A stretch of 64,000 bases of DNA, taken from NCBI RefSeq assembly GCF_002119805.1, contig NZ_CP021059.1, forward strand, positions 806,001 through 870,000, in the 5' to 3' direction. The position numbers and the translations under genes were made by a program. The notes under the pieces were generated by a model, which had not been told where the DNA came from, did not search any database, and saw nothing but the letters and a program-made list of their open reading frames with translations. This DNA is from Macrococcoides canis (GTDB lineage: Bacteria > Bacillota > Bacilli > Staphylococcales > Staphylococcaceae). This document shows, piece after piece, positions 1-64,000 of this stretch. Numbering within the stretch: the stretch's first letter is position 1; every line of letters starts with the position of its first letter.

Positions 1-657
1 TTCAGACGCAATCCGCAGATTACGATAATGAATGCGATGCACTACGATGCGAGCAATATTAGTATCCATGACTTTAAGCTCGGCAGAATGTATTTCAACC
101 GTTCACATAGTTTAAGCGATTTCCCGTTTCTTTCGGTGAATATCATCAATTCACGAACGAAGGAACCTTACTATAATAAACCTTATATTATCAAGACGAT
201 TAAGGGCATCAAGATTGCGGTGATTGCCATGAGTGAAACTGGAGATGTCACTGATATTATTGAAGATATTGAAGTGGAGCATCCAGTCAATGCTGCACGC
301 ACGTGGATACGATATCTGTATGACGAGGAGAATCCGGATTTTGTTATCGGCCTGCATAACGGGGATATTCATTCGATCGAAAAAGACGGCCATCTACGTA
401 CGGAAGGGCTGGATCTAATTATTACGAACAGTAAAGAAAGGCTGCAGGAAACCAATAGAGAGATCATCTATACAGCAGATCAGGAACTTTTGACACAAGT
501 CGATCTGGAATTTAAGGAACGTACGAATTCCTTTGAATATATTAGAAAGCATGTCGCGAATGTCAGTGTCGATCTGTATCCTAATGATCCGAACCTGATG
601 GAGAAAGTCTATTATGATGAGAAAGAATATAGAAAGTACAGAAAGCAAGCAGAATAG
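1..657 (+). CDS. 5'-nucleotidase/metallophosphatase-like protein, 3' part
   Basis: The frame is open from base 1, so the true start lies upstream. The visible residues resemble the second half of the metallophosphoesterase domain of the UshA/YunD 5'-nucleotidase family: a block like the family's NALGYDAxxxGNHEFDxG is read here as NAMHYDASNISIHDFKLG, then a segment ending in VIGLHNGDIHS in place of the usual vIvLsHxG. Two oddities stand out. The place where the family carries GHxH metal ligands reads as TNSKERLQ, and the protein ends about 100 residues later, so there is no room for the usual C-terminal substrate-binding domain. It may be a short divergent member or a degenerate one. Family is inferred from motif spacing; function is uncertain. 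Confidence 0.55.
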   Translation, partial: FRRNPQITIMNAMHYDASNISIHDFKLGRMYFNRSHSLSDFPFLSVNIINSRTKEPYYNKPYIIKTIKGIKIAVIAMSETGDVTDIIEDIEVEHPVNAARTWIRYLYDEENPDFVIGLHNGDIHSIEKDGHLRTEGLDLIITNSKERLQETNREIIYTADQELLTQVDLEFKERTNSFEYIRKHVANVSVDLYPNDPNLMEKVYYDEKEYRKYRKQAE

Positions 658-665
658 CGATAAAG

Positions 666-699
666 AAAGAGGCTAGAGATAAGAATATCTAGCCTCTTT
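666..699 (+). terminator. intrinsic terminator after the 5'-nucleotidase-like gene
   Basis: A perfect 12-bp stem (AAAGAGGCTAGA at 666-677 and its complement at 688-699) with a 10-nt loop begins 9 nt after the stop codon at 655-657. The T-tract is short. The same hairpin could also stop leftward transcription from the gene ending at 743. Confidence 0.75.
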
Positions 700-715
700 C
701 GATTAATTGAATGAA

Positions 716-742
716 TGGCAGTACACTTTTGTCCTGCCTCTT
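716..742. repeat. short palindromic repeat, copy 1
   Basis: A small hairpin (GGCAG at 717-721, CTGCC at 734-738) lies just beyond the 3' end of the minus-strand membrane protein gene. Its sequence, TGGCAG-T-ACACTTTTGT followed by CCTGCCTCT, is nearly repeated at 56135-56160 and, in reverse complement, in the purD terminator at 56002-56038. It may be a dispersed intergenic repeat that doubles as a terminator. Confidence 0.5.
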
Positions 743-1345
743 CTACTGTCCATAGATAATAATAAGCGCAATAATAGCAATAACTGCTCCGAGCACGGGT
801 GTTATCAGTCGTTTCGTATAAAGATAGCTGAATGATAATACGAGCTGTATGATTAACAGCATTGCGACAACGTTTATGTTGACGGCATAGCTAAACAGCA
901 GCGCAGATAAGAGACTGCTGATAACAGCTGCAGCTACAGGATGCATATAACGCGACAGATTGTCCTGCAGTAGTGCACGCATAAATAGCTCATGTAATGG
1001 AACAGCAACAACCAAAGTGATAATGAGCTGCCATTTATAGTACACACCCATTGCTACAAGTTCACTGAGCAGCGCAGTAAATGATAGTGCGATATTCATC
1101 TGGAGCAGCACATGATAGATCAAGATGATGATAACGCTCGTTATCACTCCCACACCGATAGACGTCATCAGTCGTTTCGATGTGATATTACGCTCATAGA
1201 AGATATAGCCGAGCGATGAAAAGAGCAGCAGACCGGTATAGACGTACCAGAACACCTGTGTTTCATCGCGTAATAACAAGAGTACCACATGCATGAAAGC
1301 ATAGATCGCAAATAATACGATAAGCGCGCGGTCAACTTTTTTCAC
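743..1345 (-). CDS. CPBP (CAAX protease-like) family membrane protein, probably lacking a catalytic Glu
   Basis: A 200-residue, very hydrophobic protein with about six membrane segments. Near residue 118 it has PLHELFMRALLQ, in the position of the EExxxR motif of CPBP/CAAX-type intramembrane proteases, but the first Glu of the pair is His. The second conserved family motifs (FxxxH and HxxxN/D) are not obvious. The start is GTG at 1345, immediately after the stop of the DUF2187 gene (1348-1350), with a weak GAGG upstream, so it is probably translationally coupled to that gene. It could be a non-catalytic relative of the ABI/CPBP family. Function unknown. Confidence 0.55.
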   Translation of the reverse strand: MKKVDRALIVLFAIYAFMHVVLLLLRDETQVFWYVYTGLLLFSSLGYIFYERNITSKRLMTSIGVGVITSVIIILIYHVLLQMNIALSFTALLSELVAMGVYYKWQLIITLVVAVPLHELFMRALLQDNLSRYMHPVAAAVISSLLSALLFSYAVNINVVAMLLIIQLVLSFSYLYTKRLITPVLGAVIAIIALIIIYGQ

Positions 1346-1347
1346 GG

Positions 1348-1530
1348 CTATGCCTCGTGAATGATCTTATAGCGTTTATGGTTGATTACAGTTCTTTCTG
1401 GTATTTCAAGCTTTTCAAAGTTTTCCATGTACGTACAGTCAACGATCACAGAATTTTCATTGATTTTCTCGACCACACCTTGCAGGCCGTCATGAAATTC
1501 AATGATATCTCCAATTTTAGCAACAGTCAT
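1348..1530 (-). CDS. DUF2187 (YkvS-like) small protein
   Basis: A 60-residue protein resembling B. subtilis YkvS: an IGDxIEF block, GVVEKINENSVIVD, then ERTVINHKRYKII, which is the conserved core of DUF2187 (a small SH3-like beta barrel by family description). An upstream in-frame TTG and a first ATG are rejected as starts because AGGAGG (1537-1542) overlaps them. The ATG at 1530 has ideal 6-nt spacing. It lies between the sigma factor and the CPBP-like gene in the same direction and may be co-transcribed with both. The molecular role of the family is not known to me. Confidence 0.75.
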   Translation of the reverse strand: MTVAKIGDIIEFHDGLQGVVEKINENSVIVDCTYMENFEKLEIPERTVINHKRYKIIHEA

Positions 1531-1596
1531 AGTCATCCTCCTCAAAAAAAGTACTAATGCATATTATACTAGAAAAGCATGCTGATGAGTATCATT

Positions 1597-2052
1597 TTAT
1601 ATCAATTTCTGAAGTTTCTTCTGGCAGGACTTACGATAGGCTTTCAGTGAAGAAGTGCTCAAGTTCATCAGCTGTGCAATTTCTTTCTGCTTATAGCCTT
1701 CTAACGTCAGCATAAGCCATGTATATTCATTCGGTTTAAGTAACTCTATAAATGACTGATATTCTACGAGAGATTCATCCTGATACGTCATTGTTTCCAG
1801 TGCTTCCATCGGTGCATAACGATCCAGTTCACGCTTCAATCTGCGAATTTCATCGATAAAGCAGAAGTTCAGCTTCGTAAAGATGTACTGCTGCATATCT
1901 GGCGTCTTCGTAGGATCATACGTATGATAGATATCCCATAGTTTGATTGTGGCGAGCTGATACATATCATCATACATGTAATGCAGGCGATATTTATGGA
2001 TCAAATAATGGATGATGCGTTCATTATCTTGTAGCAGTTGTTCAAATGACAT
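1597..2052 (-). CDS. sigS: SigS-like alternative (ECF-type) RNA polymerase sigma factor
   Basis: A 151-residue sigma-70 family protein. Region 2 spans about residues 8-75 (HKYRLHYMYDDMYQLATIKLW, then YIFTKLNFCFIDEIRR). Region 4 lies at about 105-150 and carries a helix-turn-helix (TLEGYKQKEIAQLMNLSTSSLKAYRK). Both regions match the layout of S. aureus SigS, including the YDExYQL and LEGYKQxEIAxxM patterns, and the length (about 156 in S. aureus) agrees. It is divergent from comK, with 213 nt between the two start codons. No separate anti-sigma gene is recognisable; the downstream DUF2187 and CPBP-like genes hold the positions where one might sit. The symbol is assigned by resemblance only. 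Confidence 0.7.
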   Translation of the reverse strand: MSFEQLLQDNERIIHYLIHKYRLHYMYDDMYQLATIKLWDIYHTYDPTKTPDMQQYIFTKLNFCFIDEIRRLKRELDRYAPMEALETMTYQDESLVEYQSFIELLKPNEYTWLMLTLEGYKQKEIAQLMNLSTSSLKAYRKSCQKKLQKLI

Positions 2053-2228
2053 TGAAGATTCCTGTTCTCAACATCTAGATATTGGTGTAATTTCCGGATA
2101 GCTTTATGTTAAAGAAAGCAATGATAGATGCATAATTAACAAATGAGCGAAATCTGTTGAAATGTTAAAGATTTTGTTAACTTTTCGTTTAAAATGCTTA
2201 AAAATCATCCAAAAAAATGAAGATTTTG

Positions 2229-2234
2229 TATAAT
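2229..2234 (+). promoter_or_regulatory. candidate comK promoter -10 element
   Basis: A TATAAT lies 31 nt before the comK start. No good -35 hexamer is found 16-18 nt upstream, as would fit an activator-dependent promoter. A degenerate K-box-like arrangement (AAAT, five bases, TTTT at 2215-2227) overlaps the upstream side, with one mismatch to AAAA-N5-TTTT. The rest of the 213-nt gap is A/T-rich without a clear operator. Confidence 0.4.
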
Positions 2235-2265
2235 TATGTTGTAAAACTACATAAGGAGTGCTGTT

Positions 2266-2742
2266 ATGGAGCTGCCAATATCTATACATACGATGTATCT
2301 CTATCAACACGTGGAAGTTGAAGGTCGAACGGAGTTAAGACGTTTTAATGAACAGGCGATTGTCATGGACCAGACTGCAGATCAACTGCTCGATGAGACC
2401 CTTGTCCTGTTAGGGAGTTCTCTTAAAACACGCAAATCATCTGCAAGGATTTTGATGCGTACGAAAAAGTATATTCCGATTATGATGGAAGCACATTTGA
2501 ACTGGGCATTTTTTCAGGTGCATCAGAATAAACAGCATTATAAGGCGTATATTAACCAGAAGTATGTAACGTACATTGAGGGAAGCGATGAATATACGGA
2601 TATCACATTTCTGGATGGGGCGAAGCTGCGTGTGCCACAGAAGGTGAAACATGTGCAGAAACAATATGAAAGGTGTATCTGTCTCGTCGACGCACAGCAT
2701 AAAATAATAAAACGACAATCATTGTATGATTGTCGTTATTGA
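2266..2742 (+). CDS. comK: competence transcription factor ComK, C-terminally short
   Basis: The 158-residue product matches the ComK core: LGSSLKTRKSSARILMRTKK aligns with the FGSSxxGRKxGTxxxT block, KYIPIMME with KPPIMVD, and TDITFLDGAKLRVPQ with TEVTFSNGKTMELP. The protein ends soon after a KRQ motif. B. subtilis ComK (192 aa) continues for roughly 25-30 more residues, so this copy lacks the usual C-terminal tail. The start has AAGGAG at good spacing. The stop codon overlaps the end of the convergent peptidase gene by 7 nt, and the last codons form part of a terminator hairpin. It is expected to activate DNA-uptake genes together with alternative sigma factors. Whether the short form is active cannot be told from sequence. 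Confidence 0.8.
   Translation: MELPISIHTMYLYQHVEVEGRTELRRFNEQAIVMDQTADQLLDETLVLLGSSLKTRKSSARILMRTKKYIPIMMEAHLNWAFFQVHQNKQHYKAYINQKYVTYIEGSDEYTDITFLDGAKLRVPQKVKHVQKQYERCICLVDAQHKIIKRQSLYDCRY
2711..2737. terminator. bidirectional terminator inside the 3' ends of comK and the M20 peptidase gene
   Basis: A perfect 11-bp stem (AACGACAATCA and its complement) with a 5-nt loop. For the leftward peptidase transcript it is followed by a T-rich run (TTTTATTATTTTA on the minus strand). It lies inside the comK coding sequence and touches the peptidase stop. Confidence 0.75.
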
Positions 2743-4295
2743 TGGCATAGAAATTTATGTATCACTTTTTCGATGATATCAGGAATCTCTTCACTTACAC
2801 TCTTGATATGTATACGTTCTGACAGCTGATGCGGATCTTTACCGAATGCACCGATATTGATAACAGGTGCGCTTAATGCCTGCATATTTAAAAAGGGGAT
2901 ACTGTAGTTGTGACCATAGCCAGGTGTCTGTTTCATATAGAAATCCGCATCTTTCATGCTCGCCTGATAGTTCACATAGCTTAAATCTGAAATACCGTTG
3001 AAATAATGTATCTTCTTAAGTTTACGATGATAAAGTTTATCCATCTGTTTTATAGCATATTTACATATTTGTTTGACCAGCTTATCCTCACTTGAATTCA
3101 CTGCAGGATAATAGGGCGGAGCAAAGTAAATGACGACAGTATAATCATTATCGTGATGTGAGGACAGTAACCCTTGCACAATCTGTTCTGCATTTTCCTG
3201 ATCAGTCTTTGAGGTGATCATCGGTTTGATATCGACATCTTTATGCTGTGCTAATAATTCATGATACGTGACAACATTGATGTCCGGCATATCAGGCATG
3301 ATATAGGACAGATCACGCTTAATCTCACTTACCGTACGGCGAACGATCTGTTCGAACTGACTGAGCACAGCTTCAGCGGTCTGTCTGAAGATAAATATAT
3401 TGTAATAAGCTGAGGAGATAAACGGTGTCTGCACATTATAACCTTGCTTCAAGTCATGCATCTTAAGAGAGACTGGAAGCGGTGTTGTCTCTTTCTTATA
3501 GCTTTCAGTGAAAGCAGCATTATATTCAATCTCCTGATTGATACGACTGATAATGTAGTTGGAACTGAGACCTTTTAATGGCTCTCCTACATGTGTCTCC
3601 TTGCCGTAGACCATCACTGCAGGCAGCAGCTTGCCGATTGATCCAGTATAGATGTAATGTGTCTTATCTCCGGGAAGCTGACTGAACGAGGGCTCACAAT
3701 TCATGATCAGCTTAACATCTAGCTGTAACGACTGAACCCATTCGTTTAAGAAGGTTGTTGCAGCTTTCATTCCTGAGGATCCCACTTCTTCATCCGGAAC
3801 AGAAACGAGTATGATATTGACTGGCCAGTGCTCCAATGTCGCTTTCTCTAATATACTCATCTGCATCATCAATCCAGATTTCATATCCATCACACCACGA
3901 CCGAACAAATACTGGTCAGAGTGCACGTCTCTTTCCACATTTTCATCAAATACAGCGTGCGCTTTGAACGCTTCGATTAACGCATCGCTGTCGAATGCGT
4001 GTGCTGCGAACTGACCGTAATCCAGTACATCCACTGTATCGTAATGACTCATCAGAATAATGGTATGATCCGTATCATAGCTGCGATACAGTGCGCAGAT
4101 GACATTCTTTTCATCTGCTGTTTCTACAAGATGAATATGTGATTCTGTATCTTTAAAGTAATCGAGCTGTTCCAGCTGCTGCTTTAAGAAGAATGGAAAG
4201 TGCTGTTCACCTTCACTGCCTGTTACACTGTCATTCTTTACAAGTCGTTTTAATAGTTCAATTCTGTCTTGTGGTGTCTGCCATAATATGTTCAT
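2736..4295 (-). CDS. M20 family metallopeptidase, RocB-like
   Basis: A 519-residue M20 family hydrolase. Metal-site motifs are in order: LMSHYDTVDV near residue 80 (HxD), FGRGVMDMKSGL near 130 (the bridging Asp), and PDEEVGSSG near 165 (the catalytic Glu pair). The length and the C-terminal insertions resemble the RocB 'arginine utilisation' branch of the family more than dipeptidases. It is a cytoplasmic zinc-type peptidase or deacylase; the substrate is not known and no arginine-catabolism genes lie alongside. The start ATG at 4295 is preceded by AAGGAG. It converges on comK with a 7-nt overlap. Upstream, a TATAAT on the minus strand near 4357-4362 may be its promoter. Confidence 0.8.
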   Translation of the reverse strand: MNILWQTPQDRIELLKRLVKNDSVTGSEGEQHFPFFLKQQLEQLDYFKDTESHIHLVETADEKNVICALYRSYDTDHTIILMSHYDTVDVLDYGQFAAHAFDSDALIEAFKAHAVFDENVERDVHSDQYLFGRGVMDMKSGLMMQMSILEKATLEHWPVNIILVSVPDEEVGSSGMKAATTFLNEWVQSLQLDVKLIMNCEPSFSQLPGDKTHYIYTGSIGKLLPAVMVYGKETHVGEPLKGLSSNYIISRINQEIEYNAAFTESYKKETTPLPVSLKMHDLKQGYNVQTPFISSAYYNIFIFRQTAEAVLSQFEQIVRRTVSEIKRDLSYIMPDMPDINVVTYHELLAQHKDVDIKPMITSKTDQENAEQIVQGLLSSHHDNDYTVVIYFAPPYYPAVNSSEDKLVKQICKYAIKQMDKLYHRKLKKIHYFNGISDLSYVNYQASMKDADFYMKQTPGYGHNYSIPFLNMQALSAPVINIGAFGKDPHQLSERIHIKSVSEEIPDIIEKVIHKFLCHQ

Positions 4296-4381
4296 AGATA
4301 ACTCCTTAAATAAGAATTGTGAACGTCTCTGTGTATGTCACTTACTCTTATTATACGCATAAAATAATATAAAAAAATAGC

Positions 4382-4413
4382 AATAGAACTAAAATTACTT
4401 TTTTAGTTCTATT
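4382..4413 (-). terminator. terminator overlapping the end of the acyltransferase gene
   Basis: A 13-bp perfect stem (AATAGAACTAAAA at 4382-4394, complement at 4401-4413) with a 6-nt loop. Reading leftward it is followed by CTATTTTTTTAT. The stop codon of the acyltransferase gene is in the loop. Confidence 0.85.
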
Positions 4414-5378
4414 ACTGGTGATGTGAGCTTCTTTACTTTGCGGTGGCTGAAGAAATAGACGAGAAATACCGTTGTGAGCACCATAAACGTCAATATTGAG
4501 AAGACATGATCATTAAAGTACTGGTTGAGGTTTTTCGCACGGAAGATACCGACGAATAATCCATGCAGTAAATAGATGAACATCGTCCTGGAACCGATAT
4601 AGGTGAATCTGAGTTCTCTGTTCGGCACGATATTCAGGAAACTTACCGTACTGATCAAGATGATGACGTATATGGCAGCGCGTTTAAGACCGCTATATAT
4701 ATCGGGTGTATGTGTTTCCAGCGATGCATACGGTTTACTGCCGAACAGCCAGGTGAAATCAATCTTAAAGCTCATATATAAGATAAAGACACTAAGTAAT
4801 ACAGCGATAGAAATGAGCACGTAACGCTTATCTCTGACATGTTTAAAGTGCTCAGGCTGAGCGTAATAGCCGATAAGAAATAATGGCAGGAATACAAGTG
4901 TTCTGGATAAACTTAACGTGTCATTGATAAAGTTGAAATAACCTGCTGCTATACCGATGAAGAACGTTACAGGCAGGATGATCTGTGGTTTGATATCTTT
5001 AATAAAGAACAGAATCAACTGCCACGAAAATAAGCTCATCAAGAACCACATCGCCCATTGCGGATCGAAAGGATTTAATTCGATCGTCGATACATCATCG
5101 ATAACATAATAATAGACCGCATAGAATGTCTGAAAGATGATGTAGGGGAGCAGTAGTTTCTGTGTAACCTTCTTTATATAGCCCGGTTTATGAATTCCTT
5201 TCGCAAAATAACCGGAAATCAGTACGAATGCAGGCATATGAAAACTATAGATAAACATATAAAGTGCATATAAGAATTGATTCTCACCGATATATGAGCG
5301 TAATAAATGACCAAAGACGACGAGAATAATGAGATATAGACGCGCATTATCGAAATAGAATTCTCTTTGTTTTGCCAT
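4395..5378 (-). CDS. acyltransferase-3 family membrane protein
   Basis: A 327-residue integral membrane protein with about ten hydrophobic segments. It opens with FYFDNARLYLIILVVFGHLL, typical of the acyltransferase-3 (OatA/NodX/WecH-like) family in which the H of the first helix is conserved. Further family features are the FHMPAFVLISGYF segment near residue 48 and a membrane-embedded C-terminus. Such proteins transfer acyl groups across the membrane to cell-surface glycans; the acceptor here is unknown. There is no extracytoplasmic SGNH domain, unlike OatA. It is divergent from a MarR regulator, and an operator-like palindrome overlaps its -10, so it may be under control of that regulator. 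Confidence 0.8.
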   Translation of the reverse strand: MAKQREFYFDNARLYLIILVVFGHLLRSYIGENQFLYALYMFIYSFHMPAFVLISGYFAKGIHKPGYIKKVTQKLLLPYIIFQTFYAVYYYVIDDVSTIELNPFDPQWAMWFLMSLFSWQLILFFIKDIKPQIILPVTFFIGIAAGYFNFINDTLSLSRTLVFLPLFLIGYYAQPEHFKHVRDKRYVLISIAVLLSVFILYMSFKIDFTWLFGSKPYASLETHTPDIYSGLKRAAIYVIILISTVSFLNIVPNRELRFTYIGSRTMFIYLLHGLFVGIFRAKNLNQYFNDHVFSILTFMVLTTVFLVYFFSHRKVKKLTSPVIELKK

Positions 5379-5394
5379 AATTTACTCCTTTCAA

Positions 5395-5416
5395 ATTATA
5401 TAGTTTGCAACTATAT
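5395..5416. promoter_or_regulatory. candidate MarR operator overlapping the acyltransferase -10
   Basis: A perfect palindrome, ATATAGTT-TGC-AACTATAT (5398-5416), overlaps a minus-strand TATAAT (5395-5400) that sits 17 nt before the acyltransferase start. MarR-family repressors commonly bind such 16-20 bp inverted repeats. That the neighbouring regulator binds it is inference. Confidence 0.55.
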
Positions 5417-5435
5417 TTAAAAAAGAAATATATTG

Positions 5436-5464
5436 TTGCTAATCTAAAATGATTAGATTATAAT
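5436..5464 (+). promoter_or_regulatory. promoter of the MarR-type regulator gene
   Basis: TTGCTA (5436-5441), a 17-bp spacer and TATAAT (5459-5464) lead into the start at 5493. A second inverted repeat (TAATCT at 5440-5445 and AGATTA at 5455-5460) lies across the promoter and may serve autoregulation. Confidence 0.65.
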
Positions 5465-5492
5465 TTTATTATTGGAAGTGAGGAGAGAAACT

Positions 5493-5939
5493 ATGGAAGA
5501 AAAGCGTCTTAAACGATTCGGACAGTTAATCTATTTTCTGGATTCTAAAATCGATGAAATTGCTGCTGCTGAATTGTCAGATTATACTCTGACACGTGAT
5601 CAGCTGTATATGCTGGAGCTTATCATGAATGATGAGCAGATGACCCAGAAGAAACTGATCTATAAGCTCAATCGTGAACAGACTTCAATTTCAAGAGCAA
5701 TCAAGAAACTCTTTGAAAGTGGTCTCGTCAAGAAGGAGCAGAGTAAGTTTGATATGAGAAGCAGCGTGCTCAAACCAACAGATAAAGGGCTCGAAATCAT
5801 CAAGCAGTCTCAGGAAATAAAAATGAAAGTTGTCCGTAACTTTATGAAAGAACTATCAACAGAAGAATCTGAACAGCTGATCATGCTGCTCGAAAAGATC
5901 TATGATTCTTTCGCGCTACGCGATCCATTTCGTTTCTAA
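5493..5939 (+). CDS. MarR family transcriptional regulator
   Basis: A 148-residue winged-helix regulator. It has the MarR core order: a dimerisation helix, TRDQLYMLELI, the recognition helix region LNREQTSISRAIKKLFESGLV (residues about 64-85), and a wing with the MarR-type DxRSSVLKPTDKG signature (about 92-105). An upstream in-frame TTG is rejected because the GTGAGGAGA Shine-Dalgarno sequence lies between it and the ATG at 5493. It is divergent from the acyltransferase gene, and two palindromes lie in the 114-nt gap. The inducer is unknown. It ends at a strong terminator. Confidence 0.85.
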   Translation: MEEKRLKRFGQLIYFLDSKIDEIAAAELSDYTLTRDQLYMLELIMNDEQMTQKKLIYKLNREQTSISRAIKKLFESGLVKKEQSKFDMRSSVLKPTDKGLEIIKQSQEIKMKVVRNFMKELSTEESEQLIMLLEKIYDSFALRDPFRF

Positions 5940-5987
5940 CCAATAAATAGTATAGCCGTTATTCATTAATTTTAATCATTAAATTGC

Positions 5988-6027
5988 AGAACAACAAGAA
6001 TTGCGTATTCTTGCTGTTCTTTTTTTT
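5988..6027 (+). terminator. terminator of the marR-type gene
   Basis: A stem AGAACA-AC-AAGAAT paired with ATTCTT-GC-TGTTCT, followed by eight Ts. Confidence 0.9.
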
Positions 6028-6041
6028 ATTACATAACAAAA

Positions 6042-6077
6042 CCCGAACGATACAGACAGTGCTCAGTATCATTCGGG
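6042..6077 (-). terminator. terminator of atl
   Basis: A 12-bp stem with one mismatch (CCCGAACGATAC at 6042-6053, GTATCATTCGGG at 6066-6077). Read leftward, it is followed by TTTTG. The stem sequence CCCGAACGATA recurs in the ptsI terminator at 61801. Confidence 0.8.
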
Positions 6078-6106
6078 ATTTGAATTGTTACATGTAAGCT
6101 TGTATT

Positions 6107-9100
6107 TTAATATTCATGGATGACGTAGTTCACTGCATCCAGACCTAATGTCTTGTACATACCAGCGATAATCGCTGCATTCTTCGCTGCCCAGTTAATA
6201 TCTGTTGCATATTGATGTGTTGCAGCATTTGCTGGATTCCATCTCATCTGATGTAATGTACGTTGTCCGTGATCGATATAAGCGCTTCTGACATACTTTG
6301 CACCGCCGATAATCGCTTTAGACTGATTATCCCATCTTTGTGCTTTAGCATATTTGATGCCGCCGATCTCCGGATTGTTATCTTCAGCCTTTGCACCATA
6401 CATATTGTAGTACTTCGTACCTTTTGAAGTGAGTGCAGTGTTCGTGCTATTGATGCTCAGACCATTTGCCAGTCTGCTAGACCCGTGACCAGTCTCTAAA
6501 ATCGCATGAGCAATCAGGTAGACTTCATTAATGTTGAATTGCTGCGCTGCTTTAGCGAATGCTGCACCTTGTCCTGCAAGTGCACCTTTACCGACAAGTA
6601 GCTTGTTCAACGTTTTTGCACTGATACCTTCTGACTTACCAAGGTCCAGGAACTGATATTTCATTACAGGATCTGTAAGTTTATCTTTCGTATTCATCGC
6701 TTTTGTAACTTCAGCAGCCGTTGCATTGCGCACATTATATGCACTTTGCGGTGTACTGAACACAACTTTCGGTGCGCTGCCTGCATGAATTTTACCAAGA
6801 TTCATCTGCTTTGCTACTGCAGCAGCTAATGTTGTCGGTGCTTTTAGCTTAGTAATCTTCTGCGTGAATAAGTCGCGCGCTGAGACGTAGCCGATCTTAT
6901 TGTTATTATAGATGACCTTATGCCATAACGTACGCCCGACTTTATCTGTACGAATGACTTGCAGTGTGCCGCCTTTAACAGCAGATAGTTTATCGATACG
7001 CTGTTTGTCTGCACCGCTCGGAATGTTATAGATATAGCCAGTCGGCGCTTTCACAGTATGCGCTGACTTCGTCCAGCTGACTGTAGCTGTCGGTGCTGTC
7101 TTGATAAACTTGCTGCTGATCCAGCCAAGCACCTTATTATTATTGTCTGCTACCTTATAGTAAGGTACGTTGTTGCGTTTCGCAGTTTCATTGACATACA
7201 CTTGCGTATCGATGAGTTTCGTTACAGGTTTGATTGTTTTAAGGTCCTTATAGATCAATACTTGTTTCGGCGCAGTACGGCCGATCAGTTTTACCGCTTT
7301 AGACTTTGTGATTACAGGTGTTCTGTCTACTGAAATTTCATGCTGTTTCAGCCAGCCTGCAATATTGTTCAAAGTACCATACACATAGACAGATTGATTC
7401 ACAGTGACTTTCTTAGAAGGTGTGAATGATTTCCCGATGAATGGCTTCAGTTGTTTTACAACTTGTTTCATCGTACCGTCTGGCATGCTGTATAAAGAAG
7501 TCGCTTTACTGTTTACTTTATATTTACCGCTCACTTTAACTTCTGCAGAACGATTTGAAGCTACAGCATCGCTTGCTTTCACCCAGCCGCGCGGGTTGTT
7601 ACCTTCATCTGATAATGCATAGTAGGTTGAACCGTTATACGTCGCTTTCTTATTCACATAATACGTACGGTTCGCTTTATCTAAGGCGTTTGCACCTGTC
7701 TTCTGATCAACTGAAGTGTAGATCTTAGAAGTAGGGAGCTTAACTTTTGCGACCATCTGTGCACTAGACACTTTGATCGGCTGTGGTGCAACCGGTGCAG
7801 GCTTAACAACTGGCTTAGGAACGTTCAATGTCAGTTCATTAAAGTTGATCCATCCAGTTAAATTGTTTACTGAACCGAAGTAATAGTTCGTCTTTCCGAC
7901 AGTGACTTTCTTAGCAGGTGTAAACTTCTTGCCGACATGTGCTTTTAAGTTTGTAACCACTTGATTTGCTGTACCCCAAGGTGTCTTATAGAGATTAGTT
8001 GCCTGAGCGTTGACGTTGAAGTTACCTGTAACTGCAGTTTCAGCGCTGCGACTAACTGCAGTCGTATCATTCGCTTTTACCCAGCCACGCGGTGTCTTTG
8101 TTTCATCAGTAAGCGCATAGTACGTATTACCGTTTAATGTCGCTTTCTTATCCACATAATAAGTGTTGCCGGCCTTCTGACCTGCATTGACACCCGTTGC
8201 ACTATCTACAGAAGAATACACTTTAGCTGTGGTGCTGTTAACGCGCGCCATCATCTGAGCGCTAGAAGTTGTTACTGTACCCTTAACTGTTTCAGCAGGC
8301 TTTGGCGGCGTCGGCTGCACCGTAACTGGAGGTGTAGGCTTCGTACCATTTAACTTGTAGTTATACTTCTCCTGTACAAGACTATAGAACTCATTGAATG
8401 TATAGTTGTTCTCAGCGAACCAGCCAACAGGATCTGAGTGATCCGTTCCGCCGAGATAGTTGGAAACCGCCTGATGCGACCATACGGTACCTTTACCATC
8501 GTTATGCGCATTGTCGACCGGTAAATTATAATAAAGAAGATTCGTCGCTAAGTAATCAGCTAAGTTGTTAACAGACTTGCTGAAACGATCCTTACCGTAC
8601 ACACGCACAAGCTCAACATTGATATTACGAGGGTTCGATACACCACCTGCGCCCCATGATAAGTAATCAGTATTCGCTGTCTCGATAATGTTATTATCAT
8701 CTACGAATGCGTGAACGAATGCATTGTTAATATTACGAGACATATATGAAATCTCGCCTTCGATCGTTGAATTCGGATTGGCAGTTTCGTGAGCAACGAT
8801 ACCTTCAGGCTTTGCAACACCATTACGATATGCAATCTGTGGTGCATCCTGGAAATAACGTGTTTCATATTGAGGAACTTGATAATTATTATATTTGATA
8901 TATTCATTTACTGACATATTTGCTGGACTTTGAGCAGTTAACGTTCTGACATTAGACTCGTCGATTGAACCACGCAGACTGATAGACTTAGGTGCTGCTG
9001 TCTGCACGTTGCTTTGTGTCGCTTCAGTAGTAGCAGGTGCAGTTGCAACAGACTTCGTCTGAGGTGCTGTAGTCGCTGGTGCAGCTGTATTTGTTGACGT

Positions 9101-9739
9101 AGCAGTATTTGTAGTTGACTCAGCAGCAGTTTTTGCCTCTGTCTGTGGAGCTGTAACGGATTTCTCTGTTACAGGTGACTTAGTCTCTGCAGCTGGCTTT
9201 TCAGTAGTAGTCGTTGCAGTAGCCGTCGCAGGAGCAACAGAAGTATTCTCCTTAACAGCTGTCATTGGCTGCTCAGTAGTTGTATCTGCTTGAACAGCTG
9301 GCGCTTTATCCGCTGATGAAGGAGCCGTCGTAGCTGTAGTAGCCGTCGTAGCCGTCGTAGCTGTAGTAGCCGTCGTAGCCGTCGTAGCTGTAGTAGCCGT
9401 CTTAGGGGCTGTAGTTGACGATGTAGACGTTGTCGTAGCAGCAGTCGTTTGAGCTGTAGTCGCTGTCGCAGTTTTACTTGCTTGAGACAAGCTGTATTGA
9501 GACTTTACATCTACAGTAGCCGTCTGTGTCTTTACAGGTGTAGCTTGTGCAGTCGGTTGCTGAGGCGTCGTAGCCGTAGTTGTTGTTGCAGCAGTCTTAG
9601 CTGTTGTTGTAGATACAGCATCAGTCTGTGTTTTTTCAGGAGTTACTTGCGTTTGTTCAGCTGCATGCGCAACTGTTGTTCCTCCGGCAAGCATCATTAA
9701 CAAGGCAGCAGGTGTTTTGTAGTAAAATTTATTATCCAT
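6107..9739 (-). CDS. atl: bifunctional autolysin Atl (amidase and glucosaminidase)
   Basis: A 1210-residue secreted peptidoglycan hydrolase. The layout is: signal peptide (residues 1-26, ending AHA); a Thr/Ala-rich propeptide to about 270; an N-acetylmuramoyl-L-alanine amidase domain at about 275-460, with zinc-ligand-type His in GIVAHETANP and in SHQAVSNYLGGTDHSDP; paired GW cell-wall-binding repeats at about 480-970, each with a 'GWVKA' or 'GWIxxxEL' core; and a C-terminal endo-beta-N-acetylglucosaminidase at about 975-1210 with the ILETGHGSS catalytic Glu near 1075. This is the staphylococcal Atl architecture, with similar length (about 1256 aa in S. aureus). The mature enzyme separates daughter cells and acts at the septum. 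It is transcribed alone, with terminators on both sides. The propeptide contains a 9-bp-based tandem repeat. Confidence 0.95.
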   Translation of the reverse strand: MDNKFYYKTPAALLMMLAGGTTVAHAAEQTQVTPEKTQTDAVSTTTAKTAATTTTATTPQQPTAQATPVKTQTATVDVKSQYSLSQASKTATATTAQTTAATTTSTSSTTAPKTATTATTATTATTATTATTATTATTAPSSADKAPAVQADTTTEQPMTAVKENTSVAPATATATTTTEKPAAETKSPVTEKSVTAPQTEAKTAAESTTNTATSTNTAAPATTAPQTKSVATAPATTEATQSNVQTAAPKSISLRGSIDESNVRTLTAQSPANMSVNEYIKYNNYQVPQYETRYFQDAPQIAYRNGVAKPEGIVAHETANPNSTIEGEISYMSRNINNAFVHAFVDDNNIIETANTDYLSWGAGGVSNPRNINVELVRVYGKDRFSKSVNNLADYLATNLLYYNLPVDNAHNDGKGTVWSHQAVSNYLGGTDHSDPVGWFAENNYTFNEFYSLVQEKYNYKLNGTKPTPPVTVQPTPPKPAETVKGTVTTSSAQMMARVNSTTAKVYSSVDSATGVNAGQKAGNTYYVDKKATLNGNTYYALTDETKTPRGWVKANDTTAVSRSAETAVTGNFNVNAQATNLYKTPWGTANQVVTNLKAHVGKKFTPAKKVTVGKTNYYFGSVNNLTGWINFNELTLNVPKPVVKPAPVAPQPIKVSSAQMVAKVKLPTSKIYTSVDQKTGANALDKANRTYYVNKKATYNGSTYYALSDEGNNPRGWVKASDAVASNRSAEVKVSGKYKVNSKATSLYSMPDGTMKQVVKQLKPFIGKSFTPSKKVTVNQSVYVYGTLNNIAGWLKQHEISVDRTPVITKSKAVKLIGRTAPKQVLIYKDLKTIKPVTKLIDTQVYVNETAKRNNVPYYKVADNNNKVLGWISSKFIKTAPTATVSWTKSAHTVKAPTGYIYNIPSGADKQRIDKLSAVKGGTLQVIRTDKVGRTLWHKVIYNNNKIGYVSARDLFTQKITKLKAPTTLAAAVAKQMNLGKIHAGSAPKVVFSTPQSAYNVRNATAAEVTKAMNTKDKLTDPVMKYQFLDLGKSEGISAKTLNKLLVGKGALAGQGAAFAKAAQQFNINEVYLIAHAILETGHGSSRLANGLSINSTNTALTSKGTKYYNMYGAKAEDNNPEIGGIKYAKAQRWDNQSKAIIGGAKYVRSAYIDHGQRTLHQMRWNPANAATHQYATDINWAAKNAAIIAGMYKTLGLDAVNYVIHEY
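9324..9401 (-). repeat. in-frame tandem repeat in the Atl propeptide
   Basis: Nine-base units (GCCGTCGTA and GCTGTAGTA types) are arranged with a higher-order period of 27 bases, encoding an alternating Thr/Ala tract. Unit length is a multiple of three, so copy-number change would lengthen or shorten the propeptide without breaking the frame. Confidence 0.85.
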
Positions 9740-9779
9740 GTAAGTTTCCTTTCTAATATGAACTTATTAACAATGTAAT

Positions 9780-9808
9780 TATATACTGACAGAAAATTTT
9801 AGTATATA
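9780..9808. promoter_or_regulatory. inverted repeat in the atl upstream region
   Basis: TATATACT (9780-9787) and AGTATATA (9801-9808) form 8-bp arms around a 13-bp spacer, 41 nt upstream of the atl start. Minus-strand -10-like hexamers (TATACT, TATAAT) overlap the arms. It may be a regulator site or simply an A/T-rich promoter; no certain -35 was found. Confidence 0.35.
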
Positions 9809-9925
9809 CACTTATGAATTTGTAATATTCCCTTAACATTTGATACACCAAATTTACACGACGATTACTCCCTGATCATTATCAATTTATATATCGACTA
9901 AAGAATTAAAGTTGTACATAAAAAA

Positions 9926-9948
9926 GGACCTATACTATGTATAGGTCC
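9926..9948 (-). terminator. terminator of the LCP/DUF2538 unit
   Basis: A perfect 10-bp stem (GGACCTATAC and its complement) with a TAT loop. Read leftward it is followed by a T-tract (CCTTTTTTATG). Confidence 0.85.
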
Positions 9949-9950
9949 AT

Positions 9951-9974
9951 ATATTATTATTATTATTATTATTA
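9951..9974. repeat. ATT trinucleotide microsatellite
   Basis: About eight ATT/TTA units lie between the stop codon of the DUF2538 gene and its terminator, touching the stop. Slippage there would alter only the 3' untranslated part or the final codon context. Confidence 0.8.
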
Positions 9975-10442
9975 TAATGCTTCTAATCTGATGATAGCTG
10001 TATACTGCCAGAAGAGCTTCATCGTATTAATGTTCCAGTGATTCATTCCCATCGCAAATCCGGAAGGTTTGAAAATCTGCACATCAGAGACTTCAAGCGC
10101 AGCTGCGATTAAATACTGATAATACACATCAATCGATTTAAAGGTCTCACTCAGCTGACCGTTATCGAATACGAAATCGAGGGGGACATCATAATCGAAT
10201 ATATTAAGCTGCTCAAAGATTTCAGGAATCGCTAGAATATAGCAGGCTCCATCCATAAGCGGGTTTTCACTGGAATCTCCATAATAGATGAGTAAAGCTT
10301 CATAGTTCTGACGATGGTAATCATTCAGATAAAAGAAATCTTTGCGCAGATTCTCTCTGTCCTTCTTATCAGTGATGATTGATTCTAATCGGTCAAATAC
10401 TTTATCAATATGCTGATACTTTTCATACGTTTTGCGTGACAT
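9972..10442 (-). CDS. DUF2538 family protein
   Basis: A 156-residue soluble, acidic protein without signal peptide or membrane segment. It resembles the staphylococcal DUF2538 family in length, in the DFFYLNDYHRQNYEALLIYYG segment near residue 38-58, and in gene context: in staphylococci a member lies beside atl and an LCP gene, as here. The start has a strong AAAGGAGG. It begins 12 nt after the LCP gene stop and is probably in the same transcript. Biochemical function unknown; the position suggests a cell-wall link, which is inference. Confidence 0.75.
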   Translation of the reverse strand: MSRKTYEKYQHIDKVFDRLESIITDKKDRENLRKDFFYLNDYHRQNYEALLIYYGDSSENPLMDGACYILAIPEIFEQLNIFDYDVPLDFVFDNGQLSETFKSIDVYYQYLIAAALEVSDVQIFKPSGFAMGMNHWNINTMKLFWQYTAIIRLEAL

Positions 10443-10453
10443 AGGCGCCTCCT

Positions 10454-11620
10454 TTAATATGTCGATGTATCTAACGGTTCTTCAACACTTAATTCACTAT
10501 TCTGATTGTTTTCTGGTAATACAGTTTCAGTACTGTTCTCAGGCGCTGGGGAAGGGGACTCGCTACTCGTATCTCTATTATCAAAAGTCTCCTGAACTTC
10601 ATCTCTGTCCAGCTCCATCAACGGAATGAGATCATTATAAAGCTCACGTACCTGATAATCCAGCAGTTCATCTTCTTCCGTCATCTTAAGCTCCAGGTCC
10701 TTATGCAGTAATTTAGAAATATCATAGACATCTTCCATTACAGGATTATAATAATAGACACCGTTATACATATAATCCGTACCTTTAAGCTGACGCTGCT
10801 TGAACTTTACATCATTTGAAGAATAATACTGTGCCATCGCACTAATATTATCGAAAGTTAAATTATGCTTCGCATTGTTACCAACAATCTCAACGAGCTC
10901 ATCCAGCTTGCTGATTGAACCAGAGTCTTTCGCTTTCTTCGCCAGTGCAATAATCATCTCCATCTGACGCTTACCACGACCAAGGTCCGTATCTACGCTT
11001 CTGCTTCTCGCAAGAGCTAAAGCTTCATTACCATTCAGCAGACGACGACCTTTCTTTATCTTGATTCTGCCGTGGTCATTCTTCGTCGGTTCGTCGATAT
11101 CGAACGGTACATCAAACTCAATCCCGCCAAGCTCATCGACAACATCAACGAACGCCTGCATATTTACTCTCACATAGTAATCGACAGGCACATTGAACTT
11201 CTGCTCGACAGCATGAGCAGAACTTTCAGGACCCCCTTCAGCATGCGCATGCGTAATCTTATCATACATCTTTACAGAAGGAATGTAACTTAAAGTATCA
11301 CGCGGAATACCAATCAGTCGGACTTGTTTGTCATCTCGGTTAAATGTCGCGAGAATCATAGAATCCGTACGCGCCTGACTTGTCTTCTGACCATTATCGC
11401 GGCGGGCAGGACTATCATCGATACCGAGGAAAAGTATAGAGAAATTATCTACGGAAGGGTCGATCGTCTTATCGCGCAGTTGAGATTTTTCGTATGCTTT
11501 ATTATATGATGTATCGATAGCAGACTTTGTTGAATTATATAAATAAGCTGCATAAGTGACTGGTACTGCAATTAGGCTGAGTGATAATAATATAAGCATC
11601 CATTTAAATATTCTATTCAT
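10454..11620 (-). CDS. LytR-CpsA-Psr (LCP) family wall glycopolymer transferase
   Basis: A 388-residue membrane-anchored protein: a short cytoplasmic N-terminus, one transmembrane helix (about residues 5-28), then the extracellular LCP domain. Conserved parts include LFLGIDDSPARRD, RTDSMILATF, and IGIPRDTLSYIP near residues 60-115, and ALALARSRSVDTDLGRGKRQ near 205-225 with the polyprenyl-phosphate-binding Arg and Asp residues. The last 50 residues are an acidic Ser/Pro/Glu-rich tail. LCP enzymes move undecaprenyl-pyrophosphate-linked polymers to peptidoglycan, which fits the polysaccharide genes starting 300 nt away on the other strand. An in-frame TTG start is rejected; ATG at 11620 has AGGAAG at 7-nt spacing. 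Confidence 0.9.
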   Translation of the reverse strand: MNRIFKWMLILLSLSLIAVPVTYAAYLYNSTKSAIDTSYNKAYEKSQLRDKTIDPSVDNFSILFLGIDDSPARRDNGQKTSQARTDSMILATFNRDDKQVRLIGIPRDTLSYIPSVKMYDKITHAHAEGGPESSAHAVEQKFNVPVDYYVRVNMQAFVDVVDELGGIEFDVPFDIDEPTKNDHGRIKIKKGRRLLNGNEALALARSRSVDTDLGRGKRQMEMIIALAKKAKDSGSISKLDELVEIVGNNAKHNLTFDNISAMAQYYSSNDVKFKQRQLKGTDYMYNGVYYYNPVMEDVYDISKLLHKDLELKMTEEDELLDYQVRELYNDLIPLMELDRDEVQETFDNRDTSSESPSPAPENSTETVLPENNQNSELSVEEPLDTSTY

Positions 11621-11657
11621 TGATACACTTCCTATTTTCAAATTAATAAACCATTCA

Positions 11658-11686
11658 ATTATATAGGTATACTTGAAATATTACAA
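11658..11686 (-). promoter_or_regulatory. promoter of the LCP gene
   Basis: On the minus strand TTGTAA (11681-11686), a 17-bp spacer and TATAAT (11658-11663), 38 nt before the start codon. It lies in the 309-nt gene-free gap 11621-11929, which otherwise holds only the divergent wecC promoter, a leader inverted repeat and A/T-rich sequence. Confidence 0.7.
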
Positions 11687-11794
11687 TTTAAAATTATTGA
11701 TAATTATACTTAAAGATAAACTTTATTGCTATTCTATTATATATTATGATATATAATGTCTTAACAGATAAGGGATTGTAACACGTTCGAATTA

Positions 11795-11823
11795 TTGTAA
11801 ATCCCAGTAGAATTATGTATACT
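11795..11823 (+). promoter_or_regulatory. promoter at the head of polysaccharide system A
   Basis: TTGTAA (11795-11800), a 17-bp spacer ending in TG, and TATACT (11818-11823). It predicts a leader of about 100 nt before the first UDP-ManNAc dehydrogenase gene. Confidence 0.7.
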
Positions 11824-11866
11824 AAAGGTTAGAATTTATGAGGATGAATTAAGAAACAATATAGAG

Positions 11867-11895
11867 ATATCTTGCTTTGTAAAATAACAAGATAT
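11867..11895 (+). other. inverted repeat in the wecC leader
   Basis: ATATCTTG (11867-11874) and CAAGATAT (11888-11895) could fold in the transcript 35 nt before the start codon. There is no following T-tract, so it is not a terminator. Role unknown. Confidence 0.4.
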
Positions 11896-11929
11896 TAAAT
11901 ATAGTACTATAATAAAAGGATGGATATTA

Positions 11930-13186
11930 ATGAAAATTACAACAATTGGACTTGGCTACATTGGTTTACCTACATCTATTATGTTCGCAAAACATGGGGT
12001 TGATGTTGTAGGAGTAGATATTAAACAAGAAGCAGTAGATAAATTAAATAACGGACAGATTCATATTGAAGAACCTGGCTTACAAGAAGCGTTAGAAGAG
12101 GTACTAGCTTCAGGTAAATTTAAAGCATCTACAACACCTGAAGAAGCAGACGCTTATATTATTGCGGTACCTACACCAAATAACAACGATGAACATAAAT
12201 CATGTGATATCTCAATCGTGATGTCTGGCGTTGAAAGTATTGTACCTTTACTTAAAAAAGGAGATACAGTAATCGTTGAGTCAACAATCGCTCCACGTAC
12301 AATGGATGACCATGTGAAGCCTTATTTAGAGTCTAAAGGATTTGTAATTGGTGAGGATATTTATTTAGTGCACTGTCCAGAACGTGTATTACCAGGACAA
12401 ATTATGCATGAATTAATTTATAACAACCGTATTATCGGTGGAATTACACCTGCATGTATAGAAGCAGGTAAACGTGTGTATGGAACATTCGTTAAAGGTG
12501 AAATGATCGAAACGCAGGCAAAGACTGCTGAGATGTCTAAATTAATGGAAAACACTTACCGTGATGTAAATATTGCGCTTGCAAATGAACTTGCAAAAAT
12601 CTGCAATCATTTAGAAATTAACGTTAATGATGTAATTGAAATGGCTAATAAGCACCCACGTGTTAACTTACATACACCAGGTCCTGGCGTAGGTGGACAC
12701 TGTCTAGCAGTTGATCCGTATTTCATTATTGCAGAGTCACCGGAGAATTCACCATTAATAAAGCTTGCACGTGATATCAATGTGTCAATGCCTGAGTACG
12801 TTGTAAATCACACGAAAGAAATCTTATCTAAGCTAGGTGGAAATAAAGTCACTGTGTTTGGTTTAACATATAAAGGTGATGTGGATGATATTCGTGAGTC
12901 ACCTGCATTTGATATTTATGAAATGTTAACAGAGTCTAAATATGAAGTTGTTGCATTTGATCCTCATGTGAATCAGGAATTTGTTGAAAAAGATATGGCA
13001 AAAGCAGTTAAAGACAGCGATTTAGTATTAATATTAAGCGATCATTCTGAATTTAAACAGTTAACTGATGCTGATTTTGAAGGAATGAGAAATAAATATA
13101 TTCTTGATACTAAGAATGTTGTTAAAACTAAAGATGAATTTAAAGAAGTTAAATACTATAACTTCGGTAATTTATACAATTTATAA
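11930..13186 (+). CDS. wecC: UDP-N-acetyl-D-mannosamine dehydrogenase (WecC/Cap5O type), copy 1
   Basis: A 418-residue UDP-sugar 6-dehydrogenase. The N-terminal Rossmann motif GLGYIGLP is at residues 7-14, and the catalytic Cys is near 258 in GVGGHCLAVDP. The C-terminal UDP-binding domain has VFGLTYKGDVDDIRESPA near 305. It closely resembles S. aureus Cap5O throughout, which oxidises UDP-ManNAc to UDP-ManNAcA. The 2-epimerase that makes UDP-ManNAc is not in this window. It has its own promoter and is followed by a strong terminator, so it may be expressed partly apart from the genes after it. A close paralogue is at 36096-37358. Confidence 0.9.
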   Translation: MKITTIGLGYIGLPTSIMFAKHGVDVVGVDIKQEAVDKLNNGQIHIEEPGLQEALEEVLASGKFKASTTPEEADAYIIAVPTPNNNDEHKSCDISIVMSGVESIVPLLKKGDTVIVESTIAPRTMDDHVKPYLESKGFVIGEDIYLVHCPERVLPGQIMHELIYNNRIIGGITPACIEAGKRVYGTFVKGEMIETQAKTAEMSKLMENTYRDVNIALANELAKICNHLEINVNDVIEMANKHPRVNLHTPGPGVGGHCLAVDPYFIIAESPENSPLIKLARDINVSMPEYVVNHTKEILSKLGGNKVTVFGLTYKGDVDDIRESPAFDIYEMLTESKYEVVAFDPHVNQEFVEKDMAKAVKDSDLVLILSDHSEFKQLTDADFEGMRNKYILDTKNVVKTKDEFKEVKYYNFGNLYNL

Positions 13187-13193
13187 CTACAAC

Positions 13194-13224
13194 AACAGAA
13201 TACGTTTGTATTCTGTTTGTTTTT
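13194..13224 (+). terminator. intrinsic terminator between wecC copy 1 and the glycosyltransferase
   Basis: A perfect 10-bp stem (AACAGAATAC and complement) with a GTTT loop, followed by TGTTTTTT. It is placed 8 nt after the wecC stop and 17 nt before the next start codon, with no room for a separate promoter of the usual form after it. Confidence 0.85.
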
Positions 13225-13240
13225 TAACTAAGGAGTTTCT

Positions 13241-14428
13241 ATGAAAAGAATTTTGCTCATCTCACAAAACTTTTATCCTGAAATCGGTTCAGCAGCAAAC
13301 CGTATGAAAAATATATTTAATCATTTAGAAGAGCAGGGATATGATGTTTATATCTTAACAACACAGCCATCTTACCCGAACGAAAAAATGTATAAAGATA
13401 AAAAATACTGGAATGATCCATTTATTAATGGTATATCGGAAAACAAAGTGATTAGATTATCGATGCGTCATGAAAAGCAAAAGAAAAGTATGTCTTCTAG
13501 ACTTTATTACTATATTGAATTCATGCTGAAAGTTCATTACTTTGTCAGAAATACGGAAGAACATTTCGATTTGATCTACGTGACAAGTCCGAATATATTT
13601 GCGCCATGGGGGACATTATTTCTTCAGAAGGATTCTGCAACAGATAAGACGATACTCGAAATCAGAGATTTATGGCCAGATAGTGTGACTGCATTAGATA
13701 AGATCAATATTGATATATTTATGCCTATGCTAAAATTGATGGAAAAGCGTATGTATCAAAATGCAAAGAAGATTGTAGTGAATAATATGTCGTTTATACC
13801 GCATATTAATAAGTATGTTAAAAACAAAGATTTTCTATTTTTACCTAATGCGATTAATAATGAAGAACTTAATTTTCGACCGAAAAAAGAAACATTCAGT
13901 GTTGTTTATACAGGGAATCTAGGTTTTGCTCAAGATAATACACAGTTAGAAGAAATCGCTGTTGAACTTAATAGATTAAAAATTCCTTTCAATGCAATTG
14001 TATATGGTGTTCATGCGAATGAGTTCAGACAATTTGTAAATGATCAGCAACTTAAATATGTACATGTATATGAAACTTTGCCAAAATCAGAATGTCTTTC
14101 CTTTACAAGTGAACATCATATTGCACTTTCTATCCTTAAGCAGTCAGAAGTGTTTATGAATGTGCTCCCTGGAAAGGTTATCGATGCATTATGTATGGAA
14201 GTACCCGTCGTTACGAATTTAGGTGGTTTTACTAAAGAACTTATCCAGGATTATGAAGTGGGAATAGATATTGAATCAGCTACAACTGAAAAATTGATTG
14301 AGGCAATCTTAGAGTACAGAAATAATCCTGTTTTGCTAAGAAATCATACGGAGAATACAAAAAAAATTCGTTCTGAAATTTTTATGTGGGAGACAAATAT
14401 ACATAGACTAATTGATTTTATTAGTTAA
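13241..14428 (+). CDS. family 4 glycosyltransferase (WbuB-like)
   Basis: A 395-residue GT-B glycosyltransferase. The N-terminal acceptor domain begins with ILLISQNFYPEIGSAANRM and contains LEIRDLWPDSV near residue 147, a motif typical of WbuB-type family 4 enzymes. The donor domain has VVYTGNLGFAQDN near 223 and ends with a GKVIDALCMEVPVVTNLGG-type donor site near 310-328. It is cytoplasmic and probably adds one sugar to the undecaprenyl-linked repeat of system A. It is the first gene after an intrinsic terminator. Donor and acceptor sugars cannot be deduced. Confidence 0.8.
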   Translation: MKRILLISQNFYPEIGSAANRMKNIFNHLEEQGYDVYILTTQPSYPNEKMYKDKKYWNDPFINGISENKVIRLSMRHEKQKKSMSSRLYYYIEFMLKVHYFVRNTEEHFDLIYVTSPNIFAPWGTLFLQKDSATDKTILEIRDLWPDSVTALDKINIDIFMPMLKLMEKRMYQNAKKIVVNNMSFIPHINKYVKNKDFLFLPNAINNEELNFRPKKETFSVVYTGNLGFAQDNTQLEEIAVELNRLKIPFNAIVYGVHANEFRQFVNDQQLKYVHVYETLPKSECLSFTSEHHIALSILKQSEVFMNVLPGKVIDALCMEVPVVTNLGGFTKELIQDYEVGIDIESATTEKLIEAILEYRNNPVLLRNHTENTKKIRSEIFMWETNIHRLIDFIS

Positions 14429-14450
14429 ATAAATAAAAGAGGCCGCAATT

Positions 14451-15257
14451 ATGAAAATTATTATCGAATTGTTAAAAGAACAAATTCAAAACTTAAATCT
14501 TATTTGGAAGTTATCAATCTATAATCTAAAAAGTGAATACTCGAATCATTATCTCGGTGCATTCTGGAATATCTTACAGCCACTAATGCAAGTCATTATT
14601 TATTATATCGTTTTTGGTATGGGGTTAAGAGGTAATGCGCATAACGGAGATATGAACTATTTACTTCATTTAATCACTGGATTATTTCCGTGGATTTTTA
14701 TATCTCAAGCTATTAATGCAGGTTCAAACACGATTCATGCACAATTAGGTTTAGTAACAAAAATGAAGTTTCCTTCATCCGTATTATTATCTATTTCGTA
14801 TGTAATAAATTTTATTAACTTATTATTTACAACATTGATTATATTTTTAATTTCATATTTTAATCATTTTGTAACTTTTGGACATTACTTTGAGTTTCTA
14901 TATTTTATATTTGCATCTTACATGCTTATTTTTGCTTTTAATCTTATTATGAGTACATTAGTGATACTTGTGAGAGATACGAAGCAGATGCTGCAAAATG
15001 TTCTTAGAATGTGTTTTTTTGTAACACCAATCTTCTGGGATGCAGATACAGTTTCGCCTGTATTAAAAGTGATTACAATGCTCAATCCATTTGCTTATTT
15101 AATAGGAATATATCGTAACGCTTTTATCGAAGGTGAAGGAATGTTTTATGGAAATATGACGGATCATCTCTATTTCTGGACATTTACACTTTTACTATTC
15201 TATATTGGTGCACATATTCATTACCGATTCAAAAATCGTTTAGTAGATTATTTATAA
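14451..15257 (+). CDS. tagG: TagG-like polysaccharide/teichoic acid ABC transporter permease
   Basis: A 268-residue ABC-2-type permease with six predicted membrane helices. It resembles staphylococcal TagG along its length: NHYLGAFWNILQPLMQVIIY near residue 30, VLVRDTKQMLQNVLR near 170, a NPFAYLIGIYRNAF block near 210, and the end HYRFKNRLVDYL. Together with the ATP-binding protein at 19574-20527 it would form a TagGH-type exporter that flips a completed undecaprenyl-linked polymer. In staphylococci TagGH exports wall teichoic acid; the neighbours here suggest a different, possibly uronic-acid-containing polymer. No second tagGH pair lies in the window. Confidence 0.85.
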   Translation: MKIIIELLKEQIQNLNLIWKLSIYNLKSEYSNHYLGAFWNILQPLMQVIIYYIVFGMGLRGNAHNGDMNYLLHLITGLFPWIFISQAINAGSNTIHAQLGLVTKMKFPSSVLLSISYVINFINLLFTTLIIFLISYFNHFVTFGHYFEFLYFIFASYMLIFAFNLIMSTLVILVRDTKQMLQNVLRMCFFVTPIFWDADTVSPVLKVITMLNPFAYLIGIYRNAFIEGEGMFYGNMTDHLYFWTFTLLLFYIGAHIHYRFKNRLVDYL

Positions 15258-15270
15258 ATTGAGGTGCAAA

Positions 15271-16404
15271 ATGAAGTACTTATTAATTACGAACGCTTAT
15301 CCAAGTGAAGACAAAATTTATTCAAATGCATTTATCCATCGAAGAGTAAAGGCTTATCAACAGGCAGGTTTAGAGATTGAAGTTGTAGTAATGACAACAA
15401 AAGTAAAATTTGACGTTGAATATGATGGGGTTACTGTAAAATATCTCGATGAATACCAGATTGCAGATTATGTTAATAATCATCAATTTCATAAACTGTT
15501 GTTCCATTTTATGAATCTAAAGATGTTTCAGGCGATTAATATGATGCATACAGTGCCTCCAATAATTATATGGATGCATGGATTTGAAGCAGAACCTTGG
15601 TTTTCCAGATATTACAACTTTTTATCAAGTAAACAATCATTTTTAAATGTAATGGAAAGAAAAGATACCTATTTTGAAGAAGTAAAAGAGATGTTCCTGG
15701 CTTTGATGGATAAGAAGCAGTATGATGCGACGTTCATTTATGTGTCTAAAAGTTATAAGGAAAAATATGTGGACCCATATTTAGGTAGAGTACCAGAACA
15801 TTATTATATTATTCATAATCCTATCAATGAATCACTCTTTCCATATCGTCAGAAAAAAGCTGAAGATCGCTTTCATATTTGCAATATTAGACCATATACA
15901 GCTAAAAACTACGCGAATGATATTACAAGAGATGTAATTCTAGGTTTAAGCAAGAAGAAATATTTTGATAAGCTTACATTTGAACTTCATGGGGATGGGC
16001 CTTTATTTGATGAAATCACAAAGCCACTTGAAAGATTCAGTAATGTTACTTTAAACAAGGCATTTATACAACAGTATGAAATTCATGAAATTCATGCTAG
16101 AAATGGTATCTATCTCGGACCAACGCGACATGATTCACAAGGTGTGTCGTTATGTGAGGCAATGAGTAGCGGTCTCGTACCTATTTCAAATGATATTGGT
16201 GCGATTAAGGAATTTATAGCAGATAAAGAAACAGGACTTGTTGCTGGCAGAGATGATGTTGAAGGGATGATTGAGCGTATTGACTTTCTAATTAACCAAC
16301 CTGACGAGTTCCTGCGTCTCAGTTATAATGCGGCACAAGAGATTAGAAGATTAACTGGAGAACAAATTATAACTAAAAAAGAGCTAGAGGTGATTAAAGG
16401 ATGA
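15271..16404 (+). CDS. family 4-like glycosyltransferase
   Basis: A 377-residue GT-B protein. It starts with YLLITNAYPSEDKIYSNAF; FIHRRVKAYQQAGLEIEVVV is typical of the N-terminal acceptor domain. The donor domain has HGDGPLFDEITKPL near residue 245 and LGPTRHDSQGVSLCEAMSSG near 285-305, with the E of the EX7E-type donor site. An in-frame TTG upstream is rejected since GAGGTG lies between it and the ATG at 15271. Overlaps the next gene by 4 nt. Probably adds a sugar in the system A repeat unit. Confidence 0.8.
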   Translation: MKYLLITNAYPSEDKIYSNAFIHRRVKAYQQAGLEIEVVVMTTKVKFDVEYDGVTVKYLDEYQIADYVNNHQFHKLLFHFMNLKMFQAINMMHTVPPIIIWMHGFEAEPWFSRYYNFLSSKQSFLNVMERKDTYFEEVKEMFLALMDKKQYDATFIYVSKSYKEKYVDPYLGRVPEHYYIIHNPINESLFPYRQKKAEDRFHICNIRPYTAKNYANDITRDVILGLSKKKYFDKLTFELHGDGPLFDEITKPLERFSNVTLNKAFIQQYEIHEIHARNGIYLGPTRHDSQGVSLCEAMSSGLVPISNDIGAIKEFIADKETGLVAGRDDVEGMIERIDFLINQPDEFLRLSYNAAQEIRRLTGEQIITKKELEVIKG

Positions 16405-16760
16405 CTAATGAAGTGAACTGGCAAGCAGCTTATAATGATTTAAAGTCTCAAATCGAATTTATGATGGAAGACACAAGACAGTTACTAGTAGATAATCCAG
16501 TTAAATTAAAGATTAATAAGATTGTAGTAGATAAAGATGCAACCTTCTCTTCTTTAATTGTTGATGCATCTGGGGATACGATGATGTATGCTTGTTATCT
16601 CTATCATCAAAAGTCAAAGAAGGAACTGGTAAAGACAAAATATCAATATAGTAATACATTCGTGTTCCAACTTCCGAAAGGGAAGTACTTTGCACGTCTG
16701 TTTGTAAAAAATCGTATGACGGGTCAGAAAGAAATCGACACGATTTCATTTACTGTGTAA
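16401..16760 (+). CDS. small predicted beta-sandwich protein of unknown function
   Basis: A 119-residue protein with no signal peptide or membrane segment. After a short helical start (residues 1-30) the rest looks all-beta: alternating hydrophobic strands, then YQYSNTFVFQLPKGKYFARL and a final ISFTV strand, resembling an immunoglobulin-like or fibronectin-like fold. I do not recognise a named family. The 4-nt overlap with the glycosyltransferase before it and the 10-nt gap to the next gene place it firmly in the operon. It may be a domain split off from a larger polysaccharide-assembly protein; this is inference. Confidence 0.65.
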   Translation: MTNEVNWQAAYNDLKSQIEFMMEDTRQLLVDNPVKLKINKIVVDKDATFSSLIVDASGDTMMYACYLYHQKSKKELVKTKYQYSNTFVFQLPKGKYFARLFVKNRMTGQKEIDTISFTV

Positions 16761-16770
16761 GGGGGATACT

Positions 16771-17409
16771 ATGGCTTACGAACTGATTACACGCTTTCCT
16801 GAGGAGACAATTAAACTCATAATAAGAGAAGGAATTGATGAAAGTCTATTAAAGCATATCACTCAGCACGTAGATGATATTGAGATATTACTGTCTGAAA
16901 GTTTTTCTTTTGAAGATAGTATGAAACAGCTCGAAAAGTTAGTTCAAGCAACAAATGCTGAAACTTTAACTTTGCTCATTCCAGTTTCGTTGTTTGATAG
17001 CTTCAAAGAGAGTATCAAAATTGAATATGAATTAACAGAGATAGGTAATAACGCTGCTCAAGTGTTTGTTACGTATAATTTAAAAAATAGAACGCTATCC
17101 TCTATCAATAACAGCAACATGATTAAGTGGTATCAAATTGAGCGTTATGAAAGTCTGGAAGAGTATATTACAGGAACAGTGAATCGTACAATATATAAAG
17201 AGATGAAACAGTACAGAAGTCAACTTGGCTGGGCAAATGCTAAGATTGAGCGATATGAATCGAAAGTTCAGGCAGGCATTCGTGAAGATGAAGCAGCGAA
17301 GTATAATGATTTGATGAATAAGTATAAAGATACTTTAAAACGATTAAATAATCTGCGTAATTCTAGACTCGGTAAATTACAGATTAAATATTGGGATTTA
17401 AAAGGATAG
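16771..17409 (+). CDS. coiled-coil protein of unknown function in the TagGH locus
   Basis: A 212-residue soluble protein. Residues about 1-115 are a mixed alpha/beta domain of unknown type; about 125-195 look like a charged coiled coil. The end, LRNSRLGKLQIKYWDLKG, has the 'SRLGKLxxKYW' signature that often closes glycosyltransferases and polysaccharide-assembly proteins in Gram-positives. A strong AAGGGGGA ribosome site is present. The C-terminal coiled coil plus basic aromatic tail suggests a scaffold or a membrane-surface partner of the glycosyltransferases, as for the 67-residue protein at 21699-21902. Function not established. Confidence 0.65.
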   Translation: MAYELITRFPEETIKLIIREGIDESLLKHITQHVDDIEILLSESFSFEDSMKQLEKLVQATNAETLTLLIPVSLFDSFKESIKIEYELTEIGNNAAQVFVTYNLKNRTLSSINNSNMIKWYQIERYESLEEYITGTVNRTIYKEMKQYRSQLGWANAKIERYESKVQAGIREDEAAKYNDLMNKYKDTLKRLNNLRNSRLGKLQIKYWDLKG

Positions 17410-17418
17410 GTGAAAATA

Positions 17419-19602
17419 TTGAACTATCAGCATGATGCAAAATTAAGATATGATGATCTGATTCGTGTAAGAAAAAAAATTAGTGCCATACATGAAGGAC
17501 TAACGATCATTACTGAAACGCTAGATTATAATCATATACAATCACATCTATACTATATTGTAGTACCTAAAAAAGAAGCTATTTATGAACAGCTTATTCG
17601 CAATCATCTATACGACAATGTATTGATATTATCACCTGCAAAAGAACTTAATATTAAAGAAGTTCTAAAATATGTAAGAACTTCACATTTGACGTTCGTA
17701 AAAGATATTAAAGATCTTATATTTTCTGATGAACCGTTACATTTTAGATCGAACTATATCTATATAATGCAGCGCATTATGAATAGCGAGTTGAACCATG
17801 TACTTAAAGATGAAGAGACTAATGAAGATGAAGAAGATACAACGCCTGCACAGATTAAAACGGAAAAGCAGACGTCTAAAGTAACGCATCCTAACGTTGT
17901 AAAAATTCATGTTGATATTGAATCTTTAAATGAATATGAAGTGCAGGACAATACTGTAGAATATCCAATGAATCATTTACTTACTAAGCTTTATGAGTTT
18001 TACGGAATTATTATACCTAAACAATTTTTAGAGACCCTTCGTTTGAAAGCGTCAATTACCGATAATCGTTTCGAAGCTATAACTGAAATGATATGCAATC
18101 ATGCGTTTGTGATTACACCAATTGCCGACATTCAGTTTACTGCTGAAGTTCGCAACCTTCTTTACACTAATGAATTAGAGACATCGTCTTCTTTAAATTA
18201 TCTTAACGAAGTAGCACTGTATCGTAATACTACGAGTGTAAACTCATTCATACAGTATGTGGCGGATATTTTATTACTCAGAATTGGTAATAAGATTGAT
18301 CAAGGTGAAACGAAGCTGGAGGCAGAGCTGGATAAACTGAAATCGTTTAAAACGATTAACCTTGAAACGTTGAATAAAGGTCGTGCAGACGAACTGGTTA
18401 TCGCTTACTGCTTCCCTCCATATAATGATACTTCTGGTAACGTCATGGCAAAGCGTATCTATATGGAAGGAAATAAAGTAGATATTATCTCGAACAATAT
18501 GGATAGAATCCGTAAAAAGGATTACTCATTAGAAGGAATTGCTAAAGGACTAATTGATACGAAGTTTATTGTTGATGCACCACAAGCATTCAGTAGCTAT
18601 GAAAGTATCGAGATGTTTACTGAATTTGGTATGGAAATCTTTGAAACGTTTAAGAATAAATATAATAAATTATATAGCCGTGCAATGTTTCCTGCATCAC
18701 ATTTTCTTGCTTATGAAATCAAACTGAACAAACCTGAGATTTATTGGCGTGCAGAGTTTTCTGATCCATTATTAACAGACGTGAAATCTGAGAATAGATA
18801 TTCCCCGATCAAGTCTAATGAATACATTGAACATTTAAAACAGACTGTACCTGAATCCTATCAATCTTTAATTGATGATAACGTATTTAATGTGTGTGAA
18901 ATATTACCGCTTGCATATGCCGATGAGCTTATTTTCACAAACAAGCTGCAACTCGAATATATTATCAAACGATTTGACAATGATATTCAGGAATCGATTC
19001 GTGAACGTGCAATAATTTCTGCACATCCTACATTGCCAGAATCATTCTATCATCTGGAACAAACGAACTATGAATATGATGAGTCACAAATCAATTTTGC
19101 ATATTTCGGTAACTTCTATGATACGCGCGGATTTAGAGAGATTGAATTAATGTGTAAATACTTGATTTTAGATGGCATCACGAACTTCAAGGTTAATGTC
19201 TTCACGAATATAAATGCGAAGACTAATGGATTCTATAATAACAGCGACTTTAAAGATTATATTAAATTAAATCCATACTTAAATTACTTTGAATTCTTAA
19301 ATTTAACTGAACAGATGGATATTCTCATGATTTATGATGCGCATACGAAAGGGATTAAAGAAGTAAATCCTTATTTACCATCTAAACTCAGTGATTATCT
19401 CGGAAGTACAGCTTTCACGATGGCATTTATCGAAGAAGATAGTATACTATCTGAACAAGTTAATGACAAATTGTATAAAGTAGATATGAATCATTTTTCT
19501 AAATACGGAGAAACCGTTCGTGAAATAAATAAGCATCTTAAAAAAGAGTTAACATTGAAAGAGGAAGTGTCTTATGGAGACAGTAAAAGTAAAGGTCAAT
19601 AA
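17419..19602 (+). CDS. large putative glycosyltransferase-like protein, shares C-terminal module with the 702-aa protein
   Basis: About 727 residues, counted from TTG 17419, which has AGGTG at 6-nt spacing; GTG 17410 is the alternative. Residues to about 330 match nothing I recognise and include an acidic linker (DEETNEDEEDTT). From about 340 to the end it aligns with the C-terminal half of the protein at 21903-24011: YCFPPYNDTSGNVMAKRI, IISNNM, a WRAEFSDPLL block, ADELIFTNK, AHPTLPESFYH, FAYFGNFYDTRG and DAHTKGIKEVNPYLPSKLSDY. FGNFYDTRG and the late PYLPSKLSDY segment resemble donor-domain features of GT-B enzymes. Overlaps tagH by 29 nt. Probably a system A polymerising or decorating enzyme; exact activity unknown. 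Confidence 0.7.
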   Translation: MNYQHDAKLRYDDLIRVRKKISAIHEGLTIITETLDYNHIQSHLYYIVVPKKEAIYEQLIRNHLYDNVLILSPAKELNIKEVLKYVRTSHLTFVKDIKDLIFSDEPLHFRSNYIYIMQRIMNSELNHVLKDEETNEDEEDTTPAQIKTEKQTSKVTHPNVVKIHVDIESLNEYEVQDNTVEYPMNHLLTKLYEFYGIIIPKQFLETLRLKASITDNRFEAITEMICNHAFVITPIADIQFTAEVRNLLYTNELETSSSLNYLNEVALYRNTTSVNSFIQYVADILLLRIGNKIDQGETKLEAELDKLKSFKTINLETLNKGRADELVIAYCFPPYNDTSGNVMAKRIYMEGNKVDIISNNMDRIRKKDYSLEGIAKGLIDTKFIVDAPQAFSSYESIEMFTEFGMEIFETFKNKYNKLYSRAMFPASHFLAYEIKLNKPEIYWRAEFSDPLLTDVKSENRYSPIKSNEYIEHLKQTVPESYQSLIDDNVFNVCEILPLAYADELIFTNKLQLEYIIKRFDNDIQESIRERAIISAHPTLPESFYHLEQTNYEYDESQINFAYFGNFYDTRGFREIELMCKYLILDGITNFKVNVFTNINAKTNGFYNNSDFKDYIKLNPYLNYFEFLNLTEQMDILMIYDAHTKGIKEVNPYLPSKLSDYLGSTAFTMAFIEEDSILSEQVNDKLYKVDMNHFSKYGETVREINKHLKKELTLKEEVSYGDSKSKGQ

Positions 19603-20527
19603 CGTATCTAAAGCATATCCGGTCAATCAGAGTAAAAGTCAGAAAATACTGGATGTCCTTAAGTTCTGGCAGCATAAGACGCATGATAATGTGTATTATG
19701 CATTAAAAGATATCAGCTTCGAAGTGAATGCAGGAGATAGTGTTGGACTCGTTGGTTTGAACGGAGCCGGTAAATCCACACTATCAAATCTTTTAGGAGA
19801 GGTCATCTCACCTACTGCAGGGAGTATTGAAATAAATGGGCGCAGCTCGTTGATTGCAATATCCGCAGGATTAAATAATGAATTATCAGGAGAAGAAAAT
19901 ATTCGCATGAAATGTCTGATGCACGGGCTTACAGAAGAACAGATTAATGCCCGTTTTAATGATATTGTCGATTTCTCTGAACTCGGAGACTTCATTAAAA
20001 AGCCAATTAAAACATATTCTAGTGGGATGAAATCACGACTGGGCTTTGCGATTGCTGTTCATACAGATCCGGACGTTCTTATAGTGGATGAAGCATTGTC
20101 TGTAGGTGATGACACATTTTCTAATAAATGTATTGAACGTATGAAAGAATTTCAAAAAGAAGGGAAGACCATCTTCTTCGTCAGTCATTCTGTCGGTCAA
20201 ATACAGAAAATGTGCAATAAAGCGATATGGATTCATTACGGCAAAATTGAAGCTCAAGGAGAGTGTATTCCGACAGTTGGTTTATATGGAAGGTTTATCA
20301 GAAAATATAATCAGTTTGATAAAGAACAGCAGCTTGCATACAAAGAAGAACAACTTCAAAATCAAATAAGATCGATCAACGAGATAGAAGTAAATAAAGA
20401 AAATGTATCTAAAAATACATTATTCGGCTTGATTGGTGTTACAGGATTATTTGTATTCAGTATTCTATCGCAATTAAATGTAATACCACTATCTCACTAT
20501 TTAAATATGTTAAAAGGAATGTTTTAG
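19574..20527 (+). CDS. tagH: TagH-like polysaccharide/teichoic acid ABC transporter ATP-binding protein
   Basis: A 317-residue ABC ATPase. It has Walker A GLNGAGKST near residue 64, the SSGMKSRLGF signature near 147, and Walker B PDVLIVDEALSVGDD near 168, followed by an H-loop SHSVGQIQK. The full N-terminal 230 residues resemble staphylococcal TagH (NVSKAYP, VIAISAGLN-type and FSELGDFI motifs). Unlike S. aureus TagH (about 264 aa), it has a C-terminal extension with a basic linker and a hydrophobic segment (about 285-310) that may anchor it in the membrane. Partner of the permease at 14451-15257, from which it is separated by four genes. Confidence 0.85.
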   Translation: METVKVKVNNVSKAYPVNQSKSQKILDVLKFWQHKTHDNVYYALKDISFEVNAGDSVGLVGLNGAGKSTLSNLLGEVISPTAGSIEINGRSSLIAISAGLNNELSGEENIRMKCLMHGLTEEQINARFNDIVDFSELGDFIKKPIKTYSSGMKSRLGFAIAVHTDPDVLIVDEALSVGDDTFSNKCIERMKEFQKEGKTIFFVSHSVGQIQKMCNKAIWIHYGKIEAQGECIPTVGLYGRFIRKYNQFDKEQQLAYKEEQLQNQIRSINEIEVNKENVSKNTLFGLIGVTGLFVFSILSQLNVIPLSHYLNMLKGMF

Positions 20528-20529
20528 CC

Positions 20530-21699
20530 GTGAAAAAAGTGACCATGTTTGTCTGGAACAACTTTACCAATGATGCGAGAGTGACGAGAGAAGCAAAGAC
20601 ACTTCAATCAGATTATGATGTCACTGTCATCGCTAAACGTGAAAATAATGAACGTCATATCCCACTTAAACAAAGCTATAAGGAAGGGTATAATGCTGTA
20701 CGCAAACATAAAACAGAATTACCGAACTTTATAGTGAATCGCATTAATAATAACAAATTAAAAACGATAGTTTTAAAGCATCTACCGAATGCCTTCTTAA
20801 TGATGAAAATGATTCAAGAAGGTTATAAACAAGACGCAGATATTTATCACAGTCATGACCTGAATACTTTAATTCAAGGAATTGCCTGCGCAAAATTGAG
20901 AACAGATAAACGTTTACTAATCTTTGATTCTCATGAAGTAAATACAAGCCGTACGAACTATAAATCGGGTCTCGTCGGTGCAATTGAAAAGTTCCTTATT
21001 CGATTTACGGATCGTACGATTGTAGAGAACGAAACACGTGCAACTTACCACGAGAAGCTATATGGATATAGACCGATGTCGCTTCATAACTACTCAGAAT
21101 ACTATAATATAGATGAAGTTGAAGCAGTAGACCTTCACCTTAAGTATGATAAAACATTTATTTATCAAGGCGGACTACAAGAGGGCCGTGGTTTAGAACG
21201 ACTTCTTCGTGCGTTCAAAAAAGCGGATATACCTGCGAATTTACTGATGGTTGGTGATGGCAAGATTCGTCATCAACTTGAATCATTAGCAAAATCTTTA
21301 AACCTTCAGGACAAAGTTACATTTACTGGTCGTGTTCCGTATGAATCTTTACGATCGTATACAAAAAGTGCATATGCAGGATTTCAAATACTTGAAAATG
21401 TGAATTTCAATCATTATTCTGCATCAAGTAATAAACTTTATGAGTATATGATGGCGCATATTCCTGTTATTGCCACAAATCTTCCTGAAATAAAAAATGT
21501 AGTTGAAAAAGAAGGTATAGGACTTATCATAAAACATGATTCAGAAGAAGAACTTACAGACGCAATTCGTAAAATGTTTGAAGATGAAACGATGAGAAAT
21601 GCGATGAAAGAACGAATGAAAGTTAGTAAAGAACAGTATAACTGGGAGAAGGAAAAACAGAAACTTCTTAATTTATATCATGACCTTGAGGTGAGCTGA
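20530..21699 (+). CDS. family 4 glycosyltransferase
   Basis: A 389-residue GT-B glycosyltransferase. The N-terminus (VTMFVWNNFTNDARVTREAK) is of the 'NDARVxxEAxxL' type seen in family 4 enzymes. The donor domain has FIYQGGLQEGRGLERLLRAF near residue 213, LMVGDGKIRHQLE near 240 and SSNKLYEYMMAHIPVIATNL near 300-325, with the expected donor-binding Glu. GTG start; AAGGA lies 11 nt upstream and a second GTG three codons on is an alternative. Its stop overlaps the start of the next gene (ATGA). Probable sugar transferase of system A. Confidence 0.8.
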   Translation: MKKVTMFVWNNFTNDARVTREAKTLQSDYDVTVIAKRENNERHIPLKQSYKEGYNAVRKHKTELPNFIVNRINNNKLKTIVLKHLPNAFLMMKMIQEGYKQDADIYHSHDLNTLIQGIACAKLRTDKRLLIFDSHEVNTSRTNYKSGLVGAIEKFLIRFTDRTIVENETRATYHEKLYGYRPMSLHNYSEYYNIDEVEAVDLHLKYDKTFIYQGGLQEGRGLERLLRAFKKADIPANLLMVGDGKIRHQLESLAKSLNLQDKVTFTGRVPYESLRSYTKSAYAGFQILENVNFNHYSASSNKLYEYMMAHIPVIATNLPEIKNVVEKEGIGLIIKHDSEEELTDAIRKMFEDETMRNAMKERMKVSKEQYNWEKEKQKLLNLYHDLEVS

Positions 21700-21902
21700 T
21701 GACAGAGCAAGAGAAGAAGTTACTTGTGGATAGTTTAAATAATGAAAGATATGCATTAAATCAGCTTAAATATAAAGAGATGGAAATTGCACTGTTAAAG
21801 AAAAAATTAAGTTTGTATGAAAATAGATGGCATAAATTAATGAATCTTCTGCCAGTGAAAGTATTACGCTATGCACTACGCTATATAAAGGGGCTGAAGT
21901 AA
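21699..21902 (+). CDS. 67-residue coiled-coil protein of unknown function
   Basis: A short, charged protein: residues about 3-45 are a heptad-like helix (KKLLVDSLNNERYALNQLK, then KEMEIALLKKKLSLYENRW), then a basic-hydrophobic tail ending LRYALRYIKGLK. It overlaps the preceding stop by 4 nt and abuts the next start, so it is a genuine operon member with GAGGTGAG as ribosome site. Its layout (coiled coil, then basic amphipathic end) parallels the C-terminus of the 212-residue protein at 16771-17409. It may tether or dimerise a glycosyltransferase; unproven. Confidence 0.65.
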   Translation: MTEQEKKLLVDSLNNERYALNQLKYKEMEIALLKKKLSLYENRWHKLMNLLPVKVLRYALRYIKGLK

Positions 21903-24011
21903 ATGCGTATAAGAAAAAGAATTCAGGAAATCGATCAATTACTATCTAAAATTGAACGTAACGAACCTTTATATATTGAAGATACAGTAGAAGAAAGCGT
22001 CCAGCCAATAAAGAATAAAGGAATATCTGTTATCGTCCCTTTATATAAAAGCCGAAAATATTTGCAACAACTAGTTGAAAATATTAACGCTTTTAAAAGT
22101 ACGACGTTTGAAGTTATCTTTGTGCTTAATGGAGATACAGTTTCTGTTGAAGAAGATACAGAAACCTTAAATTCACTAAAAAAAGAATTTAAGTATCACA
22201 TCATTGAATCAGAGCAAGGCGCATCTATTGCACGCAATAAAGGAATAGAGGCTGCTCAATATTCTCATACATTATTACTGGATGCAGATGATACACTACA
22301 TCCACACACATTATTTGAGTTAAGTAAACATCTCGATTTCGCAAATATTTCTGTATTTCATCTTTATAATGTTCATAATGAAAAAATAGAACAGGATAAT
22401 ATAATAGAAAAAGAAAAAAACCAGCTTAAAGGACAACTGTCATCTAACTATATGAAACTGACGAAAATATTATCAATGAACGGCGCGAAGCTGATACCGA
22501 CACATTACTTAAAATCGGTCCATTTCGATGAAACACTGACATCTGGAGAAGATGTTGTACTTATGATGGAGATTATCAAGCGCTTCAGACCGATAATCAA
22601 TATTATTGATAATAAAGCATGTATCTATTATAGACATATGACCGATCAATCGGTAAGCAGACAGTCGCTGAGTTATGCATTTAATGTGACAGATAGAATA
22701 AAAGTATTACAGGCACTCGCTAACTTACTCGATTCTGAAGACGATATTACTATTAGACAGCTCATCATGAACCGTATGGATGCGCAAGCTGGTTTCATCA
22801 ATAAATACTTACATTATGATTCTACAGTTTATCAGCAAGTCATTCAGGAATTACAAAGCATACACTCTGAATATATTCCGTATCAAACTGTAAATAAAGG
22901 ACTCGCGCATACATTATATGTCGGGTATTGCTTTGCGCCGTATAATGATACAAGCGGCGTTATTATGGGAAAACGTATTGCAGAACGCAAAGTACCATGC
23001 GATGTCATATCTAATAATATGAGTGATGTGAGAACGACAGATTACACATTGAACGAACTTTCAGACCCTTATATTGCAAAACATTATGGCATTAATAGCA
23101 AATCTTCATTTAGTAACTACCAGCTGATGAATGAATTCGTGCAGCAAGGCGCTAAAAAGCTAAAGAACAGCACATATAAAGAAATCTATTCCAGAGTACT
23201 ATGGCCAGCCAGTCATCTATTAGCATGGAAACTAAAGACAAATAATACAAGATGGATTGCTGAGTTTTCCGATCCCGTACTATACGATATTAAGAACAAA
23301 CAGCGACAAAGTAAAGTACCCTTTACCTATGTCAAAAAAATAAAAAAACAGGCACCAGAAAAATATCATCCATACATCAATGACAACCTATACAATCTTG
23401 TAGAACTGCTCCCATTTATGTTTGCAGATGAAATCGTATTTACTAATAAAAAGCAGATGAAACAGATGATAAAAAGATTCACAGAAGATATACAGCAAGA
23501 AATTATCTCTAAATCGGTTATTAATCCACACCCGACACTAGAAGCGCATTACTATGAAAAACAATGCGCACTGATTACAGTAGATAAAGATAAATTTAAT
23601 ATTGGTTATTTCGGTAATTTCTATGAAACAAGAGGACTTAAAGAAATACAAGAACTCGTTGAACAACCGGAGCTTATCGAAAAACTCAATCAATCGAACT
23701 TACCATTAGAATTTCACATCTTTACGAGCAACCCAGTAAATGTGAGACAGATGATCAGTCAATATGAAATGACGCAAGTATATGTGCATGAAGCATTACC
23801 ATACTTTGAATTTTTAAATGCAACGAAACAATTCGATGCGCTTATTGTAATGGACGCACATACTAAAGGAATCAAAGAAGAGAATCCATATCTACCAAGT
23901 AAGTTTAGTGACTACAAAGGAAGCGGAGTTCCTGTAATTGCATACTGTGAAGCAGGAAGCCCGATGGATGAGATGGAATCGATTCAAGGGATAAAAATTA
24001 GAATGAAATAA
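21903..24011 (+). CDS. two-domain glycosyltransferase (GT2 domain fused to GT-B-like module)
   Basis: A 702-residue protein. Residues about 40-150 are a GT2 (GT-A) domain: ISVIVPLYKSRKYLQQLVEN, FVLNGD, ASIARNKGIEAA and LLLDADDTL, the DxD-type metal site; a SGEDVVLMMEII block follows near 215. Residues about 330-702 are a second module shared with the 727-aa protein upstream (YCFAPYNDTSG, ISNNM, IAEFSDPVLYD, FADEIVFTNKKQ, NPHPTLEAHYY, GYFGNFYETRG, DAHTKGIKEENPYLPSKFSDY). A bifunctional transferase that adds two residues, or a polymerase, is likely. It is the last gene of system A, ending at a terminator. Confidence 0.75.
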   Translation: MRIRKRIQEIDQLLSKIERNEPLYIEDTVEESVQPIKNKGISVIVPLYKSRKYLQQLVENINAFKSTTFEVIFVLNGDTVSVEEDTETLNSLKKEFKYHIIESEQGASIARNKGIEAAQYSHTLLLDADDTLHPHTLFELSKHLDFANISVFHLYNVHNEKIEQDNIIEKEKNQLKGQLSSNYMKLTKILSMNGAKLIPTHYLKSVHFDETLTSGEDVVLMMEIIKRFRPIINIIDNKACIYYRHMTDQSVSRQSLSYAFNVTDRIKVLQALANLLDSEDDITIRQLIMNRMDAQAGFINKYLHYDSTVYQQVIQELQSIHSEYIPYQTVNKGLAHTLYVGYCFAPYNDTSGVIMGKRIAERKVPCDVISNNMSDVRTTDYTLNELSDPYIAKHYGINSKSSFSNYQLMNEFVQQGAKKLKNSTYKEIYSRVLWPASHLLAWKLKTNNTRWIAEFSDPVLYDIKNKQRQSKVPFTYVKKIKKQAPEKYHPYINDNLYNLVELLPFMFADEIVFTNKKQMKQMIKRFTEDIQQEIISKSVINPHPTLEAHYYEKQCALITVDKDKFNIGYFGNFYETRGLKEIQELVEQPELIEKLNQSNLPLEFHIFTSNPVNVRQMISQYEMTQVYVHEALPYFEFLNATKQFDALIVMDAHTKGIKEENPYLPSKFSDYKGSGVPVIAYCEAGSPMDEMESIQGIKIRMK

Positions 24012-24014
24012 TAT

Positions 24015-24042
24015 GATGATGCTTAGTGCGTCATCTTTTTTT
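24015..24042 (+). terminator. terminator closing polysaccharide system A
   Basis: A stem GATGATGC/GCGTCATC (one G-T pair) with a 5-nt loop, followed by seven Ts. It separates system A from the CapAB-led system B. Confidence 0.85.
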
Positions 24043-24098
24043 GTAAATTTTAATAATACTTTGTAAATAATTGTATAAAAAAAGTTTGAAAGTAAAAT

Positions 24099-24127
24099 TT
24101 TAAATCTCAATTATTAAATAATATGAT
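24099..24127 (+). promoter_or_regulatory. candidate promoter of polysaccharide system B
   Basis: TTTAAA (24099-24104), a 17-bp spacer and TATGAT (24122-24127), 44 nt before the capA-like start. The surrounding 130 bases are highly A/T-rich, so other hexamer pairs are possible. Confidence 0.45.
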
Positions 24128-24170
24128 ATTATTAAAGTTAGAAAATAAATAGGATTTTTAGGAGGAAGAC

Positions 24171-24863
24171 ATGGAAGAAGTAATTGATATTTCGAAGGTT
24201 TTGAATTTGTTGAAAAGGAATTGGAAGTTCATTGTTGGTCTATCATTATTAGGAGCATTAATTGCAGCTGCAATAAGTTTCTTCTTGATCAAACCGACGT
24301 ATTCAGCATCGACGCAGATACTGGTTAATAGTGGTAATGTGAATAATCAACTTGAAGTACAGGCGAATCAAGCTGATTTACAATTAATAAATACTTATAA
24401 CGAAATAATTAAATCTCCTGTTATTTTGGATAAAGTGGCTAAAAATTTAGATATTCAAAATAATTTAGGTTCGAAAATAAGTGTGTCTAATTTAAATCAA
24501 TCTAAAGTCATAACAATTAGTGCAATAGCATATAATTATACAGATGCTGCTAAAATAGTAAATGAAACTGCAAAAGTTTTTTCGAAAGAAGTTGGAAAAA
24601 TCATGAAAACGGATAATGTAACTATTTTAACAAAAGCAGATGAGAAATTAGCAGTTAATCCAATTAAACCTAAGCCAATAATGAATTCTATTATTGGGGG
24701 AATATTGGGTTTACTAGTTTCATTAACATTCTTATTTATTAAAGACTTGCTAGATAAAAGAGTAAAAAATGAAGAAGATGTAAAAAATGTTTTAGACTTA
24801 CCGGTAATAGGTATGATTCCAAATTTTTACGATGATAAAGATGTTAAGGGAGAGTCAAAATAA
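24171..24863 (+). CDS. capA: capsule chain-length regulator and kinase activator (CapA/YveK, Wzz family)
   Basis: A 230-residue membrane protein with two transmembrane helices (about residues 18-40 and 173-195) and an extracytoplasmic domain between them; Wzz family features are at each end (VIDISKVLNLLKRNWKFIV, and PIKPKPIMNSIIGGILGLLV, the proline-rich segment before TM2). In Firmicutes this protein pairs with a separate cytoplasmic tyrosine kinase and activates it; here the kinase gene overlaps by one base. AGGAGGAAG precedes the ATG. First gene of system B; sets polymer length and links it to phosphorylation. Confidence 0.9.
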   Translation: MEEVIDISKVLNLLKRNWKFIVGLSLLGALIAAAISFFLIKPTYSASTQILVNSGNVNNQLEVQANQADLQLINTYNEIIKSPVILDKVAKNLDIQNNLGSKISVSNLNQSKVITISAIAYNYTDAAKIVNETAKVFSKEVGKIMKTDNVTILTKADEKLAVNPIKPKPIMNSIIGGILGLLVSLTFLFIKDLLDKRVKNEEDVKNVLDLPVIGMIPNFYDDKDVKGESK

Positions 24864-25567
24864 TGTTGAAAAAAAATAGATTAAAAAATAGCAATAAAGA
24901 AAGGAAATTAATAACTCATTTATTACCTAAATCAACTATAAGCGAGCAATACAGAATGATAAGATCAAATATAATGTTCTCTAGCATTGATATTCAAATC
25001 AAAAAAATTGTTATTACTTCAGCAGCTCCTTCAGCCGGGAAATCAACTACAGCAGCTAATATTGCAGTTACTTATGCTCAAGCAGGAAAAAAAGTTCTAT
25101 TGATAGATGGAGATCTTAGAAAGCCAACAGTACAATATACTTTCGAAACTAAAAATGTTTTTGGTCTATCTAATGTAATTACTGAACAAATTAGGTTAGA
25201 GGAAGCAATACAAAATACTAATATTGAAAACTTATCAATTTTAACATCAGGTCCAATCCCACCTAACCCAAGTGAATTATTATCATCCAAAAAGTTTTCT
25301 GAGAAACTAAGACAACTAGAAGAGTATTTCGATATGATAATTATAGATACTCCACCGATTTTAGCGGTTACTGATGCGGTAATACTTTCTACATTAGTGG
25401 AAGGGACTATTATGGTTATTAACGTTGAAAATAATAATAGAGAACAATTAGTTAAAGCTAAAGATTTACTTATAAAATCAGATGCTAATTTATTAGGAGT
25501 GGTTCTTAATAATATTGAAAAATCATCGAAAGAAAATTATTACTATTATGAATATTATGGTAATTAG
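24863..25567 (+). CDS. capB: bacterial tyrosine kinase CapB
   Basis: A 234-residue BY-kinase. Walker A is at about residues 53-62 (SAPSAGKSTT), Walker A' at about 77-85 (LLIDGDLRKPT) and Walker B at about 155-162 (MIIIDTPPI). The C-terminus ends in a tyrosine cluster (ENYYYYEYYGN), the autophosphorylation site. The TSGPIPPNPSELL block is also typical. It lacks the membrane part, which is supplied by CapA. No dedicated tyrosine phosphatase (CapC/Wzb) gene follows; the next gene is the CapD-like dehydratase. Confidence 0.92.
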   Translation: MLKKNRLKNSNKERKLITHLLPKSTISEQYRMIRSNIMFSSIDIQIKKIVITSAAPSAGKSTTAANIAVTYAQAGKKVLLIDGDLRKPTVQYTFETKNVFGLSNVITEQIRLEEAIQNTNIENLSILTSGPIPPNPSELLSSKKFSEKLRQLEEYFDMIIIDTPPILAVTDAVILSTLVEGTIMVINVENNNREQLVKAKDLLIKSDANLLGVVLNNIEKSSKENYYYYEYYGN

Positions 25568-25590
25568 TTTTTCGTTAAAGGAGTATATGT

Positions 25591-27384
25591 ATGAATGCTA
25601 AATCAAGAATGCTATTGTTAATTATATTAGATTCATTAATTGTATCTTTATCAGTTTTCTTTTGTTATACATTGATTTCACCATTTTTTAATGAAGCAAA
25701 TCAATTTAATGACCTCATTGTATATTCATTAATTTTATTAATAAGCCATCATTTATTTGCATACCTATTCAACCTATATCATAGGGCATGGGAATATGCA
25801 AGTATTAGCGAACTAATGGCTATTGTAAAAGGAGTTACTTTAAGCGTAATAACTACTACATTCCTAGCCTATGTAATTAATGGCCAAGTATTTTTGAGGT
25901 TAATTATTATAACTTGGATGATGCATTTGATATTAATCGGAGGTTCTAGAATTAGTTGGAGAGTAATTAGGGCTTATATTCTAGATACAAGTATTGAATT
26001 AACTCCAACTTTGGTTGTGGGAGCTGGAAAAGGGGGTAATTTATTAATTCATCAAATGTTAAGTACACCAACTATGGGAATGAAACCGATTGTAGCTGTA
26101 GATGATGATTTAAATAAAAAAAATATTGAAATTACAAATGGAATTAAGGTTAAAGGAACTACCAATGATATTAATAATCTTGTACAAAAATACGATGTAA
26201 AAAAAATTGTTATTGCTATCCCGAGCTTGGAAAAGAATAAGCTAAATACTATTCAAAACATCGCTATTCAGACAGGTGTAGAAGTGTTAATCATGCCAAA
26301 TATTGACGATATTTTAGCCGGTAAGTTAGAAGTTTCACAGCTTAAAAAAGTTGAAGTTGAAGATTTACTAGGTAGAGATCCAATTGAATTAGACGATAAA
26401 GGTATTTTTGAACAAATTAATAAATCAACAATTTTAGTTACTGGTGCAGGTGGATCTATTGGTTCCGAACTTTGCAGACAAATTGTAAAATATAAACCTG
26501 AAAAACTCGTACTTTTGGGGCATGGTGAAAACTCCATTTATACTATAAATGAGGAATTAAATAACAAGTTATTAGGTGAGGTAGAAATTATACCTATAAT
26601 TGCAGATGTACAAGATCGGGATAGAATGTTTGCTATTATGTATAAATATAGACCTACCATTATTTATCATGCTGCTGCACATAAACACGTTCCCTTAATG
26701 GAAGCTAATCCTACTGAAGCAATCAAAAATAATGTATTTGGAACCAAAAATACTGCAGAAGCAGCTATAGCAGCGGGTGTCAAAAAATTTGTACTAGTTT
26801 CTACTGATAAAGCTGTAAATCCTCCAAATGTAATGGGAGCTACTAAAAGAGTTGCAGAAATGATTATTCAAGCGCTAGATAAAAATAGCACTGAAACAAC
26901 TTTTGTGGCCGTTAGATTTGGCAATGTTTTAGGATCGAGAGGATCAGTAATTCCTAAATTTAAGAAACAAATAGAAATGGGTGGACCAATTACAGTAACT
27001 CATCCAGAAATGACAAGATACTTTATGACAATTCCTGAAGCATCTAGGTTGGTAATTCAAGCAGGAACTCTTGCAAATGGTGGTGAAGTTTTTGTTTTGG
27101 ATATGGGCGAACCTGTAAAGATAGTTGACTTAGCTAAAAATATGATTAAGCTTAGTGGATTTTCAGAAAAAGATATACAAATTGAATTCTCAGGAATGAG
27201 ACCAGGTGAAAAATTATTTGAGGAATTATTGAACCATGATGAAATTCACCCTGATCAAATTTATCCTAAAATATATATAGGAAAAGCTAAAACTAAAAAT
27301 TATGAAACTATTGTTCAATTTACAAGCGATATTTTAAATAAAGAAGATTTAAAAAGCGAAATTTTAAATTTTATAAATAATTAA
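25591..27384 (+). CDS. capD: CapD/PglF-like nucleoside-diphosphate-sugar 4,6-dehydratase
   Basis: A 597-residue membrane protein. Four N-terminal transmembrane helices (about 1-115) are followed by a CoA-binding-like Rossmann segment (VVGAGKGGNLLIHQM near 145) and the catalytic SDR domain: VTGAGGSIGSELCRQI near 283, AAAHKHVPLME near 360, VSTDKAVNPPNVMGATKR near 400-418. This is the full-length CapD/PglF/WbpM form. Such enzymes convert UDP-GlcNAc to the 4-keto-6-deoxy sugar. With the aminotransferase and acetyltransferase at the end of the operon it would give UDP-diacetylbacillosamine. Confidence 0.9.
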   Translation: MNAKSRMLLLIILDSLIVSLSVFFCYTLISPFFNEANQFNDLIVYSLILLISHHLFAYLFNLYHRAWEYASISELMAIVKGVTLSVITTTFLAYVINGQVFLRLIIITWMMHLILIGGSRISWRVIRAYILDTSIELTPTLVVGAGKGGNLLIHQMLSTPTMGMKPIVAVDDDLNKKNIEITNGIKVKGTTNDINNLVQKYDVKKIVIAIPSLEKNKLNTIQNIAIQTGVEVLIMPNIDDILAGKLEVSQLKKVEVEDLLGRDPIELDDKGIFEQINKSTILVTGAGGSIGSELCRQIVKYKPEKLVLLGHGENSIYTINEELNNKLLGEVEIIPIIADVQDRDRMFAIMYKYRPTIIYHAAAHKHVPLMEANPTEAIKNNVFGTKNTAEAAIAAGVKKFVLVSTDKAVNPPNVMGATKRVAEMIIQALDKNSTETTFVAVRFGNVLGSRGSVIPKFKKQIEMGGPITVTHPEMTRYFMTIPEASRLVIQAGTLANGGEVFVLDMGEPVKIVDLAKNMIKLSGFSEKDIQIEFSGMRPGEKLFEELLNHDEIHPDQIYPKIYIGKAKTKNYETIVQFTSDILNKEDLKSEILNFINN

Positions 27385-27405
27385 TATTAGGAACGAGGTA
27401 TAGAT

Positions 27406-28557
27406 ATGAAAATATTAAATAATATTCTAATCTTTTTCCTGATACAAAGTATTTTGACTGAAGATTTATCAACGATATTTAAAGTTCAATTAGGAAATAT
27501 TGCAATTTTTTTATCTATAATATATATATTGCTAAATTTTAAGTATTTACAAGTAAATAAATTAATGGTGTTTTGTATTTTGTTCATCTTAGTAACTTCT
27601 AATTTAGCACTATTATTTTCTTTTAATACAGCACTTTTAGATATATTTAGGATGTTTAAAGTTAATAGTGCTATACTATTTGTTCTATTAGGAAATATAA
27701 TAATGAATCAAAAAGATGAAAAACTTGTAAAAACAGGAATTATAAGCTTTATTATATTTATATCTATTTTAATTATCCAAAATTTTAAATTGCTTATAAA
27801 TCTAGATTCAACAACGCGTTTGTTTTCTATGGATTATTTGTTTTTTTCTTTGGAAACAGTAAACTTATTTCATGCAATGATTGCTTTTAATCTATGTTTA
27901 TTTATAGCAATAAATAGATATTTCCATTTTTACTCTCGTTCAATAGAAATATTATTTTCGTTAATAATTTCATTATTTATTTTATTATCTCTAGTTAGAA
28001 CTGCATATATTATTATAGTTATTATTTTTATTGTCTACTTTATATATCAAAACTTTAAGGAAAAAAAATATTTTTCATTTTCAATAGCGTGTATATTTGC
28101 GTTATTAGGAATAATTGTTTTTAAAGAATCAGGTTATTTTAATAGAATTATGTATACATTTAATGGGAGTGTCTCCTCGAAACTAGATAATTCATCTTTT
28201 TATAGAATTCAACTTTTTAAAAATGTAGTTAGTGAAATGTCAAAATCACCTAAGTTGTCACTTTTTGGCTATGGTTTTAAAGACTTTTCTAATATAAATA
28301 TTAATACTTTAGGATTAGAAAGTACTCATAATGGATTTTTAAATTTGTTTGTTAAAGGTGGAATATTATATGTTCTTTCTTTTATCACTTTTGGTCTATA
28401 TCTTGCGAGACGTTATATAACAAATTTAAACACAATTGTTTTAATAATTATTTTTACATTAATTAATTTTACTGGTGATGGAATTACCTATATACCTTTA
28501 CAACAAATGTTTTTCTTATACTTAGGTTTTATAAATGGAGGAAATAATGGTAAATAG
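27406..28557 (+). CDS. O-antigen/capsule polymerase (Wzy-like)
   Basis: A 383-residue protein made almost entirely of hydrophobic segments, about ten helices, with a larger loop near residues 240-310 containing GFKDFSNININTLGLESTHN; an ESxHN-type motif in such a loop is typical of O-antigen ligase/polymerase (Wzy_C) proteins. It lies between the dehydratase and the flippase, the usual place. Sequence is poorly conserved across this family, so assignment rests on topology, the loop motif and context. Very A/T-rich, like its neighbours to about 36 kb. Confidence 0.75.
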   Translation: MKILNNILIFFLIQSILTEDLSTIFKVQLGNIAIFLSIIYILLNFKYLQVNKLMVFCILFILVTSNLALLFSFNTALLDIFRMFKVNSAILFVLLGNIIMNQKDEKLVKTGIISFIIFISILIIQNFKLLINLDSTTRLFSMDYLFFSLETVNLFHAMIAFNLCLFIAINRYFHFYSRSIEILFSLIISLFILLSLVRTAYIIIVIIFIVYFIYQNFKEKKYFSFSIACIFALLGIIVFKESGYFNRIMYTFNGSVSSKLDNSSFYRIQLFKNVVSEMSKSPKLSLFGYGFKDFSNININTLGLESTHNGFLNLFVKGGILYVLSFITFGLYLARRYITNLNTIVLIIIFTLINFTGDGITYIPLQQMFFLYLGFINGGNNGK

Positions 28558-29782
28558 ACTATTTTATTTATTCTATGTAATAGCTTCATCCTTTGTAGGA
28601 TTAATTACATTACCATTAATTGATCGTTATTTAAGTGACTATCAATTGGGAATGTATGCATTAATTAATTCATTCTTTCAATTATGTATAATAATTCCCA
28701 ATTATTCCATTAATGCCACGATTATTAGATTTTTTTCAAAATATATACATCAATCAAAGAGTTTTATAAACATCTTAAATGCATACTTAGCAAAGTTTAT
28801 ACTAATTTTTATTTTGTTAATCATTGCTGCAATGTCATTTTATAATTATATATCTAATTCTTTCAAAACAATGGATATAGTAATCGTTATTCTAATTTTT
28901 ATTTCATTTTTATTATTTAAAAATAGTTTATCCTATCTACAATCATTAGAGTATAAGAAGCAATTTACACTATTTGCTTTAACTGAACTTATTACTAGAT
29001 TAATATTTATGGTAGTTCTATTAATATTTTATAACCACTACTTAGTACCGTTTATTGCAATGATTATCTCTACAACAATTAGCTTTATATTAAGTCGATT
29101 ATATTTAAATAAAGTGATAGGTGAATTAGAAGAAAGTTTTGATGACGATAAGATTGATTCTAATGAGATTCAAATGTTTATAAAACCATTAATTATGTCT
29201 GGTATATTTATGTGGGTTTTATCTTCGGCTGATCAATATATTATTGATATATTCTTGGGAAAAGAGCAAACAGGATACTATTTAAAAGCGTATATTATAC
29301 CGTTTCAACTTATTATTATATTTAATACTGCATACATGATGTATTATGAACCAATCATGTCTAAATACCATAATTCCAATGATCAATATAATTTAAAAAA
29401 GGAAAGAAATATTTCAAGGTTACTTATTTTAGTATATGCTACATTTTTTATACTAATAGGAATATTCTATTCATCTGATATTTATAAGATTATTTATGGT
29501 AGTCAGATGAAAGAAGCAAATTTTGTATTCATTTTTATTACTATTGGTGCAACCTTCTGGAGTTTTTATAAAATAGAGATATACGAAGTTATGTTATTAA
29601 ATAAAGTTATATTATCAACTACTCTACTATTAATAGCAAGTATCATTAATATTATTGCCAATATAGTTTTGGTACCGAAATTTGGAATTAATGGAGCAGC
29701 TTTTTCTACATTACTATCGTATTTCATTTTATATATTTCAAGTTATATTATTGTGAAACGATATAAAAAAGGAGTTATTTAA
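28547..29782 (+). CDS. Wzx-type oligosaccharide flippase
   Basis: A 411-residue protein of the MOP/polysaccharide-synthase flippase type with about twelve membrane helices. The N-terminal segment (LFYLFYVIASSFVGLITLPLI, counted in two parts) and the LGMYALINSFFQ block fit the family. An upstream in-frame ATG (28535) is rejected because it overlaps the GGAGG ribosome site; ATG 28547 has 5-nt spacing. Overlaps the polymerase gene by 11 nt. It would move undecaprenyl-linked repeat units outward for the Wzy polymerase, unlike system A, which uses an ABC exporter. Confidence 0.85.
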   Translation: MVNRLFYLFYVIASSFVGLITLPLIDRYLSDYQLGMYALINSFFQLCIIIPNYSINATIIRFFSKYIHQSKSFINILNAYLAKFILIFILLIIAAMSFYNYISNSFKTMDIVIVILIFISFLLFKNSLSYLQSLEYKKQFTLFALTELITRLIFMVVLLIFYNHYLVPFIAMIISTTISFILSRLYLNKVIGELEESFDDDKIDSNEIQMFIKPLIMSGIFMWVLSSADQYIIDIFLGKEQTGYYLKAYIIPFQLIIIFNTAYMMYYEPIMSKYHNSNDQYNLKKERNISRLLILVYATFFILIGIFYSSDIYKIIYGSQMKEANFVFIFITIGATFWSFYKIEIYEVMLLNKVILSTTLLLIASIINIIANIVLVPKFGINGAAFSTLLSYFILYISSYIIVKRYKKGVI

Positions 29783-30811
29783 GTGACTAAATTACTTGTA
29801 TTTGGAAATAACAATTCGCCACATATTAAAACATGGGATATATTTTATAATAATTGTCCAAGTTTGACAGTATATAATGATTTATACATAAAAGAAGGAA
29901 ATTTATCATCAATAAGCTTTTTAAAAGAAATTTACAAGGTGAATAAATATATAAAAGATAAAAAAATTGATGTAGTACACACACATAGTGCTGGTATTTT
30001 TGGCTTAAATTCATTATTTCTCAATCAAAGTTTTATTTTAACTATATATGGAAGTGAATTATATAATTCAATAAATAACCCTTTTAAGAAGATTATTATG
30101 ATACTGGTATTGAAGAAAGCAAAAGCTATTAGTTGTAGTTCGATTGCTGCACAAGATTTTATTAAAAAAAATTTCTCAAAATCAATTTATAAAAAGACCT
30201 TTCTTTTTAGTATTCCAGCAAATAATAACTTTATTAATAAAAAATTTAAAAAACGTGTAGATATATTTTCAAATAGAAGAATTGGAGAATTGTATAATAC
30301 TTTTGAAATAATAAAAAGTTATGAACAAGTCAAAGAAATTCTGAAACAAAAAGTAGGGGATCTAGTATTGTTAGATGGATATAGTGACAATAATTCATAT
30401 AGAGATAGCATTATTAAGTATGTTTCAGATTCTAAATTTAAAAATAATATTCAAATAATCTCAAAAAAATTAAACTCTGAAGACTTAAATAATATATATA
30501 ATTCTTCTAAATGTTTTATAAATATACCACATTCTGATCAGCTTTCTCTTAGTTTTTTAGAGGGTGTAAAAACTGAGTGTATACCTATTGTCTCTAATAT
30601 TCCAGCTTATGATCAAATATCTGAAAAATATAATATAAAAAAAGTAGATACTACAAATAATAGTAATATTATCTCACAATTGAAGAATATACTAATAGAA
30701 GTCTATTCAGATAATAATGAATTGCCTGATTTTAATAGATTAAATTATGAATATAATAATATAAATAAAAGTATAGATGAATTTAAAAAATTTATAGGAG
30801 ATGTGAAATGA
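29783..30811 (+). CDS. glycosyltransferase (GT-B, family 4-like)
   Basis: A 342-residue protein. The N-terminal half has KLLVFGNNNSPHIKTWDIF, VVHTHSAGIFGLNSL near residue 65 and LTIYGSEL near 85, which are acceptor-domain features of family 4 enzymes. The second half has an IPHSDQLSLSFLEGVKTECI segment near 250, matching the conserved donor-site E-X7-E region. GTG start with GGAG 8 nt upstream. Very A/T-rich and Asn-rich. Overlaps the next gene by 4 nt. Probably adds one sugar to the system B repeat unit. Confidence 0.75.
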   Translation: MTKLLVFGNNNSPHIKTWDIFYNNCPSLTVYNDLYIKEGNLSSISFLKEIYKVNKYIKDKKIDVVHTHSAGIFGLNSLFLNQSFILTIYGSELYNSINNPFKKIIMILVLKKAKAISCSSIAAQDFIKKNFSKSIYKKTFLFSIPANNNFINKKFKKRVDIFSNRRIGELYNTFEIIKSYEQVKEILKQKVGDLVLLDGYSDNNSYRDSIIKYVSDSKFKNNIQIISKKLNSEDLNNIYNSSKCFINIPHSDQLSLSFLEGVKTECIPIVSNIPAYDQISEKYNIKKVDTTNNSNIISQLKNILIEVYSDNNELPDFNRLNYEYNNINKSIDEFKKFIGDVK

Positions 30812-32910
30812 AACAATTATTAAATTCTTTTAGCACGGGTGAAATTTCATTACGAGAAATTGCTAAACCAAATATTAACAAGAATCAATTGTTGATTAAA
30901 AATCATTACAGCGCAATTTCTGTTGGAACTGAAAAAATGTTAGTTGACTTTGGGAAAGCAAACTATATACAAAAAGCAAAGCAACAACCAGAAAAAGTAA
31001 AGCAAGTTATTGATAAGGTAAAGACTGATGGTTTTACTACAACTTATAATGCTGTTAAGAGTAAATTAGATCAACCTATCCCATTAGGATATAGCTCAGT
31101 AGGAGAAATAATAGAAGTTGGGGAGAACTGTACAGAATATAAAGTTGGTGATTATGTTATTTCAAATGGTTCACATTCAGAAATAGTTGCAGTTAATAAA
31201 AATTTAGTTGCTAAGGTGCCGGATGGAGTAAGTTTAGAAGATGCTGCATTTACTGTTATTTCATCTATTCCATTACAAGGAATTAGATTATTGAATCCAG
31301 AAATCGGTGATGTGGTTGTTGTTATAGGCCTTGGATTGATGGGACTAATTGCATCTCAAATTTTAATTGCAAATGGATGTACTGTTATCGGTACTGATAT
31401 GGATCCTAATAAAATTGAAATTGCAAAATCGTATGGTGTTGATGCTGTAAATGTAGGTAGTGGAATTGATATTGTAAAATATGTACATGAAAAGACTGGA
31501 AACTTTGGTGCAGATAAAGTTTTAATAACTGCCTCTACAAAAAGTAATGATCCTATCACTCAATCAGCAAAAATGGTAAGACAAAGGGGTAAAATCGTTT
31601 TAGTAGGAGTTGTTGGATTAGATTTAGACCGTAATTTATTTTATGAAAAAGAAATTACTTTCCAAGTATCATCTTCATATGGTCCGGGAAGATACGATAA
31701 GAACTATGAAGAAAAAGCTATTGATTATCCATACGGATTTGTACGTTGGACGCAAAATCGTAACTTTCAAGCCATTTTAGAATTAATTAAAAACAAAAAG
31801 TTGAATTTTGATAATCTTATTACTCATAAAGTTGAATTTAATGATGCAACAAATGCTTATAACGACCTGAGTTCAAATTCTAATGTAATAGGAGCAATTT
31901 TTAAATATAATCATGAAACAGTAAATTTAAGTGATACAGTAAAGAATTCAATTATTAATAAAAATGTTAATGCATATCAATCTGCAGTAATAGGTGTAAT
32001 CGGAGCAGGAAACTTTACTAATCAAACTTTATTACCAAAAATTGATAAAAAGTTTAGGTTAAAAAAGATAGCAAGTAATGGTGGTTTAACTGCTTCAAAC
32101 GTAAGTTTAAAACATGGAATTGAAGAATCTACTTCTAATAGCGAAACTATTTTTAGTGATAACGAAATCAATACGGTAATTGTAACTACTCGACATGACA
32201 CTCATTTTAGCTTTGTAAAGAAAGCGATTGAAAGTGGTAAGTCTGTATTTGTTGAAAAACCACTTGCATTGACTATGGATGAACTTAATGAATTAGATTC
32301 GATTGCAAGCAATCATCATATAATGGTTGGATTCAATAGAAGGTATTCACCATTAATTATAAAAATGAAAGAATTGCTGAAAAGTACTGTTTCTCCGAAA
32401 AATATTAATATTACTGTAAATGCAGGAAGTATTCCTAAAAATCACTGGACACAAGATAAAAATATTGGTGGAGGACGTCTTATTGGAGAAGCATGCCATT
32501 TCATTGATCTTGCCTTCTATATAGCAGAATCAAAAATAATTGATTCATATGTTTTAAGTATGGATGATAATGAAGAAAAATATGATACCTTCACCATCAT
32601 TTTGAAATTTGAAGATGGATCAATTGCAACAATTAATTATTTTGCAAACGGAAGTAAATCTTATCCTAAAGAAAATATTAAAGTGAGTTTTGAAGAAAAA
32701 ATACTTGAGATTGATAATTTTAAAACATTAAAAGGATATGGTTTTAGTGAATTTAAATCATTGAAAAATAGAAATCAAGATAAAGGACATGCAACTTGTA
32801 TAAATAGATTTTTAGAGAGTGTTAGTTCAAATACACCTTTAATTCCATTTGAAGATTTAATGTCTATATCAAGATTAAGTATTAAACTTGACGAAGAAAT
32901 GAGAAGATAA
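30808..32910 (+). CDS. fused zinc-type alcohol dehydrogenase and GFO/IDH/MocA oxidoreductase
   Basis: A 700-residue two-domain enzyme. Residues about 1-370 are a medium-chain dehydrogenase (GYSSVGEIIEVGENCTEYKVGD near 95; Rossmann VVVIGLGLMGLIASQIL near 171). Residues about 390-700 are a GFO/IDH/MocA sugar oxidoreductase (AVIGVIGAGNFTNQTLLPKI near 390, EKPLALTMDEL near 487, HFIDLAFYI near 565). Such bi-domain proteins are repeatedly found in polysaccharide loci, often with heparinase-like proteins as here. They probably modify an NDP-sugar or a lipid-linked sugar by oxidation and reduction. The specific reaction is not known to me. Confidence 0.85.
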   Translation: MKQLLNSFSTGEISLREIAKPNINKNQLLIKNHYSAISVGTEKMLVDFGKANYIQKAKQQPEKVKQVIDKVKTDGFTTTYNAVKSKLDQPIPLGYSSVGEIIEVGENCTEYKVGDYVISNGSHSEIVAVNKNLVAKVPDGVSLEDAAFTVISSIPLQGIRLLNPEIGDVVVVIGLGLMGLIASQILIANGCTVIGTDMDPNKIEIAKSYGVDAVNVGSGIDIVKYVHEKTGNFGADKVLITASTKSNDPITQSAKMVRQRGKIVLVGVVGLDLDRNLFYEKEITFQVSSSYGPGRYDKNYEEKAIDYPYGFVRWTQNRNFQAILELIKNKKLNFDNLITHKVEFNDATNAYNDLSSNSNVIGAIFKYNHETVNLSDTVKNSIINKNVNAYQSAVIGVIGAGNFTNQTLLPKIDKKFRLKKIASNGGLTASNVSLKHGIEESTSNSETIFSDNEINTVIVTTRHDTHFSFVKKAIESGKSVFVEKPLALTMDELNELDSIASNHHIMVGFNRRYSPLIIKMKELLKSTVSPKNINITVNAGSIPKNHWTQDKNIGGGRLIGEACHFIDLAFYIAESKIIDSYVLSMDDNEEKYDTFTIILKFEDGSIATINYFANGSKSYPKENIKVSFEEKILEIDNFKTLKGYGFSEFKSLKNRNQDKGHATCINRFLESVSSNTPLIPFEDLMSISRLSIKLDEEMRR

Positions 32911-32912
32911 TA

Positions 32913-34847
32913 ATGAATAATATCCAACTAATTAAACAAATGGGTATCAGGTGGACATTATACAGAACTCAATATGAAATTAAAAAGAAATTTGGGTATT
33001 TAGAACGTACATATCCAGAATCTGAATTAAGCAATTATACATTAGATGAAAAATACTCAATAAAAGAAATAAAAAATCACCTGATTAATAATTTGTCATA
33101 TATACCCAAAAATAATTCTATAAGTGATAAAGACAAAAAAAGTTTACTTAATAGAGCAGATAAAATTTTAGAAAATAAATTTATATATTTTTTTGATAAA
33201 GAATATAAATTTAAAGCATGGAATTATTCCAATGAAACAAATAAATTTGCACCAAATGATATACATTGGAGCAAGATAAGTGATCTTAATAGTGAATTTG
33301 GTGATATTAAGTGGATATGGGAATTAGCAAGGTTTACTTTTGCATATGATTTATCACGTGCATATATTTATACTAAAGATGAAAAATATGCTGAAAAGTT
33401 TTGGACATTATTCGAGGATTTTCAAAAAAATAATCCTCTTGAAATGGGAGTACATTATAGATGTAGTCAAGAGATGTCGTTTAGATTAAATGCTTGGCTA
33501 TTTTCATTGTATGTATTTATTGATAGTAAACATACTACTGATGAAAGAATACGTATTATGATGAAAACTTTTGAACATTATATCGAACATATTAAACATC
33601 ATATTAATTTTAGTGTAGAAGCTGTGCAAAATAATCATAGTATTTCTGAAGCGACAACATTGTCTGTATTTGGTAACACTTTTTCATTTATACCTGAATA
33701 TAAAAAGATATATGATTTTGGGATGCAGATACTAAAGAAAGAAATTACTTGGCAAATAAGAGAAGATGGTACTTATATTCAAAATTCTCACAATTATCAT
33801 AGACTCGTATTACAAAATATATCCTGGATTATTTTATCATTGAAAAGTGTAGGTACTAATCTTCCATTATATTTACGACAGAAAGCAAATTTAAGTATAA
33901 ACTTTTTAAATAGTGTAATGAATAAAAATGGTCAGGTTCCTAATTATGGAATGAATGATGGATCATATATTTTCCCATTAACAGAGAGAGACTATTTGGA
34001 TTATAGACCTGTATTACAGTGTTTGAATTATCAACTTAATAGTTCGCTTCTTTATGATGATGAAAATGTTAATGAAATTCTTTTATTATTCAACAAAGGT
34101 AATATAGATAAATACAATATTCAAAAAATCAAAGATAAACCTTTGAATATATTTGAAAAAGGTGGAATCTATGTTTTAAATAATAATAATTTCAAGTTGA
34201 TTTTTAAAGCACTTACATATAAAGAAAGGCCTAATCAAGCAGATAATCTTCACGTAGAACTTAATTATAGGGGAGAACAAATATTTACTGATGCAGGTAC
34301 ATTCAGCTATAATTCGGAAGCAAAGTATTTAGATTATTTTAATGGTACAAAATCTCATAATACAGTACTAATTAATGAAAATTCACAAATGATTAAAGGA
34401 AGTAGGTTCATTTGGTACAATTGGTCTAAAGTTACTAAACCATTAATTGAAGTTTATAAAAAACAGATACAAATTAGATCTAAAATAAAGAATTATGGAG
34501 ATTTTCAGCACGAAAGGTTTATTGATTTCAATGAAAATAAAATTTTCATTGAAGATACTTTATTTAATAATTCAATTGATTCATATAGCTTTCAGGTACA
34601 GTGGATTATAAAGGATGAATTAGATATTAATGGAAATGAAGTTATTTTAAAGAATAGTAAATTAAAAATGACATTTAATAGTTATGAAAAACTTGAAATA
34701 TTAAAAATGTATGGTGACGAAATTAAAGGTTATGGATGGGAATCAAAAACGTATGGAAGTAAAAATCCAGTAAATCAATTACTCGTAAAAGGCTCATCAA
34801 TACTAAAGCAAACAAGTATAAATACAATAATCGAAGAAATTGAGTGA
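32913..34847 (+). CDS. heparinase II/III-like protein (putative uronate lyase fold)
   Basis: A 644-residue protein with the heparinase II/III layout: a helical toroid (residues about 100-390) with WELARFTFAYDLSRAY, NNHSISEATTLS and a NYHRLVLQ segment, and a C-terminal beta-sandwich with DNLHVELNYRGEQIFTDAGT near 445 and SHNTVLINE near 480. The His and Tyr residues typical of the lyase centre appear to be present. There is no signal peptide, so it would act in the cytoplasm, which is odd for a polymer-degrading lyase. In biosynthetic operons such proteins may act as epimerase-like or editing enzymes. Its gene lies between the fused oxidoreductase and a WbuB-like transferase. Confidence 0.8.
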   Translation: MNNIQLIKQMGIRWTLYRTQYEIKKKFGYLERTYPESELSNYTLDEKYSIKEIKNHLINNLSYIPKNNSISDKDKKSLLNRADKILENKFIYFFDKEYKFKAWNYSNETNKFAPNDIHWSKISDLNSEFGDIKWIWELARFTFAYDLSRAYIYTKDEKYAEKFWTLFEDFQKNNPLEMGVHYRCSQEMSFRLNAWLFSLYVFIDSKHTTDERIRIMMKTFEHYIEHIKHHINFSVEAVQNNHSISEATTLSVFGNTFSFIPEYKKIYDFGMQILKKEITWQIREDGTYIQNSHNYHRLVLQNISWIILSLKSVGTNLPLYLRQKANLSINFLNSVMNKNGQVPNYGMNDGSYIFPLTERDYLDYRPVLQCLNYQLNSSLLYDDENVNEILLLFNKGNIDKYNIQKIKDKPLNIFEKGGIYVLNNNNFKLIFKALTYKERPNQADNLHVELNYRGEQIFTDAGTFSYNSEAKYLDYFNGTKSHNTVLINENSQMIKGSRFIWYNWSKVTKPLIEVYKKQIQIRSKIKNYGDFQHERFIDFNENKIFIEDTLFNNSIDSYSFQVQWIIKDELDINGNEVILKNSKLKMTFNSYEKLEILKMYGDEIKGYGWESKTYGSKNPVNQLLVKGSSILKQTSINTIIEEIE

Positions 34848-34852
34848 TAGAA

Positions 34853-36091
34853 ATGAAAATATTAATTGTTCATCAATTTTATTTAAATGAAAATGATCCT
34901 GGAGGCTCAAGGTTCAATCAATTTGTAGAACATTGGTCGAATCTTGGACATGAGATAACTGTAATTGCAGGAACTGTTAATTATACAACTGGGAAAGCTC
35001 CTGATGAATATAAGGGGAAGTTATTTGTTAAAGAAAAACCAAAAAAGAATGTGACAGTAATTCGAACACATGTTAGTGAATCTTATAACAAAAGTTTCAT
35101 CGGTCGACTGTGGGGATATTTTTCATTTAACTTTTCATCAACACTAGCAATGTTTAGAATCAAATCGCCAGATGTAATTTTAGTTAGCTCACCGCCCTTA
35201 TTCGTAGGTCTTACTGGAATTTTTGCGAAATATTTTTTTAGAAAGCCATTAATTTTTGAGATTCGTGACTTATGGCCAGAATCAGCTATAGATACTGGTG
35301 TTTTAAAAAGTAAACTAATTATCAAACTATCATATTTGATTGAAAAGAAATGCTATGAAACTGCTAATTTAATAAATGTATTAACACCGGCATTTAAAGA
35401 TAAACTAATTAGTAATAAGAATGTTGAAGCAGGAAAGATTATTTATATACCTAATGGTGCTGACTTAGATATATTTAATGAGGAAAATAGAGACCATTCT
35501 TTAAAAGAAAAATTAGGCTTAAAAGATAAATTTATTATTACTTATACAGGCGCACATGGATTAGCTAATAATTTAAAATATTTACTGCAAATAGCACAGA
35601 AAATTGAAAAGATTGATGAGGACATTCATTTCATGCTTATTGGAGCAGGTATGTTGAAAAATGAATTAATAGAATTTAAAAATAAAAATAATATTAATAA
35701 TGTTTCGTTCATTGATGCACAACCTAAAAAAGATATTCCAAAATATATTAATATTTCTGATGTGTGCTTAGCTTTATTGAAGAAAAATGATACATTTAAA
35801 TCTGTATATCCAAATAAAATGTTTGATTATATGTCTTGTAAAAAGCCGATTCTTATTGGAATTGATGGTATTGCAAGAAAGGTTGTAGAAGATGACAGTA
35901 TGTCAGGTGTTTACCTTGATCAAGAAAATATAAATAAAGCTATAGATACTATTATAAAGTTGAAAAACGAAACAGATTCTTTATCACAGATGGGTGAAAA
36001 TGGATATAACTTTGTTATTAACAACTTTGAAAGAAAAAGTTTGTCGGATAAATATTTAAAATACATGTTAAAGTTATCAAATAAGGAGTAG
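34853..36091 (+). CDS. family 4 glycosyltransferase (WbuB-like)
   Basis: About 412 residues. The N-terminus (ILIVHQFYLNENDPGGSRFN) and EIRDLWPESAIDTG near residue 142 are hallmarks of WbuB-type transferases of N-acetyl-fucosamine and related amino sugars. The donor domain has IPNGADLDIFN near 200, TYTGAHGLANNL near 228 and PNKMFDYMSCKKPILIGIDG near 322. A GTG three codons upstream (34844) is possible but its ribosome site would lie in the previous gene's last codons; neither start has a strong site. Likely couples to the fused oxidoreductase product. Last of the very A/T-rich block. Confidence 0.82.
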   Translation: MKILIVHQFYLNENDPGGSRFNQFVEHWSNLGHEITVIAGTVNYTTGKAPDEYKGKLFVKEKPKKNVTVIRTHVSESYNKSFIGRLWGYFSFNFSSTLAMFRIKSPDVILVSSPPLFVGLTGIFAKYFFRKPLIFEIRDLWPESAIDTGVLKSKLIIKLSYLIEKKCYETANLINVLTPAFKDKLISNKNVEAGKIIYIPNGADLDIFNEENRDHSLKEKLGLKDKFIITYTGAHGLANNLKYLLQIAQKIEKIDEDIHFMLIGAGMLKNELIEFKNKNNINNVSFIDAQPKKDIPKYINISDVCLALLKKNDTFKSVYPNKMFDYMSCKKPILIGIDGIARKVVEDDSMSGVYLDQENINKAIDTIIKLKNETDSLSQMGENGYNFVINNFERKSLSDKYLKYMLKLSNKE

Positions 36092-36095
36092 AATC

Positions 36096-37358
36096 ATGAA
36101 ACTAACAACTATCGGTTTAGGTTATATTGGATTACCAACTTCTATTATGTTTGCAAAACATGGTGTTAATGTAACAGGTGTAGACATAAATGAAGATGCA
36201 GTAAAATCTTTGAATAATGGAGTTTTACATTTAGAAGAGCCTTTTCTAAATGAAGCACTGAAAGAAGTTATCGAGGCTGGTACATTTAAAGCATCTTTAA
36301 AACCTGAAAAGGCTGACTGCTTTATCATCGCTGTTCCGACACCAAATAACGATGATCAATACAAGTCTTGTGATATTGGCTATGTTATGTCAGCTTGTGA
36401 GAGTATTATTCCTTATGTTGAAAAAGGAAATGTAGTAATTGTAGAATCAACGATTGCTCCAAGAACTATGGACGACCATGTGAAACCTTTCTTTGAAGAA
36501 AAAGGATTTACAATTGGTGAAGACTTATTCTTAGTTCATTGTCCTGAACGTGTTTTACCAGGACAAATTATGCATGAATTGATTCATAACAACAGAATCA
36601 TTGGTGGAATTACTCCAGCTTGTACAAAAAAAGCTAAAGAAGTATATGGTGTTTTTGTACAAGGAGAAATGATTGAAACGAATGCTAAAACTGCTGAGAT
36701 GTCTAAATTAATGGAAAATACGTATCGTGATACAAACATTGCTTTAGCGAATGAATTAGCAAAGATTTGTTTTGAATTAGATATCAACGCTTTAGAAGTT
36801 ATAGAGATGGCGAATAAGCATCCACGTGTGAACTTACATTTCCCTGGACCTGGGGTAGGTGGGCATTGCTTAGCTGTTGATCCATACTTTATCATTGCGA
36901 AGTCTCCAGAAAATAGTCCATTAATCCAAAATTCAAGAAGTATTAATAATAGTATGCCTGAATTTGTAGTTGATAAAGTTAGAACAGTAGTTGAAAAAAC
37001 AGATGCGAAGAAAATATCTGTGTTCGGTTTAACTTACAAAGGAAATGTAGACGATATTCGTGAATCACCTGCGATGGATATTTATCATATGCTTCAAAAG
37101 GAGTTTAATATTGATATCGTAGCGCACGACCCACATGTGAAAAAGTCTTTTGTGGAAGAAGATATAGAAAAAGCTGTTGAAGGTAGTTCTTTAATATTAG
37201 TTTTATCTGATCACAATGAATTTAAAGATTTAGACAATGTAGCGGAATTAATGAAGCATAATATTATCATAGATACTAAAAATATTGTTTCTACTCATAG
37301 TAACTATCAATACTTTAACATGGGTAACCTTTATCAGATGAAGGAATTACAGGTGTAA
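36096..37358 (+). CDS. wecC: UDP-N-acetyl-D-mannosamine dehydrogenase (WecC/Cap5O type), copy 2
   Basis: A 420-residue paralogue of the protein at 11930-13186. The same landmarks are in place: GLGYIGLP at residues 7-14, catalytic Cys at about 258 in GVGGHCLAVDP, and GLTYKGNVDDIRESPAMD near 308. Long stretches of protein are identical between the copies, and short DNA blocks up to about 29 bases are identical (around 12520-12555 and 36680-36720). It should make UDP-ManNAcA for system B. The two copies lie in the same direction about 24 kb apart, one in each polysaccharide system. Confidence 0.9.
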   Translation: MKLTTIGLGYIGLPTSIMFAKHGVNVTGVDINEDAVKSLNNGVLHLEEPFLNEALKEVIEAGTFKASLKPEKADCFIIAVPTPNNDDQYKSCDIGYVMSACESIIPYVEKGNVVIVESTIAPRTMDDHVKPFFEEKGFTIGEDLFLVHCPERVLPGQIMHELIHNNRIIGGITPACTKKAKEVYGVFVQGEMIETNAKTAEMSKLMENTYRDTNIALANELAKICFELDINALEVIEMANKHPRVNLHFPGPGVGGHCLAVDPYFIIAKSPENSPLIQNSRSINNSMPEFVVDKVRTVVEKTDAKKISVFGLTYKGNVDDIRESPAMDIYHMLQKEFNIDIVAHDPHVKKSFVEEDIEKAVEGSSLILVLSDHNEFKDLDNVAELMKHNIIIDTKNIVSTHSNYQYFNMGNLYQMKELQV

Positions 37359-37361
37359 ATT

Positions 37362-37961
37362 ATGAAACGATTATTCGATTTCACAGCAGCTTCTGTCGGA
37401 ATTTTAGCGGTGTCACCGCTTATTATAGGCACAGCAATAGTTGTTAAGAAAAAGATTGGCTCACCAATAATCTTTAAACAGACACGTCCAGGTCAATTTG
37501 GAAAACCATTTGATGTCTATAAATTTAGAACGATGACAAATGAAACGGATGAAAATGGAGAACTTCTACCTGATTCCAAACGACTAACTGATACAGGTAA
37601 GTTTCTGAGAAAATACAGTCTCGATGAACTACCTCAGTTGATTAATGTTATTAAAGGTGATATTTCTTTAGTTGGTCCTAGGCCATTATTGATGGAATAC
37701 AATGATTTATATAATGCTGAACAACGTCGTCGTTTAGATGTTAAGCCAGGTATCACTGGATGGGCTCAAGTTAATGGAAGAAATGCTTTATCATGGGAAG
37801 AAAAGTTTGAACTTGATGTATGGTATGTTGATCACCAATCATTCATGTTAGATTTGTATATCCTTTACTTAACAGTCATCAAGGTATTCAAAAGTGAAGG
37901 AATCAACCAGGAAGGTTCTGTAACGGCTGAGAAGTTTACAGGAACGCCGGCGGATGCATAA
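37362..37961 (+). CDS. PglC-like undecaprenyl-phosphate sugar-1-phosphate transferase
   Basis: A 199-residue monotopic phosphoglycosyl transferase. It has an N-terminal re-entrant membrane helix (about 8-30), TRPGQFGKPFDVYKFRTM near 42-60, LDELPQLINVIKGDISLVGP near 87-106 (the Asp-Glu catalytic pair), and the final GWAQVNGRNALSWEEKFELD block. It is the short PglC form rather than the long WcaJ form with extra helices, and it resembles Campylobacter PglC closely, including the last residues. It would start the repeat unit of system B by moving diacetylbacillosamine-1-phosphate to undecaprenyl phosphate. Overlaps the acetyltransferase gene by 8 nt. Confidence 0.88.
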   Translation: MKRLFDFTAASVGILAVSPLIIGTAIVVKKKIGSPIIFKQTRPGQFGKPFDVYKFRTMTNETDENGELLPDSKRLTDTGKFLRKYSLDELPQLINVIKGDISLVGPRPLLMEYNDLYNAEQRRRLDVKPGITGWAQVNGRNALSWEEKFELDVWYVDHQSFMLDLYILYLTVIKVFKSEGINQEGSVTAEKFTGTPADA

Positions 37962-38577
37962 GATAACTTTGCTTGGCAATGGTGGTCACGCTAAGGTTAT
38001 CAGGGACATGATAGAGAGACATCCAGAATTTGATCTATATGCTATATTAGACGGTCAGATTCATGAAAAGTTTATCGAAGAAGACATAATTTATGATTCT
38101 ATGGATTGCATAGAACAATATAAGCATACTAGGTTTATCATTGCTATCGGTAATAATCATGTTCGAGAGAAGATTGTAAATCAATATAGTTTAGTAGACT
38201 CTGATTTCGCAACAATTATTGATCCATCTTCTGTTGTGTCGAAATTTGCACATGTTTCTATAGGAACTGTAGTTATGCCAAATTCAGTAATTAATTCTCA
38301 TGCTTTAGTTGGGAAGCATTCTATTATTAATAGCGGTGCGATAATAGAACATGATAATGTTCTTGGGGATTTTATACACATTTCTCCAGGTGCAGTCTTA
38401 TCAGGTACAGTTACTGTAGGAGATTATACTCATGTCGGATCAGGTAGTGTCGTTATACCTAATATAAATATTGGAGCACGTTGCATTATTGGTGCTGGTA
38501 GTGTCATAATAAAAGATATAGAAAGAAATGTCACCGTTGTTGGGAATCCAGCACGGATAATAAAAAGGAGCGAATAA
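37954..38577 (+). CDS. PglD/NeuD-like sugar O- or N-acetyltransferase
   Basis: A 207-residue protein. The N-terminal half is a Rossmann-like PglD domain (LLGNGGHAKVIRDMI near residues 6-20). The second half is a left-handed beta-helix of hexapeptide repeats (IGTVVMPNSVINSHALVG onwards), with the catalytic-type His in IEHDNVLGDFIHISPGA near 132-148. The family acetylates the 4-amino group of bacillosamine or related sugars. It lies between PglC-like and PglE-like genes, which supports the bacillosamine role. Overlaps both neighbours closely. Confidence 0.85.
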   Translation: MHKITLLGNGGHAKVIRDMIERHPEFDLYAILDGQIHEKFIEEDIIYDSMDCIEQYKHTRFIIAIGNNHVREKIVNQYSLVDSDFATIIDPSSVVSKFAHVSIGTVVMPNSVINSHALVGKHSIINSGAIIEHDNVLGDFIHISPGAVLSGTVTVGDYTHVGSGSVVIPNINIGARCIIGAGSVIIKDIERNVTVVGNPARIIKRSE

Positions 38578-38578
38578 C

Positions 38579-39718
38579 ATGCAAGAACGAGTATTTCTAT
38601 CAAGCCCACACATGGGTGGAAATGAAGAAAAGTATGTCAAAGAGGCTTTTGATACAAACTGGATTGCACCGCTAGGTGAGAATGTAACTCAGTTTGAGAA
38701 TGCGGTAAAGTCATATACAGGTACGAAAGCAGCTTGTGCGCTGTCAAGTGGTACAGGTGGACTTCATATCGCACTTGATTTATTAGGTGTAGGGCCAGGA
38801 GATATCGTTTTTTGTTCGTCTCTAACTTTTATTGCAACTGCTAATCCAATATTATACTTAGGTGCAGAACCAGTATTTATTGATTCAGATATTGAGAGCT
38901 GGAATATGTCTCCTTATGCGCTTCGTAAAGCATTTGAGAAGTATGCAGCAATGGATAAGTTGCCTAAAGCGGTGATGATTGTTAATTTATACGGTCAATC
39001 TGCTAAGATGGATGAATTGATGGCAATCTGTAATGAGTATGATGTTCCTGTTATTGAAGATGCTGCTGAGTCTCTAGGTAGTAAATATCATGGACAGATG
39101 AGTGGTACTTTCGGTAAGTTTGGTATCTTCTCATTTAACGGTAATAAGATTATCACAACTTCTGGTGGTGGTATGATTATTTCTGATGATGAGGAAGCAA
39201 TTGCACATGCATTGAAGAAAGCAACGCAAGCGCGTGATAATGCATTACATTATCAGCATAGTGAAGTTGGTTATAACTATAGATTGAGTAATGTTTCAGC
39301 TGGTATCGGTCGTGGACAGATGGAAGTCCTTGATGATCGTGTAGCAAAGAAACGTGACATCTTTGATCGATATGTTGAAGGACTTAAAGGAATCGATGGA
39401 ATCTCTTTCATGGAAGAATTAGAGAATAGCTATAGTAATAGATGGTTATCAACGATTATTGTTGATAGTGAGAAAGTTGGCAAAACATCTGTTGAAATTA
39501 TTGAACATTTAGCAGGCTTCAACATTGAAGCTCGACCAGTGTGGAAACCAATGCACTTACAACCATTATTTGAAGGTAAAGACTTTATTCAGGATGAACA
39601 TGAGGACGTTTCTAAATTCTTATTTGAGAATGGTATTTGCTTACCATCTGATACGAAGATGACTGTAGAAATTCAAGATGCTGTCATTGATATGATTAAG
39701 ACTTTTATAAATAGCTAA
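38579..39718 (+). CDS. PglE-like DegT/DnrJ/EryC1 PLP-dependent aminotransferase
   Basis: A 379-residue sugar aminotransferase. It begins with VFLSSPHMGGNEEKYVKEAF and has the Campylobacter PglE-like IAPLGENVTQFE and SSGTGGLHIALDLLGVGPGD blocks. The PLP-binding Lys is in FSFNGNKIITTSGGGM near residue 184-198, and DAAESLGSKYHG near 160 holds the PLP-contacting Asp. It would put an amino group on the 4-keto sugar made by the CapD-like enzyme. It is the last gene of system B, followed by a strong terminator. Confidence 0.88.
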   Translation: MQERVFLSSPHMGGNEEKYVKEAFDTNWIAPLGENVTQFENAVKSYTGTKAACALSSGTGGLHIALDLLGVGPGDIVFCSSLTFIATANPILYLGAEPVFIDSDIESWNMSPYALRKAFEKYAAMDKLPKAVMIVNLYGQSAKMDELMAICNEYDVPVIEDAAESLGSKYHGQMSGTFGKFGIFSFNGNKIITTSGGGMIISDDEEAIAHALKKATQARDNALHYQHSEVGYNYRLSNVSAGIGRGQMEVLDDRVAKKRDIFDRYVEGLKGIDGISFMEELENSYSNRWLSTIIVDSEKVGKTSVEIIEHLAGFNIEARPVWKPMHLQPLFEGKDFIQDEHEDVSKFLFENGICLPSDTKMTVEIQDAVIDMIKTFINS

Positions 39719-39725
39719 TATTTAG

Positions 39726-39758
39726 TCACCCCTCGATATATATCAGGGGTGATTTTTT
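39726..39758 (+). terminator. terminator of polysaccharide system B
   Basis: A perfect 8-bp GC-rich stem (TCACCCCT/AGGGGTGA) followed by six Ts. Confidence 0.9.
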
Positions 39759-39820
39759 GAGCTTTGTAATGAAGTTACTGATTTCATTTTTAGTTGTACT
39801 GTTATTATTCTTTGCATTAT

Positions 39821-39851
39821 AAAAGGACTTTGGATTTTCCAAAGTCCTTTT
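39821..39851 (-). terminator. terminator of nsrR
   Basis: A 14-bp perfect stem (AAAAGGACTTTGGA and complement), extended outward by GCATTAT/ATAATGC with one bulged T. The outer right arm is part of the last nsrR codons. Read leftward it is followed by a T-rich stretch. Confidence 0.85.
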
Positions 39852-40261
39852 TATAATGCAATCTTTCTAAACAATACATCCTGCAGTGTATACTTATCAA
39901 GCACAGATAGATATGCATTCAGTGCTTCTCCAAGTACATTCTGTAGTCCACATATCCCGGCAATAGGGCATGTATTCGTCTCTCGATCAAAGCATTCAAC
40001 GAGTGTGAAGTTTTCTTCAGTCTTACGAATCAGCGCGCCGATATTAATCTCTTCAGGTGCCATCTTAATCCTGATACCACCACCGCGTCCTCTTGTCGTT
40101 TCAAGATATCCTAGCGTCGCAAGGTTATTAACAACCTTCGTCAAATGATTCTTCGAAATCCCGTAAAACTTCGCAATTTCATCTATTTGAACGCGTTCAT
40201 CCTTACGGGCAGCATACATCAATACGCGCAGTGAATAATCTGAGTAAAGTGTCAGTTTCAT
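39851..40261 (-). CDS. nsrR: Rrf2 family nitric-oxide-sensing repressor NsrR
   Basis: A 136-residue winged-helix protein. The N-terminal part (KLTLYSDYSLRVLMYAA) and the HTH (IDEIAKFYGISKNHLTKVVN, residues about 25-45) are Rrf2-like. Three Cys near residues 90-105 (ECFDRETNTC then IAGICGLQ) are in the CX8CX5C-type spacing of [Fe-S] cluster ligands in NsrR. It is divergent from hmp, its classical target. The upstream ATG at 40267 is rejected for lying within the GGAG spacing; ATG 40261 has 8-nt spacing. NO reaction with the cluster should relieve repression. Confidence 0.9.
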   Translation of the reverse strand: MKLTLYSDYSLRVLMYAARKDERVQIDEIAKFYGISKNHLTKVVNNLATLGYLETTRGRGGGIRIKMAPEEINIGALIRKTEENFTLVECFDRETNTCPIAGICGLQNVLGEALNAYLSVLDKYTLQDVLFRKIAL

Positions 40262-40328
40262 GGTCATCTCTCCTTATGTTCATTATATCACGTTCTTATA
40301 TGTTTAGATTTATTTATATTATAAATGA

Positions 40329-40366
40329 TTGTAATTTTTGTGAATTAAGTGTATATTAAATATGTA
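40329..40366 (+). promoter_or_regulatory. hmp promoter with candidate NsrR site
   Basis: TTGTAA (40329-40334), a 17-bp spacer and TATATT (40352-40357). The -10 is covered by TATATTAAATATGTAT (40352-40367), an imperfect inverted repeat like the A/T-rich NsrR sites of Bacillus. Promoter confidence is higher than operator confidence. Confidence 0.6.
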
Positions 40367-40399
40367 TTTAGAATGTATCTTTAAATAGGGGGAATTATT

Positions 40400-41542
40400 G
40401 TGTTAACAGAAGAAACAAAGAATATCGTCAAAGCGACGATTCCGGTGCTTGAAGAACATGGTACAGAGATTACTTCAGCATTCTATAAGCATATGTTCGA
40501 AGAGCATCCAGAATTACTGAATGTATTTAATAAGACGAACCAGAAGTTAGGGCGTCAGCAGACGGCTTTAGCTCAGACGGTTATCGCTGCAGCGAAACAT
40601 ATTGATCATCTAGAAGCGATTATCCCGAATGTAAATCAGATTGCTCATAAACATAGAGCATTAGAGATTAAACCGGAACATTATCCGATCGTCGGAGAAA
40701 ACTTAATCTGGGCAATTCAGCATGTATTAGGTGATGCTGCGACACCTGAGATTGTGGACGCATGGTCGAAGACGTATGGTGTGATTGCTGATGTGTTCAT
40801 TCAGATGGAAGCGGCACTGTATGATGAAGCAGACTGGCAGGACTTTGTAACATTTAAGGTTGTAGAGGTTAAGGATGAATCACCAGAAATTAAATCATTC
40901 ACTGTGCAAAGTGATGCGGTACAATTGAAACCTGTTAAAGCGGGTCAGTATATTACAGTGAAGGTACATCCTGAAGGCGAAGAGAATGATGCGTTACGTC
41001 ATTATTCAATCTGCTCTGTTGATACATCTCGTGGACTTAAATTTGCAGTTAAACGTGATGTGGCAGGAGAAGAGAAGGGTATGGTTTCAAACTATTTACA
41101 TGACCATGTGAAAGCAGGAGATGAGATTCTGTTATCGGCTCCAGCTGGTGAGTTCTTAGTTGAAACGGATAATAAGGATATCGTATTAATCAGTGGTGGT
41201 GTAGGAATGACACCGCTTATGAGTATGTTAGAAGATGAAGTGGATAAACGCAGTATTAAATTTATTCATTCAGCTTATAACCGTGACGCTGTGACTTTCA
41301 AAGATGAGATTACGAAGTTCCATAATAATAGTAACGTAGAGTTCTTCTTTAACTATTCAGAAAGTGCAGGTCGCTTAACGAAAGAGAAGCTATCTAAAAT
41401 TATGAACGGTAACGAAGAAATCTATATGTGTGGTTCTGTAGGATTTATGGAAGGCATGCTTGAAATCTTCAATGACATGGGCATCGATAGAAGCCGCGTA
41501 CACTTCGAGCCATTCGGTCCGAAGATGAGTATTACAGTTTAA
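40400..41542 (+). CDS. hmp: flavohaemoglobin Hmp (nitric oxide dioxygenase)
   Basis: A 380-residue three-domain protein. The globin domain (about 1-138) has the proximal-His region QIAHKHRALEIKPEHYPIVG near residues 78-98. It is followed by an FAD domain (HYSICSVDTSRGLKFAVKR near 200) and a NAD domain (LISGGVGMTPLMSMLED near 262). The end has PFGPKM. It converts NO to nitrate with O2 and NADH. Start is GTG 40400 with AGGGGG upstream. Divergent from nsrR; monocistronic with a terminator. Confidence 0.93.
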   Translation: MLTEETKNIVKATIPVLEEHGTEITSAFYKHMFEEHPELLNVFNKTNQKLGRQQTALAQTVIAAAKHIDHLEAIIPNVNQIAHKHRALEIKPEHYPIVGENLIWAIQHVLGDAATPEIVDAWSKTYGVIADVFIQMEAALYDEADWQDFVTFKVVEVKDESPEIKSFTVQSDAVQLKPVKAGQYITVKVHPEGEENDALRHYSICSVDTSRGLKFAVKRDVAGEEKGMVSNYLHDHVKAGDEILLSAPAGEFLVETDNKDIVLISGGVGMTPLMSMLEDEVDKRSIKFIHSAYNRDAVTFKDEITKFHNNSNVEFFFNYSESAGRLTKEKLSKIMNGNEEIYMCGSVGFMEGMLEIFNDMGIDRSRVHFEPFGPKMSITV

Positions 41543-41562
41543 TATCTGGTAAATAGAATTAT

Positions 41563-41595
41563 TAAAGCACAGCGTTAGCTGTGCTTTATTTTTTT
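41563..41595. terminator. terminator after hmp, shared with the convergent pseudogene
   Basis: A perfect 11-bp stem (TAAAGCACAGC and complement) with a GTTA loop and a run of Ts after it on the plus strand. Its right arm lies inside the end of the acyltransferase pseudogene. Confidence 0.9.
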
Positions 41596-42555
41596 AGCTA
41601 TTTTGTTGTGAATGATTGTAAGTATGAGTGCTAGCCCGAAGATAAAGATGAATCGGGTGAAGAAGTTTGTGTTAAAAGGAGCAGAATATAAGGTTAATAA
41701 ATGAATCGGTACTATGTGCCAGAAATACAGCCATAGTGAGTGTTTTGAGATAAATTGTATGAACAGGTTATTGAGTTTATCATGTAACGGTTTGATATCC
41801 AGCAGGCGGTACATGAGCAGTGTCACCATCATCCCATAGCTGATGTAATAGAGATGTGGCGGGTATTTAAAGTTCTGTATCGGTTCAAACTGATAATACA
41901 GTGCAAGTGTTGCGTAAAGGATGATGGATATGATGGTCATTACGCGATAGCTTGTACTTCCTAATAGTAATAGTCGTATTCCGGTTGCTGCGACAATACT
42001 TTAGCCGATTCCTTCTAACAGTAGCAGATTATAGTATTTATTGAATGGCATGGTTACCTGATCTAACTGCAAGTATAGTATATGATAGATGATGTATGCG
42101 AGCGCGAGCAATGTGAAATAAAGGATATGCGACTTTACGCGATTGCTGATATAGAGTAGCAGCGGACTTGTCAGTGCGACGATAAAGAACACTTTCATTA
42201 TCCATACGAAACCTATTCCGCCGAGCATTTTATAGGATTCTATAATTTGTGGCAGTGTAAAGTATTCTTTATTTGTTGTGATGGATAGTATATAGAAGAA
42301 ACTAAAGAATACGGTCAAGAATATCCATGTTGGTAGTATGAGTCGCTTGAATCGTTTGATGATGTACTGTACATAATTAATAGACTTTCCTTGCATGCTC
42401 AGCTGAAATGATGCCCCGAGCAGTATAACAATCATAATGACATCGAAGTTGCGCAGCTGGAACGTTAATGCGTCTGGCTTCGAATGTGCGATGATGATAC
42501 AGATCATCGCGATGGCTCTTAATATGTCGATTTTTGTATTTCTTTCTTTTTTCAT
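41575..42555 (-). pseudogene. acyltransferase-3 family gene broken by one in-frame stop
   Basis: Two open pieces lie in the same frame on the minus strand: 42555-42001 (184 codons) and, 60 nt on, 41940-41575 (121 codons from its first ATG). They are separated only by a TAA at 42001-42003, and the 20 codons between are open and hydrophobic (SIVAATGIRLLLLG). Joined, they give a 326-residue membrane protein with the acyltransferase-3 start IDILRAIAMICIIIAHSKPD, matching the full length of the family and of the intact gene at 4395-5378. A recent nonsense change, or a sequencing error, explains this best. The intact form would acylate surface glycans. RBS AAGGAG precedes the start. Confidence 0.85.
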
Positions 42556-42704
42556 CTTTCTTCTCCTTAGTTCATTATTTATATTTTATACGATATTTTA
42601 ATTTCTGCATGATTTTTCTGCAGTTTTTTTATAATTTCTTGAAATTTTTTAATTTCTGATTTATTTCAGGTTATTTTGACGTGCAATTTTTGAAAAATGA
42701 GTTT

Positions 42705-42733
42705 TTGACAGATTTCATGATTGTTAGTATGTT
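42705..42733 (+). promoter_or_regulatory. promoter of the NERD-domain gene
   Basis: TTGACA (42705-42710), a 17-bp spacer and TATGTT (42728-42733), 16 nt before the start codon. The transcript would have a leader of about 10 nt. Confidence 0.7.
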
Positions 42734-42749
42734 TTCTGTGAGGTGACAT

Positions 42750-43640
42750 ATGATAACGAAATATCATGAAACGAATGATAAATTACTGATGCTTTACGAG
42801 TTACAAGGTCGCGTGAATTTGTCAAAGAAGGATTATGATGTACTGATGCGTTATTTGTCTGGGCTTGAGGGTGAGCGTAAGTTTCTGGATGTGATGCGTG
42901 ATTTAGTGGGGGTTGTAATACTATGGGATATTTATCTGGAGGAATATAGTGCGCAGTTTGATTTTTTAGTGATAGCTGGGCAGTATGTGTTTCATTTTGA
43001 TGTGAAGCATTATAGCGGGGTATATGAGTATAAGGATGGCTTGTTTAAAGGTGCGAATGGTCGTGTAAATAAGAAGCTGATGCTGCAGCTTACAGGGAGT
43101 GAGGCGGGGCTGCAGCAGTTTTTACTGCATCACGGTTTTCATTATAAAGTGGCTAGTCGCGTCGTATTTATGAACGAATCGTTTCAATTAATTGGGGACA
43201 CGGATAAGTATATTCTATTCTATTATGATCTTGGGCGTGTTGTGGAATATTTAAAAGAGAGTGCTGGTATAAATGACGCTATGATGAGGTTGAGTGATAC
43301 GTTGGTTGCGCATCATGGTGATGATTCGAAGTTTTATAATATTGATGATTATGATATTGAGTGTGCTAGGCCGGGTGTACGTTGTCCGAAGTGTCGTCGT
43401 GTAGGGATGAGTCGGGATGCTAAGGGTCATAAGTATCGCTGTCGATGTGGGCATACGGTGAGTAATCGTGAAGCGGTTGATATTGTGTACCGTATGTTAC
43501 AGGTGTTTCGAGTGGAAAGCATTCGCAAGTGTGATCTGAATCGGCATCTAGGTTTGCCGAACCGTACATTACAGAGAATTTTGAGCAATCATTATATAAA
43601 AAAAGGGGTTAATCGAGGTACTTACTATGAAAAGCAGTAG
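42750..43640 (+). CDS. NERD-domain protein with zinc ribbon and helix-turn-helix
   Basis: A 296-residue protein. Residues about 30-150 match the NERD (nuclease-related) domain: GLEGERKFLDVM, an AQFDFLVIAGQYVFHFDVKH core (the D and DxK of the PD-(D/E)XK-like centre), then YSGVYEYKDG. Residues about 205-240 form a four-Cys zinc ribbon (RCPKCRRVGMS, YRCRCGHT). The last 45 resemble a helix-turn-helix. NERD proteins are presumed DNA-processing enzymes, common in mobile or variable regions. It has its own promoter, lies next to a pseudogene, and is followed by a large hairpin. Function unknown. Confidence 0.8.
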   Translation: MITKYHETNDKLLMLYELQGRVNLSKKDYDVLMRYLSGLEGERKFLDVMRDLVGVVILWDIYLEEYSAQFDFLVIAGQYVFHFDVKHYSGVYEYKDGLFKGANGRVNKKLMLQLTGSEAGLQQFLLHHGFHYKVASRVVFMNESFQLIGDTDKYILFYYDLGRVVEYLKESAGINDAMMRLSDTLVAHHGDDSKFYNIDDYDIECARPGVRCPKCRRVGMSRDAKGHKYRCRCGHTVSNREAVDIVYRMLQVFRVESIRKCDLNRHLGLPNRTLQRILSNHYIKKGVNRGTYYEKQ

Positions 43641-43643
43641 AAA

Positions 43644-43694
43644 TGGCACTGAAAATGGCACTGAAAAATAATTTGAGTGCCATTTTCAGTGCCA
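43644..43694. repeat. 19-bp perfect hairpin containing a direct repeat
   Basis: The left arm holds two copies of TGGCACTGAAAA in tandem (43644-43667); the right arm is their reverse complement (43676-43694), with a 13-nt loop. A third related copy, TGGCACTCAAAA, lies at 43725-43736. No strong T-tract follows directly (TCGGTTTTTTC is 4 nt away), though it could still terminate the NERD transcript. Confidence 0.85.
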
Positions 43695-43788
43695 AATCGG
43701 TTTTTTCAAGTAATATTGGCACTCAAAAATGTACCAAAATATTAGCATATTGAATATTGGCCCGATAACTTGTGAATATCAAACAAAA

Positions 43789-43816
43789 AAGACACCCAAT
43801 TTCAGTTGAGTGTCTT
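43789..43816 (-). terminator. terminator of folD
   Basis: An 11-bp stem with one G-T pair (AAGACACCCAA at 43789-43799, TTGAGTGTCTT at 43806-43816). Read leftward it is followed by TTTTTTG. Confidence 0.85.
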
Positions 43817-43824
43817 ACAAAGCA

Positions 43825-44673
43825 TTACTTCTGAGCACGTTTCGCTGCAAGTAATGTATTATTTAATACCATTGTGATTGTTAAAGGTCCTACGCCGCCT
43901 GGTACAGGTGTAATTGCGCCTGCAACTTCAGCTACTTCATCGTATACAACGTCTCCTGTTAACTTACCGTCAACGACTGTGTTTCCTACGTCTACGATAA
44001 CTGCGCCTTCTTTAACAACATCTTTCGTTACTAATCCTGGTTTACCTACTGCTGACACGATAACGTCAGAGCGTTTTAATACTGCGTCCATATCTTTACT
44101 GCGAGAGTGCAGTAATGTTACCGTTGCATTCGCATCTGTCAATAGTTTCGCAACAGGTTGTCCTACGATATGACTTCTTCCGATAACTGCAACATCTTTT
44201 CCTTCCAGATCGATATCTGCATGCTTCAGAATTTCCATAATACCTAGTGGTGTACATGGGATATACGTTTCAACGCCGGCATAGAGTCTACCGATGTTGA
44301 TCGGATTGAATCCGTCTACGTCTTTTTCTGGTGCGATCTTCTCTAATACTTTCGTTTCGTCGATTTGTTTCGGTAGTGGGACTTGTACAAGGATACCGTG
44401 TACATTGTCATCGTTGTTCAGTTTGTCGATTTCTTCTAATAATGCCGCTTCAGTCGTACTTTCATCAAGATGGATGATACTTGAGCTCATACCGATCTTC
44501 TCAGCAGATTTCTTCTTGTTGTTCACATAGCTCTGGCTTGCACCGTCATTTCCTACAAGAATCACTGTTAAGTTTGGCGTAACCCCTTGTGCCTTTAACT
44601 GTTCAACTTCCTGTGCAAGGTTTGCGCGATAGTCCGCTGCGATTTTCTTTCCGTCTAATACTTTTGCTGACAT
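43825..44673 (-). CDS. folD: bifunctional methylenetetrahydrofolate dehydrogenase/cyclohydrolase FolD
   Basis: A 282-residue cytosolic enzyme that interconverts 5,10-methylene-, methenyl- and 10-formyl-THF, supplying formyl groups for PurN and PurH. Visible motifs are [13 protein letters not shown] (catalytic Lys near 54), [11 protein letters not shown] near 95, the NADP site [16 protein letters not shown] near 163, and the end [21 protein letters not shown] lies 7 nt before ATG 44673; an upstream ATG overlaps it and is rejected. Divergent from the purine operon, with which it may share control by the PurR-type sites between them. Confidence 0.95.
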
Positions 44674-44693
44674 TCCAGTTCCCTCCATTTATT

Positions 44694-44779
44694 CGAACGT
44701 TTAATATTATTATAGCAGTAAACAATCTAAAAATACGAACAAAAAAATATTTTTTGATAAAAAAATCCGCAATCGTTCG
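44694..44779. promoter_or_regulatory. candidate PurR boxes between folD and purE
   Basis: CGAAC cores occur at 44694-44698 and 44736-44740, and an inverted GTTCG at 44775-44779, in A/T-rich surroundings. The last pair faces inward and lies just upstream of the purE -35. Gram-positive PurR binds pairs of such CGAA-core boxes, usually 16-17 nt apart; here the gap is 34 nt. No purine riboswitch was seen. Confidence 0.5.
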
Positions 44780-44788
44780 TTTTTTACG

Positions 44789-44817
44789 TTGAAAAAAGTA
44801 CGTGTCATTGTTATGCT
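44789..44817 (+). promoter_or_regulatory. promoter of the purine operon
   Basis: TTGAAA (44789-44794), a 17-bp spacer and TATGCT (44812-44817), predicting a leader of about 55 nt before purE. Confidence 0.6.
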
Positions 44818-44877
44818 ATATAAGTAATATACACATAAATGAAGTCGATTTTCAAATAATTATAAAGGGTGATAGTT

Positions 44878-45360
44878 GTGACAGTAGCAGTAATAATGGG
44901 ATCTTCTTCTGACTGGGAGACGATGAAAGAAGCGGTGACAATGCTGGAAGCTTTCGGTATCGACTATGAGGCAAGTGTTGTTTCTGCGCATCGTACACCC
45001 CTTGAGATGGTTGATTTTGCGAAGTCTGCACGAGAGAAAGGGATTGAGATTATTATCGCGGGTGCTGGTGGTGCGGCGCACTTGCCGGGAATGGTCGCTT
45101 CGATGACGACGCTTCCGGTGATCGGTGTGCCGATCGAATCGAAAGCTTTGAAAGGGATGGATTCCTTATTATCTATCGTACAGATGCCTGGTGGGATTCC
45201 GGTAGCGACAACTGCTATCGGTAAGCCGGGTGCGAAGAATGCCGGTATTCTTGCTGCGCGTATGCTCAGCTTGAAGGATAGTGCTTTAGTACAGAAGCTG
45301 GACGATTTCGAAGCATCTTTAGTCAAGAAAGTGGAGGCGATGCAGCATGACCTTAAATAA
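44878..45360 (+). CDS. purE: N5-carboxyaminoimidazole ribonucleotide mutase PurE
   Basis: A 160-residue enzyme; converts N5-CAIR to CAIR. The [12 protein letters not shown] substrate-binding loop is at the start, SAHRTP near 43 (catalytic His), and [12 protein letters not shown]-type sequence near 67. GTG 44878 is chosen as AAAGGG lies 8 nt upstream; an earlier in-frame GTG overlaps this. First gene of an operon of eleven pur genes, overlapping purK by 14 nt. Confidence 0.95.
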
Positions 45361-46465
45361 ATTCACGCTCGGTGACACGATTGGGATTATCGGCGGGGGT
45401 CAGCTTGGTAAGATGATGGCACAGTCCGCACAGCGTATGGGATTTAAAGTCGCTGTGCTTGATCCGGATGACAGCTGTCCGGCACGCTTTGTTGCACATC
45501 ATTTCGTACATGCGCCGTACAATGATATTGACGGGTTGAAGGAGTTAAGCAGCTATAGCGACGTCATCACCTATGAATTTGAGAATATTAATGCAGAGGC
45601 GCTTGAAGTTATCGCGAAGGAAAATCATGTACCTCAAGGTTTTGAGACGGTAAACATACTGCAGAATCGTCTGAGCGAGAAGGAAGCGATCGCAAAGAGC
45701 GGTGCGACGGTTGTTCCTTATAAGCGTATTGAAGGGGCATCTGATGTTGATGATGCCATCCGTGAAATTGGTCTGCCGCTTGTTTTAAAGACTGTGTTTG
45801 GTGGCTATGATGGTAAAGGTCAGCTTGTTGTGACAGATGAAGCGCAGCTGGAGGAAGCTTACGCAATGGCTGACGGCAATATTCTCGTTGCAGAGAAACG
45901 TATTGAGCTTGACCGTGAGATTTCGATTACAGCATCACGCAATCTTCAGGGCGAGGTCGTGTATTTCCCTGTACAGGAGAATGTACACCGCAATCAGATT
46001 CTGTTCAGTACGACAGTGAAGCCTGTGCATGAATATACTGAGTCAGCGATTGCAGAGGTTGAGAAGATTATTAGCAGGATTCACTTTGTCGGAACGTTTA
46101 CAGTCGAATTCTTTATCGATAAAGCAGGAAAGTTATACGTCAATGAAATTGCGCCGCGTCCTCACAATTCCGGACATTATTCAATTGAGGCATGTGATTA
46201 TTCGCAGTTTGATACACACATCCTGTCTGTACTTGGCTATACTTTACCGAAACAAATCAAGCTCCACAGCACTGCTGTCATGTATAACCTGCTAGGACAG
46301 GATCTGGATCTGATGGAGCATCTCTTCCCGGAACATCCGGAATGGCACGTTCATGTGTATGGTAAGGAGACGAGAAAAGAAAATAGAAAGATGGGTCATA
46401 TTACCCTTTTAATAGACGATAACACGGATACCTATTATCCTATATATGAGGAGCTGATGAAATGA
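45347..46465 (+). CDS. purK: N5-carboxyaminoimidazole ribonucleotide synthase PurK
   Basis: A 372-residue ATP-grasp enzyme that forms N5-CAIR from AIR, ATP and bicarbonate. Motifs are [16 protein letters not shown] at about 14-29, [15 protein letters not shown] near 145 (ATP-grasp loop), [18 protein letters not shown] near 262. Ribosome site GGAGG lies within the end of purE; overlaps purC by 4 nt. Confidence 0.95.
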
Positions 46466-47163
46466 CTTTAGTTTATGAAGGAAAAGCAAAGCGTGTATTC
46501 AGTACAGATGAGGACCATGTGTTCCGCATCGAATACAAAGATGAAGTAACTGCAGGAAATGGTGCAAAGAAAGATAAGATGGCTGGTAAAGGTCGACTGA
46601 ACAACTTGATTACAAGCTATTTCTTCGAGCGACTTGCCAAAGAAGGGCTTGAGTCTCATTTTATCAAGAAGTTAAGCGATACAGAACAGCTGGTTAAAGA
46701 AGTTACGATTATTCCACTTGAAGTTGTTGTCAGAAACTATGCCGCAGGTTCAATTGTTAAGCGTCTCGGCTTTGACAAAGGTGAAGCATTTGCGTCACCG
46801 CTTGTTGAGTTCTATTACAAGGAAGATGCACTGAACGATCCGATTATTACAGATGACCATGTGAAGTTGCTTGGGATTGCTGATGATAATGATATTAGTG
46901 AGCTGAAACGTCAGGCGCTCGTCGTTAATGATATGCTCGTTAAGATTATGGATGAGATGAACTTACAGCTCATTGATTTTAAGATTGAGTTCGGTAAGGA
47001 TCAGGACGGTAACATCCTGCTTGCTGATGAAATTTCACCTGATACATGCCGCATCTGGGATAAGGACACGAAAGAAAACTTTGATAAAGACGTATACAGA
47101 GAAGACACTGGTTCACTGATTGATACTTATACTAAATTTTATAATAAACTGGAGGCTTTATAA
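46462..47163 (+). CDS. purC: SAICAR synthetase PurC
   Basis: A 233-residue enzyme that joins CAIR and aspartate with ATP. It has the family's YEGKAKRVF start, [11 protein letters not shown] near 90, DDHVKLLG near 130 and [15 protein letters not shown] near 190. Length is normal. Translationally coupled to purK by a 4-nt overlap and 2 nt before purS. The expected purB (next enzyme) is not in this window. Confidence 0.95.
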
Positions 47164-47165
47164 TC

Positions 47166-47426
47166 ATGACTAAAATCGAACTACACATCACATTACAACC
47201 ACAAGTATTAGATACACAAGGACAAACTTTAACACGCGCGGTACACGACCTAGGCTACAAACAAGTGAACGATATCCGTGTAGGTAAAGTGTTATATATG
47301 ACAGTAGACGAAGCTAGCGAACAGGCAGTTGCAAACGTTGTGAACACATTAAGCGAGAAATTATTTGCGAACACTGTAATCGAAGAATACAGCTACAAAA
47401 TTGTTGAAGATGAGGAGACGAAATAA
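47166..47426 (+). CDS. purS: FGAM synthetase small subunit PurS
   Basis: An 86-residue subunit that joins PurQ to PurL in the three-part FGAM synthetase of Gram-positives. It has the [19 protein letters not shown]-type start and the [10 protein letters not shown] strand. One-base overlap with purQ. Confidence 0.94.
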
Positions 47427-48088
47427 TGAAATTTGCTGTGATTGAATTTCCAGGTTCAAACTGTGATCGCGATATGTTCAATGCAGCTTTGAATACTGGA
47501 TTTGAAGCGGAATATGTAGATTATCGTAAGACGTCACTTGAAGGTTTTGACGGCGTGTTAATCCCAGGCGGATTCTCATTTGGTGATTACCTACGTTGTG
47601 GTGCGATGGCACGTGTTGCGCCAATCGTTCCTGAAGTGAAGCGCCTTGCTGCTGAAGGTAAACCAGTGCTTGGTGTATGTAATGGTTTCCAGATCTTAAC
47701 GGAGATCGGTCTATTACCTGGTGCGTTAATGCATAATACGAAGCATCAGTTTATCTGCCAGAATGAACCGCTTAAAATCGTCAATAACGACACGAAATTT
47801 ACACATAAATATGATAAGGATGAAACAGTGATCTATCCGATTGCTCATGGTGAAGGGAACTATTACTGTTCAGAAGAGACGTTAGCAGAACTTAAAGCGA
47901 ACAATCAAATTATCTTATCTTACAATGATAATCCGAACGGATCGATCGAAGATATCGCAGGTATCGTGAATAAAGAAGGTAACGTATGCGGTATGATGCC
48001 TCACCCAGAACGTGCGATGGAAGCATTGCTTGGTACGGATGACGGTGTGAAATTATTCGAATCAATTTTAGAAAGCTGGGGGAAATAA
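47426..48088 (+). CDS. purQ: FGAM synthetase glutaminase subunit PurQ
   Basis: A 220-residue class I glutamine amidotransferase. FPGSNCDRD at the start, the nucleophile Cys in [13 protein letters not shown] near residue 86, and the His-Glu pair in [14 protein letters not shown] near 194. It gives ammonia to PurL. Two nt separate it from purL. Confidence 0.95.
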
Positions 48089-48090
48089 TC

Positions 48091-50277
48091 ATGGTCAAGT
48101 TTTTAGAACCAACTGCAAATGAAATTAAAGAGAATAAATTATACCAGGATATGGGGCTTTCAGATAAAGAATACGACAAAGTTGTCGATATTTTAGGGCG
48201 TATGCCAAACTATACAGAAATCGGAATCTTCTCAGTAATGTGGAGTGAGCACTGTTCATACAAACATTCTAAACCATTCTTAAAGCAGTTCCCGACAACA
48301 GGTGAACGCGTATTGATGGGTCCTGGTGAAGGTGCAGGTGTCGTGGATATCGGTGATAATCAAGCCGTTGTATTCAAGGTTGAATCACACAACCACCCAT
48401 CTGCAATTGAACCGTACCAAGGTGCAGCGACAGGTGTCGGCGGTATCGTACGTGATATCGTATCAATCGGTGCGCGTCCAATCCAGTTACTTAACAGCTT
48501 ACGTTTCGGTGAGTTAACAGAGAAGCAGAACCAGCGTCTATTTAAAGGGGTCGTTGCAGGTATCGGTGGTTACGGTAACTGTATCGGTATCCCTACAGTT
48601 GCAGGTGAGATTGAATTCGATCGTCAGTATGACGGAAATCCGCTTGTTAATGCGATGTGTGTCGGTATTATCGACCATGACAAGATTCAAAAAGGAACTG
48701 CAAAAGGTGAAGGCAATCCAGTTATCTACGTTGGACTTAAGACAGGCCGTGACGGGATTCACGGTGCAACATTCGCTTCAGAAGAATTAAGTGAAGAGAG
48801 CGAATCTAAACGTCCATCAGTACAGATCGGTGACCCATTCGTTGGTAAGAAATTGATGGAAGCAACATTAAAAGCAATTACTTTCCCTGAACTTGTCGGT
48901 ATCCAGGATATGGGTGCAGCAGGTCTGACGTCATCGAGTTCTGAAATGGCGGCTAAAGGTGGCAGCGGTATCCATCTTGAACTTGAAAAAGTTCCGACGC
49001 GTGAAGCAGGAATCTCTCCTTATGAGATGATGTTATCTGAAACACAGGAACGTATGCTTCTTGTTGTTGAAAAAGGAACAGAGCAGAAGTTCTTAGACTT
49101 ATTCGACCATTATGAACTAGATAGTGCCGTTATTGGTGAAGTAACAAATACAGACCGTTTCGTATTAACGTATGAAGGTGAAGTGTTTGCAGATATTCCG
49201 GTACAGCCATTATCTGATGAAGCACCAGTTTACGTACTTGAAGGGCGTGCTGCACAGTTTGAGGATATGAATCACGATTACTCGAATATCGATGCACAGG
49301 ATACATTAATCAAACTATTATCTCACCCGACGATGGCGTCTAAAAACTGGGCATATGGTCAGTACGATCAGCAAGTCGGTGCCAACACAATTATTAAACC
49401 AGGACTTTCAGCGGGTGTAACACGTGTTGAAGGTACAAATAAAGCGATCGCTGCAACACTTGACGGTGAGGCGCGCTACGTATTTAATAACCCATACGAA
49501 GGCGGTAAGATGGTCGTTGCTGAAGCATATCGTAACTTGATAGCTGTAGGTAGCTTACCACTTGCGATGACAGACTGCTTAAACTACGGTAACCCTGAGA
49601 AACCGGAAATCTATCAGCAGCTCGCAGATTCAACACGCGGTATGGCTGAAGCGTGTGGCGCACTGAATACACCAGTTGTTTCAGGTAACGTAAGCTTATA
49701 CAACGAAACAAAAGGTGAAGCCATATTCCCGACACCAGTCGTCGGTATGGTTGGATTGATCGAAGATGTGAACTATCTAGTAGACTTCAAACCTTCTAAA
49801 GGTGACACGATCTATTTCGTCGGAGATATTAAAGCAGACTTCGGTGGCAGCCAGATTGAGAAGCTATTATTCAATGAGGTGGCGCACACAGATGTAACAG
49901 TCGATCTTGACAAAGAAGTAGCACGTGGTGAAGCAATTCGAGAGCACATTATTGATGGTAAGCTTGGACACGTTCAGGCAGTCGGTAAAGGTGGCGTCGG
50001 CGTGAAACTTGCACAGATCGCAGCTTACTTCAATACAGGTCTTGAAGCGAAGCTTGATGTGAATGATGCAGAACTATTTGCTGAAACACAAGGGAACTAC
50101 ATTGTTATCGCGAAACAAGGTAAGGAAATTAATATCGAAGGCGCACAAGCAATCGGTGCATTTGGAACAGATTCATTTAAATTATCTACAAACCAAGGTG
50201 AAGTTACATTAGATGTAAATACTGTAACGGATGCTTGGAAAGGGGCAATTCACGCATGTATGACATCAGAGGTCTAA
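48091..50277 (+). CDS. purL: FGAM synthetase large subunit PurL
   Basis: A 728-residue enzyme of the short Gram-positive type that works with PurS and PurQ to make [19 protein letters not shown] near 50, [20 protein letters not shown] near 90, and a second ATP-binding half with [11 protein letters not shown]-type sequence near 590. The last 22 nt overlap the purF start region. Confidence 0.95.
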
Positions 50278-51674
50278 ACGAAGAGTGTGGCGTATTCGGT
50301 ATCTGGGGTCACCCAAATGCCGCTGAGCTCACATATATGGCACTGCATTCATTACAGCACCGTGGTCAGGAAGGTGCAGGTATCGTGTGTTCTGACGAGA
50401 AGAATATTTATGGTGCGCGTGGTATGGGATTATTACCAGAAGCGATCAGCCAGGTGAAGCTCGATTCATTAAGCAGCTTTCATCATGCGATCGGTCATGT
50501 GCGCTATGCAACGACAGGTGCGTCTGAACTGTCTAACGTACAGCCATTTATCTTCAAGCATTCTAAAGGAGATATCGGTCTTGCGCATAACGGGAACTTG
50601 ACGAACGCGGAACAGATTAAGCTTGCACTGGAATCAGAAGGCGCAATCTTCCAGACGTCTAGTGACTCTGAAGTGTTAGGACACCTGCTTTTAAAGGCGA
50701 AATCAGATAATAAGCTGAATAACTTAAAGGCATCATTAAACCAGATTAAAGGTGCATTTTCATTTCTTGTATTACATCCAGAGAAACTCTTTGTAGCCCG
50801 TGACTCACACGGTGTACGTCCGCTGATGCTCGGTAAGGTTGACGGCGCGTACTGCGTAGCAAGTGAGACGTGTGCCTTTACAGCGGTCGGTGCAGAATAT
50901 ATTCGCGATATCGAACCCGGTGAAGTGCTGACATTGTCTCATGACGGTTTAGCAGAAGATGTGTATACGATCGATACACAGTCTAATATGTGTTCTATGG
51001 AGTATGTCTACTTTGCACGTCCGGACTCTGAGTTCCGTAAGCATTCCATCTATGAAGTACGTAAAGCATTAGGACGCAGACTGTTCGAAGAGATGAATAT
51101 CGAAGCGGACGTTGTCATCGGTGTACCGGACTCTTCATTACAGGCAGCGAAAGGTTTCTCTGAAGCAAGTGGCATTCTGAACGAACAAGGCTTGATCAAG
51201 AACCGCTATGTCGGCAGAACGTTTATCTCACCGAACCAGAAGATGCGTGAACGTGCAGTGCGTATGAAGCACTCACCGATTCGTGACGTTATTGAAGGTA
51301 AACGCGTCGTTGTTATCGATGACTCGATCGTGCGTGGTACGACGAGTAAGTTTATCGTCAAGACATTAAAGCAGGCTGGTGCAAAAGAAGTGCATATGGC
51401 AATCTCTAGTCCGCCGCTGATTCATCCATGTTACTACGGTATCGATGTATCAACGCATGCAGAACTTATCGCAGCGAATAAAAGTGTCGCTGAAATCGAA
51501 GCAGAGCTGGAAGTAGATTCACTGACGTATTTATCGGTGGATGGGATGCACGAAGTATTCCGTTCATTTGATTCGAAAGGTGAATGTAATGCCTGCTTTA
51601 CAGGAAACTACCCGATCGAAATCGTTGATCATGTATTACCAGAAGAAAAAGAGAAGAAGAAGAAGGGAGTATAA
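50256..51674 (+). CDS. purF: amidophosphoribosyltransferase PurF
   Basis: A 472-residue enzyme that commits PRPP to purine synthesis. The N-terminal glutaminase includes [13 protein letters not shown], in which Cys follows a short leader (catalytic Cys after propeptide removal), and [17 protein letters not shown] sequence near 30. The PRPP loop [20 protein letters not shown] lies near 350. Start ATG 50256 with AAAGGGG upstream, inside the end of purL. Other in-frame upstream starts have no support. Confidence 0.95.
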
Positions 51675-51676
51675 TT

Positions 51677-52699
51677 ATGGCTGAAAGTTATAAACAATCA
51701 GGTGTTGATATCCATGCAGGATATGAAGCTGTTGAACGCATGAAAAAGCATGTGAATAAGACGATGCGTAAAGAAGTGCTGGGAGGGCTTGGCAGTTTCG
51801 GCGCAGCATTCGACTTGTCACAGCTGAACATGAAAGCACCGGTACTTGTGTCAGGTACAGATGGTGTCGGTACGAAGCTCCGTCTTGCGATTGATAGTGA
51901 TCGCCATGACACGATTGGAATCGATGCAGTGGCAATGTGCGTGAACGACATCTTAACGACAGGTGCGATGCCGTTATACTTCCTTGATTACTTAGCGTTA
52001 AATAAAGTAGACCCTGTGATCGTCGAACAGATCGTTAAAGGGGTAGCGGATGGCTGCTTAGAAAGTGAATGTGCACTGATCGGCGGAGAGACTGCAGAGA
52101 TGGGCGATATGTATCATACAGGTGATTACGATATCGCAGGATTTGCTGTCGGTGCTGTTGAGAAGGATGCATATATTACAGGTGAGAAAATCGCTGAAGG
52201 TGATGTTATTCTAGGACTTGCATCAAGCGGTATTCATTCTAACGGATATAGTCTCGTACGTAAGATCATTAAAGATAGCAATCTGGATTTAAATGCTGAA
52301 TTTGAAAACGGTAAGACGTTACTGGATGTTGTACTAGAACCGACACGCCTTTATGTGAAGAGCGCAAAAGCAATTTTAAATGCAGCTGATGTACACGGTA
52401 TGTGTCACGTGACGGGCGGCGGCTTTATCGAAAACGTTCCGCGTGTATTTACAGGCGAAGGTTTATATCCTGAAATCGATGTGACGAACATTCCACGTCA
52501 GAAGATCTTTGATCTGCTGCAGGAAAAAGGGAATATCGACAAAACGGAAATGTACAATATCTTTAATATGGGTATCGGATTTATCTTTATCGTACCAGCG
52601 GAAGATGTTGAGAAGGTACGTAGCGCCGTTAACGAAGAAGTATTCGAAATCGGACGCGTCGTGCGTGGCGATGAAGAAATCGAGATTAAAGGTGTGTAA
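51677..52699 (+). CDS. purM: phosphoribosylformylglycinamidine cyclo-ligase (AIR synthetase) PurM
   Basis: A 340-residue enzyme that closes the imidazole ring. [20 protein letters not shown] at the start, [14 protein letters not shown] near 57, [12 protein letters not shown] near 134, [12 protein letters not shown] near 190, and [14 protein letters not shown] near 240. Two nt from purF and from purN. Confidence 0.95.
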
Positions 52700-52701
52700 C
52701 T

Positions 52702-53268
52702 ATGGTTAAAGTCGCGATATTTGCTTCAGGTAACGGCTCGAACTACGAGAAGATTATGGAGAATATTCAGGCAGGGTTTCTTGATCATATTGAAGTGACA
52801 GGCTTATATACAGATAAATGTAGCGCGTTCGCCATTGAACGCGCACGTCGTTTTGATACGCCTGTGCATATCTTTGAACTTAAAACATTTGACAGTAAAG
52901 TGGCGTATGAAAGTGCGATACTGGAACAGTTAAAGCTGGATGGTGTCGAATGGATCATCCTTGCAGGTTATATGAAGCTTATCGGCAGTACGTTACTTGA
53001 TGCATATGAAGGTAAGATGATCAATATACACCCATCGATACTGCCAAGCTTCCCTGGTGTGAATGCAGTTGGACAGGCGCTCGATTATGGCTGCCGCGTC
53101 AGTGGCGCAACAGTACATTATGTCGATAGCGGCATGGACACAGGTAAGATCATCGACCAGATGAGCTGTCCGATATACGAAGAAGATACAGCGGAAACAT
53201 TGCAGCTGCGTATACAGAATCTAGAATATGAACTTTATCCGCGCGTCATCAAGAAAATTATTCGATAA
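52702..53268 (+). CDS. purN: phosphoribosylglycinamide formyltransferase PurN
   Basis: A 188-residue formyl-THF-dependent enzyme. It has [15 protein letters not shown] at the start, LAGYMKLIG near 90, and the catalytic [12 protein letters not shown] near 108-119 with the downstream Asp in [14 protein letters not shown] near 140. It depends on FolD-made formyl-THF. Eleven nt before purH. Confidence 0.95.
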
Positions 53269-53279
53269 GGAGTCTACTT

Positions 53280-54758
53280 ATGAGAAAAGCATTATTAAGT
53301 GTGTCAGATAAAACAGGGATCATCCCATTTGCACAGCGTTTAACAGAACTTGACTTTGAACTTTATTCAACAGGTGGTACGAAAAAAGCATTAGAGGACA
53401 ACAATATTCCGGTAAAATCAGTAAGTGAACTGACGAACTTCCCAGAAATTATGGATGGTCGTGTGAAGACATTGCATCCGAACATTCACGGTGGAATATT
53501 AGCGGACCGCAGCAACCCAGAACACGTAAAAGCGATGGAAACACATGGGATTGCACCGCTTGACCTCGTTGTTGTTAACCTTTATCCATTTGAAGCGACT
53601 GTTGCAAATCCAGATGTCACTGAAATGGATGCAATCGAGAATATCGATATCGGTGGACCGACGATGTTACGTTCATCTGCAAAGAACTTCAAGCATGTGA
53701 TCACAGTCGTAGATCCTGCAGACTATGACGTTGTCATCGATAAGTTAAAGTCGGACACGTTAGATGAAGCATTCCGTAAACAGCTGATGATCAAAGTGTT
53801 CACACACACAAACCAATACGATGCAGCAATTGTTAACTTCTTCAGCGATAATACATCGTCACTACGTTACGGTGAAAACCCGCATCAGAAGGCGCGTTTC
53901 ATCAAGACAGATGCGAAACCGAACACGTTAGCAGGTGCACGTGTACTGCACGGTAAACCGTTAAGCTTCAATAATATTAAAGATGCAGATGCGACACTTT
54001 TCTTAGTGAAACAGTTTGATATGCCTGCTGCTGTTGCAGTGAAGCATATGAATCCATGTGGTGTCGGTACAGGTGAAGTGATCAGTGAAGCATTCCAGAA
54101 CGCCTACGATGCTGACAGCCAGAGCATCTTCGGAGGAATCGTCGCATTAAACCGTGAAGTCGATAAAGAGACAGCTGAAAAGATGCATGCCATCTTCTTA
54201 GAAGTGATCATCGCGCCGAAGTTCAGCGATGCAGCACTGGAAATATTAACAGCGAAGAAAAATATTCGTCTCCTGGAAATTGATATGGATACAGACAAAG
54301 GTGAAGAAGAATTCGTCTCTGTATCTGGTGGGTATCTCGTTCAGGATAAGGATCTGCTGAACGTAACGCGTGACGATATGCGTGTCGTAACAGAAGCAAA
54401 ACCGACAGAAGCGCAGTGGAAAGCGATTGAGCTCGGCTGGAAAGTCGTAAAAAGCGTGAAAAGTAATGCCATCGTTCTTGCAAACGATAAGCAGACCGTA
54501 GGAATCGGTGCAGGTCAGATGAACCGTGTCGGTGCTGCGAAGATTGCTATCGAACGCGCGATTGAAATTAACGAGAATGTCGTCCTTGCAAGCGACGGCT
54601 TCTTCCCGATGTCTGATACGGTTGAAACTGCACATGCTGCAGGTATTAAATGTATCGTTCAGCCTGGTGGTTCAATCAAAGATCAGGATTCAATCGACAA
54701 AGCGAATGAGTTCGGCATCGCCATGGTGATGACGGATGTCAGACACTTTAAACATTAG
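53280..54758 (+). CDS. purH: bifunctional AICAR transformylase/IMP cyclohydrolase PurH
   Basis: A 492-residue protein. N-terminal IMP cyclohydrolase ([41 protein letters not shown]) and C-terminal AICAR transformylase ([12 protein letters not shown] near 194, [12 protein letters not shown] near 250, ending [15 protein letters not shown] and QPGGSIKDQ). Makes IMP. AAGGAG lies before the start. Confidence 0.96.
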
Positions 54759-54767
54759 GAGGCAGCT

Positions 54768-56003
54768 ATGAATATATTAGTAATCGGAAGCGGTGGCCGT
54801 GAACATGCACTGGCGCGAAAGCTCGGACAGTCACCACGTGTCACTGAAGTATTCGTGATCAAAGGCAATGATGCGATGGCACGTGAAGCAACGATCGTAG
54901 ATATCGCTGAAGATGATCATGACGCTATCGTACAGTTTGCGCAGGATAACAAGATTGAACTCGTCGTTGTAGGTCCAGAGCAGCCATTGATCGATGGATT
55001 AAGCAATCGATTAATGACTGCAGGCATTAAAGTATTTGGTCCAAACAGTAAGGCGGCACAGATGGAAGGTTCTAAAGACTTCGCCAAAGTATTGATGAAG
55101 AAATATGATATTCCAACTGCAAGCTATGAAACAATTGAAAATAAAGCAGATGCACTTAAATATCTAGATGAAAAAGGCACACCGATCGTTATTAAATACG
55201 ACGGTCTTGCTGCCGGTAAAGGTGTTGTCGTTGCGATGGACCGTGAAACGGCGGTTGATGCAATCAATGATTTCTATGCAGAAGAAGGCGCGAAAGTTGT
55301 CTTTGAAGAGTACCTTGAAGGAGAAGAATATTCTCTCATGGTAATTGTCAACGATGACTTCTGCATCCCATTTGATACGATTGCACAGGACCATAAACGT
55401 GCATTTGATGGCGATGAAGGTCCGAACACTGGCGGTATGGGGGCATACTGTCCGGTAAGTCATATTTCTGACGACGTGCTGCAGACGACTTACGATACAA
55501 TCGTCTATCCGACAGTGCGTGCAATGCATGAAGAAGGCCTGAACTATTTCGGTGTACTGTACGTCGGCGCAATCTTGACCGCTGACGGCCCGAAAGTCAT
55601 CGAATTTAACGCACGTTTCGGTGACCCGGAAGCGCAGGTGCTATTAAGACGACTGGAAACGGATCTCGTAGAGCTGATTGAAGCAGCACATCAGAAAACA
55701 GAATTAGACTTAGTATGGCATAACAAGTCTATCTGTGGTGTCGTGCTGGCATCGAACGGATATCCAGGCAGCTACGATAAAGGTGCTGTCGTTGAAGGCT
55801 ATGATTATCAGGATGACTATATCGTGAGCGCATTAAAACGCGTAGATGATACATGGGTGACGAGCGGAGGACGTGTTATGCTGGCATTTGGTGAAGGTGA
55901 TGACCTGGCACAGGCACAGCAAGCTGCATATGAAAACGTCAAGAAGATTAAGAGTGACGGACTGTTCTACAGAACAGATATCGGAAATAAAGGATTAAAA
56001 TAA
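54768..56003 (+). CDS. purD: phosphoribosylamine-glycine ligase PurD
   Basis: A 411-residue ATP-grasp enzyme. [20 protein letters not shown] at the start, [13 protein letters not shown] near 65, [16 protein letters not shown] near 140, [13 protein letters not shown] near 215, [14 protein letters not shown] near 280. The last gene of the pur operon, followed immediately by a terminator. Confidence 0.96.
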
Positions 56004-56041
56004 AGAGAGGCGAGAACAGTAGTGTTCTGCCTCTCTTTATT
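56002..56041 (+). terminator. terminator of the purine operon, copy of the palindromic repeat
   Basis: A 10-bp outer stem (AAAGAGAGGC/GCCTCTCTTT) plus inner AGAAC/GTTCT pairing, starting within the purD stop. Its reverse complement, GGCAGAACACT-ACT-GTTC then GCCTCTCT, is nearly the repeat seen at 56136-56162. Confidence 0.9.
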
Positions 56042-56047
56042 TTAAAC

Positions 56048-56158
56048 GGCGGAACAAAAGTTGCCACTACGACAAAAACCGGACAAAAACTATAAATCAA
56101 AGTGCGATTTATTAGTTTTGCCCGGTTTTTGCTTGTGGCAGAACACTTTTGTTCCGGC
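56048..56158. repeat. 111-nt imperfect palindrome, MITE-like intergenic element
   Basis: Nested complementary blocks run almost end to end: GGAACAAAAG (56051-56060) with CTTTTGTTCC (56146-56155), TGCCAC (56062-56067) with GTGGCA (56135-56140), CAAAAACCGG (56073-56082) with CCGGTTTTTG (56122-56131), and ATAAATC near 56092 with GATTTAT at 56106-56112. Transcribed, it would make one long hairpin. It lies between two convergent genes. Confidence 0.75.
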
Positions 56159-56162
56159 CTCT

Positions 56163-56291
56163 CTATTCAAATGTCTTCTGTACGTCTTCTTTCGTCTGTT
56201 CTTGACCTTCTGAATTATTATCCTGTTTCTTCTCTTCTTGTTCTTTCGCTTCTTCTGCGTTATTCTTTAATACTTCGTATTTATCTGTCAT
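56163..56291 (-). CDS. 42-residue acidic, Glu/Lys/Gln-rich small protein
   Basis: A short ORF with an excellent AAGGAGG 7 nt before the ATG at 56291. The product begins MTDKYEVLKNNAEEAKEQEE and ends EDVQKTFE. It is highly charged, helix-prone and without hydrophobic segments, so soluble and perhaps disordered. I recall short acidic proteins like this as common in staphylococcal genomes, but no function is known to me. Ribosome site and codon use support expression. Confidence 0.7.
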   Translation of the reverse strand: MTDKYEVLKNNAEEAKEQEEKKQDNNSEGQEQTKEDVQKTFE

Positions 56292-56383
56292 GATAGTTCC
56301 TCCTTAAGGTTATTATAGTATTATTTACCCGTCAGAAATGGAGTTAAACATCTCGGTCTTAAGCATGATTTTAATGAAATGGT

Positions 56384-56412
56384 AGGACATTTCTCATAAA
56401 ACACATTATAAT
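56384..56412 (+). promoter_or_regulatory. promoter of the 420-residue membrane protein
   Basis: AGGACA (56384-56389), a 17-bp spacer and TATAAT (56407-56412), 18 nt before the start. Confidence 0.6.
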
Positions 56413-56430
56413 ATGGAATGAGGTGGAATT

Positions 56431-57693
56431 ATGAACTGGATTAAAAAGCATTTCGAGATTCTGATTGGATATCTTCTAGGCATCATGAGCATTATTCTCG
56501 GAATATTTGTCATTGTGAATCATAAGCAGATTTCACATTTTAAAGACGTCGACATCAATAAGATGCATATGTATAGTTTCTTTGACTTTATCAATATTTA
56601 TGCGTTTGAACTGATCAAGCTGCTCAGTCACTATATCAATCAGTTTACACTCGTATTTGGTGTACTGTTTATCGTTATCGGCGGTGCATTCTTCTATGTA
56701 TCGCGTAAGCTCAGACAGACGACGCTTTATGATAAGACGATTGCTCAAGTTTATCTGCTGTTTGGCGGATTGCTGTATATCGTTACTTCGATTCTTATCT
56801 TTGAGATGTATGGTTTCTATGCGCTGTTATATCTGCTCTTTTTTGTAAGCGTGGTGTATTATACTTTGAACAGAAAGCGTCTGAATGTGCATTTTAGGAA
56901 GCTGCATATCAATATCCTTATATTCATCTATGCGCTCGCTTACTTTATGACGCAGCTTGCGGTCTATGATAATTTGAATAAAGAGAAGGTGACACCGCTA
57001 GATGTGATGACCATCAACTTCTTCTTTATTGTGCTTGTGCTGCTGGCGACACTTTGTCTTGTGAACTATGTCTTCTTAAAGCGTACGCTCGTTAAAGTGT
57101 CTGATCAGATGAAACGTACTGAGAAGAAGCGTGATTCTAAGATCAGTCGCATGATCCGTGAGAATACGAATATGACCATCAACAGACTTTCGGAAGAGAC
57201 GTTGAAATTCGATGAAAAGATTGTCCTTATGATGCAGAAGTTCTCGCTACGCAAGCTTATCAACTTGCAGGATGACGATATTCCGTCATGGTTTAAGTAT
57301 CCGCGCTGGATTAAAGCGTTTCATATCGAGCTGCTCTTAAGCGCACTGCTGTTTATCATTACCGTAATCGAGCTGAATAACCGCAACGTGCTGTTTGAAG
57401 CGACGAAGTTCAATGTTGTGAAGATGCAGTATTTCTATGAATGGATCAATTTATTCGGTCTGCTTGTCATTATCGTGCTGTATATTTATTTTACATTGAT
57501 GATCCGTTTTAGATCTCGTGGATATTACGGACAGCTATTTACAATCTCATTTTTAATGATTAAAGTGATTGTTAGTTTTTACTTGATGCTCTTCAAAGGA
57601 ATCAACTTATCGTTATTCATCCCTCCGATACTGATATTACTGTTGTTAATACAGTTACCGCTGTATTTGATTCATCTGCAGCGAAGATATTGA
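56431..57693 (+). CDS. multi-spanning membrane protein of unknown function
   Basis: A 420-residue protein with about ten hydrophobic helices in two groups. Between them (about residues 225-290) is a soluble, basic and partly coiled cytoplasmic stretch (QMKRTEKKRDSKISRMIREN). The last helix ends in an aromatic-basic tail. No catalytic motif or named family is recognised. Good GAGGTGG ribosome site and own promoter. It is a single-gene unit between the small acidic gene and the leader element. Confidence 0.65.
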   Translation: MNWIKKHFEILIGYLLGIMSIILGIFVIVNHKQISHFKDVDINKMHMYSFFDFINIYAFELIKLLSHYINQFTLVFGVLFIVIGGAFFYVSRKLRQTTLYDKTIAQVYLLFGGLLYIVTSILIFEMYGFYALLYLLFFVSVVYYTLNRKRLNVHFRKLHINILIFIYALAYFMTQLAVYDNLNKEKVTPLDVMTINFFFIVLVLLATLCLVNYVFLKRTLVKVSDQMKRTEKKRDSKISRMIRENTNMTINRLSEETLKFDEKIVLMMQKFSLRKLINLQDDDIPSWFKYPRWIKAFHIELLLSALLFIITVIELNNRNVLFEATKFNVVKMQYFYEWINLFGLLVIIVLYIYFTLMIRFRSRGYYGQLFTISFLMIKVIVSFYLMLFKGINLSLFIPPILILLLLIQLPLYLIHLQRRY

Positions 57694-57725
57694 TAATTTC
57701 ATTCTGACGATTTCATGAAATTCTA

Positions 57726-57754
57726 TTGTGAAAATCAGCAATTCACGATATAAT
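57726..57754 (+). promoter_or_regulatory. strong promoter of the leader/sRNA unit
   Basis: TTGTGA (57726-57731), a 17-bp spacer and consensus TATAAT (57749-57754). Transcription should start near GG at 57761. Confidence 0.75.
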
Positions 57755-57760
57755 CGTTAT

Positions 57761-57846
57761 GGAAACGTTACCATGGGGATGGGAGAAATTTCCGTGAATC
57801 AAATAATGAACGTGCAATAGACATCTGATAGAGATGTCTATTTTTT
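57761..57846 (+). ncRNA. predicted 86-nt leader or small RNA ending in an intrinsic terminator
   Basis: From the predicted start at 57761 to a T-run at 57846. The RNA begins GGAAACGTT; ACGTT (57765-57769) can pair with AACGT (57809-57813), and GGAAA with TTTCC (57789-57793). The terminator has an 11-bp perfect stem (AATAGACATCT, 57816-57826, and complement, 57832-57842) and Ts to 57846. It may be an attenuator leader for the methyltransferase gene 39 nt downstream, or an independent small RNA. I do not recognise a known riboswitch class. Confidence 0.55.
57794..57820 (+). CDS. possible 8-residue leader peptide
   Basis: GTG 57794 opens MNQIMNVQ and stops at TAG 57818-57820, inside the left arm of the terminator. 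GGGAG lies 8 nt upstream. The frame is also open from ATG 57773 (15 residues). A peptide stopping inside a terminator stem is the usual layout of ribosome-mediated attenuation. Existence is inference. Confidence 0.35.
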   Translation: MNQIMNVQ

Positions 57847-57884
57847 ATGGTATAGTTAATGTATTAAAGTTTAAGGAGAAATAT

Positions 57885-59051
57885 ATGAAAAATGTAACGA
57901 TCAAACGTAGTAAGCAGCAGAAATTCACCCATGGTTATGTACTGCTGGAGACAGATGATGTGTATCAGACAGATCAGATTGAAGAAGGGGAACTGTTTAC
58001 TGTAAAGACAGAACAAGGTGAACTTATCGGTACCTTCTATTCAGGGTTGCAGCATAAAGGACTGGGCTGGAAGGTAAGTGATGCCTATTTACAGTTTATC
58101 GATGCTTCATATTTTATTGACCTCTTTGAAAAGGCGAATGAAGAGCGTGTGTCTCTATATAACAGTACGGATACGAATGCTTTCAGACTGTATAATGGCG
58201 AAGGTGACGGGCTCGGCGGCTTTACGATAGACAGTTACGACGGTCATCTGCTGATCACGTGGTATTCAAAAGGGATCTATTATTTCAAGAAGGATATTGT
58301 TGACGCTGTAGAAGCAGTATTTGAGTATAGGACGATCTACGAGAAGCTCCGCTATGATAAGAACGTGCCGACGAATCAGGTGAGCGATGAAGGTACAGAA
58401 TTTCCGATTATCATCAAGGAGAACAACCTGCATTATATGATCGATCTGACAGACGGTGCGATGACCGGATTGTTCTTAGATCAGCGCGATGTAAGAAAGA
58501 AGCTGCTGCAGATGGATACGAAGCACAATGACATGCTGAATTTATTTGCTTATTCAGGAGGCTTCTCTGTAGCAGTCGGCAGCAATGGCTATAAAACAAC
58601 AAATGTCGATATCGCGAAACGTTCGATTGAACTGATGCAGCAGAACTTTGCATTAAACGAGATGAATCTGGAGGATCAGACATTTATCACGATGGACGCA
58701 TTTGATGCGCTCGCTTACTTTACACGTCACTTAAAGACATTCGATATTATCGTTATCGATCCACCGAGCTTCTCGCGTCATAAGAAGAAAGTATTTACGG
58801 TTAAGGATAACTATCATGAACTGATTACTCAGGCGCTGCCGCTCGTCAATTACGGCGGATATCTCGTGCTGTCTACAAACGCGTCGAATGTGTCGCTCAA
58901 GCATTTCAGAACAATGATAGAGGAGACACTGAAAGAGCGCGCAGATTACGAGATTGAGCAGATCATGGGTCTGCCGAAAGACTTTAAGACGACAGATAAG
59001 TATAAAGCCTCTAAATATTTGAAAGTTGTCTTCGTAAAGATTAAAGGATGA
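57885..59051 (+). CDS. SAM-dependent rRNA (cytosine) methyltransferase, RlmI/YwbD type
   Basis: A 388-residue methyltransferase. An N-terminal PUA domain (about 1-75) is followed by an RlmI-type EEHD-like domain and a Rossmann methyltransferase: LNLFAYSGGFSVAVGSNGYK near 210 (SAM loop), DIVIDPPSFSR-type sequence near 283 (read IIVIDPPSFSRHKKK). The family methylates C5 of a 23S rRNA cytosine. The start ATG 57885 has AAGGAG; the in-frame start at 57834 lies in the terminator and is rejected. Expression depends on read-through of the upstream terminator or on a weak local TATAGT. Confidence 0.85.
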   Translation: MKNVTIKRSKQQKFTHGYVLLETDDVYQTDQIEEGELFTVKTEQGELIGTFYSGLQHKGLGWKVSDAYLQFIDASYFIDLFEKANEERVSLYNSTDTNAFRLYNGEGDGLGGFTIDSYDGHLLITWYSKGIYYFKKDIVDAVEAVFEYRTIYEKLRYDKNVPTNQVSDEGTEFPIIIKENNLHYMIDLTDGAMTGLFLDQRDVRKKLLQMDTKHNDMLNLFAYSGGFSVAVGSNGYKTTNVDIAKRSIELMQQNFALNEMNLEDQTFITMDAFDALAYFTRHLKTFDIIVIDPPSFSRHKKKVFTVKDNYHELITQALPLVNYGGYLVLSTNASNVSLKHFRTMIEETLKERADYEIEQIMGLPKDFKTTDKYKASKYLKVVFVKIKG

Positions 59052-59110
59052 TTAAATAATAAGGATTCTGGGAATATAGCACTAGACATTTATTTTAGGA
59101 GGAATCCACT

Positions 59111-59644
59111 ATGGGATTATTAGATACTGCCATTGATATGGCGACAAAACAATTTACGAATAATAAAGAAGTGAAGACGATCAACAGCTTGCCGCAAAGT
59201 GAAGCGGATCTTATAGAACGTCGTAAGCGCGCAGAAAGTATGCTGCACAATAAATCGCTAATGTCATCTGCAGCAGCCGTCGTGCCTATTCCAGGGCTTG
59301 ATGTCACAGCGGACTTAAAGCTGATGACGGATATTATCGAGAATATCAATAAAGAGTATGGTTTAAGCCATAAACAGGTCAGCGGTTATACAGATGATAT
59401 TAAACAGAAGATCGTATTTTCAGCTGCGAAGTCGGGTAGTGACTTTATCGGCAAAAAGATTACTAAAGGCTTTGTTGCTGTTGTATTCAAGATGATGCTG
59501 CGTCGTGAGGCATTGAAACAGTCGAAATGGGTTCCGGTTATCGGACAGGCGATCAGTGGCACAATCAGCTATTATATGATGAAGAAGCTCGGGGAGAAAC
59601 ATATCGACAAATGTGAACGTGTAGCACGCGACCTCATGGTTTAA
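59111..59644 (+). CDS. DUF697/EcsC-like protein
   Basis: A 177-residue protein. Residues about 40-80 include SSAAAVVPIPGLDVTADLKL, in the style of the hydrophobic 'PxPGxD' helix hairpin of DUF697 and EcsC proteins. A second Gly-rich hydrophobic hairpin (WVPVIGQAISGTISYYMM) lies near 137-155. It is probably membrane-associated. AGGAGG precedes the start. Stands alone between the methyltransferase and ptsH. Family assignment is by pattern; function unknown. Confidence 0.55.
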   Translation: MGLLDTAIDMATKQFTNNKEVKTINSLPQSEADLIERRKRAESMLHNKSLMSSAAAVVPIPGLDVTADLKLMTDIIENINKEYGLSHKQVSGYTDDIKQKIVFSAAKSGSDFIGKKITKGFVAVVFKMMLRREALKQSKWVPVIGQAISGTISYYMMKKLGEKHIDKCERVARDLMV

Positions 59645-59695
59645 AAGTTTTGTGAATATTTGAACACAAATGTCTGAAAGCGCGTTATATCGTGT

Positions 59696-59732
59696 CCAAA
59701 TAATTGAGTTTACTCAAAAAATTTGGTATATT
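59696..59732 (+). promoter_or_regulatory. ptsHI promoter within a long palindrome
   Basis: TTGAGT (59704-59709), a 17-bp spacer and TATATT (59727-59732). The -35 and spacer lie within an inverted repeat: CCAAAT and ATTTGG outer arms (59696-59701, 59721-59726), and TTGAGT with ACTCAA inner arms (59704-59709, 59712-59717). A regulator binding here would block the promoter. Confidence 0.6.
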
Positions 59733-59801
59733 GAAAACGTATAGACAAGTAGTTTATATATTAAATTAATGCTTAATGCAGCCAAAAGGAGACTATTTAT
59801 T

Positions 59802-60068
59802 ATGGAACAAAAATCTTATGTAATTATCGACGAAACAGGAATTCACGCACGTCCAGCAACAATGCTGGTTCAAACTGCAAGCAAATTCGAATCTGATATT
59901 CAGTTAGAATACAATGCGAAGAAAGTGAACTTAAAGTCAATCATGGGTGTTATGAGTCTAGGTGTTGGTAAAGACGCAGAAATTACAATCTACGCTGAAG
60001 GTAGCGACGAGAAAGAAGCAATTGAAGCGATCAGCGAAGTATTAGTTAAAGAAGGTTTAAGCAAATAA
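59802..60068 (+). CDS. ptsH: phosphocarrier protein HPr
   Basis: An 88-residue PTS carrier. His15 lies in [13 protein letters not shown], and Ser46, the HPr-kinase target, in [14 protein letters not shown]. It moves phosphate from Enzyme I to sugar permeases and, as P-Ser-HPr, acts with CcpA. The start follows AAAAGGAG. It overlaps ptsI by one base. Confidence 0.97.
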
Positions 60069-61777
60069 TGACAACTTTAAAAGGTATCGGTGCATCAGAT
60101 GGCATCGCGATTGCGAAAGCATACCTTTTGGTTGAACCTGATCTGTCTTTTAACAATGAAAAAGTAGCAGACACAGATGCAGAAGTAGAGAAATTCAAAG
60201 CTGCCATCAATCAATCAAAGGTAGAATTAACACAGATTCGCAATAATGCAGAAGTAGCGCTTGGCCCGGATAAGGCGGCAATCTTTGATGCACATCTGCT
60301 TGTACTTGAAGACCCTGAACTTATTAACCCGATTGAAGATAACATTCGAAATAATCAAATGAACGCAGCAGCAAGTCTATCTGAAGTTTCAACGAACTTC
60401 ATCACAATTTTTGAATCGATGGATAATGAATATATGAAAGAACGTGCAGCAGATATTAAAGATGTATCTAAACGCGTATTATCACATATTCTTGGTGTGT
60501 CACTGCCTAATCCGACGATGATCGATGAGCCTGTTGTTATCATTGCTGAAGACTTAACACCTTCTGATACTGCACAACTGAACAAGAAGTTCGTTCAAGG
60601 GTTTGCGACGAATATCGGTGGCCGCACAAGTCATTCAGCGATTATGAGCCGTTCATTAGAAATCCCAGCGGTTGTCGGTACGAAAAATATTACTGAATCC
60701 GTTAAGCAAGGAGATTTTGTAATTGTTGACGGTATTACAGGTGAGGTCATCATCAATCCAGATGAGCAGACGATCACTGGGTACAAAGCACGTCAATCTG
60801 CTTTCTTACAAGAGAAAGAAGAATTAAAGCAGCTTGTCAACGATAAGACAGTTACTAAAGAAGGTAAGCATGTAGAGCTTGCTGCAAATATCGGTACACC
60901 GAATGATCTTGAAGGTGTTAAGAACAACGGTGCAGAAGGTATCGGATTATATCGTACAGAGTTCCTGTATATGGGACGCGATGCAATGCCTACTGAAGAC
61001 GAGCAGTATGAAGCCTACAAGAAAGTATTATCTGAGATGGATGGTAAACGTGTTGTCGTCCGTACATTAGATATCGGTGGAGATAAAGAGCTTCCATACT
61101 TAAACTTACCGAAAGAGATGAACCCGTTCCTTGGATACCGTGCGATTCGACTTTGTCTGGATCAGCAGGATATCTTCAGAACACAGCTACGTGCATTACT
61201 GCGTGCGTCAAGCCACGGTAAACTGAGCATCATGTTCCCGATGATTGCAACGATCAACGAGTTCCGTGAGGCGAAAGCAATCTTGGAAGAAGAGAAAGAG
61301 AAATTAACTGCAGATAAAGTTAAAGTTGCTGACGATATCGAACTTGGTATTATGGTTGAAATTCCGTCTACAGCAGCAATGGCTGATATCTTTGCGAAAG
61401 AAGTTGACTTCTTCAGTATCGGTACGAATGACCTTATCCAGTATACGATGGCAGCTGACCGTATGAGTGAGCGCGTATCTTATCTTTACCAGCCTTACAA
61501 TCCAGCAATCTTAAGACTGATCAAACAAGTTATCGATGCAAGTCATAAAGAAGGCAAATGGACAGGTATGTGTGGAGAGATGGCGGGCGATTCGACAGCG
61601 ATTCCATTATTACTTGGTCTAGGTCTGGATGAATTCAGTATGAGTGCGACAAGTATTTTAAGTGCACGTCGCCAGATTAAGAACTTAAGTCAGCCAGAGA
61701 TGGCTAAAGTTGCTGAACAGGCTTTAAACTGTGCAACACAGGAAGAAGTCGTACAGCTAGTAGATGCTTATCTATAA
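60068..61777 (+). CDS. ptsI: PTS Enzyme I
   Basis: A 569-residue phosphoenolpyruvate-protein phosphotransferase. The phospho-His is in [20 protein letters not shown] near 187; the PEP-binding part has [19 protein letters not shown] near 293, [14 protein letters not shown] near 450, and the Cys acid in GMCGEMAGD near 501. Length is as in staphylococci. With HPr it is the general PTS system. Ends at a bidirectional terminator. Confidence 0.97.
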
Positions 61778-61800
61778 TTTGAGAACATTCTTAAATAAAA

Positions 61801-61844
61801 CCCGAACGATAGAGAACAGAATTTACATGTCTCTTTCGTTCGGG
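61801..61844. terminator. bidirectional terminator between ptsI and the metallophosphoesterase gene
   Basis: CCCGAACGA (61801-61809) pairs with TCGTTCGGG (61836-61844), with further AGAGA/TCTCT pairing inside. T-rich runs lie on both sides. The outer sequence is shared with the atl terminator at 6042. Confidence 0.85.
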
Positions 61845-61859
61845 TTATTTGTTTATCAT

Positions 61860-62687
61860 CTATTGATAAAGTTCAATCAGAGTAATTTCAGGACGTGCAC
61901 CGATGCGTACAGGAAAGTGAGTCGTTCCAAGGCCTGTTGACGTATGAAGCTTCAGTTTATGCTGTCTGTACTTTAATGTATACAGTCCGCGGTAATACTT
62001 TCTGCCTAGCATCGGTCTTACTGGTGCACCGAGTAACGGCAACTTAATCTGTCCGCCATGTGCATGCCCAGAAAGCTGCAGGTCGACATCGAACTTCTTA
62101 GTGAATCGCGCAAAGTCTGGTTCATGGATCAGTGCAATTGTATAGGCTCTATGTGTCTTGTTACGCAGCATCTGTTCGATATTCCCACCACTATTGATGA
62201 TATCATCAGTCCCGCATATATAGATGGATTCATCATCGTATGTGATATATCTGCCGTAATTATTCAGAATCTCGATTTCAGCATGCTGCATAACTCGTTC
62301 CAGGTCATGTGTGCGATGTGCACGCTGATCATGATTACCATAGACGAAGAACTTATGTTGCGCCTGTATTGTCTTGAACAGGGGTATATAGCGATTAGAA
62401 TCCTCATTGAAACGATCGAGATTATCAAATACATCGCCAGTGATACAGACAATATCAGGTGTCAGCTGATTTACCTGCTGAATTACATGTATGAGGTCTT
62501 CATAGTCAAACTGAAAGCCGATATGCAGATCTGAAATATGGACGATTCGTAACGGTCTATCGTGTGCTTCATGTAATCCGTTAAGCTTAATATGGCTAAG
62601 CTTCAGGTGATTGACGGGATTTGGCATGAGCGGAATGAAACGTTCACCGAAACGATCGATAAAGCCATACATGAGCTGCTTAAGCAT
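61860..62687 (-). CDS. calcineurin-like metallophosphoesterase (YkuE-like)
   Basis: A 275-residue protein. All metal motifs are present: VHISDLHIGF near 50, ITGDVFDN near 82, YGNHDQRAH near 115, and SGHAHGGQIKLP near 211. It is the YkuE/membrane-proximal branch of the family, though no signal peptide is clear; an N-terminal amphipathic stretch is present. The start ATG 62687 overlaps the stop of the glutaredoxin-like gene by 8 nt; longer in-frame starts would read through that gene. Substrate unknown. Confidence 0.8.
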   Translation of the reverse strand: MLKQLMYGFIDRFGERFIPLMPNPVNHLKLSHIKLNGLHEAHDRPLRIVHISDLHIGFQFDYEDLIHVIQQVNQLTPDIVCITGDVFDNLDRFNEDSNRYIPLFKTIQAQHKFFVYGNHDQRAHRTHDLERVMQHAEIEILNNYGRYITYDDESIYICGTDDIINSGGNIEQMLRNKTHRAYTIALIHEPDFARFTKKFDVDLQLSGHAHGGQIKLPLLGAPVRPMLGRKYYRGLYTLKYRQHKLKLHTSTGLGTTHFPVRIGARPEITLIELYQ

Positions 62688-62904
62688 TGATGTACGCTTC
62701 GATCTTGTCGATATCCGGCTGATAGAATAGCTTATCGTCAATCTTGATAAGCGGTGTACTCATCGCATCGTAATCAATCATCTCAATCTTATAGGGCATA
62801 TGTGAAATATTCTTTTCAGTATATGTATAGCCTTTATTAGTGAAATATTGTTTTATAAATGTGCAAGGGGGACAATCGTCCTGTGTATAGATTTCTATAT
62901 TCAT
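62680..62904 (-). CDS. glutaredoxin-like thioredoxin-fold protein
   Basis: A 74-residue protein with a CPPC active site (residues 11-14) and the cis-Pro motif STPLIK near 49-54, so it is a NrdH/YruB-like small redox protein. GGAG lies 7 nt before ATG 62904; the ATG at 62910 is too close to it. Its stop overlaps the phosphoesterase start, so the two are coupled. It is divergent from cydA. Redox partner unknown. Confidence 0.8.
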   Translation of the reverse strand: MNIEIYTQDDCPPCTFIKQYFTNKGYTYTEKNISHMPYKIEMIDYDAMSTPLIKIDDKLFYQPDIDKIEAYINA

Positions 62905-63010
62905 ATTCATGCTCCTTTTTTTCATAATGACAAGATTATAACACAGATTTGTCATAAATAAGCGGTTCAATTACTTTAAAAAAGGTACAGAGTAATATAC
63001 AATGAGAATT

Positions 63011-63028
63011 ATGTGAGTATTATCACAA
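63011..63028 (+). promoter_or_regulatory. Rex-type operator upstream of cydA
   Basis: ATGTGA-GTATTA-TCACAA matches the Rex consensus TTGTGA-N6-TCACAA with a single mismatch in the first base. It lies 16 nt before the cydA start and downstream of a -10-like TAATAT (62992-62997), where binding would block transcription. Rex senses NADH/NAD and represses cyd genes in related Firmicutes. Confidence 0.75.
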
Positions 63029-63044
63029 AAGGAGGATTTTTTTC

Positions 63045-64000
63045 ATGGACGGACTCGTTATGAGTAGAATTTTAACTGCGATGACTTTAGGGTTTCATAT
63101 AATCTTCGCAACAATTGGTGTCGGTATGCCACTTATGATTATGATTGCTGAAGGTATCGGTATAAAGACAGGAGATATGAAATATATCGCGCTGGCACGT
63201 CGTATGGCGAAAGCATTTACGATTACAGTCGCTGTCGGTGTCGTTACGGGTACGATCATCGGATTGCAGCTGTCGTTATTATGGCCGTCGTTTATGAAGC
63301 TTGGTGGACAGGTGATCGCCTTACCATTATTCATGGAGACATTTGCGTTTTTCTTTGAAGCAATATTTTTAAGTATCTACCTTTATACTTGGGACCGTTT
63401 TAAAAATAGATGGATACACTGGATATTAAATATTCCGATCATTATCGGTTCAACTTTAAGTGCATTATTTATTACAAGTGTGAACTCATTTATGAATACA
63501 CCGCAAGGGTTTGATGTGAAAGACGGCGTGCTGGTCAATATCGATCCGATCGCAGCGATGTTCAATCCATCATTTCTCGTACGTTCATTCCACGTGGTTA
63601 CAACAGGCGGGATGACGATTGCTTTTTGTGTGGCGAGTGTTGCAGCAGTAAAGTTACTGAAGAATAAGTTTAACGAAGATAGAGATTATCATAAGTCAGC
63701 ACTTCATATGGCGATGATTATCGGTTTAATCTTCAGCATATTGACCATCCTTGCAGGGGACCTTTCTGCAAAGTTCCTGCATAATGAACAGCCGGAGAAA
63801 CTTGCAGCGATGGAATGGCATTTTGAATCAGAAAAAAATGCAGATCTTGTGCTCTTTGGGATTCTCGATGAAAAGACGCATGAAGTTAAAGGTGCAATCA
63901 AGATTCCTGGCGTCTTAAGCTTCTTAGCAGATAACAGCTTTGATACAGAAGTTAAAGGGCTGAATGAGATTAAAGCGGATGAACGCCCACCGTTAATTAT
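63045..64000 (+). CDS. cydA: cytochrome bd ubiquinol oxidase subunit I, 5' part
   Basis: 318 codons are open to the end of the window, so the 3' part is missing. The N-terminus (ILTAMTLGFHIIFATIGVGM) carries the haem-ligand-type His near residue 20, and a second conserved His is in FLVRSFHVVTTGGMTIAF near residue 185. Many transmembrane helices. AAAGGAGG precedes ATG 63045. The position after ptsHI is the same as in staphylococci. Terminal oxidase for low-oxygen respiration, probably followed by cydB beyond the window. Regulated by the Rex-type site. Confidence 0.93.
   Translation, partial: MDGLVMSRILTAMTLGFHIIFATIGVGMPLMIMIAEGIGIKTGDMKYIALARRMAKAFTITVAVGVVTGTIIGLQLSLLWPSFMKLGGQVIALPLFMETFAFFFEAIFLSIYLYTWDRFKNRWIHWILNIPIIIGSTLSALFITSVNSFMNTPQGFDVKDGVLVNIDPIAAMFNPSFLVRSFHVVTTGGMTIAFCVASVAAVKLLKNKFNEDRDYHKSALHMAMIIGLIFSILTILAGDLSAKFLHNEQPEKLAAMEWHFESEKNADLVLFGILDEKTHEVKGAIKIPGVLSFLADNSFDTEVKGLNEIKADERPPLI

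Follow-up and report, generated by a model that had tools for sequence, protein, structure and literature searches.

What takes the place of teichoic acid in the wall of macrococci, and which genes would make it? Kloos reportedly described these bacteria in 1998 as having no teichoic acids in the cell wall, except perhaps in M. caseolyticus. Among the literature matches listed (titles and opening parts of abstracts), none deals with a wall polymer in that position. We analysed a 64,000-nucleotide stretch of Macrococcoides canis DNA (the window), in which a unit at 11.9-24.0 kb offers a candidate answer: we consider it reasonably likely that the unit makes an ABC-exported, probably acidic (ManNAcA) wall polysaccharide that replaces classical polyol-phosphate wall teichoic acid here. 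The available portions of PMC10400458, PMC6008420, PMC9781867 and PMC8629997 do not describe the locus.

Gene content and order of the unit

A preliminary description had taken two large transferases with a common C-terminal half, three small proteins and a tagH gene for a dedicated polymer-assembly complex. The open reading frames concerned (119, 212, 730, 317, 389, 67 and 702 amino acids) are present in the window. All genes of the unit lie on the forward strand. It opens with a nucleotide-sugar dehydrogenase (11930..13186) and continues with the GT4-type glycosyltransferase GT4a (13241..14428), a TagG-like ABC permease (14451..15257), the GT4-type glycosyltransferase GT4b (15259..16404; TTG start at 15259, ATG at 15271), P119 (16401..16760), P212 (16771..17409), P730 (17410..19602), a TagH-like ABC ATPase of divergent type (19574..20527), the GT4-type glycosyltransferase GT4c (20530..21699), P67 (21699..21902) and P702 (21903..24011). 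The reading frame of P730 is real, but the start first assigned to it, 17419, is an in-frame TTG; the earliest possible start is the GTG at 17410, immediately after the stop codon of the P212 gene.

The order TagG-GT4b-P119-P212-P730-TagH-P67-P702 is kept in all 17 genomes that carry both P730 and P702 (157 genomes of the order searched). The five genes at the centre of the preliminary description thus occur together with TagG, GT4b and TagH (the last already mentioned there), and this single order of eight genes supports a set dedicated to polymer assembly. L031 and L047, duplicates of L026 and the window, were excluded from the pooled protein sets. The P119 genes of L084 and L092 were absent from the ORF list and were placed by a separate search, after which L084 was re-read; also absent, and read separately, were the protein at the P212 place in L042 and the P67-like ORFs in L032 and L034.

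The transporter qualifies as an ABC-2 glycan exporter (PF01061 46.4 bits, cut-off 26.9, for the permease; PF00005 80.2 bits, cut-off 25), its substrate being predicted. The ATPase stays below both TagH equivalog models (NF010066, 278.4 of 320 bits; NF010065, 333.2 of 538 bits). The dehydrogenase (TIGR03026 466.7 bits, cut-off 189.8) is probably a UDP-N-acetylmannosamine dehydrogenase: its best equivalog is the UDP-ManNAc dehydrogenase PRK11064 (420.2 bits, 39 under the cut-off of 459), and it scores 146.6 of 700 bits against TuaD. The 12 f4 loci show no homologue of it in the stretches fetched. GT4b and GT4c match PF00534 at 46.1 and 86 bits (cut-off 26.4), and the GT4 and WcaI-like matches of GT4a are all below cut-off. 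Homologues of GT4a occur in many fetched loci, including loci without the large proteins' common module; judged by sequence, GT4a and GT4c are recurrent genes of TagGH-like loci.

Next to the unit, a divergent gene (10454..11641, reverse strand) encodes an LCP-family glycopolymer-peptidoglycan ligase (LytR_cpsA_psr; PF03816 141.7 bits, cut-off 24.6; TIGR00350 121.7 bits, cut-off 62.3). Of the 17 loci with both P730 and P702, 14 have a homologue of it in the stretch fetched, one of these only 30% identical. Capsules too can be attached by LCP ligases, and a capsule cluster adjoins the unit, which weakens the LCP argument for a wall polymer.

This neighbourhood raises the question whether the unit makes a capsule with the adjoining Wzx/Wzy genes (24.2-39.7 kb) instead of a teichoic acid substitute. 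Wzz-, tyrosine-kinase- and CapD-like genes come directly after the unit in the window, L026 and L030 and are also nearby in L034 and L080, the Wzy and Wzx families lie downstream, and cap clusters of macrococci are reported in the available part of a genome paper (PMC6008420). Nevertheless the unit has its own exporter, and a terminator-like hairpin with a T run (24015..24035, forward strand) separates P702 from the Wzz/Wzy capsule genes. Moreover, homologues of the window's Wzz, kinase and CapD were not found in the stretches fetched for the 12 f4 loci, and in several genomes that lack the teichoic acid markers no TagH-like gene other than that of the unit was found. The hairpin is argued from its position, since 6 such sites were found against 4.9 expected by chance; the promoter scan as a whole was not above chance (58 found, 67.2 expected). 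Overall, a capsule role appears rather improbable.

The shared module and the N-terminal domains of P730 and P702

The C-terminal module common to P730 and P702 is 40% identical over about 365 residues (BLASTP E 5e-90, far from chance), and the motifs by which it was first noticed occur in both proteins. Searches with the module against Pfam, NCBIfam and PDB sequences gave no match. This supports the earlier description of the module as undescribed, which its predicted fold, a standard GT-B, corrects. In the model, 28 of 39 ten-residue blocks of P730 residues 321-710 reach a pLDDT of at least 70, and Foldseek matches MshA, BshA and others, with an uncertain domain arrangement and low TM-scores. 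The fold is predicted to be nearest to retaining GT4-type enzymes (E 1.4e-11, probability 1.00 to MshA 3c48), even though identity is about 10%, the query-length TM-scores among the matches listed are only 0.17-0.23 and P730 has no Pfam GT4 match. For EX7E, the motif expected of the GT-B/GT4 family, inspection of the sequence suggests that D662 may occupy the second position; the first position has no acid.

Conservation within the module is high: 63 positions are invariant across 27 P730-clade and 19 P702-clade rows. The P730 proteins form a single clade (support 100/100) in a module tree of 58 of the 59 rows, from which L120_13, a 215-aa fragment, was excluded; the 27 P730-type rows had been assigned beforehand, by means of the motif table. 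The module was found in 14 of 398 genomes of the class sample (one of them with a short fragment) and in 2 of 398 of the phylum sample. Viral contigs yielded 45 candidate stretches, none of them confirmed, and the eight records from the plasmid DNA search each cover the TagH gene only.

The N-terminal domains differ in their motifs. P702 carries a GT2 (GT-A) domain (PF00535 58.6 bits, cut-off 23.3) with LDADD, ARNKG and SGEDV intact. The corresponding part of the window's P730 (residues 1 to about 320, ahead of the module at about 323-690) lacks the DxD and ED motifs. Throughout the P730 clade ARN and ED are absent (27 of 27 rows) and DxD is absent in 26, the exception being L080_10, which retains D-T-D at the DxD place. 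All three motifs are present in each of the 28 non-P730 rows outside Actinopolymorpha.

The preliminary description had called these N-termini unrelated, a claim that we reject, though not beyond doubt. Comparison of the N-terminal domains alone with hhalign (27 against 28 sequences) gives a probability of 97.3% (E 2.6e-11), and the GT2 part alone aligns collinearly between P730-type and P702-type over 182 columns (96.4%, E 1.2e-9). The linker is homologous as well (85.2%, E 6.1e-6), the BLASTP match of P730 and P702 already reaches N-terminal of the module, and non-GT2 controls for the pooled N-terminal profiles stay at or below 0.5%. The active-type profile comprises 28 of 31 non-P730 rows, with three Actinopolymorpha rows excluded; the cut points of the GT2-part comparison were taken from the two groups aligned together, the profiles themselves having been aligned apart. 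The two N-termini are thus probably homologous, one an active GT2 domain and the other a decayed one.

An unrelated scaffold in P730 would agree with the absence of any Pfam match and of a confident AlphaFold model for this region (pLDDT mostly below 50). It would also agree with the weak signal of two subclades taken singly (5.2% for f4, 20.3% for the Staphylococcus-type) and with the lack of a match to an independent GT2 profile (0.4% and 1.7%). That profile, built from only five P855-type proteins, those with a recognised start pattern, matches the P702-type GT2 at 98.8%. Against a scaffold stand the collinear match to the P702-type GT2, the homologous linker and the low controls for the pooled profile, and we regard it as unlikely compared with a decayed GT2 domain.

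Small partner proteins

As first described, P119, P212 and P67 belong to no recognised family: like P730, they stay below every curated cut-off of Pfam and NCBIfam, and in P702 the GT2 domain alone exceeds one. The model of P119 (mean pLDDT 67.9) shows an N-terminal helix (residues 7-31) and seven strands that suggest an Ig/FnIII-like beta-sandwich. Its Foldseek matches are weak and of pilin-, FnIII- and C2-like type; one reaches E <= 0.001. Weak matches of the family to NOMO_5th (9 of 15 members, best E 2.3e-4) and Y_Y_Y (7 of 15, best E 4.6e-4) fit such a sandwich. Wzt_C is unsupported (E 0.081 in one of 15 members), and YPD1-like matches of P119 (E 0.034) and a SAS-6-like match of P212 (E 5.4e-4) are taken as chance.

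P119 tracks GT4b, which lies directly upstream of 29 of 30 P119-profile matches (up to 19 of the 30 had seeded the profile). Strong matches are found in all 27 P730 genomes and also in five genomes without P730, where P119 sits between GT4b and a P572-type protein. This small gene is therefore partly independent of the module, a behaviour which, if general among the small genes, the preliminary description would have counted against a dedicated complex.

P212 is encoded directly upstream of P730 and P67 directly upstream of P702. Alignments and a tail profile divide P212 into three parts: a variable N-terminal domain, a probable coiled coil (judged by eye) and a C-terminal tail (LRxSxLGKLQxxYW); P67 is likewise a probable coiled coil by eye, with a basic C-terminal end. 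A P67-like or equally placed ORF of 67-99 aa precedes P702 in all 19 P702-clade loci. In the ten P730 loci without P702, a protein of 235-239 aa precedes P730; it lacks a tail match and is only 11-19% identical to P212. Three proteins before P855-type genes (L085_5, L096_4, L140_4) gave no tail match at E 0.001. The tail profile has 40 matches, 11 of them its own seeds.

Teichoic acid markers and the proposed polymer

The genome that contains the window (G000, a single contig, 99.99% complete) has no match to PF04464 (TagB/F), PF03808 (TagA) or TIGR01518 (TagD), and its one TagH-like gene at E <= 1e-60 lies inside the P730/P702 locus. Six further genomes of the 21 searched show the same 0/0/0/1 pattern. 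Each of the three families matches 14 of the 21 genomes (PF04464 also matches 3 of 14 control genomes), and 14 carry all three markers plus a TagH-like gene below cut-off, which indicates that presence of the system does not depend on loss of teichoic acid. A strict tie is further rejected because most P730 genomes retain TagD, and because G002 and G005 lack the module as well as the markers.

Compared with known pathways, the unit resembles wall teichoic acid synthesis (TagGH/TarGH, TagO-A-B-F-D) in its ABC-2 permease and TagH-like ATPase, in the nearby LCP ligase and in the two PF00953 enzymes, the count expected for MraY and TagO, found in 21 of 21 genomes. It differs in the lack of any match to the TagA, TagB/F and TagD families in the genome, in having only glycosyltransferases as transferases and in its divergent TagH. 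Teichuronic acid synthesis (Bacillus Tua), which yields an acidic wall glycan, likewise combines a nucleotide-sugar dehydrogenase with glycosyltransferases of the GT4 and GT2 types. However, the Tua pathway exports by a Wzx-type flippase, not by an ABC transporter as here, and the TuaC, TuaD, TuaG and TuaH models score far below cut-off among the genes scanned. A ManNAcA polymer is known from Micrococcus luteus. Multi-domain polymerases such as chondroitin synthase (2z87, matched by the GT2 part of P702 at E 1.5e-5) and the Actinobacillus capsule multienzyme (8qoy, among the module's Foldseek matches at E 5.5e-9) also have two transferase domains per chain. Unlike these, the module has no sequence match to any PDB chain, and here a paralogue is paired in which one domain has lost its motifs. 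WbdA/WbdD provides a precedent for a coiled-coil ruler.

From the gene content we infer the following route, including its sugars, enzyme activities, complex formation and wall linkage. Undecaprenyl phosphate would be loaded by the TagO-like enzyme and a primer built by GT4a and GT4c. On the cytoplasmic side the chain would then be elongated by GT4b, with P119 as its beta-sandwich partner, and by the P730/P702 pair, exported via the TagG/TagH-like transporter and attached to peptidoglycan by the LCP ligase. Both catalytic domains of P702 look intact, and this enzyme probably polymerises a two-linkage repeat. P730 would be an old paralogue; as it retains the conserved GT-B residues and has lost the GT2 site, it likely adds a third specificity and serves as a structural partner. 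P212 and P67 may act as adaptors of the enzymes encoded directly downstream of them.

That the unit modifies a different surface polymer or adds sugars to surface proteins, making no main chain, is very unlikely: a divergent TagH-like gene beside the complete marker set in 14 of 21 genomes and several glycosyltransferases with no recognised polymerase would fit, but TagG- and TagH-like genes within an order conserved in 17 of 17 genomes point to the export of finished chains.

More tentatively, and with less confidence than we place in the wall polysaccharide itself, Staphylococcales lineages that have lost classical wall teichoic acid could depend on an acidic wall polysaccharide that is exported by an ABC transporter and synthesised by a transferase family not described before. 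A half-dead paralogue, together with dedicated coiled-coil adaptors that have a C-terminal docking tail in common, might then put together polymerase cassettes that can be exchanged on a single recurrent core for priming and export.

Summarizing, the locus is a concrete candidate for the wall polymer of macrococci in place of teichoic acid. It also presents a natural example in which a glycosyltransferase paralogue appears to have lost one of two active sites, yet 17 genomes retain it alongside its partner; the tail motif may tell which adaptor pairs with which polymerase.

Gene order and exchangeable cassettes

A gene run in one direction (11930-24011) comprises a nucleotide-sugar dehydrogenase, the GT4-type glycosyltransferase GT4a (13241-14428), a TagG-like permease, GT4b (15259-16404), the small proteins P119 (16401-16760) and P212 (16771-17409), the large protein P730 (17410-19602), a TagH-like ATPase, GT4c (20530-21699), the small protein P67 (21699-21902) and the second large protein, P702 (21903-24011). 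A terminator-like hairpin lies 3' of the run at 24015-24035; as 6 such sites were found against 4.9 expected, the argument for it is its position. The nearest named genome is that of Macrococcoides caseolyticum DSM 20597, with 87% identity across the P702 module. Among the literature matches listed, we recognised no paper treating this locus.

Within 157 genomes of the order, a strong match to the module common to both large proteins (E < 1e-180) occurs in 33; P730 is present in 27, P702 in 19 and both in 17. All 17 show TagG-GT4b-P119-P212-P730-TagH-P67-P702 in one order and one direction, with other genes intervening in some. Strong P119 matches (E < 1e-29) occur in 32 genomes and cover 27/27 with P730 (Fisher p 1.2e-25, kinship ignored). 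The five genomes having P119 without P730 (G003, G012, G013, G023, G066) all show GT4b-P119 followed by a P572-type protein, and the 10 P730 genomes without P702 hold a P855-type enzyme, which carries a GT2 domain, with its own tail protein (the L041 copy is broken). Thus a recurrent core (dehydrogenase, TagG, GT4a, GT4c, TagH), incomplete in some loci, bears exchangeable cassettes with a predicted role in elongation.

Two of the loci deserve mention. L154 (2300-16956), from the g5 genome G066, combines the core with two cassettes of other kinds: one is GT4b-P119-P572, and in the second a 310-aa protein precedes a P855-type gene. TagD had no match in this genome. At L041 (G081) the dehydrogenase, GT4a, GT4b, P119 and P855-type genes appear broken, unless an assembly error accounts for this.

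The module is rare outside the order: it was found in 14/398 genomes of a class sample (10 from the same order, one a fragment) and in 2/398 of a phylum sample, one being the window's genome. Loci L117 and L119 (G206, G342), from outside the order, have TagG, TagH, GT4c, the dehydrogenase, a module enzyme and a tail protein adjacent, together with a GT4b bearing an N-terminal extension of ~160 residues.

The shared module and the N-terminal domains

P730 and P702 have ~365 residues in common at 40% identity (BLASTP E 5e-90). Searches of Pfam and NCBIfam gave no match at cut-off for P730 and only the GT2 domain for P702, and a profile of 19 module sequences matched no PDB chain at E <= 1. The P730 model has a pLDDT of 70 or more in 28/39 ten-residue module blocks (whole-chain mean 58.8). 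Foldseek matched its module to GT-B enzymes, the first being the retaining GT4-type MshA (E 1.4e-11 and probability 1.00, with a query-length TM of only 0.19). The module thus has a standard fold, but its sequence family is nameless in the libraries searched. Across 27/27 P730-clade and 19/19 P702-clade rows 63 module residues are invariant, including R573, K659 and D662, and a few differences between the clades are fixed (for example V330/Y, A393/S, F427/W); this pattern would fit two retained GT-B sites with different specificities. A maximum-likelihood tree built on module sequences alone places the 27 P730-type rows in one clade (support 100/100).

The N-terminus of P702 contains a GT2 domain above the Pfam cut-off, with LDADD, ARNKG and SGEDV kept. 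In a motif table of 58 homologues, DxD, ARN and GED are all kept in 28/28 rows that are neither P730-type nor from Actinopolymorpha. The P730-type rows lack ARN and GED in 27/27 and DxD in 26/27, the exception being L080_10 (G108) with D-T-D. The 3 Actinopolymorpha rows are likewise degenerate; the loci L027, L028 and L029, from such genomes, each encode one module protein whose GT2 domain is partly degenerate, and BLAST found no TagG or TagH homologue within the fetched stretch.

Using hhalign, whole N-terminal domains (27 against 28 sequences) align with a probability of 97.3% (E 2.6e-11) and the pooled GT2 part with one of 96.4% (E 1.2e-9). For P730-type subsets alone the GT2 part gives 89.1% (Macrococcoides side, 5 rows), 5.2% (f4, 12) and 20.3% (10 rows from nine g5 genomes and one g3, which we labelled Staphylococcus-type by inference). 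The rival explanation, a non-GT2 domain at the P730 N-terminus, has to be set beside two further comparisons: an independent true GT2 profile (5 P855-type proteins) reaches 98.8% against the P702-type GT2 and only 0.4% and 1.7% against the P730-type N-terminus (5.3% for the Macrococcoides side), and non-GT2 controls stay at <= 0.5% each against the pooled P730-type profile (nine whole-domain, five GT2-part). By these alignments the P730 N-terminus is collinear with, and similar to, its paralogue's GT2 domain, and the other profile would fail through drift. A decayed GT2 is the likely reading.

Small partner proteins and a common tail

In 19/19 P702-clade loci the gene directly upstream of P702 is a 67-99 aa ORF that resembles P67 either in sequence or in position (two read from gaps); by eye, its product is probably a coiled coil with a basic end. 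GT4b directly precedes P119 in 29/30 matches (one GT4b, at L041, is broken), and the thirtieth P119 match is part of a 650-aa protein. The P119 model consists of a helix and a seven-stranded sandwich; its pilin-, FnIII- and C2-like matches are weak.

P730 is directly followed by TagH in 24/27 loci. A P212-like protein with a tail directly precedes P730 in all 17 P730-clade loci having P702. The remaining 10 hold a 235-239 aa protein in that place (one, L042, read separately), with no tail match and only 11-19% identity to P212. The tail, ~LRxSxLGxxQxxYW, is common to the P212 group and to proteins (186-576 aa) that otherwise differ, and lies 0-8 residues from the C-terminus in 40/40 matches, 11 of which were used to build the profile. 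Excluding module enzymes, 38 tail matches remain, and in 36 of these the very next gene encodes either a module enzyme (20 cases) or one of the P855 type (16). At least L085_5, L096_4 and L140_4, which also precede P855-type genes, gave no tail match. We infer that the tail may be a docking signal.

Teichoic acid genes and the putative polymer

Macrococci reportedly lack wall teichoic acids, a statement attributed to Kloos in 1998. PF04464, PF03808, TIGR01518 and NF010066 were searched in one set of 21 hand-picked genomes. All three teichoic acid markers, with two or three TagH-like genes, are found in 14; PF04464, PF03808 and TIGR01518 are absent from the other seven (G000, the window's genome, G002, G005, G010, G012, G013, G108), each of which has one TagH-like gene (E <= 1e-60, under the family cut-off). 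This sole gene sits in the eight-gene locus in G000, G010 and G108; in G012 and G013 its locus has P702 and, in place of P730, a P572-type protein. TIGR01518 is absent (E <= 1e-20) from 30/157 genomes of the order, including 5/9 of the window's genus and 5/6 of g2. Two PF00953 enzymes occur in each of the 21 genomes, the number expected for MraY and TagO. PMC10400458 places the dlt (D-alanylation) genes among the flexible genes of one Macrococcus subcluster.

Some features flank the gene run. A DUF2538 protein (312 bits; 9972-10442, minus strand) adjoins the LCP ligase, with a homologue within the fetched stretch of 8/12 f4 loci with P730 and P702. A 1210-aa protein (6107-9739, minus strand) combines GW domains with a glucosaminidase domain and is a likely wall hydrolase. 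A second nucleotide-sugar dehydrogenase (36096-37358) has ~69% identity to the enzyme at 11930.

Assignment of the gene unit to a capsule pathway is one rival explanation; beyond the hairpin lies a separate Wzx/Wzy-type capsule cluster (24171-39718) with Wzz, tyrosine kinase and CapD-like proteins (named by eye), Wzy_C, Polysacc_synt, a heparinase II/III-like protein, Bac_transf and a zinc dehydrogenase-GFO/IDH fusion. A modifying pathway is another. The best-supported reading, an acidic wall polysaccharide, draws on the ManNAc-dehydrogenase-like enzyme at 11930 (420.2 bits against a cut-off of 459), the presence of GT-type enzymes only, the TagGH-like exporter and the LCP ligase adjoining the unit. 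P702 would likely be a polymerase with two sites and P730 an added partner with one. The gene set would elongate this polysaccharide in the cytoplasm and then export it as a whole chain.
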